Assembly: GCA_037176725.1 (NCBI GenBank)
Contig: JAZBRS010000039.1
Location: 27,316,001-27,380,000 of the forward strand
Direction of reading: 5' to 3'
DNA length: 64,000 bases
From: Posidonia oceanica
Lineage: Eukaryota > Streptophyta > Magnoliopsida > Alismatales > Posidoniaceae
Positions 1-64,000 of the stretch are shown piece by piece. A program made the translations under genes and the position numbers. Under the pieces are notes generated by a model that did no database searches, was not told where the DNA came from, and was given only the letters and a program-made list of their open reading frames with translations. Position 1 is the stretch's first letter; the number at the start of each line of letters is the position of its first letter.

Positions 1-518
1 AACCTTGGGAAGGATGGCACTCAGCGGCTCGACGAGCGTAGTGAAGTTGCACTTGTTTGCACATGGCCGTCCCTGTCCAGGGCGTTGTCCTTGCCGAACC
101 GATGTGGCAGGATAGACCGATTGGGCGGTGGTGGTGATCTATGGTGTAGGTGCAGGTGTAGGAGTGTAAACTACTTGACTCGGGGCAAGCTGGCCTGCCA
201 AGTTGAGTTGCGCAGCTGGAGATCCGATGAAAGCAACGGCAGGCTTGGGAGTGTCTCGCCTCCTGGCATGGTTGTTGTTGCTTCCGTTGTTGTTGCTACC
301 GCTGTTGTAGTTGCGGTGGTTGTTGCTGCTACTAGGGACGGCGTCTTGTCCGACGAGTGTGGAGAGTGAAGGGTAGTGGCCCCTGCGAAGCGAGCTCTCC
401 ACACGAGTGCCTGTCCGAATTAATGATGCAAAAGTGGTGATAGGCTAGATGCTGAGCAAACCTCCAATGGATGGCTACGCTCCTCGGATGAGGGTCTCGA
501 TAGACTCCTCGTCAGATC
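1..518 (-). pseudogene. gag: Element D: decayed gag fragment of an older Tat/Ogre retrotransposon
   Basis: Read on the minus strand this stretch aligns by eye with the middle of the gag of elements A and B: the end of the capsid-like domain (TTFASLIRTGTRVESSL), the Asn/Ser-rich linker and the TTLVEPL..ILPKV segment. One frame runs through the whole fragment but is broken by three TAG stops, at complement 475-477, 445-447 and 139-141. Two of these fall where A and B have glutamine codons. It is clearly more diverged from A and B than they are from each other. The reading is cut at 518 by the LTR of element C and runs off the window at 1. It encoded part of the virus-like-particle protein and is not functional. 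Confidence 0.85.
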
Positions 519-3500
519 TGTTGACACCCCATTTTGACAGGCCGGATCGATTGGAATCTTCTGGTGGCTTCTGAACCCAAACCTAGGTCCAAACTCACAC
601 CATTCTCTTCCTCTTTCCCCTCAAAACAAGCCCAAACTCAACCTAAGATTACCCCCCTTTCCCGAACCCGAAAACTAACCAAAATCCATAGGAAAACTCA
701 CCCCTCCTGACTTACCAAACCCACCAAAAATCCCGTAAAATCTCAGACCAAAACCTCTCCCAAAAACCCTAGGAAACTTAGTCAAAACTACCTTTTTTCT
801 ACACCTCAAAACCCCTCCAAAACTTTCTCAAAACCAAACCAAAAGCCTGGGAGCAAGACTAGAGACCCTAGACCCCACATCCACCAAATTTCAACCCTTT
901 TCGAAATCTCTAAGACCTCCTCTTGCCCAAATTATCCTTTTCTCTCTCCTAGATTATCCTTTTCTCTCTCCTCTCTCTCTCCTGATTATCCTCCCTCTTT
1001 TCATCTCCTTTTCTCCCTCTTTTTTGCCTGGCTATGGGCCCCCTTGTGCTCTCATCTGTTCTCAATCTTATTCCTATTTTTATCTTATTTTTACCATTTT
1101 CTTTGATTTTCAAAAAATTACTTTCCTTCAACTCCTCTTTTTCCTATTTATTCCTCCATTTCTCCTTTCTCCTCTCCTTTCTAATTTCCTCTCCTCCTCT
1201 CTTACTAAACCTTTAAAAAACCCTTAAAACTCTAAAACAAACGGAGAACAAGCCAAAACCCTAAAAAGAAATAATTAAAAAGCTAACCAAACAATTAAAA
1301 ACAAAAGCCTAACTAAATCCAACCAAAAAAGGGAAACCAAGAATGCAACTAAAAATGCAAAACCAACCAAAAGAAAATGCTGTAAAATCAAGGAAAGAAC
1401 CAAAGAGCATCTAAAACAAGTCAAAGTGAGAACCTTACTAAAAAGCAATCGAAAACAATTCCTAAAAAAGAAAAGAAAACAATTAAAAAATGCCAAGACA
1501 ATTAATTAAGAAAAAAGAAGAAACCTAACAAATATAAGAGGAAGAACACAACAAAAAACCAAATAAAAAAAAAGAGGGAAAATGATCCAAAAACACCTAA
1601 CTAAAAATCTAACAAGAAGACCTAACAAAAAAAAGAAATTAATTAAAAAATCCCAACAAACAAAAATCAAAAGCAAACCCAAAAGACTTAAGCAAGAAAG
1701 GAGGACCAAAATCCAAAATACAAAACCAACCCTAATTAGTTTAAAACAAACTTCAGAAAAATCCTAATTAACATCCCAGGTACTTAACAAGAAAAACATA
1801 ATTAGAAAACAACTCAAAAGACTTAACAAACATTTAATCAAAATAAAAAACAAATCAAGATAAACAAACTCTAAAAACCCTAATCAAAACCAAACCTCTT
1901 TGAACCCAATTAATTAATCAAAAACAATTATTAAAAATTTAATCAAGGTCACAACTTAAAACACAATCACTCTAAGAACCTCTCCTATTTTTGTTTTATT
2001 TTTATTTTATTTTTTTTAATTTATTTCTCTCCCTACTCTTCTTCCTTTCTTTCTTCCTCTTTTTTCTTTCTTCCTTTTCTTTCTTGGGCCCAATCCGGCC
2101 CTTCCCTCCTTCTTTCTTCTTTTTCTCTTTTATTTTTTTCTTTCTTTCCACGTAGGCCCGGCCCACGGTTCCACCTCTTCTCCTCCTTCCTTCTTCTTCT
2201 CCCGTCCTCTGCTGTTTGCTTTTCTTCCTCCTGCAACCTGCGCCTGCTGCCGACAGTGCGATGCCAGGCCTGACCCGTCCTTGCGCCTCGCACGCCTCCT
2301 GCTCAAGCCGGACCGGCATGCGCCGCTCCCTGCCCGTGCACCTGCCAGACCTCCTACCACGCCCTCTCTGAGCCATTAATGGCAATCAGAGATCCGGCAG
2401 TGGAAGGAGATCAAGAGGCCAGCACACAGGCCATCAGAGAAAAACCTTGGATTCGCCCAGACGACCACCTTCCTCCCTTGCACTCCCCAGCCCGAGAGAG
2501 AGCGAGTTTTCCCCCATTTTTCCACCCGCAGAACCAGATTTTCCTCCCCGCTTGGTCCGACTGAAACCAGAGCTTGAACACCATCCAGAATCACTGCCAT
2601 TTCGCTCCCCAATCTCACTCGAACCTCCAGCATTCCTCCCCTTCATCCCTCTGCCGAAACCAGCCCAGAAACCGCCGAAAACCATCTGAAAACACATCCA
2701 GAACCCATCACCACCCTCTCCAGAATTCCCCGCACCACAGCACACCGAACCTCCCCAAACTCCGGCCCGTAGCTCGCTAGAACATCACCCTTCCACCCCC
2801 CCTGAGCTTCACCTTCGACCCACACCACAGACCGAATCCATCACCACAAACACCTCTGCCCATTTCTTCCAGAAAATCACCCAGTGACCAAACTTCTTCT
2901 CCAACCCCTTCCCAGCCCTCCTAAGCATCTAGAAGCACTCACGAACCCTCCAGAAGCTCGCCGGTACCCTCCAATCGATCCGGAGAGCAACGAACACCTC
3001 CCCCCACCTCAGGCGACTCCTGCAGCACCCACTGAAGTCGAATCTTCCTCCGGGCCGCGAAGCTTCGCTCTGGACGTCTAGGAAGCACCGGAGCACGCTA
3101 CGGAGTGGATCCCAGCACGCCCGAGCCGTCGACAGCACCCGCAGCGACCGGTCCAACCTCACCGGCAACTTCTGAATCAGCCGACGTCGGGGGAGCATCT
3201 CAGCCAGCAGAACAGGTACCCCCCTTTCCCCTTAGCTTAGGTTCTTTCTCTTCTTGCTTCTCCGCCTCTTAGAATAGGATTCTGGCCCCTGTCGCGGATA
3301 GTCATCGCCGCCGTCCGCTTTCTTCTCCGGCGAGCTCAGATCCTGTTCCACCGCTCCGGTCATCGAAACTCCGCTCCGACGGCTGTCCCAGGTCCGCACG
3401 ACCTCCAAGAGTACACCGGTACCTTCAGATCGCGTCGACGCCGCCTCGTTCGCCCAGACTGCCTCTGAGCAGGTCTACGACACTCCGGTGTCCTCCCCGG

Positions 3501-3789
3501 TCTGCTCCAGGCAGCCCCGAGCCTCGCCGGACGTCGCCCGAGCTTTGCCTGCCTCCAGAGAAGATCGTCCGCCGGTCTGCACCGCCTCAACCCCCCCTCT
3601 GCCGGCGTTCTTGGGCACTGGTAGCATTTGCTACAGTGTCCATGGCCGCCGGCCAGTCACTGTAGCCTTATTTTCTCTTTAGTAAGGTTTTTTGTTATTA
3701 AATTGCATTTTCGGTTTCAGTTTTTAGCTTATTACTTTCAGGTCCTGCCTCTGTTTAAAATCCATTTAATTTCGTATGTTTAATCTTAT

Positions 3790-4450
3790 AAAATTGCATG
3801 AAAAATCCAAAAAATCAGCTAATTACATGTTAGTCCTTCAGTAGTTAATCTGATTTAAATGCTCTAATTTTACCTTGATAAATTGCATTCTTAGTCCCTA
3901 CTGTTTTCCTTATTTGCACTTTAGTCCTCTATTCTGTTAACTTATGCATTTATTTTTTCAATTTATCTTATTGCATTGCTTCATTCTCCCCATATTTTCT
4001 GATTTTTGCATGTAGGTCCTTCATCAATGCATAGCATACATTTAAATGCATAGTTTGCTTATAAAATTGCATTTTTGACCCTACATGTTTTAAAAATTGC
4101 ACATAGGTCCTCTGCATGCACAACATACATTTAAATGCATATTTTGCTTATAAAATTGCATTTTAGACCCTGCATGTTTGAAAAATTGCATATAGATCCG
4201 CTGTTTGCATTCTCAGACCACTTAGATTCCTGTTTTGCTGGAAAAATTGCATTTTGGACCCTATTGATTTCAAAATTGCATGCCAATCTCCCATATGATT
4301 TCAAAACTTGTCCTGATGCATGTCTATCTTGAAAAATTACATTTTGAACCCTGCATCCTGTAAAATTGCATTCAAACCCCCATCTTTTTCAAAATTGCAT
4401 ATAGGTCCCCTTTTTCTGAAAAGTCATTCTTAAGTCCCTTCTTGCATTCC
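3790..4450 (+). repeat. Degenerate LTR repeats with TTGCATTTTAGNCC core
   Basis: Blocks of roughly 40-60 bases repeat a core like AAAATTGCATTTTAGACCC, alternating with CATATAGGTCC. The copies are irregular in length and sequence. Equivalent repeats occur in the LTRs of A (about 23100-24180 and 45196-46276) and B (about 8540-9400 and 58626-59486, opposite strand). No gene is visible here. Confidence 0.7.
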
Positions 4451-4720
4451 ACATGCATTGCATCCTCGCATCCGGCATCCTTAGCACACACTTAAGTACG
4501 CCTAGCTCCCCTAAATACGGGAGGACCTGTTTTGCACACCCCTTAGGTCCCTTTTACACTTAGATCCTATCTTCTCCCCTGTTCTGGCCTCCTGCCTTGT
4601 AGTCTGGATATCTTCAGATCCGGCCGTTGGATCTTCTCAAGTAAGCTGCCAGGACGACCCCGGCGGAGCGCTCTTCAGCATGGACCAATCCGATTCCAGA
4701 TCAGGCCCCAGATTTCCAAG

Positions 4721-5749
4721 GTAAGCCCTCCTGAACTTCGGCAGCATTGTTTGCATACCATTCGCATTGCATGGCTTTTGCGTGCTTCCTTTCGCTTTGT
4801 TTTCTTGCATCGTTTTGCGTGCCCCTTTGTTTTCATGCACTGTTTTGCATGCCGTCTTGTTTTCTTGCACCGTTTTGCGTGCCGTTTTGTTTTCTCGCAC
4901 AGTTTTGCGTGCTGCCTTTGTTTTCTCACACCGTTTTGCGTGCCGCTTTGTTTCTTGCACCGTTTTGCGTGCCGCTCTTGTTTTCTTGCACCGTTTTGCG
5001 TGCCGCCTTTGTTTTCTTGCACTGTTTTGCGTGCCGCTTTGTTTTCTCGCACCGTTTTGTGTGCCGCTTTGTTTTCTTGCACCGTTTTGCGTGCCGCCTT
5101 TGTTCTCTCGCACCGTTTTGCTTGCCGCTCTTGTGTTCTTGCACCATTTTGCGTGCCGCTTTGTTTTCTTGCACCGTTTTGCGTACCGCCTTATTTTCTT
5201 GCACCGTTTTGCATGCCGCTCTGTTTTCTCTCACCTTTTTGCATGCCGCTTTGTTTTCTTGCACCGTTTTGCGTGCTGCCTTTGTTCTCTTGCATCGTTT
5301 TGCGTGCCGCTCTTGTGTTCTTGCACCGTTTTGCGTGCCGCTTTGTTTTCTTGCACTGTTTTGCGTGCTGCCTTATTTTCTTGCTCCGTTTTGCGTGCCG
5401 TTTTGTTTTCTTGCACCGTTTTGCATGCCGCTCTGTTTTCTCGCACCATTTTGCATGCCATTTTGTTTTCCTGCACCATTTTGCGTGCCGCTCTGTTTTC
5501 TCGCATCGTTTTGCATGCCTCGCCCATTTCTCGCACCATTTCGCGTGTCTCGCTTGTTTCTTGCACCATTCTGCATGCCGACTTTGTTTTTCGCACTGCT
5601 TTTTGTCCTTGCCTTGTTTCTCGCACTGTTTTGCATTCTTGCTTCGTTTCTTGCCCCGTTTTGCGTGTTTTATGTTGTTTCCTCTTGCATGTCGCTCGCA
5701 TTTCCTGTTTTCACCGCTGTTTTGTTTTATCGCCTGCATTTGCATATAG
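4721..5749 (+). other. Possible leader intron in the element C LTR
   Basis: A donor-like CCAAG|GTAAGC at 4720/4721 and an acceptor-like TTTGCATATAG|GG ending at 5749 bracket the minisatellite. The same two sites, in the same order, flank the equivalent region in A (24426-25260) and in B (complement 57470-58299). The lengths would be 1029, 835 and 830 nt. Splicing is inferred from site conservation alone. Confidence 0.4.
4783..5690 (+). repeat. 30-bp LTR minisatellite (GTTTTGCGTGCCG type), about 30 copies
   Basis: The tandem unit is about 29-31 bp and carries TTGCACCGTTTTGCGTGCCG followed by CTTTGTTTTC. It is most regular at 4860-5450 and decays toward both ends. Because the unit is often a multiple of three, all three forward frames stay open for about 330 codons, giving meaningless Cys/Phe/Ala-rich ORFs. 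Fewer and more diverged copies occupy the same place in the LTRs of A and B. Confidence 0.92.
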
Positions 5750-6377
5750 GGTGGTGATGCTTACTGCCTAGAGTTCTCACGAGCCAGGTTCTGCCCGGTT
5801 CGGAACACAGACAGTGTTGCTGAGCGCTTAGATTGCTCGTTTACTTTCTTGCATTGCATTCCCTCACTTAGAGCACACCTTTGAGCATTTAGATAGGCAT
5901 TCATTGGCACTTAGGCATTCAAAGTCTGCATTTCCCTGCATATGCGAGCGTAAGCCTAGAAAGACCGATTCTCGAGCGTGTCGGGGGTGCCTAACACTTT
6001 CCCCGCACGTAACAGGAGTCCTTGCCCTCTCTCTTGGCCCACAATGACCATATTGCCCTTATTCTAGGCACGAGTCACATCATTTGCATTCATTTGCATC
6101 TCATTTCTTCTACATTGCCTTGCATTGCATCTTTTGCTTGGTTTTGCGTGGTTATTCACGCATTTCCTTGGTTTTCCTTGTCTCCCGATCTAATAGACTT
6201 GGTGGCGACTCCGATTTTGTCTTATCTTCTTCTTTTATTCCCCTTTTTCTTTTTTAAAATGTTTTCGAGTTAAGTCTTCCTTCTCGGACATAGCCGCTAA
6301 TAGTGAGCCTGATTCTGATCGGTGCACACGAGCTTTGGCAATGTGCATGGACAATCTGAACGCTGGGATTACTACAG

Positions 6378-6395
6378 TGGCGACTCCGCTGGGGA
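6378..6395 (+). other. Element C primer-binding site
   Basis: TGGCGACTCCGCTGGGGA lies one base after the LTR end. Its complement ends in CCA, as a tRNA 3' end must. From memory, Ogre elements are described as using tRNA-Arg with this type of PBS. It marks the LTR/internal boundary and the site where minus-strand DNA synthesis starts. Confidence 0.9.
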
Positions 6396-6799
6396 TACTA
6401 GACTCCGGCTTTCGCTTTGGCTTTGGCTCGCTCGCATTCTGTTTGGGATTTGCTTTCTTTGTTCGACTTTGTGTTTCCTTTGCCTGTTTTGCTTGTTTTT
6501 TCTGTGCAAACTCTTAGCAAGTCGCCTCGTCGTTACTTGGCTTAGGTTTTGCACCCCCCTCAGCTGCTTTTGCCTTGGTTTTGCTCTGTCTTGCTCTGCT
6601 TTGTCTAACTTGCTTGTTTACTTGTCTATTTCCTCGCTTCTGCTCTTATTCGCTTTACAGCTTACCTGTCTTTACTTTCTTTATCCTGCTTACTTATTAC
6701 TACTTTATTTCCTGTACAATGCATGTCTACATACTTGTTTGGCAACAATGCATGCTTTTTGAATGATGAATGCTTTCTTCTACACATTTGCTATGTCAC
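6396..6799 (+). other. Element C leader, left part
   Basis: This T-rich leader follows the PBS and is collinear with 25855-26236 of element A, including the CTCTTAGCAAGTCGC and TGCATGTCTACATAC segments. I see no coding gene. It is cut at 6799 by the insertion of B and continues at 62720. Confidence 0.8.
6795..6799. repeat. Target-site duplication of element B, left copy (GTCAC)
   Basis: GTCAC directly precedes the left terminus of B (TGTAG at 6800) and is repeated exactly at 62720-62724. Five bases is the usual duplication length for this superfamily. Confidence 0.95.
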
Positions 6800-7439
6800 T
6801 GTAGCGATCCCGATCGGAACCAGGCTCGCTAATATATCCAGCGGCGATTGGGATCCGAGGAAGTGGCTCAACTCGAAAACTCTTGAAATCGAGGAGAAAA
6901 AAAAAGGAAAGATAAGACAAATCAGAGTCGCCACCATTGTCTATTAACGGGAGACAAGGAAAACCGGGGTAATGCGTGAATTAACGCGCAAAACCGAGCA
7001 AGAAATGCAAAGCAAAGCGATGCAAAGGAAAACAGATGCAAACAAATGCAAATGAGATGACTCTAGCCTAGGATAAGGGCGGTACGGTCATTGCGGGCCA
7101 AAAGACAGGGTAAGGACTCCTGTTACGCGCGGGGAAGGTGTTAGGCACCCCCGACACGCCTGAAAATCGGTCTTTCTAGGCTTACGCTCGCATATGCAGC
7201 AAAATGCAGGATTGAATGCCTATGTGCCTATAAATGCCTGAATGAATGCTCAAGGTGTGCTCTAAGTGGGAAGAAACAAAGCAGGGAAGTAAACGTGCTC
7301 TCTAAGTGCTCAGCTGCGCTGTCTGTGTTCCGAATTAGGCAAAACCTAGCTCGTGAGAACTCCAGACAGTAAGCATCACAGCCCTATATGCAAATGCAGG
7401 TGAGAAAGCAAAACAACGAGGAGACTATGCAATGCAGTC

Positions 7440-7760
7440 GACATGCAAAGGAAAACGGCGCAAAATATGCAAAACGAGGCGAGAAATGAGCAACGCACGC
7501 AAAACGATGCAAAGAAGTGAAATCGGCACGCAAAACAAGCGAGAAAGCGAGACAACACACAAAACGAGACAAGAAAGCAGGAAACCACGCAAAATGAGAC
7601 GAGAAAACAGAATGACACGCAAAACGGAGCGAAAGGATAAAACTGGCATGCAAAACAAGCGAGAAAGCAAGACAACACGCAAAACGAGATAAGAGGACAA
7701 GCGGGCACGCAAAATGGTGCCAAAACGGGAGCGGGCACGCGAAATGGTGCCAAAACAGCG
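7440..7760 (-). repeat. Decayed LTR minisatellite (GTTTTGCGTGC), element B 3' LTR
   Basis: On the plus strand, GGCACGCAAAACGAG-type units recur every 28-33 bases, about ten copies, more diverged than in element C. The other LTR of B has the same copies at 57526-57846. Small ORFs here are repeat artefacts. Confidence 0.8.
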
Positions 7761-10729
7761 AAGCAAAACCTCGGGAAAGCCATGAGAATGCAAGAATGCA
7801 GGAAAAGATTAAAAGGGGCCAAAGGGGAGGCAAGACAACGTGTGTGTAAGAACAGACGTTGTTTTGGACCTCTCCGAGTAGGTGTGAAGACCTACGGAGG
7901 GGAGAGTGTGCAAACGGAGGGATTACCACCTCTTAGCGACTGTTTCCCACTAAACCGTTCCACGGTGTGTCTCGCATGCTGCCCAAAGCTCGCGATGCGA
8001 TCAGATCGTGGAAAAGGGAGAAGAAAGCCACATTAAGTGATAGATCCAGGGAAAACGCAACACAAAACACACGGGGACATGCGAAACGAGGATCTGAATA
8101 GACAAGTAGAAAGGGGAAGTCCTATTCTACATGCTCGAAGAGGCAGAAAGCAAAAACGAGGAAAACTGTGCAAATGGCATGCAAATGCAATGCAGGGGTT
8201 CAGGGGGACATACCTGGAAATCCGGGAGCCTGATCTGAGATCTGTCTGGTCCATGCTGAAGAGTGCTTCGCTGCGGTCGCCTGGGCAGCTTGTTTGAGAG
8301 GATCCAACGGTCGGATCAGAAGATATAGCAGCTCCAAGGCAGAAGGGCCAGAACAGGGGAGAAGAACAGACCTAGGTGTTCAGGAGGCCCTAGGGATGTG
8401 CAAAAGGTCCTCCCAAGTGAAAGGGAGCTAAAAGTCCTTAGTGTATGCAAGAAGATGCCAGAATGCAAGACTAAATGGATGCAGAATGCATGCAAGAGCA
8501 AGAAAAAGCAAAGAGAAGAAACTGGGAAAAACCAGGAGTTCAGAAAACATTTTGGAAAAGAAAAGGGGCTAAAAGTGCAAATTTCCCAGAAAACAGGGGA
8601 AGACAGAGGTTTATTTGGCAAAAACAAGGCTCAGAAAGTTATTTTGAAAGGAGGGCATACTTTAAAAGAGGCTTTGAAAGCAAAAAGGGATTAGAAAGCA
8701 ATTTTGGAAAAACTAGGGTCTAAAATGTAAATTTTCCAGAAAACAAGGTTCTAGGGAGTCTGGGAATACTAGTGGAGGGTCTGTATGAAGTTTGGTAGGC
8801 ATAGGAGCTAAAATGCAACCTAGGGGCAAAATGGTCTTTTCACATGATTTTTTAAAACATGCAAGGACCTAAGTGTAGTTTTGAAATCATGTAGGGGCTG
8901 AAAATGCAATTTAGTAAGGAAAACATGCTCTGGAATTTAAATGACAGGACCACAGTGCAATTTCTGGAAAATACAGGGTCAAAATGCAATGTAATAAGTT
9001 AAAATGCATGCAGCACAGTTACTGTCCATTTAAAATGGACCTAACTGCAAATATGATAAAGCAGAGGGGCAAATATGCAATGCATCAACCAAAAATAAAA
9101 ATCAGAACCTAAGTTTCTACAGTGCATGGACCTAAGTGCAAAAACAGAAAAATGCAGGGACTTAGGATGCAATGCAGTATGGTAAAACATGAGTAAATAA
9201 AAGAACTGATTAAGTGCAGGACCTAAGTGCAAAAATCGAAAACAGGAGGACTAAACTACAAAATTAAATAGCAGCACAGCACAGTAAATGGACCAACATG
9301 CAAATAGGGAAAAGCATAAATATTTCATGCAATTTAATATGGTTTCAGTTCAAAAATCAACAGATTAAACTAAATGAAGGACTGGAATGTAAAATGATAA
9401 AAACTCAGAGCAGAAATGCAATATCTACTTAAAACTTTAGCCGGAATGAAATAACTGCACAGTAACTGGTCGACGGCGACGAGTACTGTAGCAGAACGCC
9501 GGCAGTACCCGTGGCCGCCGACAGGGGAGGCTGAGGAGGCGCGGGAGGGCGGAGAGCGACGTCGGCGATCGTCCGGAGCTCCGGGAACGGTCTGGAGCTC
9601 GCTCTGCTAGCCGGAGCGTCCGGAGGAAGAGCAGCCGGCGCCGGAGAAGGTGAACTGTCCGGCGAGTCGAGGTCGGAGCAGGAGGACCGGAAAACCTATT
9701 CTAAAGGCTGGGGAAGCAAGAGAAGAAGAAGAGGGAGCTAAGGGAAGCGGTGGTTACCTTTTTCCGCGCCTGAGTCGTTCCCCCGACGTCAGTGGTTCCA
9801 GAGGTCGCCGGTGGGGGCCGTCCGGTCGCTGCGGGCGTCGCCGGCTGCTCGCGGAGGTTGGGATCTTCTCAGGACGTCCCTCCGGTGCTTCCTGGATGGT
9901 CAGACGGAAGCTTCGCAGCTCGGGTGAAGAATCGGCTTTTTTGGGTTGTCAGATTGCTGCCGGAGGCGGGGGGAGAGTATTGCTGCTCGTCCGGTGGAGT
10001 GGAGCCCTCCGATGGGTTGCTGGGATGCTGGCGATGGAGTTTGGATGCCTGGAGAGGGCTTTTGGAAGGTGTGGAGGGGAGTTTGAGGTCGGGGTCGATT
10101 TCTGGTCAGTGACGAGGTCAGGTGTTTGTTGTGGAATCCTCAGTCGGTGGTGAGCGGTTGGGTTCAAGGCTGGAGGCTTTGGAGAGGTGAAGTGCAGGTG
10201 AGTAACTGGGTGAAGTTTGGGAGGAGGCTGCGGGCTGTGGTGAAGGGAATTGCCGGAGGGAAGGAGTTGGGTTTCAGGTCGGTGGCAGTTGGCTTCAGGT
10301 GGTGTTTCAGAGCAGTTTAGGTGGTGGAATGGCTGGGGAATGAGGCTGGGAAATGGCTGGGTTTTGGGTGAACTTGGGGGAGTAATTGGGAGGAAGATGG
10401 AGGTCTGAAGTGGTGCTGGGGAATTGGAAAAGGAAGAAGGACGTTTGCTGAATTTTTCAGAGAGGAAAAGAGGAGGACCGGATGGGGAATTGGGCTCTAA
10501 TGAAGGCTTCTCTCCGGGACGCCAAGGAGGACTCTCAGGTACCCTCTTCTGCCCTTTCTTCTCTCTAGAAATGGAAGGGTGAAGAAGAAAAGGAGCAGGA
10601 TCGTTTCAGGTGGAGGGAATGTGCTGGAAATGCTCTCTGATTTTTCTCTCCACTCTCTGGTTTGCTGGGTCTCTCGTTGCTTGCTTGCTTACTGATGGTT
10701 TCTCCTCTCTCGAAGGAATGAACGGGAGG

Positions 10730-10738
10730 CTTTTTATC
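10730..10738 (-). promoter_or_regulatory. TATA-like box in the element B 3' LTR
   Basis: GATAAAAAG on the minus strand lies about 1.9 kb from the LTR 5' end. This is almost the same distance as the TATAAG box in the LTRs of A. The match in position is the main support; the motif itself is weak. Confidence 0.4.
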
Positions 10739-12633
10739 CGGAGCCGCTGCTGCTGGGCGCGAGTTGGGAATTCAAATTCGGCCGGCGATTACTGCAGTGG
10801 AGGGGACGGGGCGACCGGCTCCGGAAAAGCCGCTAAGATGGAGGTGAAGCGGCGAGCTGCTGTAGACGATAAGATGGAGCTTCGAATTTGAATGGAAGGA
10901 GGGAAGGCTGTTGCTGCAGCTCGCGGGAGAATCGGGTGGAGAAAACACAGAGGAGGAGAGGAGGAAGAAGGAGGAGAAGGAAGCGGGCCGGACTGCTGCG
11001 GGCCGAAAAAGAAAGAAAAAAAGAAAAAAGAGAAAACGGGCCGGATTGAGCCCAGTAAGGAAAGAAAGAAAGAGAGAAAGAAAGAAGGAAGAAAGAAAGA
11101 GAGGGAAAGAGGATAAATAAAATAGGAAAAAACAAATTAAAAATAAGTAAAAATATTAGGGTGCTTGTGCTGTGAATTAGGGTCTTAATCAGATTTTCTT
11201 AATGACTTCTTTTGGTTAACTAGTGTGGTTTAAATGGGTCTTGGGCTTGATTAGGGTTTTAGGGTTTTGGTTTTGCTTTTAATTAGTTTTCACTTGATTA
11301 GATGTTTGTTAAACCTTTTTTAAATTGTTTTTAAAAATTGTATTTCCCTTGTTGGACACTTAGGATGTTAATTAGGATTTTTTAGGATTTAATTTCCCAT
11401 TAATCAGGATGTTTTTTAGATTTTTAAGTTGTAGTCTTGTTAAGGTTTTTCTTTCTTAAGTCTTTTAAGTTATGTCTTGATTTTTTATTTATTGATTTTT
11501 CTTGAAGTTTTTGGTTGGATTTTTCTGGTTTGATAGGGTGTCTTTTAGGCCTTTCAGATGTGTTTTTCTTTTCTTTTTTAATTAAGTTTTTAACTTGTTT
11601 TCCTTATGTTTATTAGGTTAGGTCTTTTGCCTTCTTTAATTATTTGTTTTAGTATTTGATTTTTTTAATTCTTCTTTTTGGGTTTGTTTTTTAATTCTTC
11701 TGATGGGTTTTTACCTTTGGTGGGTTTTGATTTTATTTTGACTTTTTTCTTGATTTTTCAGTGTTTTCTTTTGATTTGTTTTGCATTTTTTAGCTTGCAT
11801 GTTTGGTTTTTTTTTAGCTTGCTTAAGTTAAGTTTAAGTTGTTAATTGCTTGTTTAACATTTTTAAATTATTTTTCTTAGTGTACTGATTTGTTTGTTTT
11901 ATGTTTTGAGGTTTTACAGATTTTTATGGGTTTTTGTGGATTTTTGCAAGAGAGGGAAAAGTAAAAGAGAAGGAGGAAAGAAATGGAAAAAAGAGGGAGA
12001 TAAAAGGGAAAAAGATAGGTTGGAGGAAAACGATTTTTAAAAATTCAGAAAAAGTGTTAAAAATAAAGTAAAAATAGGGATAAGATAGAGGGAGGATAGA
12101 AGCACAGAGGGGGCCCACAGCCAGACCAGAAAAAGGATAAGAAAGGGATGAAAAGAGAGATGATAATCAGGAGAGAGAGAGGAGAGAGAAAATGATAATC
12201 CCGGAGAGAGAAAAGGATAATTTGGGTGAAAGAGGGTCTTAATGGTCTTGGAATGGAGTGAAAGTTGGTGAGTGGGTAGTCTAGGGTTTGGAGTCTGGGG
12301 TCTGAAGTTTTGGTCTAGTTCTAAGGAGGTTTTGGAGGGGTTTCAAGGTGTAGAAGAAGGGTAGTTTCACCTAGGTTTTCTATGGTTTTTGGGAATGGGT
12401 CAGGCTTGGAAATTACTAGGTTTTTGGGTAGGTTTGTTGAGTGGATAGTGGTGGATTTTCCTATGGATTTTGGTTAGGTTTTGAGGTTGGGAAGGGGGGT
12501 AAAGGTCCGGGTCAAAACGGGCTGTTTTTGAAGGGCAGAGAGGAGGATTAGGGCTAGGGTTTGGTTGGGGTTTGATCCAGCAATCACCAAGAGGGCTCCA
12601 AAGGTCCAAGCCTGCCAAGATGGGGTGTCAACA

Positions 12634-12650
12634 GATGCCCCTCCCTGAGC
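12634..12650 (-). other. Element B polypurine tract
   Basis: In the element's sense the sequence reads CTCAGGGAGGGGCATC directly before TGTTGACACC of the 3' LTR, identical to the tract of element A. It is the expected primer site for plus-strand DNA synthesis. It sits in the bulge of a conserved inverted repeat with the start of the LTR (12619-12700). Confidence 0.85.
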
Positions 12651-13190
12651 GAGGGCAAGCGGGGCACGGCCACTGCTCAGGGTTGACAAGACACCCCATC
12701 TGACCGGCGGGAGCAGCGGGTTGCTATGGGCGTGAGCTACTTATTCGACGGATGCACCGAAGATCGTAGCCCGTTGCCGCAATGCAAGATGCCAGTGCAG
12801 ATGCATGAGTGCGTTGTGTATGCATGCTGATGCGAGTGCAATGCAAGAGTTATATAAAAGTTAGTGCAGCTAGAAGAAAATGCCAATGTTGTGCAAGTGA
12901 TACTGAAGTAATGTGCAGTGCTAGCTAAGAAAGTGCGGAGATGATGCAAAGAAAATGATAAAAAGGCGATTTGTGGTGCGAATATCTGGCAGGGAGGCCA
13001 GATTTGCACGACAAGGCGAAGAAAAACAGGGTGCAGCTGGTCCCCGCCCGGGGAGCAAGCTAGCAGAAGAAGAGAAAAGGGGCGCGAGGGGAGAGGGGCC
13101 AACTCTCCTATCGCAGAAAGGGGGTGCGCGACTTCGTCTTCCTGGGACAAGGCCACGCCGAAAAGGAGAAAAAAAATGATAAGGTGACGG
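12651..13190 (-). other. Element B noncoding region between the hairpin array and the polypurine tract
   Basis: It is collinear with 41471-42005 of element A. It includes a near-palindrome (complement of about 13120-13157), GC-rich purine blocks, and a stretch rich in TGCA and CATCA. Open frames are present in both A and B, but they diverge by frameshifts between the two copies, so I do not call a gene. Confidence 0.6.
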
Positions 13191-13193
13191 GCT

Positions 13194-14180
13194 TATCGTC
13201 CGGATAGTTTACGGTCCTATCAACCGGGAGTGACAGTTTACGGTCCTGTCAACCGGAGAAGTTGTGAGTGATAGTTACTGGATATCAGCCGTATAACATG
13301 GTTGTGTGGGATAGTTTAGGAGTATCAGCCTAGCGACAGTTTACGGTCCTGTCAACCGGAGGATAGTTTACAGACTTATCAACTGGAGACCACAAACCAT
13401 GAGTGATAGTTACTGGATATCAGCCGTATAACGCAATGCCGGATAGTTTACAGTCTATCATCTGGAACGACAGTTTACGATCCTGTCAACCGGCGGATAG
13501 TTTACAGACCTATCAACTAGTGGATAGTTTACAGTCCTATCAACTGGAAACGGCATTGCGAGGGACAGTTACTGGATGTTAGCCGTATAACATCATTGCG
13601 CGTGGTAGTTTACAGTCCTACCAACTGGTGGATAGTTTACAGACCTATCAACTGGAGCGACAGTTTACGGTCCTGTCAACCGGCGGATAGTTTACAGACC
13701 TATCAACTGGAAACGCGCAATGATGAGGGATAGTTACTGGATATCAGCCGTATAATGCAATTGCGGGTGATAGTTTAGGAATATCAGCCTAACGACAGTT
13801 TACGGTCCTGTCAACCGGTGGATAGTTTACAGACCTATCAACTGGAGGATAGTTTACAGTCCTATCAACTGGAAACCGCAATTGCAAGGGACAGTTACTG
13901 GATGTCAGCCGTATAACGTAATTGCACACGGTAGTTTACAGTCCTACCAACTGGAGCGACAGTTTACGGTCCTGTCAACTGGTGGATAGTTTACAGACCT
14001 ATCAACTGGAAAAGTGCAATTACGAGGGATAGTTACTGGATGTCAGCCGTATAACACAACTGCGGGCCGACCATGGATCGACCAGAAGATAGTTTAGGAT
14101 TATCAGCCTGAGATAGTTTCGGATATCAGCCTAGCACGAGTGATTGATAGATGATAGTTTAGGAATATCAGCCTGAGTGT
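13194..14180 (-). repeat. Element B hairpin array (many-way junction)
   Basis: About 30 short inverted repeats in tandem, the antisense counterpart of 40430-41470 in element A. Leaves have GATAG/CTATC, GACAG/CTGTC or GGTAG/CTACC stems around GNCYGTAAA loops. Longer arms pair between successive ATACGGCTGAYATCC modules, for example CGCAATGCCG with CGGCATTGCG, perfect here. The closing arm pair (14055-14063 with 13258-13266) has one mismatch. Function unknown. Confidence 0.9.
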
Positions 14181-14269
14181 GATTGATTGATTGATTGATA
14201 AGAGGGGGCAAGATCATGATGAGAATGATAAGATATCGGACTTATCGGCCGGCAAAGAGGGGACGAGGT

Positions 14270-14735
14270 AATGATGAGAAGTTGATCTAAAGAGGGGGAT
14301 GAGATCATGATGAGAAATTAAACTAAAGAGGGGGATGAGATCATGATGAGAAATTAAACTAAAGAGGGGGGGAGATCATGATGAGAAATTAAACTAAAGA
14401 GGGGGATGAGATCATGATGAGAAACTAAGCTAAAGAGGGGGATGAGATCATGATGAGAAACTAAGCTAAAGAGGGGGGATGAGATCATGATGAGAAATTA
14501 AACTAAAGAGGGGGGTGAGGGAATGATGAGAAACTAAGCTAAAGAGGGGGATGAGATCATGATGAGAAACTAAGCTAAAGAGGGGGATGAGATCATGATG
14601 AGAAACTAAGCTAAAGAGGGGGGGGAGATCATGATGAGAAATTAAACTAAAGAGGGGGGATGAGATCATGATGAGAAATTAAACTAAAGAGGGGGATGAG
14701 ATCATGATGAGAAATTAAACTAAAGAGGGGGGTGA
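14270..14735 (-). repeat. 35-bp minisatellite of element B, about 13 copies
   Basis: Units read GATGAGATCATGATGAGAAA then TTAAACTAAAGAGGGG on the plus strand, with an ATCATGAT palindrome in each. Element A has about 20 copies at the same place, so the array has changed copy number since the two elements separated. Confidence 0.9.
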
Positions 14736-14985
14736 GGGAATGATGAGAATGATAAGATATCGGTCTTATCGGCCGGCCAAGAAGGGGTAAGGGAATGATG
14801 AGAATGATAAGATATCGGACTTATCGGCCGGCAAAGAAGGGGTAAGGGAATGATGAGAATGATAAGATATCGGACTTATCGGCCGGCAAAGAAGGGGTAA
14901 GGGAATGATGAGAATGATAAGATATCGGACTTATCGGCCGGCAAAGAAGGGGTAAGGGAATGATGAGAAGAAACCATCCCTATGA
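14736..14985 (-). repeat. Tandem GATAAGATATCGGACTTATC units (about 55 bp), element B
   Basis: Four to five near-identical units of about 50-55 bp contain GATAAGATATCGGACTTATC followed by GGCCGGCAAAGAAGGGG. Each includes a GATAAG/CTTATC hairpin. Element A has single copies, at about 39630 and 40360. Confidence 0.85.
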
Positions 14986-16024
14986 CGCCAGGAACGTCAT
15001 GGGGGAAAGGGGGAGAGAATGATACCTTGGGGCGATCTAAAAGATGCCCCTGGTGTCGGGATGACACCAGGGGTTGGCCAGCGCGTCCATGGCATCGAAA
15101 GCGGAGAGTGATGACAAGAGTGTCGTGCTTGTCAGACGAGTAGTTTGGGGTACCAGCCCGCAAGGGATTCAGCTGAGGGCGATCAGCTGGGGACTCAGCT
15201 GGGGATGACCGGCCGAGAAGAGTGTTAGGTTGACGGACCTTTCGCCGAGCAGTTTGGGGTGCCAGCCCGCAGAGATAATGATCCAGCTGGGGGCGACCAA
15301 CTGGGGACTCGACTGGGGTGACCAGCCGAGAAGAGTGCCAGGTTGACGGACCTTTCGCCGAGCAGTTTGGGGTGCCAGCCCGCAAAGATAATGATCCAGC
15401 TGGGGGCGACCAACTGGGGACTCGACTGGGGTGACCAGCCGAGAAGAGGACTCAGCTGGGGATGATCAGCTGGGGATGATGCCACCGGGCGACCAAAAGA
15501 TGCCCCTGGTATCAGGATGATACCAGGGGATGGTCGGTGCGCCCCTGGCATCAGGATGCAAGGACAGATAGGCGAGTGGATGGATGATAGGTTGACGAAT
15601 CCATCGCCGAGCAGTTTGGGGTGCCAGCCCGCGAGGGACTCAGCTGAGGATGAACAGCTGAGGAGGATAGCAGGTTGACGGACCTTTCGCCGGGCAGTTT
15701 GGGGTGCCAGCCCATGGAGGACGGTGGTCCAGCCGGGGGTGACCAGCTGGGGATGCCGGACAGCGGAGCTGAGTGTCGCGGGCCTGCAGATGCTCTAGGC
15801 TCCGGATTGGGTGCTGAGGATTTCGCCGCATCGGGATGTCTGCAAGTCTGATTAGAGGGCCCAAGATAATGATGATGATGATATGCAATGCAGCAAAGAG
15901 TCTCGATGCGCAAGCAGAAAGCAGAAACAGTTTCTATTGATATAATCTTGATAAGTACAATGCCTGAGGCAGGCCAGAAATGTACAGCACAAAAAAGAAG
16001 ACCACATGATGATCGCACAAGGGC
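14986..16024 (-). repeat. Palindrome-rich duplicated blocks, element B
   Basis: It is collinear with 38660-39620 of element A. It holds four copies of a block around GGGGTGCCAGCCCGC with GACGGACCTTTCGCCG, many CAGCTG and CCAGCTGG inverted repeats, and two 11-bp-stem hairpins of the CCCCTGGTRTC/GAYACCAGGGG type. No convincing coding region. Confidence 0.75.
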
Positions 16025-17227
16025 CTAGTCAACCCGGGCCTTCTTCGGCTGCCTGGAGTCGGGGAATAAGGGGCCGCCTGGCGGGACTTCAGTGATTGGC
16101 CAGAGCTGTCGGACTTCCGCTTCATAATCAGAAGTGCATCCAGTACCTCTCACAGCTACAACGTCTGTAGATTGGACCCCATGCTGCATCAGACTAGCAA
16201 GCTTCTTGGTTGGGGCAGTGGTGCTGAGAGAATAAGTCCGTAGAAGCTCGGGCGCTGTACTGTCGATGAAGGTGCCCTGCTGGAAGCCGAACTGGCACAT
16301 GACCCTGATTGGATGGTACTCTACGCCTGCTGTGAAGCCTGGAAGAATGATCAGCCGCGTGTCACGCGCGCTGAAGAAGACTGTGAAGGGCTCTGCTGCA
16401 GAGGGAATGATACGCCAGGTCACAGCGTCGTCAGTCAGTGCTGACAGCCTCTCGTACTCTTCTTTGACGCTCTTGTCTGCTCTGGTACGGGCGCTACTGC
16501 AGTAGGCTTCGAAAGCATGCACTTGAGGGCGCAGGAAGTCCATTTCTAAGTGCGCGATCAGCCAGACTTGTATAAGTGCTCCGCAACCGTGGAAGTGGCG
16601 GCAGCGATGAGAAATGCGGTCCAGCCCGCGATAAGTCTCTGCCAAGACAACTGGTGCCAGATCTATGTGCTGGGTCACCACAGCTAGTGCAATCTCTGCA
16701 ACCTCGATGGCCACTGTCAGTCGACCATGAGTAAAGATTAGTTCACCCAGAAAGCGGATGACGAATCCTCGGAGCCACAGCTCATCTCCGAGGTCAGCGC
16801 GCTTGTTCAAGATTTCATCAAAGTGCGCAAGGCGAAGCATAGGCTCTTGTCCACTGGTGCAGATTAGCTTCTGTTGGCAGTTTTGAGTGGAGAGTCCAGT
16901 TAGTTGGCTCAGGACTCGGAGATATCCGTCGCGCCTCATAAAAACAGGCGGCCCCAGGATCTTTGAAAAGCCGCAGATCCGACGCACCTCTTCTAGTGTA
17001 GGTGTCAGTTCAGTCTTGTTGAAACGGAAGACATGGTGCGCCGGCTTCCAGAATCTCGCGGCGGCACACAGAAGGTGGCGGCTGACCTCCACATCAGCAG
17101 CCTTTAGCAGCTTGGTTGGTATGCCCCACAGGCGCAACTTTTCACAGTCTTGTGGAGTGAGCCTGCTGATCCATTCTCGCAGGGTTTCTGAGCAATGTGC
17201 GGGAGTCAGCAGAGTAGGAAAACCCAT
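16025..17227 (-). CDS. Accessory ORF of element B, DUF7745/plant-mobile-domain-like protein (400 aa)
   Basis: This is the only intact full-length ORF of the window. It starts MGFPTLLTPAHC and ends PKKARVD. It is not gag, protease, RT, RNase H, integrase or envelope. The pattern FW+P..+.F+F+..ELTPTLEEV (about residues 62-85), an LRGFVIRFLGELIF segment (about 152-165), then LAETYRGLDRISHRC and a GCGALIQVWLIAHL stretch (about 195-230), resembles the plant DUF7745 family, related to the plant mobile domain. This is recalled from the family pattern, not searched. It has no signal peptide and a basic C-terminal tail. It lies 3' of pol in the same sense, about 1.5 kb after the integrase. Element A carries a near-identical copy with one nonsense codon. 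The molecular role is unknown; a captured host domain or regulatory accessory protein is possible. How it is translated is not visible; splicing is likely. Confidence 0.75.
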   Translation of the reverse strand: MGFPTLLTPAHCSETLREWISRLTPQDCEKLRLWGIPTKLLKAADVEVSRHLLCAAARFWKPAHHVFRFNKTELTPTLEEVRRICGFSKILGPPVFMRRDGYLRVLSQLTGLSTQNCQQKLICTSGQEPMLRLAHFDEILNKRADLGDELWLRGFVIRFLGELIFTHGRLTVAIEVAEIALAVVTQHIDLAPVVLAETYRGLDRISHRCRHFHGCGALIQVWLIAHLEMDFLRPQVHAFEAYCSSARTRADKSVKEEYERLSALTDDAVTWRIIPSAAEPFTVFFSARDTRLIILPGFTAGVEYHPIRVMCQFGFQQGTFIDSTAPELLRTYSLSTTAPTKKLASLMQHGVQSTDVVAVRGTGCTSDYEAEVRQLWPITEVPPGGPLFPDSRQPKKARVD

Positions 17228-18081
17228 TGTACTTGATTGTAGAAGACGGGCTGATTACTGCAAGGCTTGAAGGTAGCTGCTATCAATAAACAGTCAGATC
17301 TTGCAGGTATGTAATCACTTGATAACAAGCAGAGACTGAGACTGAAAATGTAGTTCCTTATGCATTCAGCAGTTGATAACAGAACATAGCAGTTAAGCAT
17401 AAATAAGCAAAGAGAATTGGCAACAGTCTTGCGGGGGCGAGGGCTGGCAGGAGATCTGGACCAGCGCAGCTTGAGTGTCGTCGACGCGCTCTGCTGGGGA
17501 GGAGTACTGCCTCAGGGCCTGAGCGTGTTGCAGGGAGGAGAGATCGGCGGAAGAGGAAAGGAAAGAAGGAAGATGCATGAATGCAAGGTGCTAGTGATGT
17601 GCTTATGATGACAAGAATATTACTGGATGAATAAGTATGCTTGAATGGATGGGTATGCTTGGATGGATGGGTATGCTAGGGTGGATGGGTATGCTAGGGT
17701 GCCCTCAGCATACGGAGTGCTTTGGTGCCTGCTGCAGAGGAAGGGAGTGGCCCTTGACTCACAGGGCCCTACTCAGACTCTCGGCTTATTGGTGGCGCTC
17801 CGGAACAGGTTGTTGGCTTTATGCAGGTGGTGATGTGGTAAGGACAGGCTACTGGCTGCACTCTCAGGACCTACACCTATCCTTTCAGCTCTCTTTTCTT
17901 TTGAAAGGTTTCTCCCTCATAGGTATGCAGTCTTTCTCTGCCCCTAGCTAGGAGAAGGTATGTGTTTGCTCTTGGGAGGATGTGGTAGACCCCCTTTTCA
18001 GGCTTGACGTGCTGGGGATCTCTTAGTAAAGTATGGGGGATAACGGTGCCTGTGCTTTTTGGGCTACCTTTGCCTTTTTCC

Positions 18082-18112
<31 letters not shown>

Positions 18113-18764
18113 TTGCTTGCTTTTCTCCTTTTTTTGTTTTTGTTTTTGTTGTATCTCTTTTTTTTGTTTGATTTTTTCTCCCTTTTTTTCAGGCTTTTGC
18201 TATCCCCATTTTGGTGGCAAAAGAAGGGTGCTTGACATGTAATGGATTCAGGTTTCGGGTCTGCTGTGCGATGGGTAGAAGGAGCAGGGTTAGACTGCAC
18301 ACCCCTATCTCTAGGGCCGGCTTCTGTCTTCGTCTTCTGTTCCTTAGAGGTGCCCAAACCTAGATGTCTATTCTCACTTTTTCTCAAGCTCACATCCTAA
18401 CATTTTTTCTCCCTCAAAGGTGTATGTCCTTGCGAGATTAGGCAGTTCGCCTGTCCTTGCTGGTGGTGGCTCCCTTACTTGCTAAGACATCTAAGTAGTG
18501 CCTGGTGAGGCAGGGTGACTCTTTCCAGAGCAGGCAAGCACTTCCGGTTGTCATCACCGGGCTAAAGATGCAATGCTTGAGAGAATGACGATGATGATTT
18601 GAATAGGGATGCAAGAGTTGAAAGGATGACGATGATGATTTGAAACAGAGAGTTGCAAGAGTTGAAAGAATGACGATTATGATTTGAAAGGAGATGAAGC
18701 AAGAAGGCGAGAATGAAAGTAAGTATAGGTGGGGGAAGGGCATCTGCAACGGGGCCGCTTTCGG
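17228..18764 (-). other. Spacer between integrase and accessory ORF, element B
   Basis: No gene is visible. It contains short GGATGGGTATGCTTGGAT repeats at about 17637-17700, a long T-rich tract at about 18070-18190 (A-rich in the element's sense), and three copies of a 35-40-bp unit with GACGATGATGATTTGAAA at about 18580-18690. It is collinear with 35942-37456 of element A, which has two copies of the last unit. An intron leading to the accessory ORF could lie here. Confidence 0.55.
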
Positions 18765-19925
18765 CTACTGATAGTACTTCTTTAGATAGCAGAGGTTGAC
18801 GGGCTCAGACTGCTCGACCTGGTCCATATCTTCAAGGGTTACAGCGCCTCCCGAAAAGATCTGCTTGACCACAAAGGGGCCGCGCCAATTGGGTCGGAAT
18901 TTCCCTCGACCGTCAGGCAAATGAATGGCACGCAAGACAAGGTCCCCTGGCTGGAAGCTTCTGGGCTGGACCTTCTTCAAGAATGCTCTGGCCATCCGCT
19001 TCTGATAGCAGTGAGCGTTGTGCATGGCTTGCAATCTGCGCTCATCAATCAAGTTCAGTTGGATGCAGCGGTCTTCGACCCATTCTGCTTCTTCCAACTC
19101 AGCTTCCTGCAGGATCCGTAGAGAGGGGATCTCCACTTCAACAGGTAACACTGCTTCCATGCCGTACACCAGAGAGTACGGGGTGGCTCCTGTAGAGGTC
19201 CGGATTGATGTCCTGTACGCCCAGAGCGCGTACGGGAGCCTGTCGTGCCAATCCTTGTGGATTTCTGCCATTTTCTTCAGAATCTTGACAATGTTCTTGT
19301 TTGCAGATTCCACTGCTCCGTTCATCTGAGGCCGATAGGGCGAGGATCGATGGTGCTTGATCTTGAGACTTTGCAGGTATTCCTCGATCCTTTTGGCAAT
19401 GAAGTTTGAGCCGTTATCAGAGATGACAGAGTGCGGGACCCCATATCGGGCAACAATATTGTTTCTGATAAATTTTTCTGTTGCCGCAGCGGTGACTGTC
19501 TTGTAAGAAGCTGCTTCCACCCACTTGGTAAAGTAATCAATCGCTACCAGAATGTAACGATAACCATTTGAAGCAGCAGGGTGGATGGCGCCGATGACAT
19601 CGATCCCCAGGTGGAGAAAGGCCATGGCGAAGACATGTTGTGCAGCTGATGCGGAGGGGCCTTGATAAAGTTACCATGGATCTGACAATTGTGGCATCTA
19701 CGCACGAACCGGCAGCAGTCGGCTTCCATGGTCTGCCAGAAATAACCTTGCAGCATGATCTTCTTGGCCAGGAGGACGCCGTTCATATGCGGGCCACAGG
19801 TCCCCGCATGCACTTGAAGCATCAGCGTGTCAGCCTCCGATTTGTTCAGGCAGCGCAGTAGCATTTGATTGTATGACCTTCTGTACAGCTGCCCGGCCCC
19901 TAACACATACTTCGATGCCAGACGC
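18765..19925 (-). pseudogene. pol: Element B pol, 3' part: integrase (separated from the rest by element A)
   Basis: The minus-strand reading starts at the insertion point with SKYVLGAGQLYRRS. It contains the integrase zinc-binding region (HAGTCGPH, later CRFVRRCHNC). It then shifts frame at 19605-19608, where a run of four C replaces five in the equivalent place of element A. After the shift come the core domain (GIDVIGAIHP, ISDNGSNF, NGAVESANK, giving D, D and E with 35 residues between the last two) and a C-terminal GPF-type module (KFRPNWRGPFVV), ending LKKYYQ. There is no chromodomain. Integrase joins the cDNA to host DNA; this copy cannot be made, both because of the frameshift and because 28 kb of element A separate it from its promoter side. 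Confidence 0.92.
19921..19925. repeat. Target-site duplication of element A, left copy (GACGC)
   Basis: GACGC precedes the A terminus; GACGT follows the other end at 47931-47935. The one difference is a C/T change. The matching uninterrupted site in the pol of A (about 34782-34790) reads ACGTCTGGC, that is GCCAGACGT in complement, so GACGT is the original. Confidence 0.8.
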
Positions 19926-21812
19926 TGTTGACACCCCATCTTGGCAGGCTTGGACCCTTGGAGCCCTCTTGATTGCTGGATCAAACCCCAACCAAACCCT
20001 AACCCTAGTCCTCCTCTCTACCCTTCAAAAACAGCCTGTCTTGGCCTAAACCTTTACCCCCCTTCCCAACCTCAAAACCTAACCAAAATTCATAGGAAAA
20101 CCCACCACTATCCACTCAACAAACCTACCCAAAAACCTAGGAATTTCCAAGCCTGACCCATTCCCAAAAACCCTAGAAAACTTAGGTGAAACTATCCTTT
20201 TTCTACACCTTGAAACCCCTCCAAAATCTCCTTAAAATCGAACCAAAACCTCAGACCCAAGACTTCAAACCCTAGACTACCCACCCACCAATTTTCACCC
20301 CATTCCAAGACCATTAAGACCCTCTTTCACTCAAATTATCCTTTTCTCTCTCCAGGATTATCATTTTCTCTCTCCTCTCTCTCTCCTGATTATCATCTCC
20401 CTTTTTCCCCCCTTCTCATCCTTTTTTGGGTCTGGCTGTGGGCCCCCTTTGTGCTTCTATCCCTCCTCTATTTTATCCTGATTTTTACTTTATTTTTAAC
20501 ACTTTTTCTGAATTTTTAAAAATCGTTTTCCTCCAATCTATCCTTTTTCCTTTTATTCCCCTTTTTATTCCATTTCTTCCCTCCTTCTCTTTTCCTTTTC
20601 TCCCTTTTGCAAAAATCCACAAAAACCCATAAAAATCTGTAAAATCTCAAAACATAAAACAAACAAATCAGTGCACTAAGAAAAACAATTAAAAATGTTA
20701 AACAAGCAATTAACAACTTAAACTTGACTTAAGCAAGCTAAAAAAAGAAAACCAAGCATGCAAACTAAAAAATGCAAAACAAATCAAAAGAAAATGCTGA
20801 AAAATCAAGGAAAAAGCTAAAATAAAATCCAAACCCACCAAAGGTAAAAACCCATCAGAGGAATTAAAAAACAAACCCAAAAAGAAGAATTAAAAAATCA
20901 AATACTAGAACAAGTAACTAAGAAAGGCAGAAGACTTAACCTAACAAACATACGAAAAACAAGTAAAAACTTAATTAAAAAAAGAAAAGAAAACACATTT
21001 GAAAAGCTTAAAAACACCCTATCAAACCAGAAAAATCCAACTAAAAACTTCAAGAAAAATCCATAAATAAAAAATCAAGACATAACTTAAAAGACTTAAG
21101 AAAGAAAAACCCTAAGAAGACTACAACTTTAAAATCTAAAACCAACCCTAAAATAATACGAAATAAATCCTGAAAAATCCTAATCAATACCCTAAGTGTC
21201 CAACAAAAGAAATAAAATTTTTAAAATAATTTAAAAAGGGATTAACAAACATTTAAACAAGTGAAAACTAATTAAAAGTAAAACCAAAGCCCTAAAACTC
21301 TAATCAAGCCCAAAACACATTAATCTACTCAAGATGACCATTAAAAATCTTAGTTAAAATCCTAATCTACAGCAAAACTCTTCTAATATTTTTAGTTTAT
21401 TTTTACCTATTTTATTTTCCCATCCTACCCCCTCTTTCTTCCTTATTTCCCTTCTTTCTTTCTTACTTTTCCTTACTGGGCCCTCCGGCCCGTTTCTTCC
21501 TTTTTCTTTTTATTTTTGTCGGCCCGCAGCAGCCCAGCCCACGCGACCCTTCTTCCTCCTCCACCTTCTGTGTTTTCTTCTTTCACACAGCTTTCTCTCC
21601 TGCGGCCAGCTGACATTCCCTCCTTCTTTTTTGAATTCAAGCTCTCCATCAGATCATGCAACAGCGTCCGCCGCTCTCTCATCTCTCAGCACCGATTCCG
21701 GGAGGCTTTAATTGCCTGTCGTCTCGCCGGCATCCGCTTCTTGTCTGCTGCAGTACTCGCGCCGGAGAAATTCGAAAATCACCAGCGCGCGCACCGGCAG
21801 CCCTCGGCCTGA

Positions 21813-21818
21813 TATAAG
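21813..21818 (+). promoter_or_regulatory. TATA-like box in the element A 5' LTR
   Basis: TATAAG within CCTGATATAAGCGCCC, 1887 bases from the LTR start. Element B has GATAAAAAG at nearly the same distance. The identical box in the other LTR of A is at 43909-43914. If used, U3 is about 1.9 kb and the RNA starts about 30 bases downstream. Confidence 0.5.
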
Positions 21819-24425
21819 CGCCCAATTCTCCCCTCCTTCGAACACCTTTTTTGGCCATCCGAGAGTGAGTGCCAGACCAGAGAGGAATCAGTGCGAATTC
21901 CACCTTCTTTTCCCCACCTGAAACAGCTTCTGATCTCTTCCTCTTCATCCTCCGTTTTGAGAGAAAAGGGAGCAGTGAGGGTAGAGTTCGAGAGTCCCTG
22001 TGACATCCCGGAGAGAGGCCTCATCTCAGACCAATCCCCGCACCCAATTCTCCTCTCCTCTCCTCTGAAAATTCAGCAAACGTCCCTCTTCCCTTTCCAA
22101 TTCCCCAGCACCACTTCAGACCTCCATCTCCCTCCCAATTACTCCCCCAAGTTCACCCAAAACCCAGCCATTTCCCAGCCTCATTCCCCGGCCATCCCAC
22201 CCACTGAAACCACCTGAAGCCAACTGCCACCAATCTGCAACCCAACACCTGCCCACTTCACAATTCCCTCCACTCCAGCCCGCTACTTCCCTCCAAACTC
22301 CACCCAGAGATTCGCTGAACCTCCACCTTCCTAGAACACCTAACTTCCAGCCCGGCCATCCCCCACAGACTGTAAACTCCACTACAAACAGTTCCTCCAC
22401 CCACTGACCAGAAATCGACCCCGACCTCAAACTCCCCTCCACGCCTTCCAGAAGCCCTCTCCAGGCACCCAAACTCCATCGCCAACATCCCAGCAACCCA
22501 TCGGAGGGCTCCACTCCACCGGACGAGCAGCAACACCCCTCCCTGACCTCCGGCAGCAATCTGACAACCCAAAAAAGCCAACTCCTCACCCAAGCTCCGA
22601 AGCTCGCGCCTGATCGTTCAGGAGGCACCGGAAGATCACCCTGAAGACGCCCGGACCACCGCGAACCGCCAGCACCCTCCGCAGCAACCGGACGATGAGC
22701 TCCGGCCAGCTCCTGTGCAACTGAGGTCGGGGGCATGCTCCGGACACGACCAGAGGTAAACTTCCTTTCCCGTAGATCCCTCTCCTCCTCCTGCTGCTTT
22801 TCCGTGGGTCAGAACCAAGCTCTGAACCTCTCAGACGCCGCAGCAGCTCGCCGGACAGGTCTCCTTCTCCGGCGCCGGCCGCTCTTCCTCCGGACACTCT
22901 GGCCAGCAGAGCGAGCCCCGGACCATTCCCAGAGCTCCGGACGATCGCCGACGTTGCCCTCCGCCCGACTGCGCATCCTCAGCCCCCCTGTGCCGACGGT
23001 CACGAGCTCCGGCAGCCAGCTGCTACAGCGCTCGTCACCGTCGGCCGACACTGTGCCTTTATTTTTGCATTTATATGGTTTTTAAGTGAATATTGCATAT
23101 TTGGTTTAAGTTTCTGTCATTTTACATTCCAGTCCTTATTTCATTTAGTCTGCTTGGTTTTTAATTGAATACTATGCTAAATTGCACAATCTGTTTATAG
23201 TTTTCAATATTTGCAAGTAGATCCATTTACTATGCTGTGCTGTTATAATATTTTGTAGTTTAGTCCACCTGTTTTCTTTTTTTTGCACTTAAGTCCTGCA
23301 CCAAGTCAGTTCATTTATTTACTTATATTTTATCATACTGCATTGCATCCTGGCCCCTTGCATGTTTTTATTTTTGCATTTAAGTCCCATGCACTGTTAG
23401 AACTTAGGATTATTTTTTATTTTTGCATACTGCATTGCATTCCAAGTCCCTGCATTTTTCTGTTTTTGCATTTAAGTCCATGCACTGTAGAAACTTAGGT
23501 TCTGATTTTTATTTTTGGTTGATGCATTGCATATTTGCCCCTCTGCTTTATCATATTTGCAGTTAGGTCCATTTTAAATGGACAGTAACTGTGCTGCATG
23601 CATTTTAACTTACTGCATTGCATTTTTAACCCCATATTTTCCAGAAATTGCACTGTGGTCCTGTCATTTAAATTCCAGAGCATGTTTTCCATACTAAATT
23701 GCATTTCCAGCCCCTACATGATTTCAAAACTACACTTAGGTCCCTGCATGCTTTAAAAAATCATGAGAAAAGACCATTTTGCCCCTAGGTTGCATTTTAG
23801 CCCCTATGCCTACCAAATTTCATACAGACCTTCCACTAGTACCCCCAGACTCCCCAGGACATTGTTTTCTGGAAAATTTGCATTTTAGACCCTAGATTTT
23901 TTCAAAATTGCACTCTGACCCCTTTTGGTTTCAAAATCTCTTTCAAAGCATACCTTCTTTTCAAAACACCTTTCTGAGCCTAGTTTTTTGCCAAATAGAC
24001 CCTTGTCTTCCCCTGTTTTCAAAATCCTCTCCTGTGGAACCCTGTTTTCTGGGAAATTTGCATTTTTAGTCCCTCTTCTTTTTCAAAATGCTTTCTGAAC
24101 TCCTGGTTTTTCCCAAATTACTTCTCTTTGCTTTTCTTGCTTTTCCATGCATCCTGCACTCATTTAGTCTTGCATTTTAGCATCTCCTTGCACACACTTA
24201 GCACTTCTAGCTCCCTTTCACTTGGGAGGACCTTTTTGCACATCCCTAGGACCTCTTGAACACCTAGATCTGTTCTTCTCCCCTGTTCTGGCCCTTCTGC
24301 CTTGGAGCTGCGATATCTTCCAATCCGGCCGTTGGATCTTCTCAAGTGAGCTGCCCAAGCGATCGCAGCGAAGCGCTCTTCAGCATAGACCAGACAGATT
24401 TCAGATCAGGCTCCCGGATTTCCAG

Positions 24426-25260
24426 GTATGCCCCCCTGAACCCCTGCATTGCATTCATTCGCATGGCATTTGCACAGTTTTCCTTGTTTTCGCTTTCTGT
24501 CTCTTTGAGCATGTAGAATAGGACTTCCCCTTTCTGCTTGTCTATTCAAATCCTCGTTTCGCGTTTCCCTGTGTGTTCCGTGTTGCGTTCTCCCTGGATT
24601 TGCCACTTTATGTGACTTTCTTCCCCTTTTTCCACGATCCGATCACATCGCGAGCTTTGGGCGGCATGCGAGACACATCGTGGAACGATTTAGTGGGAAA
24701 CAGTCACTAAGAGGTGGTAATCCCTCCGTTTGCACACTCTCCCCTCCGTAGATCTTCACACCTACTTGGAGAGGTCCAAAACAGCGTTTGTTCTTATACA
24801 CACGTTGTCTTGCCTCCCCTTTGACCCCTTTTAATCTTTTCCTGCATTCCTGCATTCTCGTGGCTTTTTCCGAGGTTTTTGCTTCACTGTTTTGGCACCG
24901 TTTCGCGTGCCCGCCCTCGTTTTCGCTCCGTTTTGCGTGCCCTTCTGTTTTCTTGTCTCGTTTTGCGCACTGTCTTGCCTTCTCGTTCGTTTTGCGTGCC
25001 GGTTTTATTCTTTCGCCCCGTTTTGCGTACCATTCTGTTTTCTCATCCTGTTTTGCGTGCCTTCCTGCTCTCTTGTCTCGTTTTGCACGCTGCCTTGTTT
25101 TCCGCTCGTTTTGCGTGCCGGTTTCGCTCTTTTGCATCGTTTTGCGTGCGTTGTTCGCTTCCCGCCTCGTTTTGCGTGTTTCGCGCCGTTTTCTCTTGCA
25201 TGTCGATCCCATTGCATGGTTTTCACGCTGTTTTGTTTTCTCGCTTGCATTTGCATATAG
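24426..25260 (+). other. Possible leader intron in the element A 5' LTR
   Basis: TTTCCAG|GTATGC at 24425/24426 and a pyrimidine-preceded TTTGCATATAG|GG ending at 25260 resemble plant splice sites. They are conserved in B and C. The interval contains the GTTTTGCGTGCC minisatellite (about 24895-25200). No transcript evidence is available from sequence. Confidence 0.4.
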
Positions 25261-25836
25261 GGCTGTGATGCTTACTGCCTGGAGTTCTCACGAGCTAGGT
25301 TACGCCTGGTTCGGAACACAGACAGCGCAGCTGAGCACTTAGAGAGCACGTTTACTTCCTTGCATTGTTTCTTCCCACTTAGAGCACTCCTTGAGCATTC
25401 ATTTAGGCATTCATAGGCACATAGGCATTCAATCCTGCATCTTTCTGTGTATGCGAGCGTAAGCCTAGAAAGACCGATTTTCAGGCGTGTCGGGGGTGCC
25501 TAATACCTTCCCCGCACGTAACAGGAGTCCTTACCCTGTCTTTTGGCCCGCAATGACTGTACCACCCTTATCCTAGGCTAGAGTCATCTCATTTGCATGT
25601 ATTTGCATTTGTTTCCCTTTGCATTGCTTTGCTTTGCATTTATTGCTCGGTTTTGCGCGTTAATTCACGCATTACCCCGGTTTTCCTCGTCTTCCGTTAA
25701 TAGACGTGGTGGCGACTCTGATTTGTCTTATCTTTCCTTTTTCTCCTCGATTTTAAGTGTTTTTCGAGTTGAGCCTCTTCCTCGGATCTCAATCGCCGCT
25801 AAATAGCGAGCCTGGTTCCGATCGGGATCGCTACAG

Positions 25837-25854
25837 TGGCGACTCCGCTGGGGA
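25837..25854 (+). other. Element A primer-binding site
   Basis: TGGCGACTCCGCTGGGGA, one base after the 5' LTR, identical to element C. It fits the tRNA-Arg type PBS recalled for Ogre elements. Confidence 0.9.
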
Positions 25855-27164
25855 TCTCATAGACTCCGGCTTTCGCTCTTGGTTTCTTCGCTCGCCTGTT
25901 TTGCAGTTTTGTCTGCCTTGTGTGCCTTCTTTGCCTGTTTTGCTCGCCTTTCTGTGCAAACTCCTAGCAAGTCGCTTCGTGGCTACTTTGCTTGGGTTTT
26001 GCACCTCTTTCGCCTCGGTTTGTGCTTTCTTTTACCTGGCTTCGCTTATTTGCTTGTTTATTTACTTATTGTCTTGCTTATGCTCCTATTTCTTTTACAG
26101 TCTGCTTACTTTTACCTTGTTTTGCCTTACTTGCTTATTATTGCTTTAATTCTTGCACATTGCATGTCTACATACTTTGTTTGGCTAAAATACATGCTTT
26201 TTGGATGTTGAATGCTTCTTTTACACTCTTGCTATGCCACTACACACGCACATACTATGCTTACATGCCTTTTGACTTGATGAATGCTTCTTTTTCACCA
26301 TCATATTCACAAACACTCGCACATGCCATGAACATGCCTTTTGTTGTGTTGTATGATGGTTGCTTGCCATTTTGACTGATTTTCTTCCCTTTTGCACATG
26401 CCATGCTTAGGATAGTAGAGACCTGTCTGCTTCCCCCATGGTTAACTAAAAAATGCAAGTAAAAAGAACTTCTAGGGGCAACTAGAGACTACAAACAATC
26501 CTTCACTCCCTTTGGTTAATAAAACACGCAAGATAAAAAATTCTAATCATTTGCATAAGCATCATATAGGGCATGCATTCTTCTCCTCTAAGTCCACCTA
26601 CTAGTCTGCGAAGGACGATTCCGGCCTCTTGTTCCACTGCTTTGGGCGTGGCATAAGTTGGTCGGTCCGTCCCCTCCTTTTCCAGGGGTCGTGTCGGTGT
26701 TAGTAGAGGGTACCACCCACGCTTTGGCAGGGTAGAGGCCACTAACGCACCACTCTGTCATTACCTGAGCTTTGGGCCGGGAGTTAGACAGGGGACCTAC
26801 TTTTTCTGACCTGAGTCGGTGACCCGTACATCCAGGGATACCCGGAGTAGACAGCCTTGCTAGGAAACACTAGTTAGGTAAGGGGGGCATACTAGAAAGC
26901 ATGCATATCATTCACGCCACTTAACTGACTCATTTGCATTCATCTCTTAGTTTCTAACCCTAATTTCCTTCTGTTGTGTCAGCGTGATCGGTAAGCGAGT
27001 TCCCTTTGCCAGAGCTTGAGTACCGACCCTCGTTGACGCCCCTGTTGCGACCTATTCGCGACCATTCCCTTTCCGAGCTATCCGCACTTGCGACGATAGC
27101 TCCTCTTAGGAAGCACCGCTTGAACACCCGTCGCAGCCCAGTTCTCACACGCTCTAGGTCAGCA
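25855..27164 (+). other. Element A leader between PBS and gag
   Basis: No ORF in this stretch looks like a gene. The first 550 bases are T-rich. From about 26490 to 26990 the sequence is strongly conserved with element C (62980-63470) and element B (complement), for example GAGCTTTGGGCCGGGAGTTA and GACCTGAGTCGGTGACCC. An acceptor-like CTTCTGTTGTGTCAG ends at 26982 after a CTAAC. Such a conserved leader could hold packaging or splicing signals. Confidence 0.6.
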
Positions 27165-29759
27165 ATGGCCCAGTACGTTAGTGAGCCTTCTTTTACTCCT
27201 GTCACGGAGGGTGTTTCCGTTCTGGCCCCCCCGGTTGCTCTTTCTGTCCCACTTGTTCCCCCTCCGACGCCAGGGTTTCCTCCTCTGACGTCTCTAGGTT
27301 CTCAGTACACCCCGGGACAGTGGCAAGCCTCCCTTCCTCCGGATCCGGTCGCCGAGTCTATCTTGACGGCCGTTACTCGCGCTCCGGAGACGCCACTGCC
27401 CCCTCCGTCCCAGGGATACGTCGCTTTCGACATCCCTTCCACCGTTGCTGCGACTTTCTCTGTAGAATCCTTCCCTCCCAGACCGTCTGTGTCCGTGCCA
27501 CTTGTTTCTCAGCCCCCGTCGGCACTGCACTTCAGCGTCCCTACTGCCGAGACGCCCGAAGCACAGTACCAGCACCTGATGGAGCTTGCCCAGAGACTGT
27601 AGGGCATGGCTCTATCAGTTCGTCCTCCTTCTGCTTCTGTCGTTCCTGAGGTTCCTCCAAGGCCAGTTCCTGCATTTCTTGCATCAACCTCTGCACCTCC
27701 GCCTCGACCATCGTTGCAACTGCTCACGGTTCCGGCGATGGGGGCTCGTTTACCGCCTCCTGCACAACACTTAGCACAGCATGCTCCACTTCCTTCTGGT
27801 GGTCAACCCTTTGGATCGGCTGGAGCCCAGTACCTCACTGGCTCGCTGTCTGGCACCCCGCCTGCACAGCAATTGGTGCTCCGCCATCCTACCCCTGTCC
27901 CAGCACAGCATGGCATTTATTCTTCTCCCCTCCCTCAAGTCCAGCATCCCGCATACACTCCTGCATACACTATCCCCCAGCACGGATACGCCGGCCATCC
28001 CGTTGCTCCACCAGGCGACGCTATGGTAGATCCGGAGGAGCACATAGGTGCGACCCATTCGGCGTATGTGCTCGCTACCCCTGCTGATCCCTCTCCTACA
28101 GCAGCAATCCCAGACCCCATTAATAACCGGATGGACGTCTTGGAGAAAGCACTACGACTAGTGCAGGGTACTGAGCACCAGACCTACCAATTCCGAGACC
28201 TCTGCTGCTTTCCAGAGGCGGTACTCCCTCCGAAGTTCAAAATCCCGGACTTCGAGAAGTATAATGGTAGGGGCTGCCCTGTAGCACACCTGAAGGCGTA
28301 TTGCGGTGATCTCGCTCAGCTTCAGGCTGACGAGAGGTTGCTGATCCGCTTGTTCCAGAAGAGTTTGACCGGGCCGGCACTCAAGTGGTTCACATCACTC
28401 GATATGTCAGCCATCAAGACTTGGAACGACCTCAGTCAGGCGTTCCTGGAACAATACTCCTTCAACCTCGATCTTGTCCCAAAGAGGGCGGACTTGATCG
28501 CCATCAAGCAGAACTCTAGCAAGCCGTTCGGGGAGTACGTCGGCCGCTGGCGCGCCCTTGCCTCTCAGGTTCGAGATAGACCCTCTGACGAGGAATCTAT
28601 CGAGATCGTTATCAAAGGGGTGCAGCCGTCTCTTGGAGCTCTGCTTAGCATCCAACCAGTCACTACTTTTGCGGCACTCATCAGAGCTGGAGCGCGCGTG
28701 GAGAGTTCTTTGCGGAGTGGCAACTTCCCAGCTCTCTCTGTGTTCGCTAAGCAGGCAGTGATAAGCAGCAACAGTGCCAACAGCAGCACCTCCAACAACA
28801 ACAACAGCGGCAGCAACAACAACCGCCCGAAGAGGAAGGACTCGCCGAAACCCGCTGTTGCATTTGTCGATTCTCCTGCTGTGCCTGTTCGCTTGCCGTC
28901 ACGGCCTGCCCCAGCTCAGATGGTGTACGCTCCTGCACCTAGGAATCCACACACACCGCACATCACAACCACCGCTAGACCGGTCTATCCTGCCGCACCG
29001 GTTCAGCAAGGCCCGTACCCAAGGCAAAGAAGACCACCCGCTGAGAGGAGGAATTTCACCCCACTGGTGGAACCGCTCACGGACATCTTGCCGAAGGTGG
29101 CATCGCTCCTGAAGTTCCCGGAGGTTCGTCCGCCACCAAGCCCTCTGCCGCATTGGTTTAGGCCGGACCTCTTCTGCAATTTCCATCGAAGCGTCGGGCA
29201 TTCGACGGACAATTGCTTCTCCCTGCGGAACGCAATTCAGGACCTGATCGAATCGGGAACGATTGTGATCGACACACATGAGGCTTCCACTCAAGCACGC
29301 ACCCATGCATCTGCATCTCCAGCTGTTCCCCCGCATTCTGGCATCGTCCGCCAACCTTTACCGGAGCACTCTTATCCGGGAAGGGCGGGAACCTCAGGCG
29401 TCCACTCTGTCTTTCCCTCTGGGCCCGCTACCTCTGTAGTAGACCCTTTCGATCTTATCTCTGACCTCTCTGAGCCTTTCCCAGTCAGTCTCTATTTGGC
29501 GGCAGTTGCCGGCTCCGAGTCGGGATTCCATTTGATCCGACTGCGTGCCAGGCCGGAGCGCCCTCGCGCGTCTCCCACCGTGCTCCCTCAGGCTCAATCT
29601 CCTGTACACCTTTTAGCCAGAGCCCAGCCTAGTTCTCCCATTCATCTTCTAGGGCGACCTCAACCACACCTTCTAGGCAGACCTCAACCTGCCCCAGCCT
29701 TCCCACCCCAACAACCATACCCACTAGATAGACCTCAGCATTCTATAGGCCCCCTGTAA
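27165..29759 (+). pseudogene. gag: Element A gag region (one nonsense, ends at a frameshift)
   Basis: The start is ATG at 27165 (MAQYVSEPS), because GTCAGCAATGGCCCAG is shared by A, B and C. The upstream in-frame ATG at 27006 is not shared. A Pro/Gln-rich N-terminal part is followed by a Retrotrans_gag capsid-like domain at about 28290-28580 (LTGPALKWF, FLEQYSFNLD), an Asn/Ser-rich basic linker (28760-28870) and a zinc knuckle at 29175-29216 of form C-X2-H-X4-H-X4-C, the variant typical of Tat elements. A TAG at 27600-27602 replaces the CAG seen in B. A one-base deletion near 29750 moves the reading to another frame, so the frame ends at 29757-29759. It encodes the structural protein of the virus-like particle and, in B, is continuous with pol. 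Confidence 0.93.
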
Positions 29760-30316
29760 CCCCTCCTGTGCTCGCAGCACGTGCTCCAGTCGTCATTGAT
29801 TTGACCCTGGACACCCATCGCATCCCCTACAGCTATGCCATAGAAATGTGCGCGGAAGTAACGCGATCGGGGAGGGTTTATAGGCCCCCAGCACCGGCAA
29901 CTAGGCCAACTCACCCTGGACCTGTTATACCCCCACCCTCAGGCCAACCCTTAGCAGATCCAGCCCCAGATCAGCCTGTAGTTAGCCAAGCCCCTAGCCG
30001 GCCTGTAGTAACCCAGCTTCCTGCCACTACCCCTGTAGAACCTGCTAGAATCACCCCTCCAGCTGCTAGGAGAGACCAACCTAGAGCAGACCTAACCTCC
30101 CAGCTTAAGAAGGTTAAAGCCGACATCTCTATCTGGGATTTGATCCACACTTCTGCCGAGCACCGCGAGGCTTTTCTTCGCGTGTTCCAGGCTGCTCGTG
30201 TGTCCCAGTCCATTGAGCCTTCTGCCTTGGAGAGCATGGTTGGGTTAATCGCGGAGCCCCAGGTCATCTCTTTTACGAGTGATGAGCTGCCTCCGGCGGG
30301 GATTAATCACAACTAG
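29760..30316 (+). pseudogene. Element A gag-protease linker region
   Basis: This is the continuation of the polyprotein after the frameshift, read in the new frame to the TAG at 30314-30316. That codon is CAG in element B. The segment is Pro-rich (29880-30070) and ends with a short conserved region (SIWDLIHTSAEHREAFLRV, LIAEPQVISF). Regions like this precede the protease in Tat-type polyproteins. No enzymatic motif is present. In B the same residues are continuous with gag and protease. Confidence 0.85.
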
Positions 30317-33300
30317 CCCCTATTCGTCACGGTGCAGTTCAAAAACTTTCGCATTCCCCTAACACTGGTTGATAACGGGTCAGGCCTTAACGTCTGCCCC
30401 TTGCGTACAGCAACCAAGCTCGGATTCAAAGCCGAGGATATCACGCCAGCCGTAAAGGGAATGACTGCTTTTGACAACACTCACCATGACGCTCTAGGGA
30501 TTCTGATTATCCCTCTGGCTATCGGCCCGGTCGTCTTCGACGTAGAATTCTATGTCGTCGACTTGAAGCCTAACTTCAATCTTCTGCTTGGGCGCCCTTG
30601 GCTTCACAAGCATCAGGTCCTTCCTTCGACCCTCCATCGAATGATAAAGTACCGTCGTGGCGATGATGTCATTGTCGTCATGGCGGAGAACTTTGAGAAG
30701 GAGCGGATTGAAGCAGTCTCTCCCGTGTCTTCGCAATCCATCCCATTTGACCCTGAGACTTCTGAAGCCCTCTATCGCGTTAACCGGTGCGAGCCAGTTA
30801 ACTTCGTTCCTGATCTTGAACGTGTCAACTCTTTGGCTGTTCACAGTAACCCCTTTCGAATGGTCGAGAATGTATGTCACAGGTGGGGTTACACAAAGGG
30901 TACGCCGCTCGGGTGTCACGGCCAAGGGATCGCGGAGCCGATCATAGCAGTGGAGCGAAGGAAGTCTGAAGGTCTCGGCTACGAACCAAAGTTCGACGAA
31001 GATCACTGCTTTCAACTCAGAGATCGTGCACCAGCCATTCCCAGAGACCTCACTAACTTTACCAGTGCAGGAATTCTGGGATCAACCGACTACCAAGCCG
31101 CAGCGCCAATAGAGGATTGGGTGTGTGTTGAGGACTACTACTCGGATGAGGAGCAGTCTGATGCAACAGAGGCAGTCCCAATCAGTTCAGCAGAAACAGT
31201 GGTCAGAGCAGAGACCCCACAGTCAATTTATTTAGCTCTCCCTCTGGCAGAAACAGCAGGCAGTTCAGCAGGTCCTGTGGCAAATGCAAGTTCTCATCCT
31301 TTTCCAGCCACACCAGCTTCTCAAGAGCAGTCAGCAGCAGTGCAGGAGTCAGAGACACTCCTCTTGGCAGAACCAAGCATGCTACCAGCGGTCATAGCAA
31401 CATCAGTGCCACTGCCCCCATCTCTGGAGGGGCAGTCCATCAACTCAGTCAGCAGCGTGGCCCAGCCCGCTCCCTCAGCATCATCTTCAGGAATGCAGTT
31501 GGCCCAGTCCGCTTCGCATTCTCCTGACGACCTGCAGCAGCTCTCATGGCAGGACCCTATGGCGTCAGAGGCTGCGCTCTCTCAGTTACGGCCCGATACA
31601 AAAGGCCAACTGAGCACTACACTCTCCGGGCCCTTGAGCCCTCCAAGGAGCACCCCTGTTTACTCTTCCGTAGTGACCCTGGAAGCTTATCCATCAGCAG
31701 CACCGCTGGCCTGTCTATTTGGGCCTTCTACATCTGAACTGCCATCAGCGGACGCGCCCGTGAACCAGATCATGCAGACCCCAAGGGCGGCGATCCATCT
31801 TGCAGCCGGGCCAGTGCCGCAGGCCCCCAGCGCCTACTACGTCGACTCCCCCTCAGACGAGGAAGAAGGAGCGGCGATAGAAGCCCAGGTCGATTCTTGG
31901 ATGTCCGACTTAGAGCTACTCTATCAAGAACAGATCAAGTCGATAACAGAAGACCTGGCAGATCACCAAGCTGCAGAAAGGAAAGGAAAAGCCGTAGTCA
32001 TGGATCCTCCTCTGCAAGAGGACCATGCTTCTATCATGGTCCTGGAAGACTCAGCAACGCCGGACTCCCCTAGACCAGATGAGCTCATCAATCTTCAACC
32101 AGAAGGTGGGTCTAGGTGGTTTGTACAACCCATGCCTCACCTGAGCAATATATCGAGCGGTAGTAACCAGATTAGCCGCCAGTCTGGCATATCCTCCACA
32201 AGCACACTAGAAGACCCAGAGGGAGGAACATCAGCAGTACATGCAGCAGCAGTAACAGAGCAGAATGCCTCAGCAGTAGAGCAGTCAGCAGCCTCGGCAG
32301 CAGAACAGTCAGCAGAGCAGTCAGTAGTATCAGCAGCAGAATCAGCAGAGCACATAGCAAAGCCAGTCGGGCCAGAGCAAACAGCAGAAGGAGTTGCTAG
32401 GACGGAGGTCGCGCACCGAGGCTACAAGAATACTCGAGTAAGCGTGACCATCCTGAAGCGTCACCAGGGCCAAGCAGCAGAACACATACACTCTTTCAGC
32501 ATCACAAGCCCTTCTTTTGAGAAAGAGATCCTCTCAGAACTTATTGCCTATGGAGAGGAGGATGATACAGGCATGGATGAGACTGACGAACCTTTGCCCG
32601 AGTTCCGGCCCTATGACGACGACCCAGAAGGCCCCAACCTCCATGTCGAAGAAGAAACGGAGGTTGTCAACATCGGCACAGCTGAGGAAGTCAGAGAAGT
32701 TTGCATTAGTGCCCAGCTGCCCGCCCAGGCTCGAGCAGAATTCATCGCATTCCTGAAAGAATATGCGGATGTCTTCGCTTGGAGTTATGAAGATATGGTC
32801 GGCCTTGACATAGAGATAGTGGTGCACAATCTGCCCTTGAATCCAGATGCCAAGCCAGTAAAGCAGAAACTAAGAAGATGGCGACCGCAGTGGCTGCTCA
32901 TGATCAAGGAAGAGATAATGAAGCAGCTCGGAGTCAACTTTCTGAAGGTCGTTCTTTATCCTGAATGGCTGGCAAACATTGTACCTGTGCCCAAGAAAGA
33001 TGGCCGAATCCGGATCTGTATCGACTACAGGGACCTGAACAAGGCGAGTCCCAAGGACGACTTTCCATTGCCTCACATTGACGTCCTAGTCGACAATACA
33101 GCGGGCCACAAAATGCTCTCCTTCATGGACGGCTTTTCTGGATACAATCAGATCAAAATGGCAGAAGAGGACATGGAAAAGACTTCATTCATCACCCCTT
33201 GGGGAGTCTTCTGCTACCAAGTCATGCCGTTCGGCCTAAAAAATGCTGGTGCAACCTATCAGAGGGCCATGACTGCATTATTCCACGACCTCATGCACCA

Positions 33301-34069
33301 AGAAGTGGAGGTCTATGTAGATGATATGATCACCAAAACCAAAGAGCCCGAGGATCATCTTGCCTGTCTCAGAAAGCTCTTTGACCGTCTACGGAAGTAC
33401 AAGCTGCGCCTGAATCCCAAGAAGTGCGTATTCGGGGTGTCTTCTGGCAAATTGCTCGGCTACATTGTTAGCCAAAGGGGGATTGAGGTGGACCCGTTGA
33501 AAGCACAAGCCATCGTGGACATGCCACCCCCTAGAACTGAAAAAGAAGTCAGAAGTCTGCTTGGGCGTTTACAATTTATCAGTCGCTTCATTGCACAGCT
33601 TACGCCCATCTGCGAACCCATATTCAAGCTCTTAAAGAAGAATGCGCAGATTCACTGGAGCGAGGAGTGTCAGGCTGCATTTGCCAAGATCAAGCAGCTG
33701 TTGATCAAGCCTCTTGTCCTGGTCCCGCCTACGCCGGGGAGACCTTTACTTCTCTACCTTTCTACCACGCAGCATTCCATGGGCGCCGTCTTGGGCCAAC
33801 ATGACGAATCTGGTAGGAAGGAGCGCGCCATCTACTACCTGAGCAAGAAATTTAATGAATGCGAAGCCAGGTACACAACACTAGAGAAGACTTGCTTGTC
33901 ACTTGTCTGGGCTGCACAGAAGCTGAGACACTACATGATGGCATACCCAGTACAGCTCTTATGCCGGCATGATCCTATCAAATTCCTCTTCCAGAAGCCG
34001 ACCATGGTGGGCAGATGTGCTAAGTGGCAGGTGTTATTGTCTCAGTACGACATCACCTTCGTCACATAG
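30317..34069 (+). pseudogene. pol: Element A protease, reverse transcriptase and first RNase H
   Basis: The frame is open from the stop at 30316 to TAG 34067-34069. The first ATG at 30332 is internal and not a natural start. The aspartic protease motif DNGS (LVDNGSGLNVCP) is at 30371-30382. A long Ser/Ala/Gln-rich linker with acidic patches follows (about 31130-32650). Reverse transcriptase is at about 32950-33480, with PVPKKDGRIRICIDYRDLN, MPFGLKNAGATYQ and the catalytic YVDDM at 33314-33328. A Ty3-type RNase H-like domain follows at about 33735-34069 (LLLYLSTTQHSMGAVL, YYLSKKFNECEARYTTLE). The TAG at 34067 is CAG in B. The enzymes copy element RNA into DNA in the particle. Apart from the stop codons, catalytic motifs look preserved. 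Confidence 0.94.
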
Positions 34070-35941
34070 AAATCCATGAAGGGTCAAGCAATGGCAGACC
34101 ATCTTGCTGACCTCCCTCTGCCTGAATACCAACCCCTCCAGATGCAGTTCCCTGATGAAGACATTCTCTTTGCAATGGAGGACTCTGAGCAGAAAAATCC
34201 TGAAGAACCAGAGGAATGGCAGCTCTACTTTGATGGTGCAGTCAACAAGAAGGGCCGAGGCGTAGGCGCAGTGCTGGCCACGCCCCAAGGACAGATGACT
34301 CCTTTCGCGAGGAAGCTGACTTTCACCTGCACAAACAACGAGGCAGAGTACGAAGCATGCATCCTGGGGTTGAAAGTCGCCCTCGAGCATGAGGCGCAGA
34401 AGCTGCATGTGCACGGCGATGCCATGCTGGTAATTTCTCAAGTGAACGGCGAATGGAAGACAAAAGATCCCAAGCTTGTGCCGTATCACGAACACCTGCT
34501 GAGGCTGATGAAAGAATTCAAGAGCATCCGCTTCACATACCTGAACAGAGCAAAGAACGCGTATGTAGACGCGCTAGCAACTCTGGCATCCTGGCTCACC
34601 ATTTCTGAAGACAGCAGTGTGGATGTATCAGTCACTCGCATTGAACAGCCTGCATACTGCATGAGCATAGAAGAAGCGGATCCCACAGAGGGGCAGCCCT
34701 GGTATCAAGACATAAAATCTTTCCTGGAGTCTGGTAACTTTCCTCCTGATACCACGGCAGCAGACAAGAGAACTTTGGCACGTCTGGCGTCAAAGTATGT
34801 GTTAGGGGCCGGGCAGCTGTACAGAAGATCATACAACCAGATGCTACTGCGCTGCCTGAACAAATTGGAGGCGGATACGCTGATGCTTCAAGTGCATGCG
34901 GGGACTTGTGGCCCGCACATGAACGGCGTTCTCCTGGCCAAGAAGATCATGCTGCAAGGATATTTCTGGCAGACCATGGAAGCATACTGCTGCCGGTTCG
35001 TGCGTAGATGCCACAATTGTCAGATCCATGGAAACTTCATCAAGGCCCCTCCACATCAGCTGTACAACATGTCTTCGCCATGGCCTTTCTCCACCTGGGG
35101 GATCGATGTCATCAGCGCCATCCACCCTGCTGCTTCAAATGATCATCGTTACATTCTGGTAGCGATCGATTACTTTACCAAGTGGGTGGAAGCAGCCTCT
35201 TACAAGACAGTCACCGCCGTGGCAACAGAAAAATTTATCAGAAACAATATTGTTGCCCGATATGGGGTCTCGTACTCTGTCATCTCTGATAACGGCTCAA
35301 ACTTCATTGCCAAAAGGATCGAAGAATACTTGCAAAGCCTCAGAATCAAGCACCATCGATCCTCGCCTTATCGGCCTCAGATGAACGGAGCAGTGGAATC
35401 TGCAAACAAGAACATTGTCAAGATCCTGAAGAAAATGGCAGAAATCCACAAGGATTGGCACGACAAGCTCCCGTACGCGCTCTGGGCGTACAGGACATCA
35501 ATCCGGACCTCTACAGGAGCCACCCCGTACTCTCTGGTGTACGGCATGGAAGCGGTATTACCTGTTGAAGTGGAGATCCCCTCTCTGCGGATCCTGCGGG
35601 AAGCTGAGTTGGAAGAAGCAGAATGGGTCGAAGACCGCTGCGTCCAACTAAACTTGATTGATGAGCGCAGATTACAAGCCATGCACAACGCTCACTGCTA
35701 TCAGAAGCGGATGGCCAGAGCATTCTTGAAGAAGGTCCAGCCCAGAAGCTTCCAGCCAGGGGACCTTGTCTTGCGCGCCATTCACTTGCCGGACGATCGA
35801 GGGAAATTCCGGCCCAATTGGCGTGGCCCCTTCGTGGTCAAGCAGATCTTTTCAGGAGGCGCTGTAACTCTTGAGGATATGGACCAGGTCGAGCAGTCTG
35901 AGCCCGTCAACCTCTGTTATCTAAAAAAGTACTATCAGTAG
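34070..35941 (+). pseudogene. pol: Element A second (archaeal-like) RNase H and integrase
   Basis: Same frame as the preceding segment, open to TAG 35939-35941. The second RNase H is at about 34215-34590: YFDGAVNKKG (first Asp near 34232), NNEAEYEACILGL, HGDAMLVISQ and YVDALATLAS carry the acidic active-site residues. Two RNase H domains in series are the hallmark of the Tat lineage. Integrase follows: zinc-binding HAGTCGPH and CHNC (about 34890-35030), core D in WGID, D in ISDNGSNF and E in NGAVESANK, with 35 residues between the last two (about 35100-35400). The C-terminal KFRPNWRGPFVV is the GPY/F module; there is no chromodomain. This part has no internal stop and would need read-through of 34067 to be made. 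Confidence 0.93.
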
Positions 35942-37456
35942 CCGAAAGCGGCCCCGTTGCAGATGCCCTTCTCCCACCTATACTTGCATTTTCATTCTCG
36001 CCATCTTGCTTCATCTCCTTTCAAATCATCATCGTCATCCTTTCAGCTCTTGCCCCCTTTCTTTTCAAATCATCATCGTCATTCTCTCAAGCATTGCATC
36101 TTTAGCCCGGTGATGACAACCGGAAGTGCTTGCCTGCTCTGGAAAGAGTCACCCTGCCTCACCTGGCACTACTTAGATGACTTAGCAAGTGACGGAGCCA
36201 CCACCAATAAGGGCAGGCGAACTGCCTAATCTCGCAAGGACATACACCTCTGAGGGAGAAAAAATGTTAGGTGGTGAGCTTGGAAAAAAAAAAAAAAAAA
36301 TGAGAATAGACATCTAGGTTTGGGCACCTCCAAGGAACAGAAGACGAAGACAGAAGTCGGCCCTAGAGATAGGGGTGTGCAGTCTAACCCTGCTCCTTCT
36401 ACCCATCACACAACAGACCCAAAACCTGAATCCATTACATTTCAAGCACCCTTCTTTTGCCACCAGAATGGGGATAGCAAAAGCCTGAAAAAAAAAGAGG
36501 AAAAAGATCAAGCAAAAAAAAAAAAAAGGAGATACAACAAAAACAAACAAAAAAGGAGCAAAACAAAAAAAAAAGAAAAAAAAAGAGAAGAAGAAAAAGG
36601 GCAAAGGTAGCCCGAAAAGCACAGGCAACGTTATCCCCCATACTTTACTAAGAGATCCCCAGCATGTCAAGCCTGAAAAGGGGGTCTACCACATCCTCCC
36701 AAGAGCAAACACATACCTTCTCCCAGCTAGGGGCAGAGAAAGACTGCATACCTATGAGGGAGAAACCTTTCAAAAAAGAGAGAGCTGAAAGAATAGGTGT
36801 AGGTCCTGAGAGTGCAGCCAGTACCCTGTCCTCACCACATCACCACCTATAATGCCAACAACCTGTTCCGGAGCGCCACCAATAAGCCAAGAGTCTGAGT
36901 AGGGCCCAGTGAGTCAAGGACCACTCCCTTCCTCTGCAGCAGGCACCAAAGCACTCCGTATGCTGAGGGCATTCAAGCATCCACCCAAGCATAACCATCC
37001 ACTCAAGCATACCCATCCACCCAAGCATATCCATCCATTCAAACATACTTAGTCATCCAATAATATTCATCCACATAAGCATATCACTAGCATCTTGCAT
37101 TCATGCATCTTCCTTCTTTCCTTTCCCCTTCCGCCAATCCCTCCGCTCTGCAACACGCTCAGGCCCTGAGACAGTACTTCTCCCTAGCAGAGCGCATCAA
37201 CGACACTCGAACTGCGCTGGTCCAGACCTCCTGCCAGCCCTCGCCCCCGCATTCGCAAGGCTGCTGCAAAATCCCCCTACTTATCAGTGCTTGATTGCTA
37301 TGTTCTGTTATCAACTGCTAGATACACATGGAACTACTTTATCAGCCTCAGTTTCTGCTTGTTGTCAAAGATTACATACCTATGAGATCTGACTGTTTAT
37401 TGATAGCAGGTACCTCAAGCCTTGCAGCAATCAGCCTGTCTTCTGCAACCAGTGCA
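35942..37456 (+). other. Spacer between pol and accessory ORF, element A
   Basis: No gene is visible. Two copies of a CATCATCGTCATYCTTTC unit lie at about 36022-36085. A run of about 20 A lies at 36281-36300, where element B has only a short run, and an A-rich tract at about 36483-36600. CATCCACYCAAGCATA repeats lie at 36980-37080. A GCAG acceptor-like site just before 37457 could serve splicing to the accessory ORF. Confidence 0.55.
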
Positions 37457-38659
37457 ATGGGTTTTCCTACTCTGTTGACTCCCGCACACTGCTCGGAAAC
37501 CCTGCGAGAATGGATCAGCAGGCTCACTTTATAAGACTGTGAAAAGTTGCGCTTGTGGGGCATACCAACTAAGCTGCTAAAGGCTGCTGATGTGGAGGTC
37601 AGCCGCCACCTTCTGTGTGCCGCCGCGAGGTTCTGGAAGCCGGCGCATCATGTCTTCCGCTTCAACAAAACTGAGCTGACACCTACACTGGAAGAGGTGC
37701 GTCGGATATGCGGCTTTTCAAAGATCTTGGGGCCGCCTGTCTTCATGAGGCGCGACGGATATCTCCGAGTCCTGAACCAACTGACTGGACTCTCCACTCA
37801 AGCCTGCCAACAAAAGCTAATCTGCACCAGTGGACAAGAGCCTATGCTTCGCCTTGCGCACTTTGATGAAATCTTGAACAAGCGTGCTGACCTCGGGGAT
37901 GAGCTGTGGCTCCGAGGATTCGTCATCCGCTTTCTGGGCGAACTAATCTTTACTCATGGCCGACTGACAGTGGCCATCGAGGTTGCAGAGATTGCATTAG
38001 CTGTGGTGACCCAGCATATAGATCTGGCACCAGTTGTCTTGGCAGAGACTTATCGCGGGCTGGACCGCATTTCTCATCGCTGCCGCCACCTCCACGGTTG
38101 CGGAGCACTTATACAAGTCTGGCTGATCGCGCACTTAGAAATGGACTTCCTGCGCCCTCAAGTGCATGCTTTCGAAGCCTACTGCAGTAGCGCCCGTACC
38201 AGAGCAGACAAGAGCGTCAAAGAAGAGTACGAGAAGCTGTCAGCACTGACTGACGATGCTGTGACCTGGCGTATCATTCCCTCTGCAGCAGAGCCCTTCA
38301 CAGTCTTCTTCAGCGCGCGTGACACGCGGCTGATCATTCTTCCAGGCTTCACAGCAGGCGTAGAGTACCATCCAATCAGGGTCATGCGCCAGTTCGGCTT
38401 CCAGCAGGGCGCCTTCATCGACAGTACAGCGCCCGAGCTTCTACAGACTTATTCTCTCAGCACCACTGCCCCAACCAAGAAGCTTGCTAGTCTGATGCAG
38501 CATGGGGTCCAATCTACAGACGCTGCAGCTGTGAGAGGTACTGGATGCACTTCTGATTATGAAGCGGAAGTCCGACAGCTCTGGCCAATCACTGAAGTCC
38601 CGCCAGGCGGCCCCTTATTCCCCGACTCCAGGCAGCCGAAGAAGGCCCGGGTTGACTAG
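37457..38659 (+). pseudogene. Accessory ORF of element A, DUF7745/plant-mobile-domain-like, one nonsense codon
   Basis: This is the same 400-codon unit as complement 16025-17227. It starts MGFPTLLTPAHC at 37457 and ends PKKARVD at 38659, same frame throughout. A TAA at 37532-37534 stops it after 25 codons; an open frame resumes at ATG 37547 for 370 aa. At the break B has CCACAA and A has TTATAA, three C-to-T changes in six bases. Otherwise about nine residues differ from the B protein by eye. The motif pattern (FWKPAHHVFRFNKTELTPTL, LRGFVIRFLGELIF, GCGALIQVWLIAHL) and role are as for B. A shorter product starting at 37547 is conceivable. Confidence 0.75.
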
Positions 38660-39629
38660 GCCCTTGTGCGATCATCATGTGGTCTTTTTTTTATGCTGTA
38701 CATTTCTGGCCTGCCTCAGGCATTGTACTTATCAAGATCATATCAATGGAAACTGTTTCTGCTTTCTGCTTGCACATCAAGACTCTTTGCTGCATTGCAT
38801 ATCATCGTCATCATTATCTTGGGCCCTCTAATCAGACTTGCAGACATCCCAGCGCGGCGAAGTCCTCAGCACCCAATCCGGAGCCCAGAGCATCTGCAGG
38901 CCCGCGACACTCAGCTCCGCTGTCCGGCATCCCCAGTTGGTCGCCCCCAGCTGGACCACCGTCCTCTATGGGCTGGCACCCCAAACTGCCCGGCGAAAGG
39001 TCCGTCAACCTGTTATCCTCCTCAGCTGTTCATCCTCAGCTGAGTCCCTCGCGGGTTGGCACCCCAAACTGCTCGGCGATGGGTCCGTCAACCTATCATC
39101 CATCCACTCGCCTATCTGTCCTTGCATCCTGATGCCAGGGGCGTACCGACCATCCCCTGGTATCATCCTGATACCAGGGGCATCTTTTGGTCACCCGGTG
39201 GTATCATCCCCAGCTGATCATCCCCAGCTGAGTCCTCTTCTCGGCTGGTCATCCCCAGTCGAGTCCCCAGTTGGTCGCCCCCAGCTGGATCATTATCTCT
39301 GCGAGCTGGCACCCCAGACTGCTCGGCGAAAGGTCCGTCAACCTGACACTCTTCTCGGCCGGTCATCCCCAGCTGAGTCCCCAGCTGATCGCCCTCAGCT
39401 GAATCCCTTGCGGGCTGGTACCCCAAACTACTCGTCTGACAAGCACGACACTCTTGTCATCACTCTCTGCTTTCGATGCCATGGACGCGCTGGCCAACCC
39501 CTGGTGTCATCCCGACACCAGGGGCATCTTTTGATCGCCCCACGGTATCATTCTCTCCCCCTTTCCCCTACGACGTTCCTGGCGTCATAGGGATGGTTTC
39601 TTCTCATCATTCCCTTACCCCTTCTTTGC
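38660..39629 (+). repeat. Palindrome-rich duplicated blocks, element A
   Basis: Four related blocks carry GGCACCCCAAACTGCTCGGC followed by GGTCCGTCAACCT (about 38973, 39057, 39307, 39414). Between them are CAGCTG and CCAGYTGG inverted repeats. Two long hairpins, 39154-39180 and 39498-39524, have 11-bp stems of the CCCCTGGTRTC type. Smaller ones include GACAAG..CTTGTC (39438-39458) and GACG..CGTC (about 39571-39586). The three overlapping ORFs here are not conserved as protein. Confidence 0.75.
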
Positions 39630-40375
39630 CGGCCGATAAGTCCGATATCTTATCATTCTCATCATGATCTCATCCCCTCTTTAGCTTAATTTCTCATCAT
39701 GATCTCATCCCCCTCTTTAGCTTAACTTCTCATCATGATCTCATCCCCTCTTTAGCTTAATTTCTCATCATTATCTCATCCCCTCTTTAGCTTAATTTCT
39801 CATCATTATCTCATCCCCTCTTTAGCTTAACTTCTCATCATTATCTCATCCCCTCTTTAGCTTAACCTCTCATCATGATCTCATCCCCCTCTTTAGCTTA
39901 ACTTCTCGTCATGATCTCATCCCCTCTTTAGCTTAACCTCTCATCATTATCTCATCCCCTCTTTAGCTTAACTTCTCATCATGATCTCATCCCCTCTTTA
40001 GCTTAACCTCTCATCATGATATCATCCCCTCTTTAGCTTAATTTCTCATCATGATCTCATCCCCCTCTTTAGCTTAATTTCTCATCATGATCTCATCTCC
40101 CTCTTTAGGTTAATTTCTCATCATGATCTCATCTCCCTCTTTAGATTAATTTCTCATCATGATCTCATCCCCCTCTTTAGTTTAATTTCTCATCATGATC
40201 TCATCCCCTCTTTAGCTTAATTTCTCATCATTACCTCATCCCCTCTTTAGCTTAATTTCTCATCATGATCTCATCCCCTTCTTTAGCTTAATTTCTCATC
40301 ATGATCTCCCCCCCCTCTTTAGATCAACCTCTCATCATTACCTCATCCCCTCTTTGCCGGCCGATAAGTCCGATA
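39630..40375 (+). repeat. 35-bp minisatellite of element A, about 20 copies
   Basis: Units of 34-36 bp read CTCATCATGATCTCATCCCC followed by TCTTTAGCTTAATTT. Each contains the ATCATGAT palindrome. The array is flanked at both ends by GGCCGATAAGTCCGATATC with CTTATC. It is shorter in B (about 13 units). The repeats have no spacers of unique sequence, so it is not a CRISPR-like array. Confidence 0.92.
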
Positions 40376-40429
40376 TCTTATCATTCTCATCATGATCTTG
40401 CCCCCTCTTATCAATCAATCAATCACTCG

Positions 40430-41470
40430 TGCTAGGCTGATATCCGAAACTATCAATCTATCAAACTCGTGCTAGGCTGATATCCGAAACTATCAACAAT
40501 CAATCACTCTCAGGCTGATAACCTAAACTATCTTCTGGCCGATCCATGGTTGGCCCGCAGTTGTGTTATACGGCTGACATCCAGTAACTGTCCCTCGTAA
40601 TTGCACTTTTCCAGTTGATAGGTCTGTAAACTATCCACCGGTTGACAGGACCGTAAACTGTCGCTCCAGTTGGTAGGACTGTAAACTACCGCGTGCAATT
40701 ACGTTATACGGCTGACATCCAGTAACTGTCCCTTGCAATTGCGGTTTCCAGTTGATAGGACTGTAAACTATCCTCCAGTTGATAGGTCTGTAAACTATCC
40801 ACCGGTTGACAGGACCGTAAACTGTCGTTAGGCTGATACTCCTAAACTATCACCCGCAATTGCATTATACGGCTGATATCCAGTAACTATCCCTCATCAT
40901 TGCGCGTTTCCAGTTGATAGGTCTGTAAACTATCCGCCGGTTGACAGGACCGTAAACTGTCGCTCCAGTTGATAGGTCTGTAAACTATCCACCAGTTGGT
41001 AGGACTGTAAACTACCACGCGCAATGATGTTATACGGCTGACATCCAGTAACTGTCCCTCGCAATGCTGTTTCCAGTTGATAGGACTGTAAACTATCCAC
41101 CAGTTGATAGGACTGTAAACTATCCGCCGGTTGACAGGACCGTAAACTGTCGTTCCAGATGATAGACTGTAAACTATTCGGCATTGCGTTATACGGCTGA
41201 TATCCAGTAACTATCACTCATGGTTTGTGGGTTCCGGTTGACAGGACCGTAAACTGTCGCTCCAGTTGATAGGTCTGTAAACTATCCACCGGTTGACAGG
41301 ACCGTAAACTGTTGCTAGGCTGATACTCCTAAACTATCACCCACAACCATGTTATACGGCTGATATCCAGTAACTATCACTCACAACTGCTCCGGTTGAC
41401 AGGACCGTAAACTGTCACTCCCGGTTGATAGGACCGTAAACTATCCGGACGATAAGCCCGTCACCTTATC
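40430..41470 (+). repeat. Hairpin array of element A folding as a closed many-way junction
   Basis: The core is 40557-41390. Six modules of GGCTGAYATCCAGTAACTRT alternate with clusters of three or four leaf hairpins (GATAG, GACAG or GGTAG stems, nine-base GNCYGTAAA loops). The arm after each module pairs with the arm before the next: 40596-40606 with 40693-40703, 40734-40744 with 40854-40864, 40896-40907 with 41017-41028, 41060-41069 with 41179-41188, 41220-41231 with 41340-41350. The first arm 40557-40565 pairs with the last, 41382-41390. Extra hairpins lie outside the core, and a T-run follows at 41471. The function is not known. Confidence 0.92.
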
Positions 41471-42005
41471 ATTTTTTTTTCCCTTTTCGGTGTGACCTTG
41501 TCCCAGGAAGACAAAGTCACGCACCCCCTTTCTGCGATAGGAGAGTTGGCCTCTCTCCCCTCGTGCCCCTCTCTCTTCTTTCCTGCTAGCTTGCTCCCTG
41601 GGCGGGGACCAGCTGCACCCTGTTTTCCTTCGCTTTGTCGTGCAAGTCTGCCCTCCCTGCCAGACATTTGCACCACATCGCGCCTTTTTACCATTTTCTT
41701 GCATCATCTCTGCACTTTCTTAGCTAGCACTGCATGTCATTTTAGCATCATCAGTATCACTTGCATAGCATCAGCATTTTCTTACAGCTGCACTAACTTT
41801 TATACTAACTCTTGCATTGCATTTAGCATATCACACACACAGCACAGCATCCATCTGCATTGGCATCTTGCATTGCGGCAACGAGCTACGATCTTCGGTG
41901 CATCCGCCGAATAAGTAGCTCACGCCCATAGCAACCCGCTGCACCCGCCGGTCAGATGGGGTGTCTTGTCAACCCTGAGCAGCGGCCGCGCTCCGCTTGC
42001 CCTCG
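41471..42005 (+). other. Element A region between the hairpin array and the polypurine tract
   Basis: No gene is supported. It starts with a T-run and an imperfect hairpin (GTGTGACC..TTGTC with GACAA..GTCACGCAC, 41490-41525). Pyrimidine-rich sequence and a CATCA/TGCA-rich stretch (41690-41880) follow. The last 50 bases contain an inverted copy of the LTR start (41955-41980). Confidence 0.6.
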
Positions 42006-42021
42006 CTCAGGGAGGGGCATC
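42006..42021 (+). other. Element A polypurine tract
   Basis: CTCAGGGAGGGGCATC directly before the 3' LTR start at 42022, identical in element B. It is the expected plus-strand primer site. Confidence 0.87.
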
Positions 42022-45000
42022 TGTTGACACCCCATCTTGGCAGGCTTGGACCCTTGGAGCCCTCTTGATTGCTGGATCAAACCCCAACCAAACCCTAACC
42101 CTAGTCCTCCTCTCTACCCTTCAAAAATAGCCTGTCTTGGCCTAAACCTTTACCCCCCTTCCCAACCTCAAAACCTAACCAAAATTCATAGGAAAACCCA
42201 CCACTATCCACTCAACAAACCTACCCAAAAACGTAGGAATTTCCAAGCCTGACCCATTCCCAAAAACCCTAGAAAACTTAGGTGAAACTATCCTTTTTCT
42301 ACACCTTGAAACCCCTCCAAAATCTCGTTAAAATCGAACCAAAATCTCAGACCCAAGACTTCAAACCCTAGACTACCCACCCACCAATTTTCACCCCATT
42401 CCAAGACCATTAAGACCCTCTTTCACTCAAATTATCCTTTTCTCTCTCCGGGATTATCATTTTCTCTCTCCTCTCTCTCTCCTGATTATCATCTCCCTTT
42501 TTCCCCCCTTCTCATCCTTTTTTGGGTCTGGCTGTGGGCCCCCTCTGTGCTTCTATCCCTCCTCTATTTTATCCTGATTTTTACTTTATTTTTAACACTT
42601 TTTCTGAATTTTTAAAAATCGTTTTCCTCCAATCTATCCTTTTTCCTTTTATTCCCCTTTTTATTCCATTTCTTCCCTCCTTCTCTTTTCCTTTTCTCCC
42701 TTTTGCAAAAATCCACAAAAACCCATAAAAATCTGTAAAATCTCAAAACATAAAACAAACAAATCAGTGCACTAAGAAAAACAATTAAAAATGTTAAACA
42801 AGCAATTAACAACTTAAACTTGACTTAAGCAAGCTAAAAAAAGAAAACCAAGCATGCAAACTAAAAAATGCAAAACAAATCAAAAGAAAACGCTGAAAAA
42901 TCAAGGAAAAAGCTAAAATAAAATCCAAACCCACCAAAGGTAAAAACCCATCAGAGGAATTAAAAAACAAACCCAAAAAGAAGAATTAAAAAATCAAATA
43001 CTAGAACAAGTAACTAAGAAAGGCAGAAGACTTAACCTAACAAACATAAGAAAAACAAGTAAAAACTTAATTAAAAAAAGAAAAGAAAACACATCTGAAA
43101 AGCTTAAAAACACCCTATCAAACCAGAAAAATCCAACTAAAAACTTCAAGAAAAATCCATAAATAAAAAATCAAGACATAACTTAAAAGACTTAAGAAAG
43201 AAAAACCCTAAGAAGACTACAACTTTAAAATCTAAAACCAACCCTAAAATAATACGAAATAAATCCTGAAAAATCCTAATCAATACCCTAAGTGTCCAAC
43301 AAAAGAAATAAAATTTTTAAAATAATTTAAAAAGGGATTAACAAACATTTAAACAAGTGAAAACTAATTAAAAGTAAAACCAAAGCCCTAAAACTCTAAT
43401 CAAGCCCAAAACACATTAATCTACTCAAGATGACCATTAAAAATCTTAGTTAAAATCCTAATCTACAGCAAAACTCTTCTAATATTTTTAGTTTATTTTT
43501 ACCTATTTTATTTTCCCATCCTACCCCCTCTTTCTTCCTTATTTCCCTTCTTTCTTTCTTACTTTTCCTTACTGGGCCCTCCGGCCCGTTTCTTCCTTTT
43601 TCTTTTTATTTTTGTCGGCCCGCAGCAGCCCAGCCCACGCGACCCTTCTTCCTCCTCCACCTTCTGTGTTTTCTTCTTTCACACAGCTTTCTCTCCCGCG
43701 GCCAGCTGACATTCCCTCCTTCTTTTTTGAATTCAAGCTCTCCATCAGATCATGCAACAGCGTCCGCCGCTCTCTCATCTCTCAGCACCGATTCCGGGAG
43801 GCTTTAATTGCCTGTCGTCTCGCCGGCATCCGCTTCTTGTCTGCTGCAGTACTTGCACCGGAGAAATTCGAAAATCACCAGCGCGCGCACCGGCAGCCCT
43901 CGGCCTGATATAAGCGCCCAATTCTCCCCTCCTTCGAACACCTTTTTTGGCCATCCGAGATTGAGTGCCAGACCAGAGAGGAATCAGTGCGAATTCCACC
44001 TTCTTTTCCCCACCTGAAACAGCTTCTGATCTCTTCCTCTTCATCCTCCGTTTCGAGAGAAAAGGGAGCAGTGAGGGTAGAGTTCGAGAGTCCCTGTGAC
44101 ATCCCGGAGAGAGGCCTCATCTCAGACCAATCCCCGCACCCAATTCTCCTCTCCTCTCCTCTGAAAATTCAGCAAACGTCCCTCTTCCCTTTCCAATTCC
44201 CCAGCACCACTTCAGACCTCCATCTCCCTCCCAATTACTCCCCCAAGTTCACCCAAAACCCAGCCATTTCCCAGCCTCATTCCCCGGCCATCCCACCCAC
44301 TGAAACCACCTGAAGCCAACTGCCACCAATCTGCAACCCAACACCTGCCCACTTCACAATTCCCTCCACTCCAGCCCGCTACTTCCCTCCAAACTCCACC
44401 CAGAGATTCACTGAACCTCCACCTTCCTAGAACACCTAACTTCCAGCCCGGCCATCCCCCACAGACTGTAAACTCCACTACAAACAGTTCCTCCACCCAC
44501 TGACCAGAAATCGACCCCGACCTCAAACTCCCCTCCACGCCTTCCAGAAGCCCTCTCCAGGCACCCAAACTCCATCGCCAACATCCCAGCAACCCATCGG
44601 AGGGCTCCACTCCACCGGACGAGCAGCAACACCCCTCCCCGACCTCCGGCAGCAATCTGACAACCCAAAAAAGCCAACTCCTCACCCAAGCTCCGAAGCT
44701 CGCGCCTGATCGTTCAGGAGGCACCGGAAGATCACCCTGAGGACGCCCGGACCACCGCGAACTGCCAGCACCCTCCGCAGCAACCGGACGACGAGCTCCG
44801 GCCAGCTCCTGTGCAACTGAGGTCGGGGGCATGCTCTGGACACGACCAGAGGTAAAATTCCTTTCGCCTAGATCCCTCTCCTCCTCCTGCTACTTTTCCG
44901 TGGGTCAGAACCAAGCTCCGAACCTCTCAGACGCCGCAGCAGCTCGCCGGACAGGTCTCCTTCTCCGGCGCCGGCCGCTCTTCCTCCGGACACTCTGGCC

Positions 45001-47930
45001 AGCAGAGCGAGCCCCGGACCATTCCCAGAGCTCCGGACGATCGCCGACGTTGCCCTCCGCCCGACTGCGCATCCTCAGCCCCCCTGTGCCGACGGTCACG
45101 AGCTCCGGCAGCCAGCTGCTACAGCGCTCGTCACCGTCGGCCGACACTGTGCCTTTATTTTTGCATTTATATGGTTTTTAAGTGAATATTGCATATTTGG
45201 TTTAAGTTTCTGTCATTTTACATTCCAGTCCTTATTTCATTTAGTCTGCTTGGTTTTTAATTGAATACTATGCTAAATTGCACAATCTGTTTATAGTTTT
45301 CAATATTTGCAAGTAGATCCATTTACTGTGCTGTGCTGTTATAATATTTTGTAGTTTAGTCCACCTGTTTTCTTTTTTTTGCACTTAAGTCCTGCACCAA
45401 GTCAGTTCATTTATTTACTTATATTTTACCATACTGCATTGCATCCTGGCCCCTTGCATGTTTTTATTTTTGCATTTAAGTCCCATGCACTGTTAGAACT
45501 TAGGATTATTTTTTATTTTTGCATACTGCATTGCATTCCAAGTCCCTGCATTTTTCTGTTTTTGCATTTAAGTCCATGCACTGTAGAAACTTAGGTTCTG
45601 ATTTTTATTTTTGGTTGATGCATTGCATATTTGCCCCTCTGCTTTATCATATTTGCAGTTAGGTCCATTTTAAATGGACAGTAACTGTGCTGCATGCATT
45701 TTAACTTACTGCATTGCATTTTTAACCCCATATTTTCCAGAAATTGCACTGTGGTCCTGTCATTTAAATTCCAGAGCATGTTTTCCATACTAAATTGCAT
45801 TTCCAGCCCCTACATGATTTCAAAACTACACTTAGGTCCCTGCATGCTTTAAAAAATCATGAGAAAAGACCATTTTGCCCCTAGGTTGCATTTTAGCCCC
45901 TATGCCTACCAAATTTCATACAGACCTTCCACTAGTACCCCCAGACTCCCCAGGACCTTGTTTTCTGGAAAATTTGCATTTTAGACCCTAGATTTTTTCA
46001 AAATTGCACTCTGACCCCTTTTGGTTTCAAAATCTCTTTCAAAGCATACCTTCTTTTCAAAACACCTTTCTGAGCCTAGTTTTTTGCCAAATAGACCCTT
46101 GTCTTCCCCTGTTTTCAAAATCCTCTCCTGTGGAACCCTGTTTTCTGGGAAATTTGCATTTTTAGTCCCTCTTCTTTTTCAAAATGCTTTCTGAACTCCT
46201 GGTTTTTCCCAAATTACTTCTCTTTGCTTTTCTTGCTTTTGCATGCATCCTGCACTCATTTAGTCTTGCATTTTAGCATCTCCTTGCACACACTTAGCAC
46301 TTCTAGCTCCCTTTCACTTGGGAGGACCTTTTTGCACATCCCTAGGACCTCCTGAACACCTAGATCTGTTCTTCTCCCCTGTTCTGGCCCTTCTGCCTTG
46401 GAGCTGCGATATCTTCCAATCCGGCCGTTGGATCTTCTCAAGTGAGCTGCCCAAGCGATCGCAGCGAAGCGCTCTTCAGCATAGACCAGACAGATTTCAG
46501 ATCAGGCTCCCGGATTTCCAGGTATGCCCTCCTGAACCCCTGCATTGCATTCATTCGCATGGCATTTGCACAATTTTCCTTGTTTTCGCTTTCTGTCTCT
46601 TTGAGCATGTAGAATAGGACTTCCCCTTTCTGCTTGTCTATTCAAATCCTCGTTTCGCGTTTCCCTGTGTGTTCCATGTTGCGTTCTCCCTGGATTTGCC
46701 ACTTTATGTGACTTTCTTCCCCTTTTTCCACGATCCGATCACATCGCGAGCTTTGGGCGGCATGCGAGACACATCGTGGAACGATTTAGTGGGAAACAGT
46801 CACTAAGAGGTGGTAATCCCTCCGTTTGCACACTCTCCCCTCCGTAGGTCTTCACACCTACTTGGAGAGGTCCAAAACAGCGTTTGTTCTTATACACACG
46901 TTGTCTTGCCTCCCCTTTGACCCCTTTTAATCTTTTCCTGCATTCCTGCATTCTCGTGGCTTTTTCCGAGGTTTTTGCTTCACTGTTTTGGCACCGTTTC
47001 GCGTGCCCGCCCTCGTTTTCGCTCCGTTTTGCGTGCCCTTCTGTTTTCTTGTCTCGTTTTGCGCACTGTCTTGCCTTCTCGTTCGTTTTGCGTGCCGGTT
47101 TTATTCTTTCGCCCCGTTTTGCGTACCATTCTGTTTTCTCATCCTGTTTTGCGTGCCTTCCTGCTCTCTTGTCTCGTTTTGCACGCTGCCTTGTTTTCCG
47201 CTCGTTTTGCGTGCCGGTTTCGCTCTTTTGCATCGTTTTGCGTGCGTTGTTCGCTTCCCGCCTCGTTTTGCGTGTTTCGCGCCGTTTTCTCTTGCATGTC
47301 GATCCCATTGCATGGTTTTCACGCTGTTTTGTTTTCTCGCTTGCATTTGCATATAGGGCTGTGATGCTTACTGCCTGGAGTTCTCACGAGCTAGGTTACG
47401 CCTGGTTCGGAACACAGACAGCGCAGCTGAGCACTTAGAGAGCACGTTTACTTCCTTGCATTGTTTCTTCCCACTTAGAGCACTCCTTGAGCATTCATTT
47501 AGGCATTCATAGGCACATAGGCATTCAATCCTACATCTTTCTGCGTATGCGAGCGTAAGCCTAGAAAGACCGATTTTCGGGCGTGTCGGGGGTGCCTAAT
47601 ACCTTCCCCGCACGTAACAGGAGTCCTTACCCTGTCTTTTGGCCCGCAATGACTGTACCGCCCTTATCCTAGGCTAGAGTCATCTCATTTGCATGTATTT
47701 GCATTTGTTTCCCTTTGCATTGCTTTGCTTTGCATTTATTGCTCGGTTTTGCGCGTTAATTCACGCATTACCCCGGTTTTCCTCGTCTTCCGTTAATAGA
47801 CGTGGTGGCGACTCTGATTTGTCTTATCTTTCCTTTTTCTCCTCGATTTTAAGTGTTTTTCGAGTTGAGCCTCTTCCTCGGATCTCAATCGCCGCTAAAT
47901 AGCGAGCCGGTTCCGATCGGGATCGCTACA
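42022..47930 (+). repeat. Element A 3' LTR (5909 bp)
   Basis: It is the same as 19926-25835 apart from about 40 substitutions and one missing base near 47908. Most differences are transitions. The TATA-like box is at 43909-43914. The possible intron and decayed minisatellite (about 46991-47296) are repeated here. It ends GATCGCTACA, followed by the GACGT target duplication. Confidence 0.96.
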
Positions 47931-47935
47931 GACGT
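47931..47935. repeat. Target-site duplication of element A, right copy (GACGT)
   Basis: It follows the right terminus of A directly. It differs by one base from the left copy GACGC at 19921-19925. Confidence 0.8.
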
Positions 47936-50900
47936 GCTAGAGTCCTCTTGTCTGTTGCCGTGGTATCAGGAGGAAAGCTACCAGATTCCAGAAAAGATTT
48001 TATGTCCTGATACCAGGGCTGCCCCTCTGCGGGATCCGCTTCTTCTATGCTCATGCAGTATGCAGGCTGTTCAATGTGAGTGACTGATACATCCACAATG
48101 CTGTCTTCTGAAATGGTGAGCCAGGATGCCAGAGTTGCTAGTGCGTCTGCATACGCGTTCTTTGCTCTGTTCAGGTACGTGAAGCGGATGCTTTTGAATT
48201 TCTCCATCAGCCTCCGCAGGTGTTCGTGATACGGCACAAGCTTGGGATCTTTTGTCTTCCAATCGCCGTTCACTTGAGAAATCACCAGCATGGCATCGCT
48301 GTGCACATGCAGCTTCTGCGCCTCATGCTCGAGGGCGACTTTCAACCCCAGGATGCACGCTTCATACTCTGCTTCGTTGTTTGTGCAGGTGAAAGTCAGC
48401 TTCCTTGCGAAAGGAGTCATCTGTCCTTGGGGCGTGGTCAGCACTGCGCCTACGCCTCGGCCCTTCTTGTTGATTGCACCATCAAAGTAGAGCTGCCATT
48501 CCTCTGCTTCTTTAGGATCTTTCTGCTCAGAGTCCTCCATTGCAAAGAGAATGTCTTCATCAGGGAACTGTGTCTGGAGGGGTTGGTATTCAGGCAGAGG
48601 GAGGTCAGCAAGATGGTCTGCCATTGCTTGACCCTTCATGGATTTCTGTGTGACAAAGGTGATGTCGTACTGGGACAATAACACCTGCCACTTGGCACAT
48701 CTGCCCACCATGGCCGGCTTCTGAAAGAGGAACTTGATAGGATCATGTCGGCATAAGAGCTGCACTGGGTAGGCCATCAAGTAGTGCCTCAACTTCTGTG
48801 CAGCCCAGACAAGGGACAGGCAAGTCTTCTCTAGTGTTGTGTACCTGGCTTCACATTCATTAAATTTCTTGCTCAGGTAGTAGATGGCGCGCTCCTTCCT
48901 ACCAGATTCGTCATGTTGGCCCAAGACGGCGCCCATGGAATGCTGCGTGGTAGAAAGGTAGAGAAGCAAGGGTCTCCCCGGCGTAGGCGGGACCAGGACA
49001 GGAGGCTTGATCAACAGTTGCTTGATCTTGGCAAATGCAGCCTGACACTCCTCGCTCCAGTGAATCTGCGCATTCTTCCTCAAGGGCTTGAATATGGGTT
49101 CGCAGATGGGCGTAAGCTGTGCAATGAAGCGACTGATATATTGTAAACGCCCAAGCAGACTTCTGACTTCTTTTTCAGTTCTAGGGGGTGGCATGTCCAC
49201 GATGGCTTGTGCTTTCAACGGGTCCACCTCGATCCCCCTTTGGCTAACAATGTAGCTGAGCAATTTGCCAGAAGACACCCCGAATACGCACTTCTTGGGA
49301 TTCAGGCGCAGCTTGTACTTCCGTAGACGGTCAAAGAGCTTTCTGAGACAGGCAAGATGATCTTCGGGCTCTCTGGTTTTGGCAATCATATCGTCTACAT
49401 AGACCTCCACTTCTTGGTGCATGAGGTCGTGGAATAACGCAGTCATGGCCCTCTGATAGGTTGCACCAGCATTCTTCAGGCCGAACGGCATGACTTGGTA
49501 GCAGAAGACTCCCCAAGGGGTGATGAATGAGGTCTTTTCCATGTCCTCTTCTGCCATCTTGATCTGATTGTATCCAGAAAAGCCGTCCATGAAGGAGAGC
49601 ATCTTGTGGCCTGCTGTATTGTCGACTAGGACGTCGATGTGGGGCAATGGAAAGTCGTCCTTGGGACTCGCCTTGTTAAGGTCCCTATAGTCGATACAGA
49701 TCCGGATTCGGCCATCTTTCTTGGGCACAGGTACAATATTTGTCAGCCATTCAGGATAAAGAACGACCTTCAGAAAGTTGACTCCAAGCTGCTTCATTAT
49801 CTCTTCTTTGATCATGAGCAGCCATTGCGGTCGCCATCTTCTTAGTTTCTGCTTTACTGGCTTGGCATCTGGATTCAAGGGCAGATTGTGCACCACTATC
49901 TCTATGTCAAGGCCGACCATATCTTCATAACTCCAGGCGAAGACATCCGCATATTCTTTCAGGAATGCGATGAATTCTGCTCGAGCCTGGGCGGACAGCT
50001 GGGCACTAATGCAAACTTCTCTGACTTCCTTAGCTGTGCCGATGTTAACAACCTCCGTTTCTTCTTCAACATGGAGGTTGGGGCCTTCTGGGTCGTCGTC
50101 ATAGGGCCGGAACTCGGGCAAAGGTTCGTCAGTCTCATCTATGCCCGTATCATCCTCTTCTCCATAAGCAATAAGTTCTGAGAGGATCTCTTTCTCAAAA
50201 GAAGGGCTTGTAATGCTGAAAGAGTGTATGTGTTCCGCTGCTTGGCCCTGGTGACGCTTCAGGATGGTCACGCTCACTCGAGTATTCTTGTAGCCTCGGT
50301 GTGCGACCTCCGTCCCAGCAACTCCTACCGTTTGCTCTGGCCTGACTGGCTTTGCTAAGTGCTCTGCTGATTCTGCTGAGGGCTCAACTGATTCTGCTGC
50401 TGATACTGCTGACTGCTCTGCTGACTGTTCTGCTGAGGCTGCTGAGGCATTCTGCTCTGCTATTGCCGCATCTACTGCTGATGCTCCCCCCTCTGGGTCT
50501 TCTAGTGTGCTCGTGGAGGATATGCCGGACTGGCGGCTGATCTGGTCACTGCCGCTCGATATATTACTCCGGTGAGGCATGGGTTGCACAAACCACCTAG
50601 ACCCACCTTCTGGTTGAAGAGTGATGAGCTCATCTGGTCTAGGGGAGTCCGGCATTGCTGAGTCTTCCAGGACCATGATAGAAGCATGGTCCTCTTGCAG
50701 AGGAGGATCCGTGACTACGGCTTTTCCTTTCCTTTCTGCAGCTTGGTGATCTGCCAGGTCTTCCGTTATCGACTTGATCTGTTCTTGATAGAGTAGTTCT
50801 AAGTCGGACATCCAAGAATCGACCTGGGCTTCTATCGCCGCTCCTTCTTCCTCGTCTGAGGGGGAGTCGACGTAGTAGGCGCCGGGGGCCTGCGGCACTG

Positions 50901-53900
50901 GCCCGGCTGCAAGATGGATCGCCGCCCTTGGAGTCTGCATGATCTGGTTCATGGGCGCATCCGCTGATAGCAGTTCAGATGTAGAAGGCCCAAATAGACA
51001 GGCCAGCGGTGCTGCTGATGGATAGGCTTCCAGGGTCACTGCGGAAGAGTAAACAGGGGTGCTCCTTGGAGGGCTCAAGGGCCCGGAGAGTGTAGTGCTC
51101 AGTTGGCCTTTTGTATCGGGCCGTAACTGAGAGAGCGCAGCCTCTGACGCCATAGGGTCTTGCCATGAGAGCTGCTGCAGGTCGTCAGGAGAATGCGGAG
51201 CGGACTGCGCCAGCTGCATTCCTGAAAATGATGCTGAAGGAGTGGGCTGGGCCACGCTGCTGACTGAACTGATAGATGGTCCCTCCAGAGATGGGGACAG
51301 TGGCACTGATGTGGTTGTGACCGCCGGTAGCATACTTGGTTCTGTCAAGAGGAGTGTCTCTGACTCCTGCACTGCTGCTGACTGCTCTTGAGAAGCTGGT
51401 GTGGCCGCTGAAGGATGAGAACTTGCATTTGCCACAGGGCCTGCTGAGCTGCCTGCTGTTTCTGCCAGAGGGAGAGCTAAATAAACTGACTGTGGGGCCT
51501 CTGCTCTGACCACTGTTTCTGCTGAACTGATTGGGACTGCCTCTGTTGCATCAGACTGCTCCTCATCCGAGTAGTAGTCCTCAACACACACCCAATCCTC
51601 TGTCGACGCTGCGGCTTGGTAGTCGGTTGATCCCAGAATTCCTGCACTGGTAAAGTTAGTGAGGTCTCTGGGAATGGCTGGTGCATGATCTCTGAGTTGA
51701 AGGCAGTGATCTTCGTCGAGCTTCAGTTCGTAGCCGAGACCTTCAGACTTCCTTCGCTCCACTGCTACGATCGGCTCCGCGATCCCTTGGCCGTGACGCC
51801 CGAGCGGTGTACCCTTTGTGTAACCCCACCTGTGACATACATTCTCGACCATTCGAAAGGGGTTGCTGTGAACGGTCAAGGAGTTGACACGTTCAAGATC
51901 AGGAACGAAGTTAACTGGCTCGCACCGGTTAACGCGATATAGGGCTTCAGAAGTCTCGGGGTCAAACGGGATAGATTGCGAAGACACGGGAGAGACTGCT
52001 TCAATCCGCTCCTTCTCAAAGTTCTCCGCCATGACGACAATGACATCATCGCCATGACGGTACTTTATCATTCGATGGAGGGTCGAAGGAAGGACCTGAT
52101 GCTTGTGAAGCCAAGGGCGCCCAAGCAGAAGATTGAAGTTAGGCTTCAAGTCGACGACATAGAATTCTACGTCGAAGACGACCGGACCGATAGCCAGAGG
52201 GATGATCAGAATCCCTAGAGCGTCATGGTGAGTGTTGTCAAAAGCAGTCATTCCTTTCACGGCTGGCGTGATATCCTCGGTTTTGAATCCGAGCTTGGTT
52301 GCTGTACGCAAGGGGCAGACATTAAGGCCTGACCCGTTATCAACCAGCGTTAGGGGAATGCGAAAGCTTTTGAACTGCACCGTGACGAATAGGGGCTGGT
52401 TGTGATTAATCCCCGCCGGAGGCAGCTCATCACTCGTGAAAGAGATGACCTGGGGCTCCGCGATTAACCCAACCATGCTCTCCAAGGCAGAAGGCTCAAT
52501 GGACTGGGACACACGAGCAGCCTTGAACACACGAAGAAAAGCCTCGCGATGTTCGGCAGAAGTGTGGATCAAATCCCAGATGGAGATGTCGGCTTTAACC
52601 TTCTTAAGCTGGGAAGTTAGGTCTGCTTTAGGTTGGCTTCTCCTAGCAGCTGGAGGGGTGATTCTAGCAGGTTCTAAAGGGGTAGTGGCAGGAAGCTGGG
52701 TTACTACAGGCTGATTAGGGGCTTGGCTAGCTACGGGCTGATCTGGGGCTGGATCTGCTAGGGGTTGGCCTGAGGGTGGGGGTATAACAGGTCCAGGGTG
52801 AGTTGGCCTAGTTGCTGGTGCTGGGGGCCTATAAACCCTCCCCGATCGCGTTACTTCCGCGCACATTTCTGTGGCGTAGCTATAAGGGACGTGATGGGTG
52901 TCCAGGGTCAAGTTAATGACGACTGGAGCATGTGCTGCGAGCACAGGAGGGGTCACAGGGGGACCTATAGGATGCCGGGGTCTATCTAGTGGGTATGGTT
53001 GTTGGGGTGGGAAGGCTGGGGCAGGTTGAGGTCTGCCTAGAAGGTGTGGCTGAGGCCGCCCTAAAAGGTGAATGGGAGAGGTAGGCTGGGCTCTAGCTAA
53101 GAGGTGTACAGGAGATTGAGCCTGAGGGAGCACGGTGGGAGACGCGAGAGGGCGCTCCGGCTTGGCACGCGGTCGGATCAAATGGATTCCCGACTCGGGG
53201 CCGGTGACTGCCGCCAGATAGAGACTGACCGGAAAAGGCTCAGAGATGTCAGAGATAAGATCAGAAGGATCTACTACAGAGGTAGCAGGCCCAGAAGGAA
53301 AGACAGAGTGGACGCCTGAGGTTCCCGCCCCTCCCGGATAAGAGTGCTCCGGTAAAGGTTGGCGGACGATGCCAGAATGCGGGGGAACAGCTGGAGATGC
53401 AGATGCATGAGTGCATGCTTGAGTGGAAGCCTCGTGCGTGTCGATCACAATCGTTCCCGATTCGATCAGGTCCTGAATTGCGTTCCGCAAGGAAAAGCAA
53501 TTATCCGTCGAATGCCCGACGCTTCGATGGAAATTGCAGAAGAGGTCCGGCCTAAACCAATGCGGCAGAGGGCTTGGCGGCAGACGAACCTCCGGGAACT
53601 TCAGGAGCGATGCCACCTTCGGCAAGATGTCCGTGAGCGGTTCCACCAGTGGGGTGAAATTCCTCCTCTCAGCGGGTGGTCTTCTTTGCCTTGGGTACGG
53701 GCCTTGCTGAACCGGTGCGGCAGGATAGACCGGTCTAGCGGTGGTTGTGATGTGCGGTGTGTGCGGGATCCTAGGTGCAGGAGCGTACACCATCTGAGCT
53801 GGGGCAGGCCGAGACGGCAAGCGAACAGGCACAACAGGAGAGTCGACGAATGCAACAGCGGGTTTCGGCGAGTCCTTCCTCTTCGGGCGGTTGTTGCTGC

Positions 53901-54132
53901 TGCCGCTGTTGTTGTTGTTGGAGATGCTGCTGTTGGCACTGTTGCTGCTTATCACTGCCTGCTTAGCGAACGCAGAGAGAGCTGGGAAGTTGCCACTCCG
54001 CAAAGAACTCTCCACGCGCGCTCCAGCTCTGATGAGTGCCGCAAAAGTAGTGACTGGTTGAATGCTAAGCAGAGCCCCGAGAGACGGCTGCGCCCCCTTG
54101 ATAACGATCTCGATAGATTCCTCGTCAGAGGG
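47931..54132 (-). pseudogene. gag-pol: Element B gag C-terminal part, protease, RT and both RNase H domains
   Basis: One open frame of about 2060 codons runs on the minus strand from after the TGA at 54133-54135 to the insertion of A, which ends it after residues TLARL. Order: end of the capsid-like domain (VTTFAALIRAGARVESSL), Asn/Ser-rich linker, CHHC zinc knuckle (near 53500-53540), Pro-rich region, protease DNGS at 52330-52341, Ser/Ala/Glu-rich linker (about 50340-51560), RT with YVDDM at 49387-49401, Ty3-type RNase H, then the second RNase H (YFDGAINKKG, NNEAEYEACILGL, HSDAMLVISQ). It shows that gag, protease and pol form one uninterrupted reading frame in this family, with no intron or frameshift between gag and pol. 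The integrase is at 18765-19925. The last four codons read into the LTR of A. Confidence 0.94.
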
Positions 54133-55551
54133 TCAATCTCGAACCTGAGAGGCAAGGGCGCGCCAGCGGCCGACGTACTCCCCGAACGGCTCGCCAGAGT
54201 TCTGCTTGATGGCGATCAAGTCCGCCCTCTTTGGGACAAGATCGAGGTTGAAGGAGTATTGCTCCAGGAACGCTTGACTGAGGTCGTTCCAAGTCTTGAT
54301 GGCTGACATATCGAGTGATGTGAACCACTTGAGTGCCGGCCCGGTCAAACTCTTCTGGAACAAGCGGATCAGCAACCTCTCGTCAGCCTGAAGCTGAGCG
54401 AGATCACCGCAATACGCCTTCAGGTGTGCTACGGGGCAGCCCCTACCATTATACTTCTCGAAGTCCGGGATTTTGAACTTCGGAGGGAGTACCGCCTCTG
54501 GAAAGCAACAGAGGTCTCGGAATTGGTAGGTCTGGTACTCGGTACCCTGCACTAGTCATAGTGCCTTCTCCAAGACGTCCATCCGGTTGTTGATGGGGTC
54601 TGGAATTGCTGCTGTAGGAGAGGGATCAGCAGGGGTAGTGAGCACATACGCCGAATGGGTCGCACCTACGTGCTCCTCCGGGTCTACCATAGTGTCGCCT
54701 GGTGGAGCAACGGGATGGCCGGCGTATCCGTGCTGGGGGATAGTGTATGCAGGAGTGTATGCGGGATGCTGGACTTGAGGGAGGGGAGAAGAATAAATGC
54801 CATGCTGTGCTGGGACAGGGGTAGGATGGCGGAGCATCAGTTGCTGTGCAGGCGGGGTGCCAGCCAGCGAGCCAGTGAGGTACTAGGCTCCTACCGATCC
54901 AAAGAGTTGACCACCAGAAGGAAGTGGAGCATGCTGTGCCAAGTGTTGTGCAGGAGGAGGCGGTAAACGAGCCCCCATCGTCGGAACCGTGAGCAGTTGC
55001 GACGATGGTCGAGGCGGAGGTGTAGAGGTTGATGCATGGAATGCAGGAACTGGCCTCGGAGGAACCTCAGGGACGATAGGAGTAGAAGAAGGACGAACTG
55101 ATAGAGCCATGCCCTGCAGTCTCTGGGCAAGCTCCATCAGATGCTGATACTGCGCCTCGGGCGTCTCGCCAGTGGGGACGCTGAAGTGCAGTGCCGGCGG
55201 GGATTGAGAAGCAAGAGGCACGGACATAGATGGTCCGGGAAGGAAAGGATCTACAGAAAAAGTCACAGCAGCGGTGGAAGGGATGTCGAAAGCGACGTAT
55301 CCTTGGGACAGAGGGGGCAGTGGCGTCTCCGGAGCGCGAGTAACGGCCGTCAAGATAGACTCGGCGACCGGATCCGAGGGAAGGGAGGCTTGCCACTGTC
55401 CCGGGGTGTACTGAGAACCTAGAGACGTCAGAGGAGGAAACCCTGGCGTTGGAGGGGGAACAAGTGGGACAGAAAGAGCAACCGGGGGGGCCAGAACGGA
55501 AACACCCTCCGTGACAGGAGTAAAAGAAGGCTCACTAACGTACTGGGCCAT
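54133..55551 (-). pseudogene. gag: Element B gag N-terminal part (three nonsense codons)
   Basis: The start is ATG at complement 55549-55551 (MAQYVSEPS), by the start shared with A and C. The frame is the same as the downstream polyprotein but is broken by TAG at 54883-54885 (CAG in A), TGA at 54556-54558 (CGA in A) and TGA at 54133-54135 (AGA in A, so CGA may be ancestral). A Pro/Gln-rich N-terminal region comes before the Retrotrans_gag domain (FRDLCCFPEAVLPPKF through YVGRWRALASQVRD, about 54530-54140). Structural particle protein; not translatable as it stands. Confidence 0.92.
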
Positions 55552-56866
55552 CGCTGACCTAGAGCGTGTGAGAACAGGGCTGCGACGGGTATTCAAGCGG
55601 TGCTTCCTAAGAGGAGCTATCGTCGCAAGTGCGGATAGCTCGGAAGGGGAATGGTCGCGAACTAAGTCGCAAAAGGGCGTCAACGAGGGTCGATACTCGA
55701 GCTCTTGGCAAAGGGAAACTCGCTTTACCGATCACGCTGACACAACAGAAGGAAATTAGGGTTAGAAACTAAAAGATGAATGCAAATGAGTTAGTTAAGT
55801 GGCATGAATGGCGTGCATGCTTTCTAGTATGCCCCCCCTTACCTAACTAGTGTTTCCTAGCAAGGCTGTCTACTCCGGGTATCCCTGGATGTACGGGTCA
55901 CCGACTCAGGTCAGAAAAAGTAGGTCCCCTGTCTAACTCCCGGCCCAAAGCTCAGGTAATGACAGGGTGGTGCGTTAGTGGCCTCTACCCCACCAAAGCG
56001 TGGGTGGTACCCTCTACTAACACCGACACGACCCCCGGACAAGGAGGGGACGGACCGACCAACTTATGCCACGCCCAAAGCAGTGGAACAAGAGGCCGGA
56101 ACCGTCCTTCGCAGACTAGTAGGTGGACTCAGAGGAGAAGAATGCATGCCCTATATGATGCTTATGCAAATGCTTAGAGTTTTTTATCTTGCACATTTTA
56201 TTAACCAAAGGGAGTGAAGGATTGTTCAAAGTCTCTAGTTGCTCCTAGAAGTTCTTTTTACTTGCATTTTTTAGTTAACCATGGGGGAAGCAGACAAGTC
56301 TCTACTATCCTAAGCATGGCAAGTGCAAAAGGGAAGAAAATCAGTCAAAATGGCAAGCAACCATCATACAACAAAACAAAAGGCAAGTTCATGGCATGTG
56401 CAAGTGTTTGTGGGCATGATGGTGAAAAAGAAACATTCATCAAGTCAAAAGGCATGTAAGCATAGTATGTGCGTGTGTAGTGGCATAGCAAGAGTGTAAA
56501 AGAGGCATTCAATCATCCAAAAAGCATGTGTTTTAGCCAAACAGAGTATGTAGACATGTAATGGGCAAGAATTAAAGTAATAATGGGCAAGTAAGGTAAA
56601 GCAAGGTAAAAGTAAGTAGACTGTAAAGGAAATAAGAGCATAAGCAAGGCAATAAGTAAATAAACAAGCAAAGGAGCAAAGCTAAGCAAAAGAAAGCGCA
56701 AACCGAGGCAAAAGAGGTGCAAAGCCTAAGCAAAGTAGCCACGAAGTGACTTGCTAGGAGTTTACACAGAAAAGCGAACAAAACAGGCGAAGAAGGCACA
56801 CAAGGCAGACAAAACCGCAAAACAAGCGAGCGAAAAGCCGGGAACGAAAGCCGGAGTCTAGTCTCA
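55552..56866 (-). other. Element B leader between PBS and gag
   Basis: Collinear with 25855-27164 of element A on the opposite strand, including the conserved GAGCTTTGGGCCGGGAGTTA block (about 55930-55955). Short ORFs are not conserved as protein. No gene is seen. Confidence 0.6.
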
Positions 56867-56884
56867 TCCCCAGCAGAGTCGCCA
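56867..56884 (-). other. Element B primer-binding site (one-base variant)
   Basis: In sense it reads TGGCGACTCTGCTGGGGA, one base after the LTR end. It differs from A and C by a single C-to-T change in the middle. Confidence 0.88.
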
Positions 56885-56885
56885 C

Positions 56886-59800
56886 TGTAGCGATCCCGAT
56901 CGGAACCAGGCTCGCTAATATATCCAGCGGCGATTGGGATCCGAGGAAGAGGCTCAACTCGAAAACTCTTGAAATCGAGGAGAAAAAAAAAGGAAAGATA
57001 AGACAAATCAGAGTCGCCACCATTGTCTATTAACGGGAGACAAGGAAAACCGGGGTAATGCGTGAATTAACGCGCAAAACCGAGCAAGAAATGCAAAGCA
57101 AAGCGATGCAAAGGAAAACAGATGCAAACAAATGCAAATGAGATGACTCTAGCCTAGGATAAGGGCGGTACGGTCATTGCGGGCCAAAAGACAGGGTAAG
57201 GACTCCTGTTACGCGCGGGGAAGGTGTTAGGCACCCCCGACACACCCGAAAATCGGTCTTTCTAGGCTTACGCTCGCATACGCAGCAAAATGCAGGATTG
57301 AATGCCTATGTGCCTATAAATGCCTGAATGAATGCTCAAGGTGTGCTCTAAGTGGGAAGAAACAAAGCAGGGAAGTAAACGTGCTCTCTAAGTGCTCAGC
57401 TGCGCTGTCTGTGTTCCGAATTAGGCAAAACCTAGCTCGTGAGAACTCCAGACAGTAAGCATCACAGCCCTATATGCAAATGCAGGCGAGAAAGCAAAAC
57501 AACGAGGAGACCATGCAATGCAGTCGACATGCAAAGGAAAACGGCGCAAAATATGCAAAACGAGGCGAGAAATGAGCAATGCACGCAAAACGATGCAAAG
57601 AAGTGAAATCGGCACGCAAAACAAGCGAGAAAGCGAGACAACACACAAAACGAGACAAGAAAGCAGGAAACCACGCAAAATGAGACGAGAAAACAGAATG
57701 ACACGCAAAACGGAGCGAAAGGATAAAACCGGCATGCAAAACAAGCGAGAAAGCAAGACAACACGCAAAACAAGATAAGAGGACAAGCGGGCACGCAAAA
57801 TGGTGCCAAAACGGGAGCGGGCACGCGAAACGGTGCCAAAACAGCGAAGCAAAACCTCGGGAAAGCCATGAGAATGCAAGAATGCAGGAAAAGATTAAAA
57901 GGGGCCAAAGGGGAGGCAAGACAACGTGTGTGTAAGAACAGACGTTGTTTTGGACCTCTCCGAGTAGGTGTGAAGACCTACGGAGGGGAGAGTGTGCAAA
58001 CGGAGGGATTACCACCTCTTAGCGACTGTTTCCCACTAAACCGTTCCACGGTGTGTCTCTCATGCTGCCCAAAGCTCGCGATGCGATCAGATCGTGGAAA
58101 AGGGAGAAGAAAGCCACATTAAGTGATAGATCCAGGGAAAACGCAACACAAAACACACGGGGACACGCGAAACGAGGATCTGAATAGACAAGTAGAAAGG
58201 GGAAGTCCTATTCTACATGCTCGAAGAGGCAGAAAGCAAAAACGAGGAAAACTGTGCAAATGGCATGCAAATGCAATGCAGGGGTTCAGGGGGACATACC
58301 TGGAAATCTGGGAGCCTGATCTGAGATCTGTCTGGTCCATGCTGAAGAGTGCTTCGCTGCGGTCGCCTGGGTAGCTTGTTTGAGAGGATCCAACGGCCGG
58401 ATCAGAAGATATAGCAGCTCCAAGGCAGAAGGGCCAGAACAGGGGAGAAGAACAGACCTAGGTGTTTAGGAGGCCCTAGGGATGTGCAAAAGGTCCTCCC
58501 AAGTGAAAGGGAGCTAAAAGTCCTTAGTGTATGCAAGAAGATGCCAGAATGCAAGACTAAATGGATGCAGAATGCTTGCAAGAGCAAGAAAAAGCAAAGA
58601 GAAGAAACTGGGAAAAACCAGGAGTTCAGAAAACATTTTGGAAAAGAAAAGGGGCTAAAAGTGCAAATTTCCCAGAAAACAGGGGAAGACAGAGGTTTAT
58701 TTGGCAAAAACCAGGCTCAGAAAGTTATTTTGAAAGGAGGGCATACTTTAAAAGAGGCTTTGAAAGCAAAAAGGGATCAGAAAGTAATTTTGGAAAAACT
58801 AGGGTCTAAAATGCAAATTTTCCAGAAAACAAGGTTCTGGGGAGTCTGGGAATACTAGTGGATGGTCTGTATGAAGTTTGGTAGGCATAGGAGCTAAAAT
58901 GCAACCTAGGGGCAAAATGGTCTTTTCACATGATTTTTTAAAACATGCAAGGACCTAAGTGTAGTTTTGAAATCATGTAGGGGCTGAAAATGCAATTTAG
59001 TAAGGAAAACATGCTCTGGAATTTAAATGACAGGACCACAGTGCAATTTCTGGAAAATACAGGGTCAAAATGCAATGTAATAAGTTAAAATGCATGTAGC
59101 ACAGTTACTGTCCATTTAAAATGGACCTAACTGCAAATATGATAAAGCAGAGGGGCAAATATGCAATGCATCAACCAAAAATAAAAATCAGAACCTAAGT
59201 TTCTACAGTGCATGGACCTAAGTGCAAAAACAGAAAAATGCAGGGACTTAGGATGCAATGCAGTATGGTAAAACATGAGTAAATAAAAGAACTGATTAAG
59301 TGCAGGACCTAAGTGCAAAAATCGAAAACAGGAGGACTAAACTACAAAATTAAATAGCAGCACAGCACAGTAAATGGACCAACATGCAAATAGGGAAAAG
59401 CATAAATATTTCATGCAATTTAATATGGTTTCAGTTCAAAAATCAACAGATTAAACTAAATGAAGGACTGGAATGTAAAATGATAAAAACTCAGAGCAGA
59501 AATGCAATATCTACTTAAAACTTTAGCCGGAATGAAATAACTGCACAGTAACTGGTCGACGGCGACGAGTACTGTAGCAGAACGCCGGCAGTACCCGTGG
59601 CCGCCGACAGGGGAGGCTGAGGAGGCGTGGGAGGGCGGAGAGCGACGTCGGCGATCGTCCGGAGCTCCGGGAACGGTCTGGAGCTCGCTCTGCTGGCCGG
59701 AGCGTCCGGAGGAAGAGCAGCCGGCGCCGGAGAAGGTGAACTATCCGGCGAGTCGAGGTCGGAGCAGGAGGACCGGAAAACCTATTCTAAAGGCTGGGGA

Positions 59801-62719
59801 AGCAAGAGAAGAAGAAGAGGGAGCTAAGGGAAGCGGTGGTTACCTTTTTCCGCGCCTGAGTCGTTCCCCCGACGTCAGTGGTTCCAGAGGTCGCCGGTGG
59901 GGGCCGTCCGGTCGCTGCGGGCGTCGCCGGCTGCTCGCGGAGGTTGGGATCTTCTCAGGACGTCCCTCCGGTGCTTCCTGGATGGTCAGACGGAAGCTTC
60001 GTAGCTCGGGTGAAGAATCGGCTTTTTTGGGTTGTCAAATTGCTGCCGGAGGCGGGGGGAGAGTATTGCTGCTCGTCCGGTGGAGTGGAGCCCTCTGATG
60101 GGTTGCTGGGATGCTGGCGATGGAGTTTGGATGCCTGGAGAGGGCTTTTGGAAGGTGTGGAGGGGAGTTTGAGGTCGGGGTCGATTTCTGGTCAGTGACG
60201 AGGTCAGGTGTTTGTTGTGGAATCCTCAGTCGGTGGTGAGCGGTTGGGTTCAAGGCTGGAGGCTTTGGAGAGGTGAAGTGCAGGTGAGTAACTGGGTGAA
60301 GTTTGGGAGGAGGCTGCGGGCTGTGGTGAAGGGAATTGCCGGAGGGAAGGAGTTGGGTTTCAGGTCGATGGCAGTTGGCTTCAGGTGGTGTTTCAGAGCA
60401 GTTTAGGTGGTGGAATGGCTGGGGAATGAGGCTGGGAAATGGCTGGGTTTTGGGTGAACTTGGGGGAGTAATTGGGAGGAAGATGGAGGTCTGAAGTGGT
60501 GCTGGGGAATTGGAAAAGGAAGAAGGACGTTTGCTGAATTTTTCAGAGAGGAAAAGAGGAGGACCGGATGGGGAATTGGGCTCTGATGAAGGCTTCTCTC
60601 TGGGATGCCAAGGAGGACTCTCAGGTACCCTTTTCTGCCCTTTCTTCTCTCTGGAAATGGAAGGGTGAAGAAGAAAAGGAGCAGGATCGTTTCAGGTGGA
60701 GGGAATGTGCTGGAAATGCTCTCTGATTTTTCTCTCCACTCTCTGGTTTGCTGGGTCTCTCGTTGCTTGCTTGCTTACTGATGGTTTCTCCTCTCTCGAA
60801 GGAATGAACGGGAGGCTTTTTATCCGGAGCCGCTGCTGCTGGGCGCGAGTTGGGAATTCAAATTCGGCCGGCGATTACTGCAGCGGAGGGGACGGGGCGA
60901 CCGGCTCCGGAAAAGCCGTTGAGATGGAGGTGAAGCGGCGAGCTGCTGTAGACGATAAGACGGAGCTTCGAATTTGAATGGAAGGAGGGAAGGCTGTTGC
61001 TGCAGCTCGCGGGAGAATCGGGTGGAGAAAACACAGAGGAGGAGAGGAGGAAGAAGGAGGAGAAGGAAGCGGGCCGGACTGCTGCGGGCCGAAAAAGAAA
61101 GAAAAAAAGAAAAAAGAGAAAACGGGCCGGATTGAGCCCAGTAAGGAAAGAAAGAAAGAGAGAAAGAAAGAAGGAAGAAAGAAAGAGAGGGAAAGAGGAT
61201 AAATAAAATAGGAAAAAACAAATTAAAAATAAGTAAAAATATTAGGGTGCTTGTGCTGTGAATTAGGGTCTTAATCAGATTTTCTTAATGACTTCTTTTG
61301 GTTAACTAGTGTGGTTTAAATGGGTCTTGGGCTTGATTAGGGTTTTAGGGTTTTGGTTTTGCTTTTAATTAGTTTTCACTTGATTAGATGTTTGTTAAAC
61401 CTTTTTTAAATTGTTTTTAAAAATTGTATTTCCCTTGTTGGACACTTAGGATGTTAATTAGGATTTTTTAGGATTTAATTTCCCATTAATCAGGATGTTT
61501 TTTAGATTTTTAAGTTGTAGTCTTGTTAAGGTTTTTCTTTCTTAAGTCTTTTAAGTTATGTCTTGATTTTTTATTTATTGATTTTTCTTGAAGTTTTTGG
61601 TTGGATTTTTTTGGTTTGATAGGGTGTCTTTTAGGCCTTTCAGATGTGTTTTTCTTTTCTTTTTTAATTAAGTTTTTAACTTGTTTTCCTTATGTTTATT
61701 AGGTTAGGTCTTTTGCCTTCTTTAATTATTTGTTTTAGTATTTGATTTTTTTAATTCTTCTTTTTGGGTTTGTTTTTTAATTCTTCTGATGGGTTTTTAC
61801 CTTTGGTGGGTTTTGATTTTATTTTGACTTTTTTCTTGATTTTTCAGTGTTTTCTTTTGATTTGTTTTGCATTTTTTAGCTTGCATGTTTGGTTTTTTTT
61901 TAGCTTGCTTAAGTTAAGTTTAAGTTGTTAATTGCTTGTTTAACATTTTTAAATTATTTTTCTTAGTGTACTGATTTGTTTGTTTTATGTTTTGAGGTTT
62001 TACAGATTTTTATGGGTTTTTGTGGATTTTTGCAAGAGAGGGAAAAGTAAAAGAGAAGGAGGAAAGAAATGGAAAAAAGAGGGAGATAAAAGGGAAAAAG
62101 ATAGGTTGGAGGAAAACGATTTTTAAAAATTCAGAAAAAGTGTTAAAAATAAAGTAAAAATAGGGATAAGATAGAGGGAGGATAGAAGCACAGAGGGGGC
62201 CCACAGCCAGACCAGAAAAAGGATAAGAAAGGGATGAAAAGAGAGATGATAATCAGGAGAGAGAGAGGAGAGAGAAAATGATAATCCCGGAGAGAGAAAA
62301 GGATAATTTGGGTGAAAGAGGGTCTTAATGGTCTTGGAATGGAATGAAAGTTGGTGAGTGGGTAGTCTAGGGTTTGGAGTCTGAGGTCTGAAGTTTTGGT
62401 CTGGTTCTAAGGAGGTTTTGGAGGGGTATCAAGGTGTAGAAGAAGGGTAGTTTCACCTAGGTTTTCTATGGTTTTTGGGAATGGGTCAGGCTTGGAAATT
62501 CCTAGGTTTTTGGGTAGGTTTGTTGAGTGGATAGTGGTGGATTTTCCTATGGATTTTGGTTAGGTTTTGAGGTTGGGAAGGGGGGTAAAGGTCCGGGTCA
62601 AAACGGGCTGTTTTTGAAGGGCAGAGAGGAGGATTAGGGCTAGGGTTTGGTTGGGGTTTGATCCAGCAATCACCAAGAGGGCTCCAAAGGTCCAAGCCTG
62701 CCAAGATGGGGTGTCAACA
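56886..62719 (-). repeat. Element B 5' LTR (5834 bp)
   Basis: It is the partner of 6800-12633 with equal length and about 46 substitutions by eye. The TATA-like GATAAAAAG is at complement 60816-60824. The possible intron is complement 57470-58299, with the decayed minisatellite at 57526-57846. In sense it ends GATCGCTACA next to the PBS. Confidence 0.96.
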
Positions 62720-62724
62720 GTCAC
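62720..62724. repeat. Target-site duplication of element B, right copy (GTCAC)
   Basis: Exact repeat of 6795-6799, directly after the B terminus. Confidence 0.95.
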
Positions 62725-63647
62725 TACACACACACATGCTCTGTATATATGCCTTTTGACATGATGAATGCTTTCCCTTCACTATCATGCTCACAAACAC
62801 TCGCACATGCCATGCGCCTGCCTTTTGCTCTGTTGTATGTTGTTTGCCTGCCATATTTGATTGATTTTCTTCCCTTTTGCGCATGCCATGCCTAGGATAG
62901 TAGAGACTGATTGTTTTGCCTGTGGTTAATTAAAAATAGCAAGTAAAAATAAGATCTAAGGTTAACTAGAGCCATCAACACACTTGCACCCTCTTGGAGT
63001 TAATAAAATACGCAAGATAAAAGACTTTAATCATTTGCATGAAGCATCATATAGGGCATGCATCCCCTCATCTGAGTCCACCTATCAGTCTGCGAAGGAT
63101 GGTTCCGATCTCTCACTCTGATGCTTTGGCATGGTGTGAGTCGGTCGGTCTGTCCCCCCTTGTCAGGGGTCCTGTCGGTGCTAGTGGAGGGTACTTCCTA
63201 CGCTTAGGCGAGGTTGAGGCCACCAACGCACCACCCTGTTATTACCTGAGCTTTGGGCCGGGAGTTAGACAGGGAACCTTCTTTTCTGACCTGAGTCGGT
63301 GACCCATACACATGTGGATATCCGGAGTAGACTACCTGTTAGGAAACACTAGATTGGTGAGAGAGAGAGCATGCTAGAAAGCATACATGTCATTCATGCC
63401 ATGACTTAGTGCATTTGCATTTCACTTTTTTTTTCCTAATCCCAGTTTCCTGTTGTGTCCATAACAGAGTTCAGTAAGCGATCTCCTTAGCTGGAGCCCG
63501 GGTTCCTCCCCTTGCTGACACCTCTGCTGAGACACCTGTGCTCGACCATCTCTTTCTGAGCTACTCGCCTTCGCGAGCATAGCTCCTCGTAGAGCTCGTT
63601 CTTTTTCCGCTCGTCGCAGCCCCATTTTGATTCGCTCTCGGTCAGCA
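62725..63647 (+). other. Element C leader, right part
   Basis: It continues the leader cut at 6799 and aligns by eye with 26240-27164 of element A. Shared blocks include GCATCATATAGGGCATGCAT, GAGCTTTGGGCCGGGAGTTA and GACCTGAGTCGGTGACCC. An 87-codon ORF at 63039 is not conserved in A or B. No gene is seen. Confidence 0.75.
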
Positions 63648-64000
63648 ATGGCCCAGCGCACCGTCGAACCCCCCGTTACTCTTGCCTCGGAGGTGGTTTC
63701 TGCTCAGGCCCCTCCGACTCCCGTTTCTAACCCCTCTGTGCCCCCTGTGACACCAGGATTTCCTCCTCTGTCGTCTGGGGCACCCCAGCTTGCTGTGGGA
63801 TAGTGGCAGACGCTCGCTCCTCCTGATCCGGTCGCCGAGTCCATCTTGATGGCCACTTCTCGTATTCTGGAGGCGCCTCTGACCCCACCTTCTCAGGGAT
63901 TTGTCGCTTTTGACACCCCTTCTGCTACTGCGGCGACTCTCGCCCTAGGACTCCAATCTCCCGGACAGTTCAGATCTCTTGGCTCTGGCCCTTTACCGGC
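63648..64000 (+). pseudogene. gag: Element C gag, N-terminal part (runs off the window)
   Basis: The start is ATG at 63648 in the shared context GTCAGCAATGGCCCAG. It encodes MAQRTVEPPVTLASE, then a Pro-rich region with PGFPPLSSG matching A and B. A TAG at 63801-63803 stands where A has CAG (PGQWQ). After it the same frame continues with DPVAESILMATSR and SQGFVAFDTPSATAAT, clearly homologous to A. The capsid-like domain would lie beyond the window. The protein is diverged from A and B, which marks C as an older or different subfamily. Confidence 0.88.

What the first reader, a model, noticed from the sequence alone, without database searches (positions are those of the whole stretch)
40557..41390. 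Noncoding region that folds as a closed many-way junction, with six different complementary arm pairs
Six GGCTGAYATCC modules are separated by clusters of small hairpins. The arm after each module is the reverse complement of the arm before the next: CGTAATTGCAC/GTGCAATTACG, TGCAATTGCGG/CCGCAATTGCA, ATCATTGCGCGT/ACGCGCAATGAT, CGCAATGCTG/CGGCATTGCG (one G-U), ATGGTTTGTGGG/CCCACAACCAT (one bulge). The last arm CACAACTGC pairs with the first, GCAGTTGTG, and closes the circle. The arms differ from each other yet each pair matches. Leaf stems also covary: GATAG/CTATC, GACAG/CTGTC, GGTAG/CTACC. I know of no described retrotransposon element of this shape. It lies in the transcribed 3' region, so an RNA role (stability, export, packaging, resistance to processing) is one inference. 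A DNA cruciform or protein-binding palindromes are alternatives.
Basis: partly seen in the sequence, partly recalled or inferred. Interest (0 to 1): 0.92.

Follow-up and report, generated by a model that had tools for sequence, protein, structure and literature searches.

The report
Pseudoknot ring in giant plant retrotransposon
A very abundant giant plant jumping gene carries, between its last gene and its end repeat, a noncoding stretch whose RNA is predicted to close into a ring of six repeated units with branches tipped by small RNA knots, and diverged relatives in the same genome keep that shape through matched sequence changes, which points to an undescribed working RNA structure.

Summary
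The stretch lies between the plant-mobile-domain ORF and the 3' LTR of a 28-kb Ogre-like (Ty3/gypsy, Tat) element. All six arm pairs exist and all are in the minimum-energy fold (z -4.5). Both leaf stems covary. In sampled diverged relatives the layout stays: 29 of 37 arrays have exactly six modules. The true arm partner ranks first in 133 of 150 cases and in 32 of 34 in a later set. Branch kinds differ between families while the count stays six. Genome-wide the module stem pair is T-A 77,734, C-G 46,900, mixed 1,249. Rfam and the literature searches made gave nothing like it. Best reading: a conserved cis-acting RNA of the genomic transcript, a pseudo-six-fold closed junction that works as a multivalent protein-binding scaffold (export, packaging or stability). 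The structure is well supported; the function is inferred. G-U versus A-C counts give no sense-strand signal.

The parts
40557..41390 (+). Closed junction as a whole: closing stem, six modules, five branches (19 leaf pseudoknots)
40557..40565 (+). Closing stem, 5' strand (pairs with 41382-41390)
   Evidence: mean pair probability 0.99
41382..41390 (+). Closing stem, 3' strand
40566..40592 (+). Junction module 1 (TTATACGGCTGAYATCCAGTAACTRTC; stem GAYA/TRTC)
40704..40730 (+). Junction module 2
40865..40891 (+). Junction module 3
41030..41056 (+). Junction module 4
41189..41215 (+). Junction module 5
41352..41378 (+). Junction module 6
40596..40703 (+). Branch 1: arms 40596-40606/40693-40703, 3 leaf pseudoknots
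40734..40864 (+). Branch 2: arms 40734-40744/40854-40864, 4 leaf pseudoknots
40896..41028 (+). Branch 3: arms 40896-40907/41017-41028, 4 leaf pseudoknots
41060..41188 (+). Branch 4: arms 41060-41069/41179-41188 (one G-U), 4 leaf pseudoknots
41220..41350 (+). Branch 5: arms 41220-41231/41340-41350 (one bulge), 4 leaf pseudoknots
40358..40532 (+). Leader with pseudoknots at 40358-40382 and 40512-40532 and two weaker units of the same kind (40434-40455, 40474-40495, only two first-stem pairs)
   Evidence: for the first two; the weaker ones read from the sequence
40537..40555 (+). Hairpin abutting the closing stem, loop UCCAUGG; found in 8 of 31 arrays, another unit elsewhere
41393..41470 (+). Trailer: pseudoknots 41393-41416, 41422-41445, 41446-41470
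13203..14173 (-). Second array, in the minus-strand element; six modules (one with 1 mismatch)
37547..38659 (+). Plant mobile domain ORF upstream of the array (PF10536)
27606..35941 (+). gag and pol ORFs of the same element (gag; protease-G-patch-RT-RNase H; second RNase H-integrase)
42021..47931 (+). 3' LTR (5' LTR 19925-25836; 99.34% identical)

Best explanation
It is a conserved, cis-acting RNA structure of the genomic transcript of an Ogre-like LTR retrotransposon. Six near-identical junction modules alternate with six helices (five branch stems and the closing stem) to make one closed, pseudo-six-fold ring, a 12-way junction if each module stem is counted. Each branch carries several H-type pseudoknots of about 25 nt in a row (two to six in the arrays that I printed leaf by leaf). 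Shown by sequence comparison: the arms, the two stems of the leaves, the module stem, and the near-constant number six. Inferred: that it forms in the sense RNA in vivo, and that it is a multivalent scaffold, many equal binding sites on a closed frame that recruit an element-encoded or host protein to the full-length RNA, most likely for nuclear export or packaging of unspliced genomic RNA. My estimates: conserved structure about 0.9; sense RNA about 0.85; multivalent cis-acting scaffold about 0.5; export or packaging in particular about 0.3. The confidence given is for the first sentence together with the scaffold reading.
For: Arms: true partner best of six in 133 of 150 cases, mean -14.0 against -6.2 kcal/mol; 84.1% of cells paired against 78.0 +/- 1.0% when whole 3' arms are permuted within homologous branches, max 81.6% of 2000; later set 32 of 34. 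Leaves: 24 pseudoknots against 1.27 in shuffles; second leaf class 123 of 152 paired against 70.0, max 92 of 5000; where neighbouring leaves differ, the first stem matches its own leaf in 104 of 130 tests and the neighbour in 26 of 130. Module: 124,634 of 125,883 exact modules keep a Watson-Crick pair at the varying position. Six modules in 25 of 31 and 4 of 6 arrays, also where branches differ in kind or order (L072, L097, L098). Flanks diverge much more than the module. Loop lengths fit a pseudoknot on the sense strand (24) far more often than on the reverse complement (5).
Against: No excess of G-U over A-C on the sense strand: 82 against 97 in leaves (summed), 11 against 13 in arm positions 1-7, 266 against 983 in the module. 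The nested structure with arms and second leaf stems only scores -185.4, worse than the MFE, which pairs the leaves otherwise; no pseudoknot energy was computed. The pseudoknot rule was set after seeing the leaves. The minus strand folds too. Copies are related, so counts are not independent events; the module pair could rest on few ancestral changes. 8 of 37 arrays do not have six modules. One genome only. No expression, probing or function data.
Confidence: 0.55

Rival explanations
1. 3' translation and stability domain: the pseudoknots work like the upstream pseudoknot domain of tobacco mosaic virus, stimulating translation or blocking decay of a long RNA, with the ring only as a support.
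For: Repeated H-type pseudoknots in the 3' part of a plant RNA element; [quoted passage not shown]
Against: The most conserved part is the six junction modules and their number, not expected if a row of pseudoknots were enough; the array lies upstream of a 5.9-kb LTR, so probably not at the very 3' end of the RNA (transcript end not tested).
Confidence: 0.25
2. DNA-level feature: cruciforms, palindromic protein-binding sites, or a fold of single-stranded cDNA during reverse transcription.
For: No sense-strand G-U excess; the arms are inverted repeats in DNA as well.
Against: The leaves hold two interleaved stems that both covary, which separate cruciforms do not predict; loop lengths suit the sense strand (24 against 5). 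A single-stranded cDNA role is not excluded.
Confidence: 0.07
3. By-product of repeat amplification: duplicated units and inverted copies with no role, spread by the element; like the neighbouring hypervariable tandem repeats.
For: Built of repeats; [quoted passage not shown] many arrays are decayed; 8 of 37 arrays have another module number.
Against: Arms match beyond branch identity; both leaf stems covary; six modules while branches and leaf numbers vary; modules 91-100% conserved in 24 of 27 columns while flanks in other families are about 68-84% identical.
Confidence: 0.05

Closest known systems
Upstream pseudoknot domain of tobacco mosaic virus
   Same: H-type pseudoknots in a row in the 3' part of a plant RNA (PMC5382211, passages; that there are three is recalled)
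   Different: 24 detected here, on branches of a closed six-unit junction; no Rfam match
Retroviral CTE and RRE export elements
   Same: Structured cis-acting RNA with repeated protein sites near the 3' end of a retroelement RNA (PMC4829213 and PMC10309623, listings only; details of the repeated sites recalled)
   Different: Shape and size differ; export not tested; no Rfam match
Tandem repeats downstream of pol in Ogre and Retand elements
   Same: Same place in Tat elements (PMC7004042 and PMC11963269, passages)
   Different: Those are described as variable head-to-tail repeats; the words secondary structure do not occur in either text, nor pseudoknot or hairpin in the Retand one. The window's 35-bp repeats (39621-40397) are the counterpart, the array is not
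Ornate large bacterial RNAs (GOLLD, ROOL, OLE)
   Same: Large, elaborate noncoding RNAs supported by covariation (PMC12286853, abstract)
   Different: Those form multimeric complexes in bacteria; here the six units lie in one molecule of a plant retroelement; no sequence relation found by Rfam

Membership tests
Ogre lineage of Tat (Ty3/gypsy) as host of the array | Second RNase H domain between RNase H and integrase (Ogre and Retand) | tested here: met
   (RVT_3 after RT_RNaseH and before the integrase domains); criterion from PMC6317226 passages
Ogre lineage of Tat (Ty3/gypsy) as host of the array | Plant mobile domain in the extra ORF (57% of Ogre elements) | tested here: met
   figure from PMC6317226 passages
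Ogre lineage of Tat (Ty3/gypsy) as host of the array | Position in an RT tree | not tested
   No tree was built
H-type pseudoknot (each leaf) | Two interleaved stems, both kept by covariation within the unit | tested here: met
H-type pseudoknot (each leaf) | Both stems formed in the RNA at once | not testable with these tools
   Needs probing or structure; nested energies do not decide
Any described RNA family | Match to an Rfam 15 model | tested here: not met
   Searches (window, L052, L069 at gathering; window 40300-42030, E up to 1; 5 loci, E up to 0.1): 0 matches
Retroviral CTE/RRE-type export element | Moves unspliced RNA out of the nucleus in cis | not testable with these tools
   Needs an export reporter; only place and repeated sites resemble it
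TMV-type upstream pseudoknot domain | Stimulates translation or stability in cis | not testable with these tools
   Needs a translation reporter

The most novel reading that the evidence does not exclude
A new class of large ornate RNA: one molecule folds into a pseudo-six-fold ring in which six identical modules hold five pseudoknot-tipped branches and a closing stem, with the number six kept by selection because the ring docks on a ring-shaped (for example hexameric) protein assembly, making it the assembly and selection signal of the element's genomic RNA.
Probability: 0.2. Interest if true: 0.97.

Novelty: categorically new. Interest (0 to 1): 0.9.

Why it matters
Cis-acting RNA signals of plant LTR retrotransposons are little known (my own knowledge), although such elements can fill much of a plant genome. 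Here is a structure with 125,883 module copies in one genome at four exact stem variants, so its design rules can be read from natural variation. If it forms as predicted it would be an unusually elaborate natural RNA, with repeated pseudoknots on the branches of a closed ring. It gives a direct way to ask how giant plant elements mark their own RNA. It also warns that 3' 'tandem repeats' of Tat elements may hide structured RNA that nested folding programs miss.

Tried and rejected
Plain hairpin leaves: rejected, because a second, interleaved stem covaries within the leaf. Strand by G-U against A-C intermediates: no signal, or the other way; methylation-driven mutation bias may explain part of the module figure, but that is recalled and untested, and a subfamily that includes the minus-strand window element carries a C-A module by descent. 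Palindromic-loop hairpin (loop UCCAUGG at 40543-40549) as a general dimerisation signal: rejected as general, since a search for CATG ahead of module 1 found it in 8 of 31 arrays. Protein coding: 28, 20 and 28 stop codons in the three sense frames over 40430-41470. Known RNA family: none. Relatives in viral contigs: 0 for two exact patterns. Naming the plant failed: the matK matches in the genome are fragments (13 matches; four loci read); in the 120 listed of 4,441 RT relatives the named ones are angiosperms apart from one labelled Salmonella, with Tasmannia lanceolata and Vicia villosa both at 68%; the PMD search gave 22 unnamed short ENA contigs and then Nicotiana proteins at 24-25%. Two early scripts used a regex option that skips matches; their counts were replaced and are not used.

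Rows dropped and limits of the sample: loci L001-L038 (near-identical copies of the two window arrays) were not counted. Of the 30 overlapping loci L039-L068, one per array was used (9). Of 30 array clusters in the listing, 29 were used (limit of 20 regions per call). That sample is conditional on at least one exact module, and modules were counted with up to 6 mismatches in 27. The six arrays were picked by hand from the listings and cut at 1.2 kb. The tests by arm rank used the 25 arrays with six modules only. Flank identities come from local alignments in the loci that reach far enough: LTR start in 6, PMD protein in 4, downstream stretch in 22 of 29.

Full report
Setting. The window lies in an unnamed 2.96-Gb genome of 80 contigs, by its retrotransposon relatives an angiosperm. 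It holds a nest of LTR retrotransposons. A plus-strand element (LTRs 19925-25836 and 42021-47931, 99.34% identical) sits inside a minus-strand relative (LTRs 62720-56883 and 12634-6797, 99.21%). That one sits inside a third, plus-strand element, seen at about 0.6-6.3 kb and 62.7-63.9 kb. The plus element encodes gag, protease, G-patch, RT, RNase H, a second RNase H and integrase, then a plant mobile domain (PMD) ORF. The second RNase H between RNase H and integrase, and the PMD, place it with the Ogre lineage of Tat (PMC6317226, passages); no RT tree was built. The finding lies between the PMD ORF and the 3' LTR.

Observation. The stated letters and places are right. All six arm pairs appear in the unconstrained minimum-energy fold. 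Mean pair probabilities are 0.99 (closing), 1.00, 0.99, 0.98, 0.94, and 0.83 for the outer six pairs of branch 5. The energy is -260.9 against -227.8 +/- 7.4 for 60 dinucleotide shuffles (z -4.5); the minus strand gives -270.1 (z -3.7). With the 3' arms exchanged among themselves, 40 derangements average -243.1 +/- 4.8 and the lowest is -255.8.

The leaves are pseudoknots. Each leaf, for example CCAGTTGATAGGACTGTAAACTATC, holds two interleaved stems, CAG/CTG and GATAG/CTATC. The sister type CCGGTTGACAGGACCGTAAACTGTC changes both. With one fixed rule (first stem at least 3 Watson-Crick pairs, second at least 4, loop 1 of 1-3, loop 2 of 0-3, loop 3 of 3-6 nt) the stretch 40350-41475 has 24 pseudoknots. 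Shuffles give 1.27 +/- 1.04 (max 4 of 100), 52 other stretches of the window mean 1.12 (max 5), and the reverse complement 5. The rule was set after seeing the leaves, so the strand contrast is supportive and not independent; in the 29 genomic arrays the reverse complement scores 4 to 20 against 7 to 27 on the sense strand, and in one (L070) the two are equal. In 508 class-1 leaves from 31 arrays the middle first-stem pair is GC 392, AT 76, AC 21, GT 17 and 2 others, 95.5% paired against 83.9% expected. Most other class-1 stem pairs vary too little to test, and the possible fourth first-stem pair (5/13) is not kept (62.4% against 62.0% expected), so the first stem has three pairs. A second leaf class (NGGCTGATA..CCNAAAC) has AT 67, TA 44, GA 17, CG 7, AG 7, AA 4, TG 4, GC 1 and CA 1 at the matching pair: 123 of 152 paired against 70.0 in shuffles, max 92 of 5000. 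Where neighbouring class-1 leaves differ, the first stem matches its own leaf in 104 of 130 tests and the neighbour in 26 of 130; for the second stem 89 of 92 and 3 of 92. That is pairing within the leaf, hence a pseudoknot.

The module. In 179 modules of 31 arrays, TTATACGGCTGAYATCCAGTAACTRTC is conserved at 91-100% in 24 of 27 columns; the rest are the two that covary and one other (84%). Exact genome-wide counts of its stem pair are T-A 77,734, C-G 46,900, T-G 266 and C-A 983. That is 99.0% Watson-Crick of 125,883, but it could rest on few ancestral changes followed by copying. With up to 2 mismatches there are 179,012 modules against 3 for the pattern read backwards.

The arms across families. 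I took 29 arrays from the first 6.3 Mb of contig C1 (29 of the 30 clusters listed) plus both window arrays. 25 of 31 have exactly six modules; the rest have 8, 5, 5, 4, 4 and 3. In the 25, the true arm partner is the best of six in 133 of 150 cases (second in 10, lower in 7), mean -14.0 against -6.2 kcal/mol. In 70 distinct arm pairs 84.1% of cells pair. Permuting whole 3' arms among homologous branches gives 78.0 +/- 1.0% (max 81.6% in 2000), so matching goes beyond shared branch identity. Six further arrays fetched afterwards and read with the same rules gave 32 of 34 first ranks and six modules in 4 of 6. In L072, L097 and L098 the branches differ in kind and order from those of the window; L052 and L060 have other arms in branches 3 and 4 than L077. 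Module spacing varies from 82 to 229, yet these arrays all have six modules. Flanks of other families are much more diverged where the loci reach them: PMD 56-66% amino-acid identity (4 loci), LTR start 73-84% (6 loci), downstream stretch about 68-82% outside the window's own subfamily.

Function. Nothing here measures it. Its place (3' part of the genomic RNA, upstream of the LTR), the conservation of six modules, and many equal units suggest a multivalent scaffold. Ogre transcripts of two legumes are known to be partly spliced (PMC6317226, passages), so unspliced genomic RNA may need help to leave the nucleus and be packaged. Retroviral export elements and the Cer1 retrotransposon, whose CERV protein is needed for export of its genomic RNA, give precedents (PMC4829213, PMC10309623, listings only). 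A translation or stability role like that of the TMV upstream pseudoknot domain is the main rival (PMC5382211, passages). I rank export or packaging first, with low confidence.

Against. G-U intermediates are not in excess over A-C on the sense strand (82 against 97 in leaves, summed; 11 against 13 in arm positions 1-7; 266 against 983 in the module). Many sampled copies are decayed, where neutral change would give about equal numbers (inference). The nested structure with arms and second leaf stems only scores -185.4, worse than the MFE, which pairs the leaves otherwise; no pseudoknot energy was computed. Only one genome was available, and its copies are related.

Novelty. Rfam has no match. 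In the open-licence PMC library, the letters of modules and leaves occur in 0 papers. Searches for retrotransposon pseudoknots (15 of 67 listed), PMD/Ogre/Tat elements (15 of 2,312 listed), TMV-like domains (8 of 112), export elements (10 of 95), repeated pseudoknots (25 of 46) and Ogre 3' repeats (12 of 2,150) showed nothing of this shape among the listed titles and abstract starts. Subscription journals were mostly not searched. I call it categorically new as an RNA architecture; the broader idea of cis-acting RNA in retroelements is not new.

Noticed in passing
41950-42050 (and the same place in nine relatives): The stretch just upstream of the polypurine tract is predicted to pair with the tract and the start of the 3' LTR (GATGGGGTGTC with GACACCCCAT, CCCTGAGC with GCTCAGGG) in an alignment of 11 sequences; it might present the LTR end during reverse transcription or integration.
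   Followed up: partly
39621-40397: About 17 overlapping copies of a pyrimidine-rich 35-bp tandem repeat, bordered on both sides by the same pseudoknot-like unit CCGGCCGATAAGTCCGATATCTTATC.
   Followed up: no
38677-39590: Repeats after the PMD ORF are open in two frames (151 and 250 aa) and have similarity in other families; a fast-evolving protein part or noncoding repeats.
   Followed up: no
40537-40555: Hairpin with a self-complementary loop hexamer (CCAUGG) next to the closing stem, as in retroviral dimerisation loops (recalled); found in 8 of 31 arrays, while others carry another unit there.
   Followed up: partly
6797-62720: Nested insertions: the plus element sits in the minus element, each flanked by a 5-bp duplication read by eye (AGACG; TCACT), and the minus element sits in a third element.
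   Followed up: yes
4747-5757: A tandem array of about 30-bp units inside the LTR-like part of the third element gives three overlapping open frames of over 330 codons.
   Followed up: no
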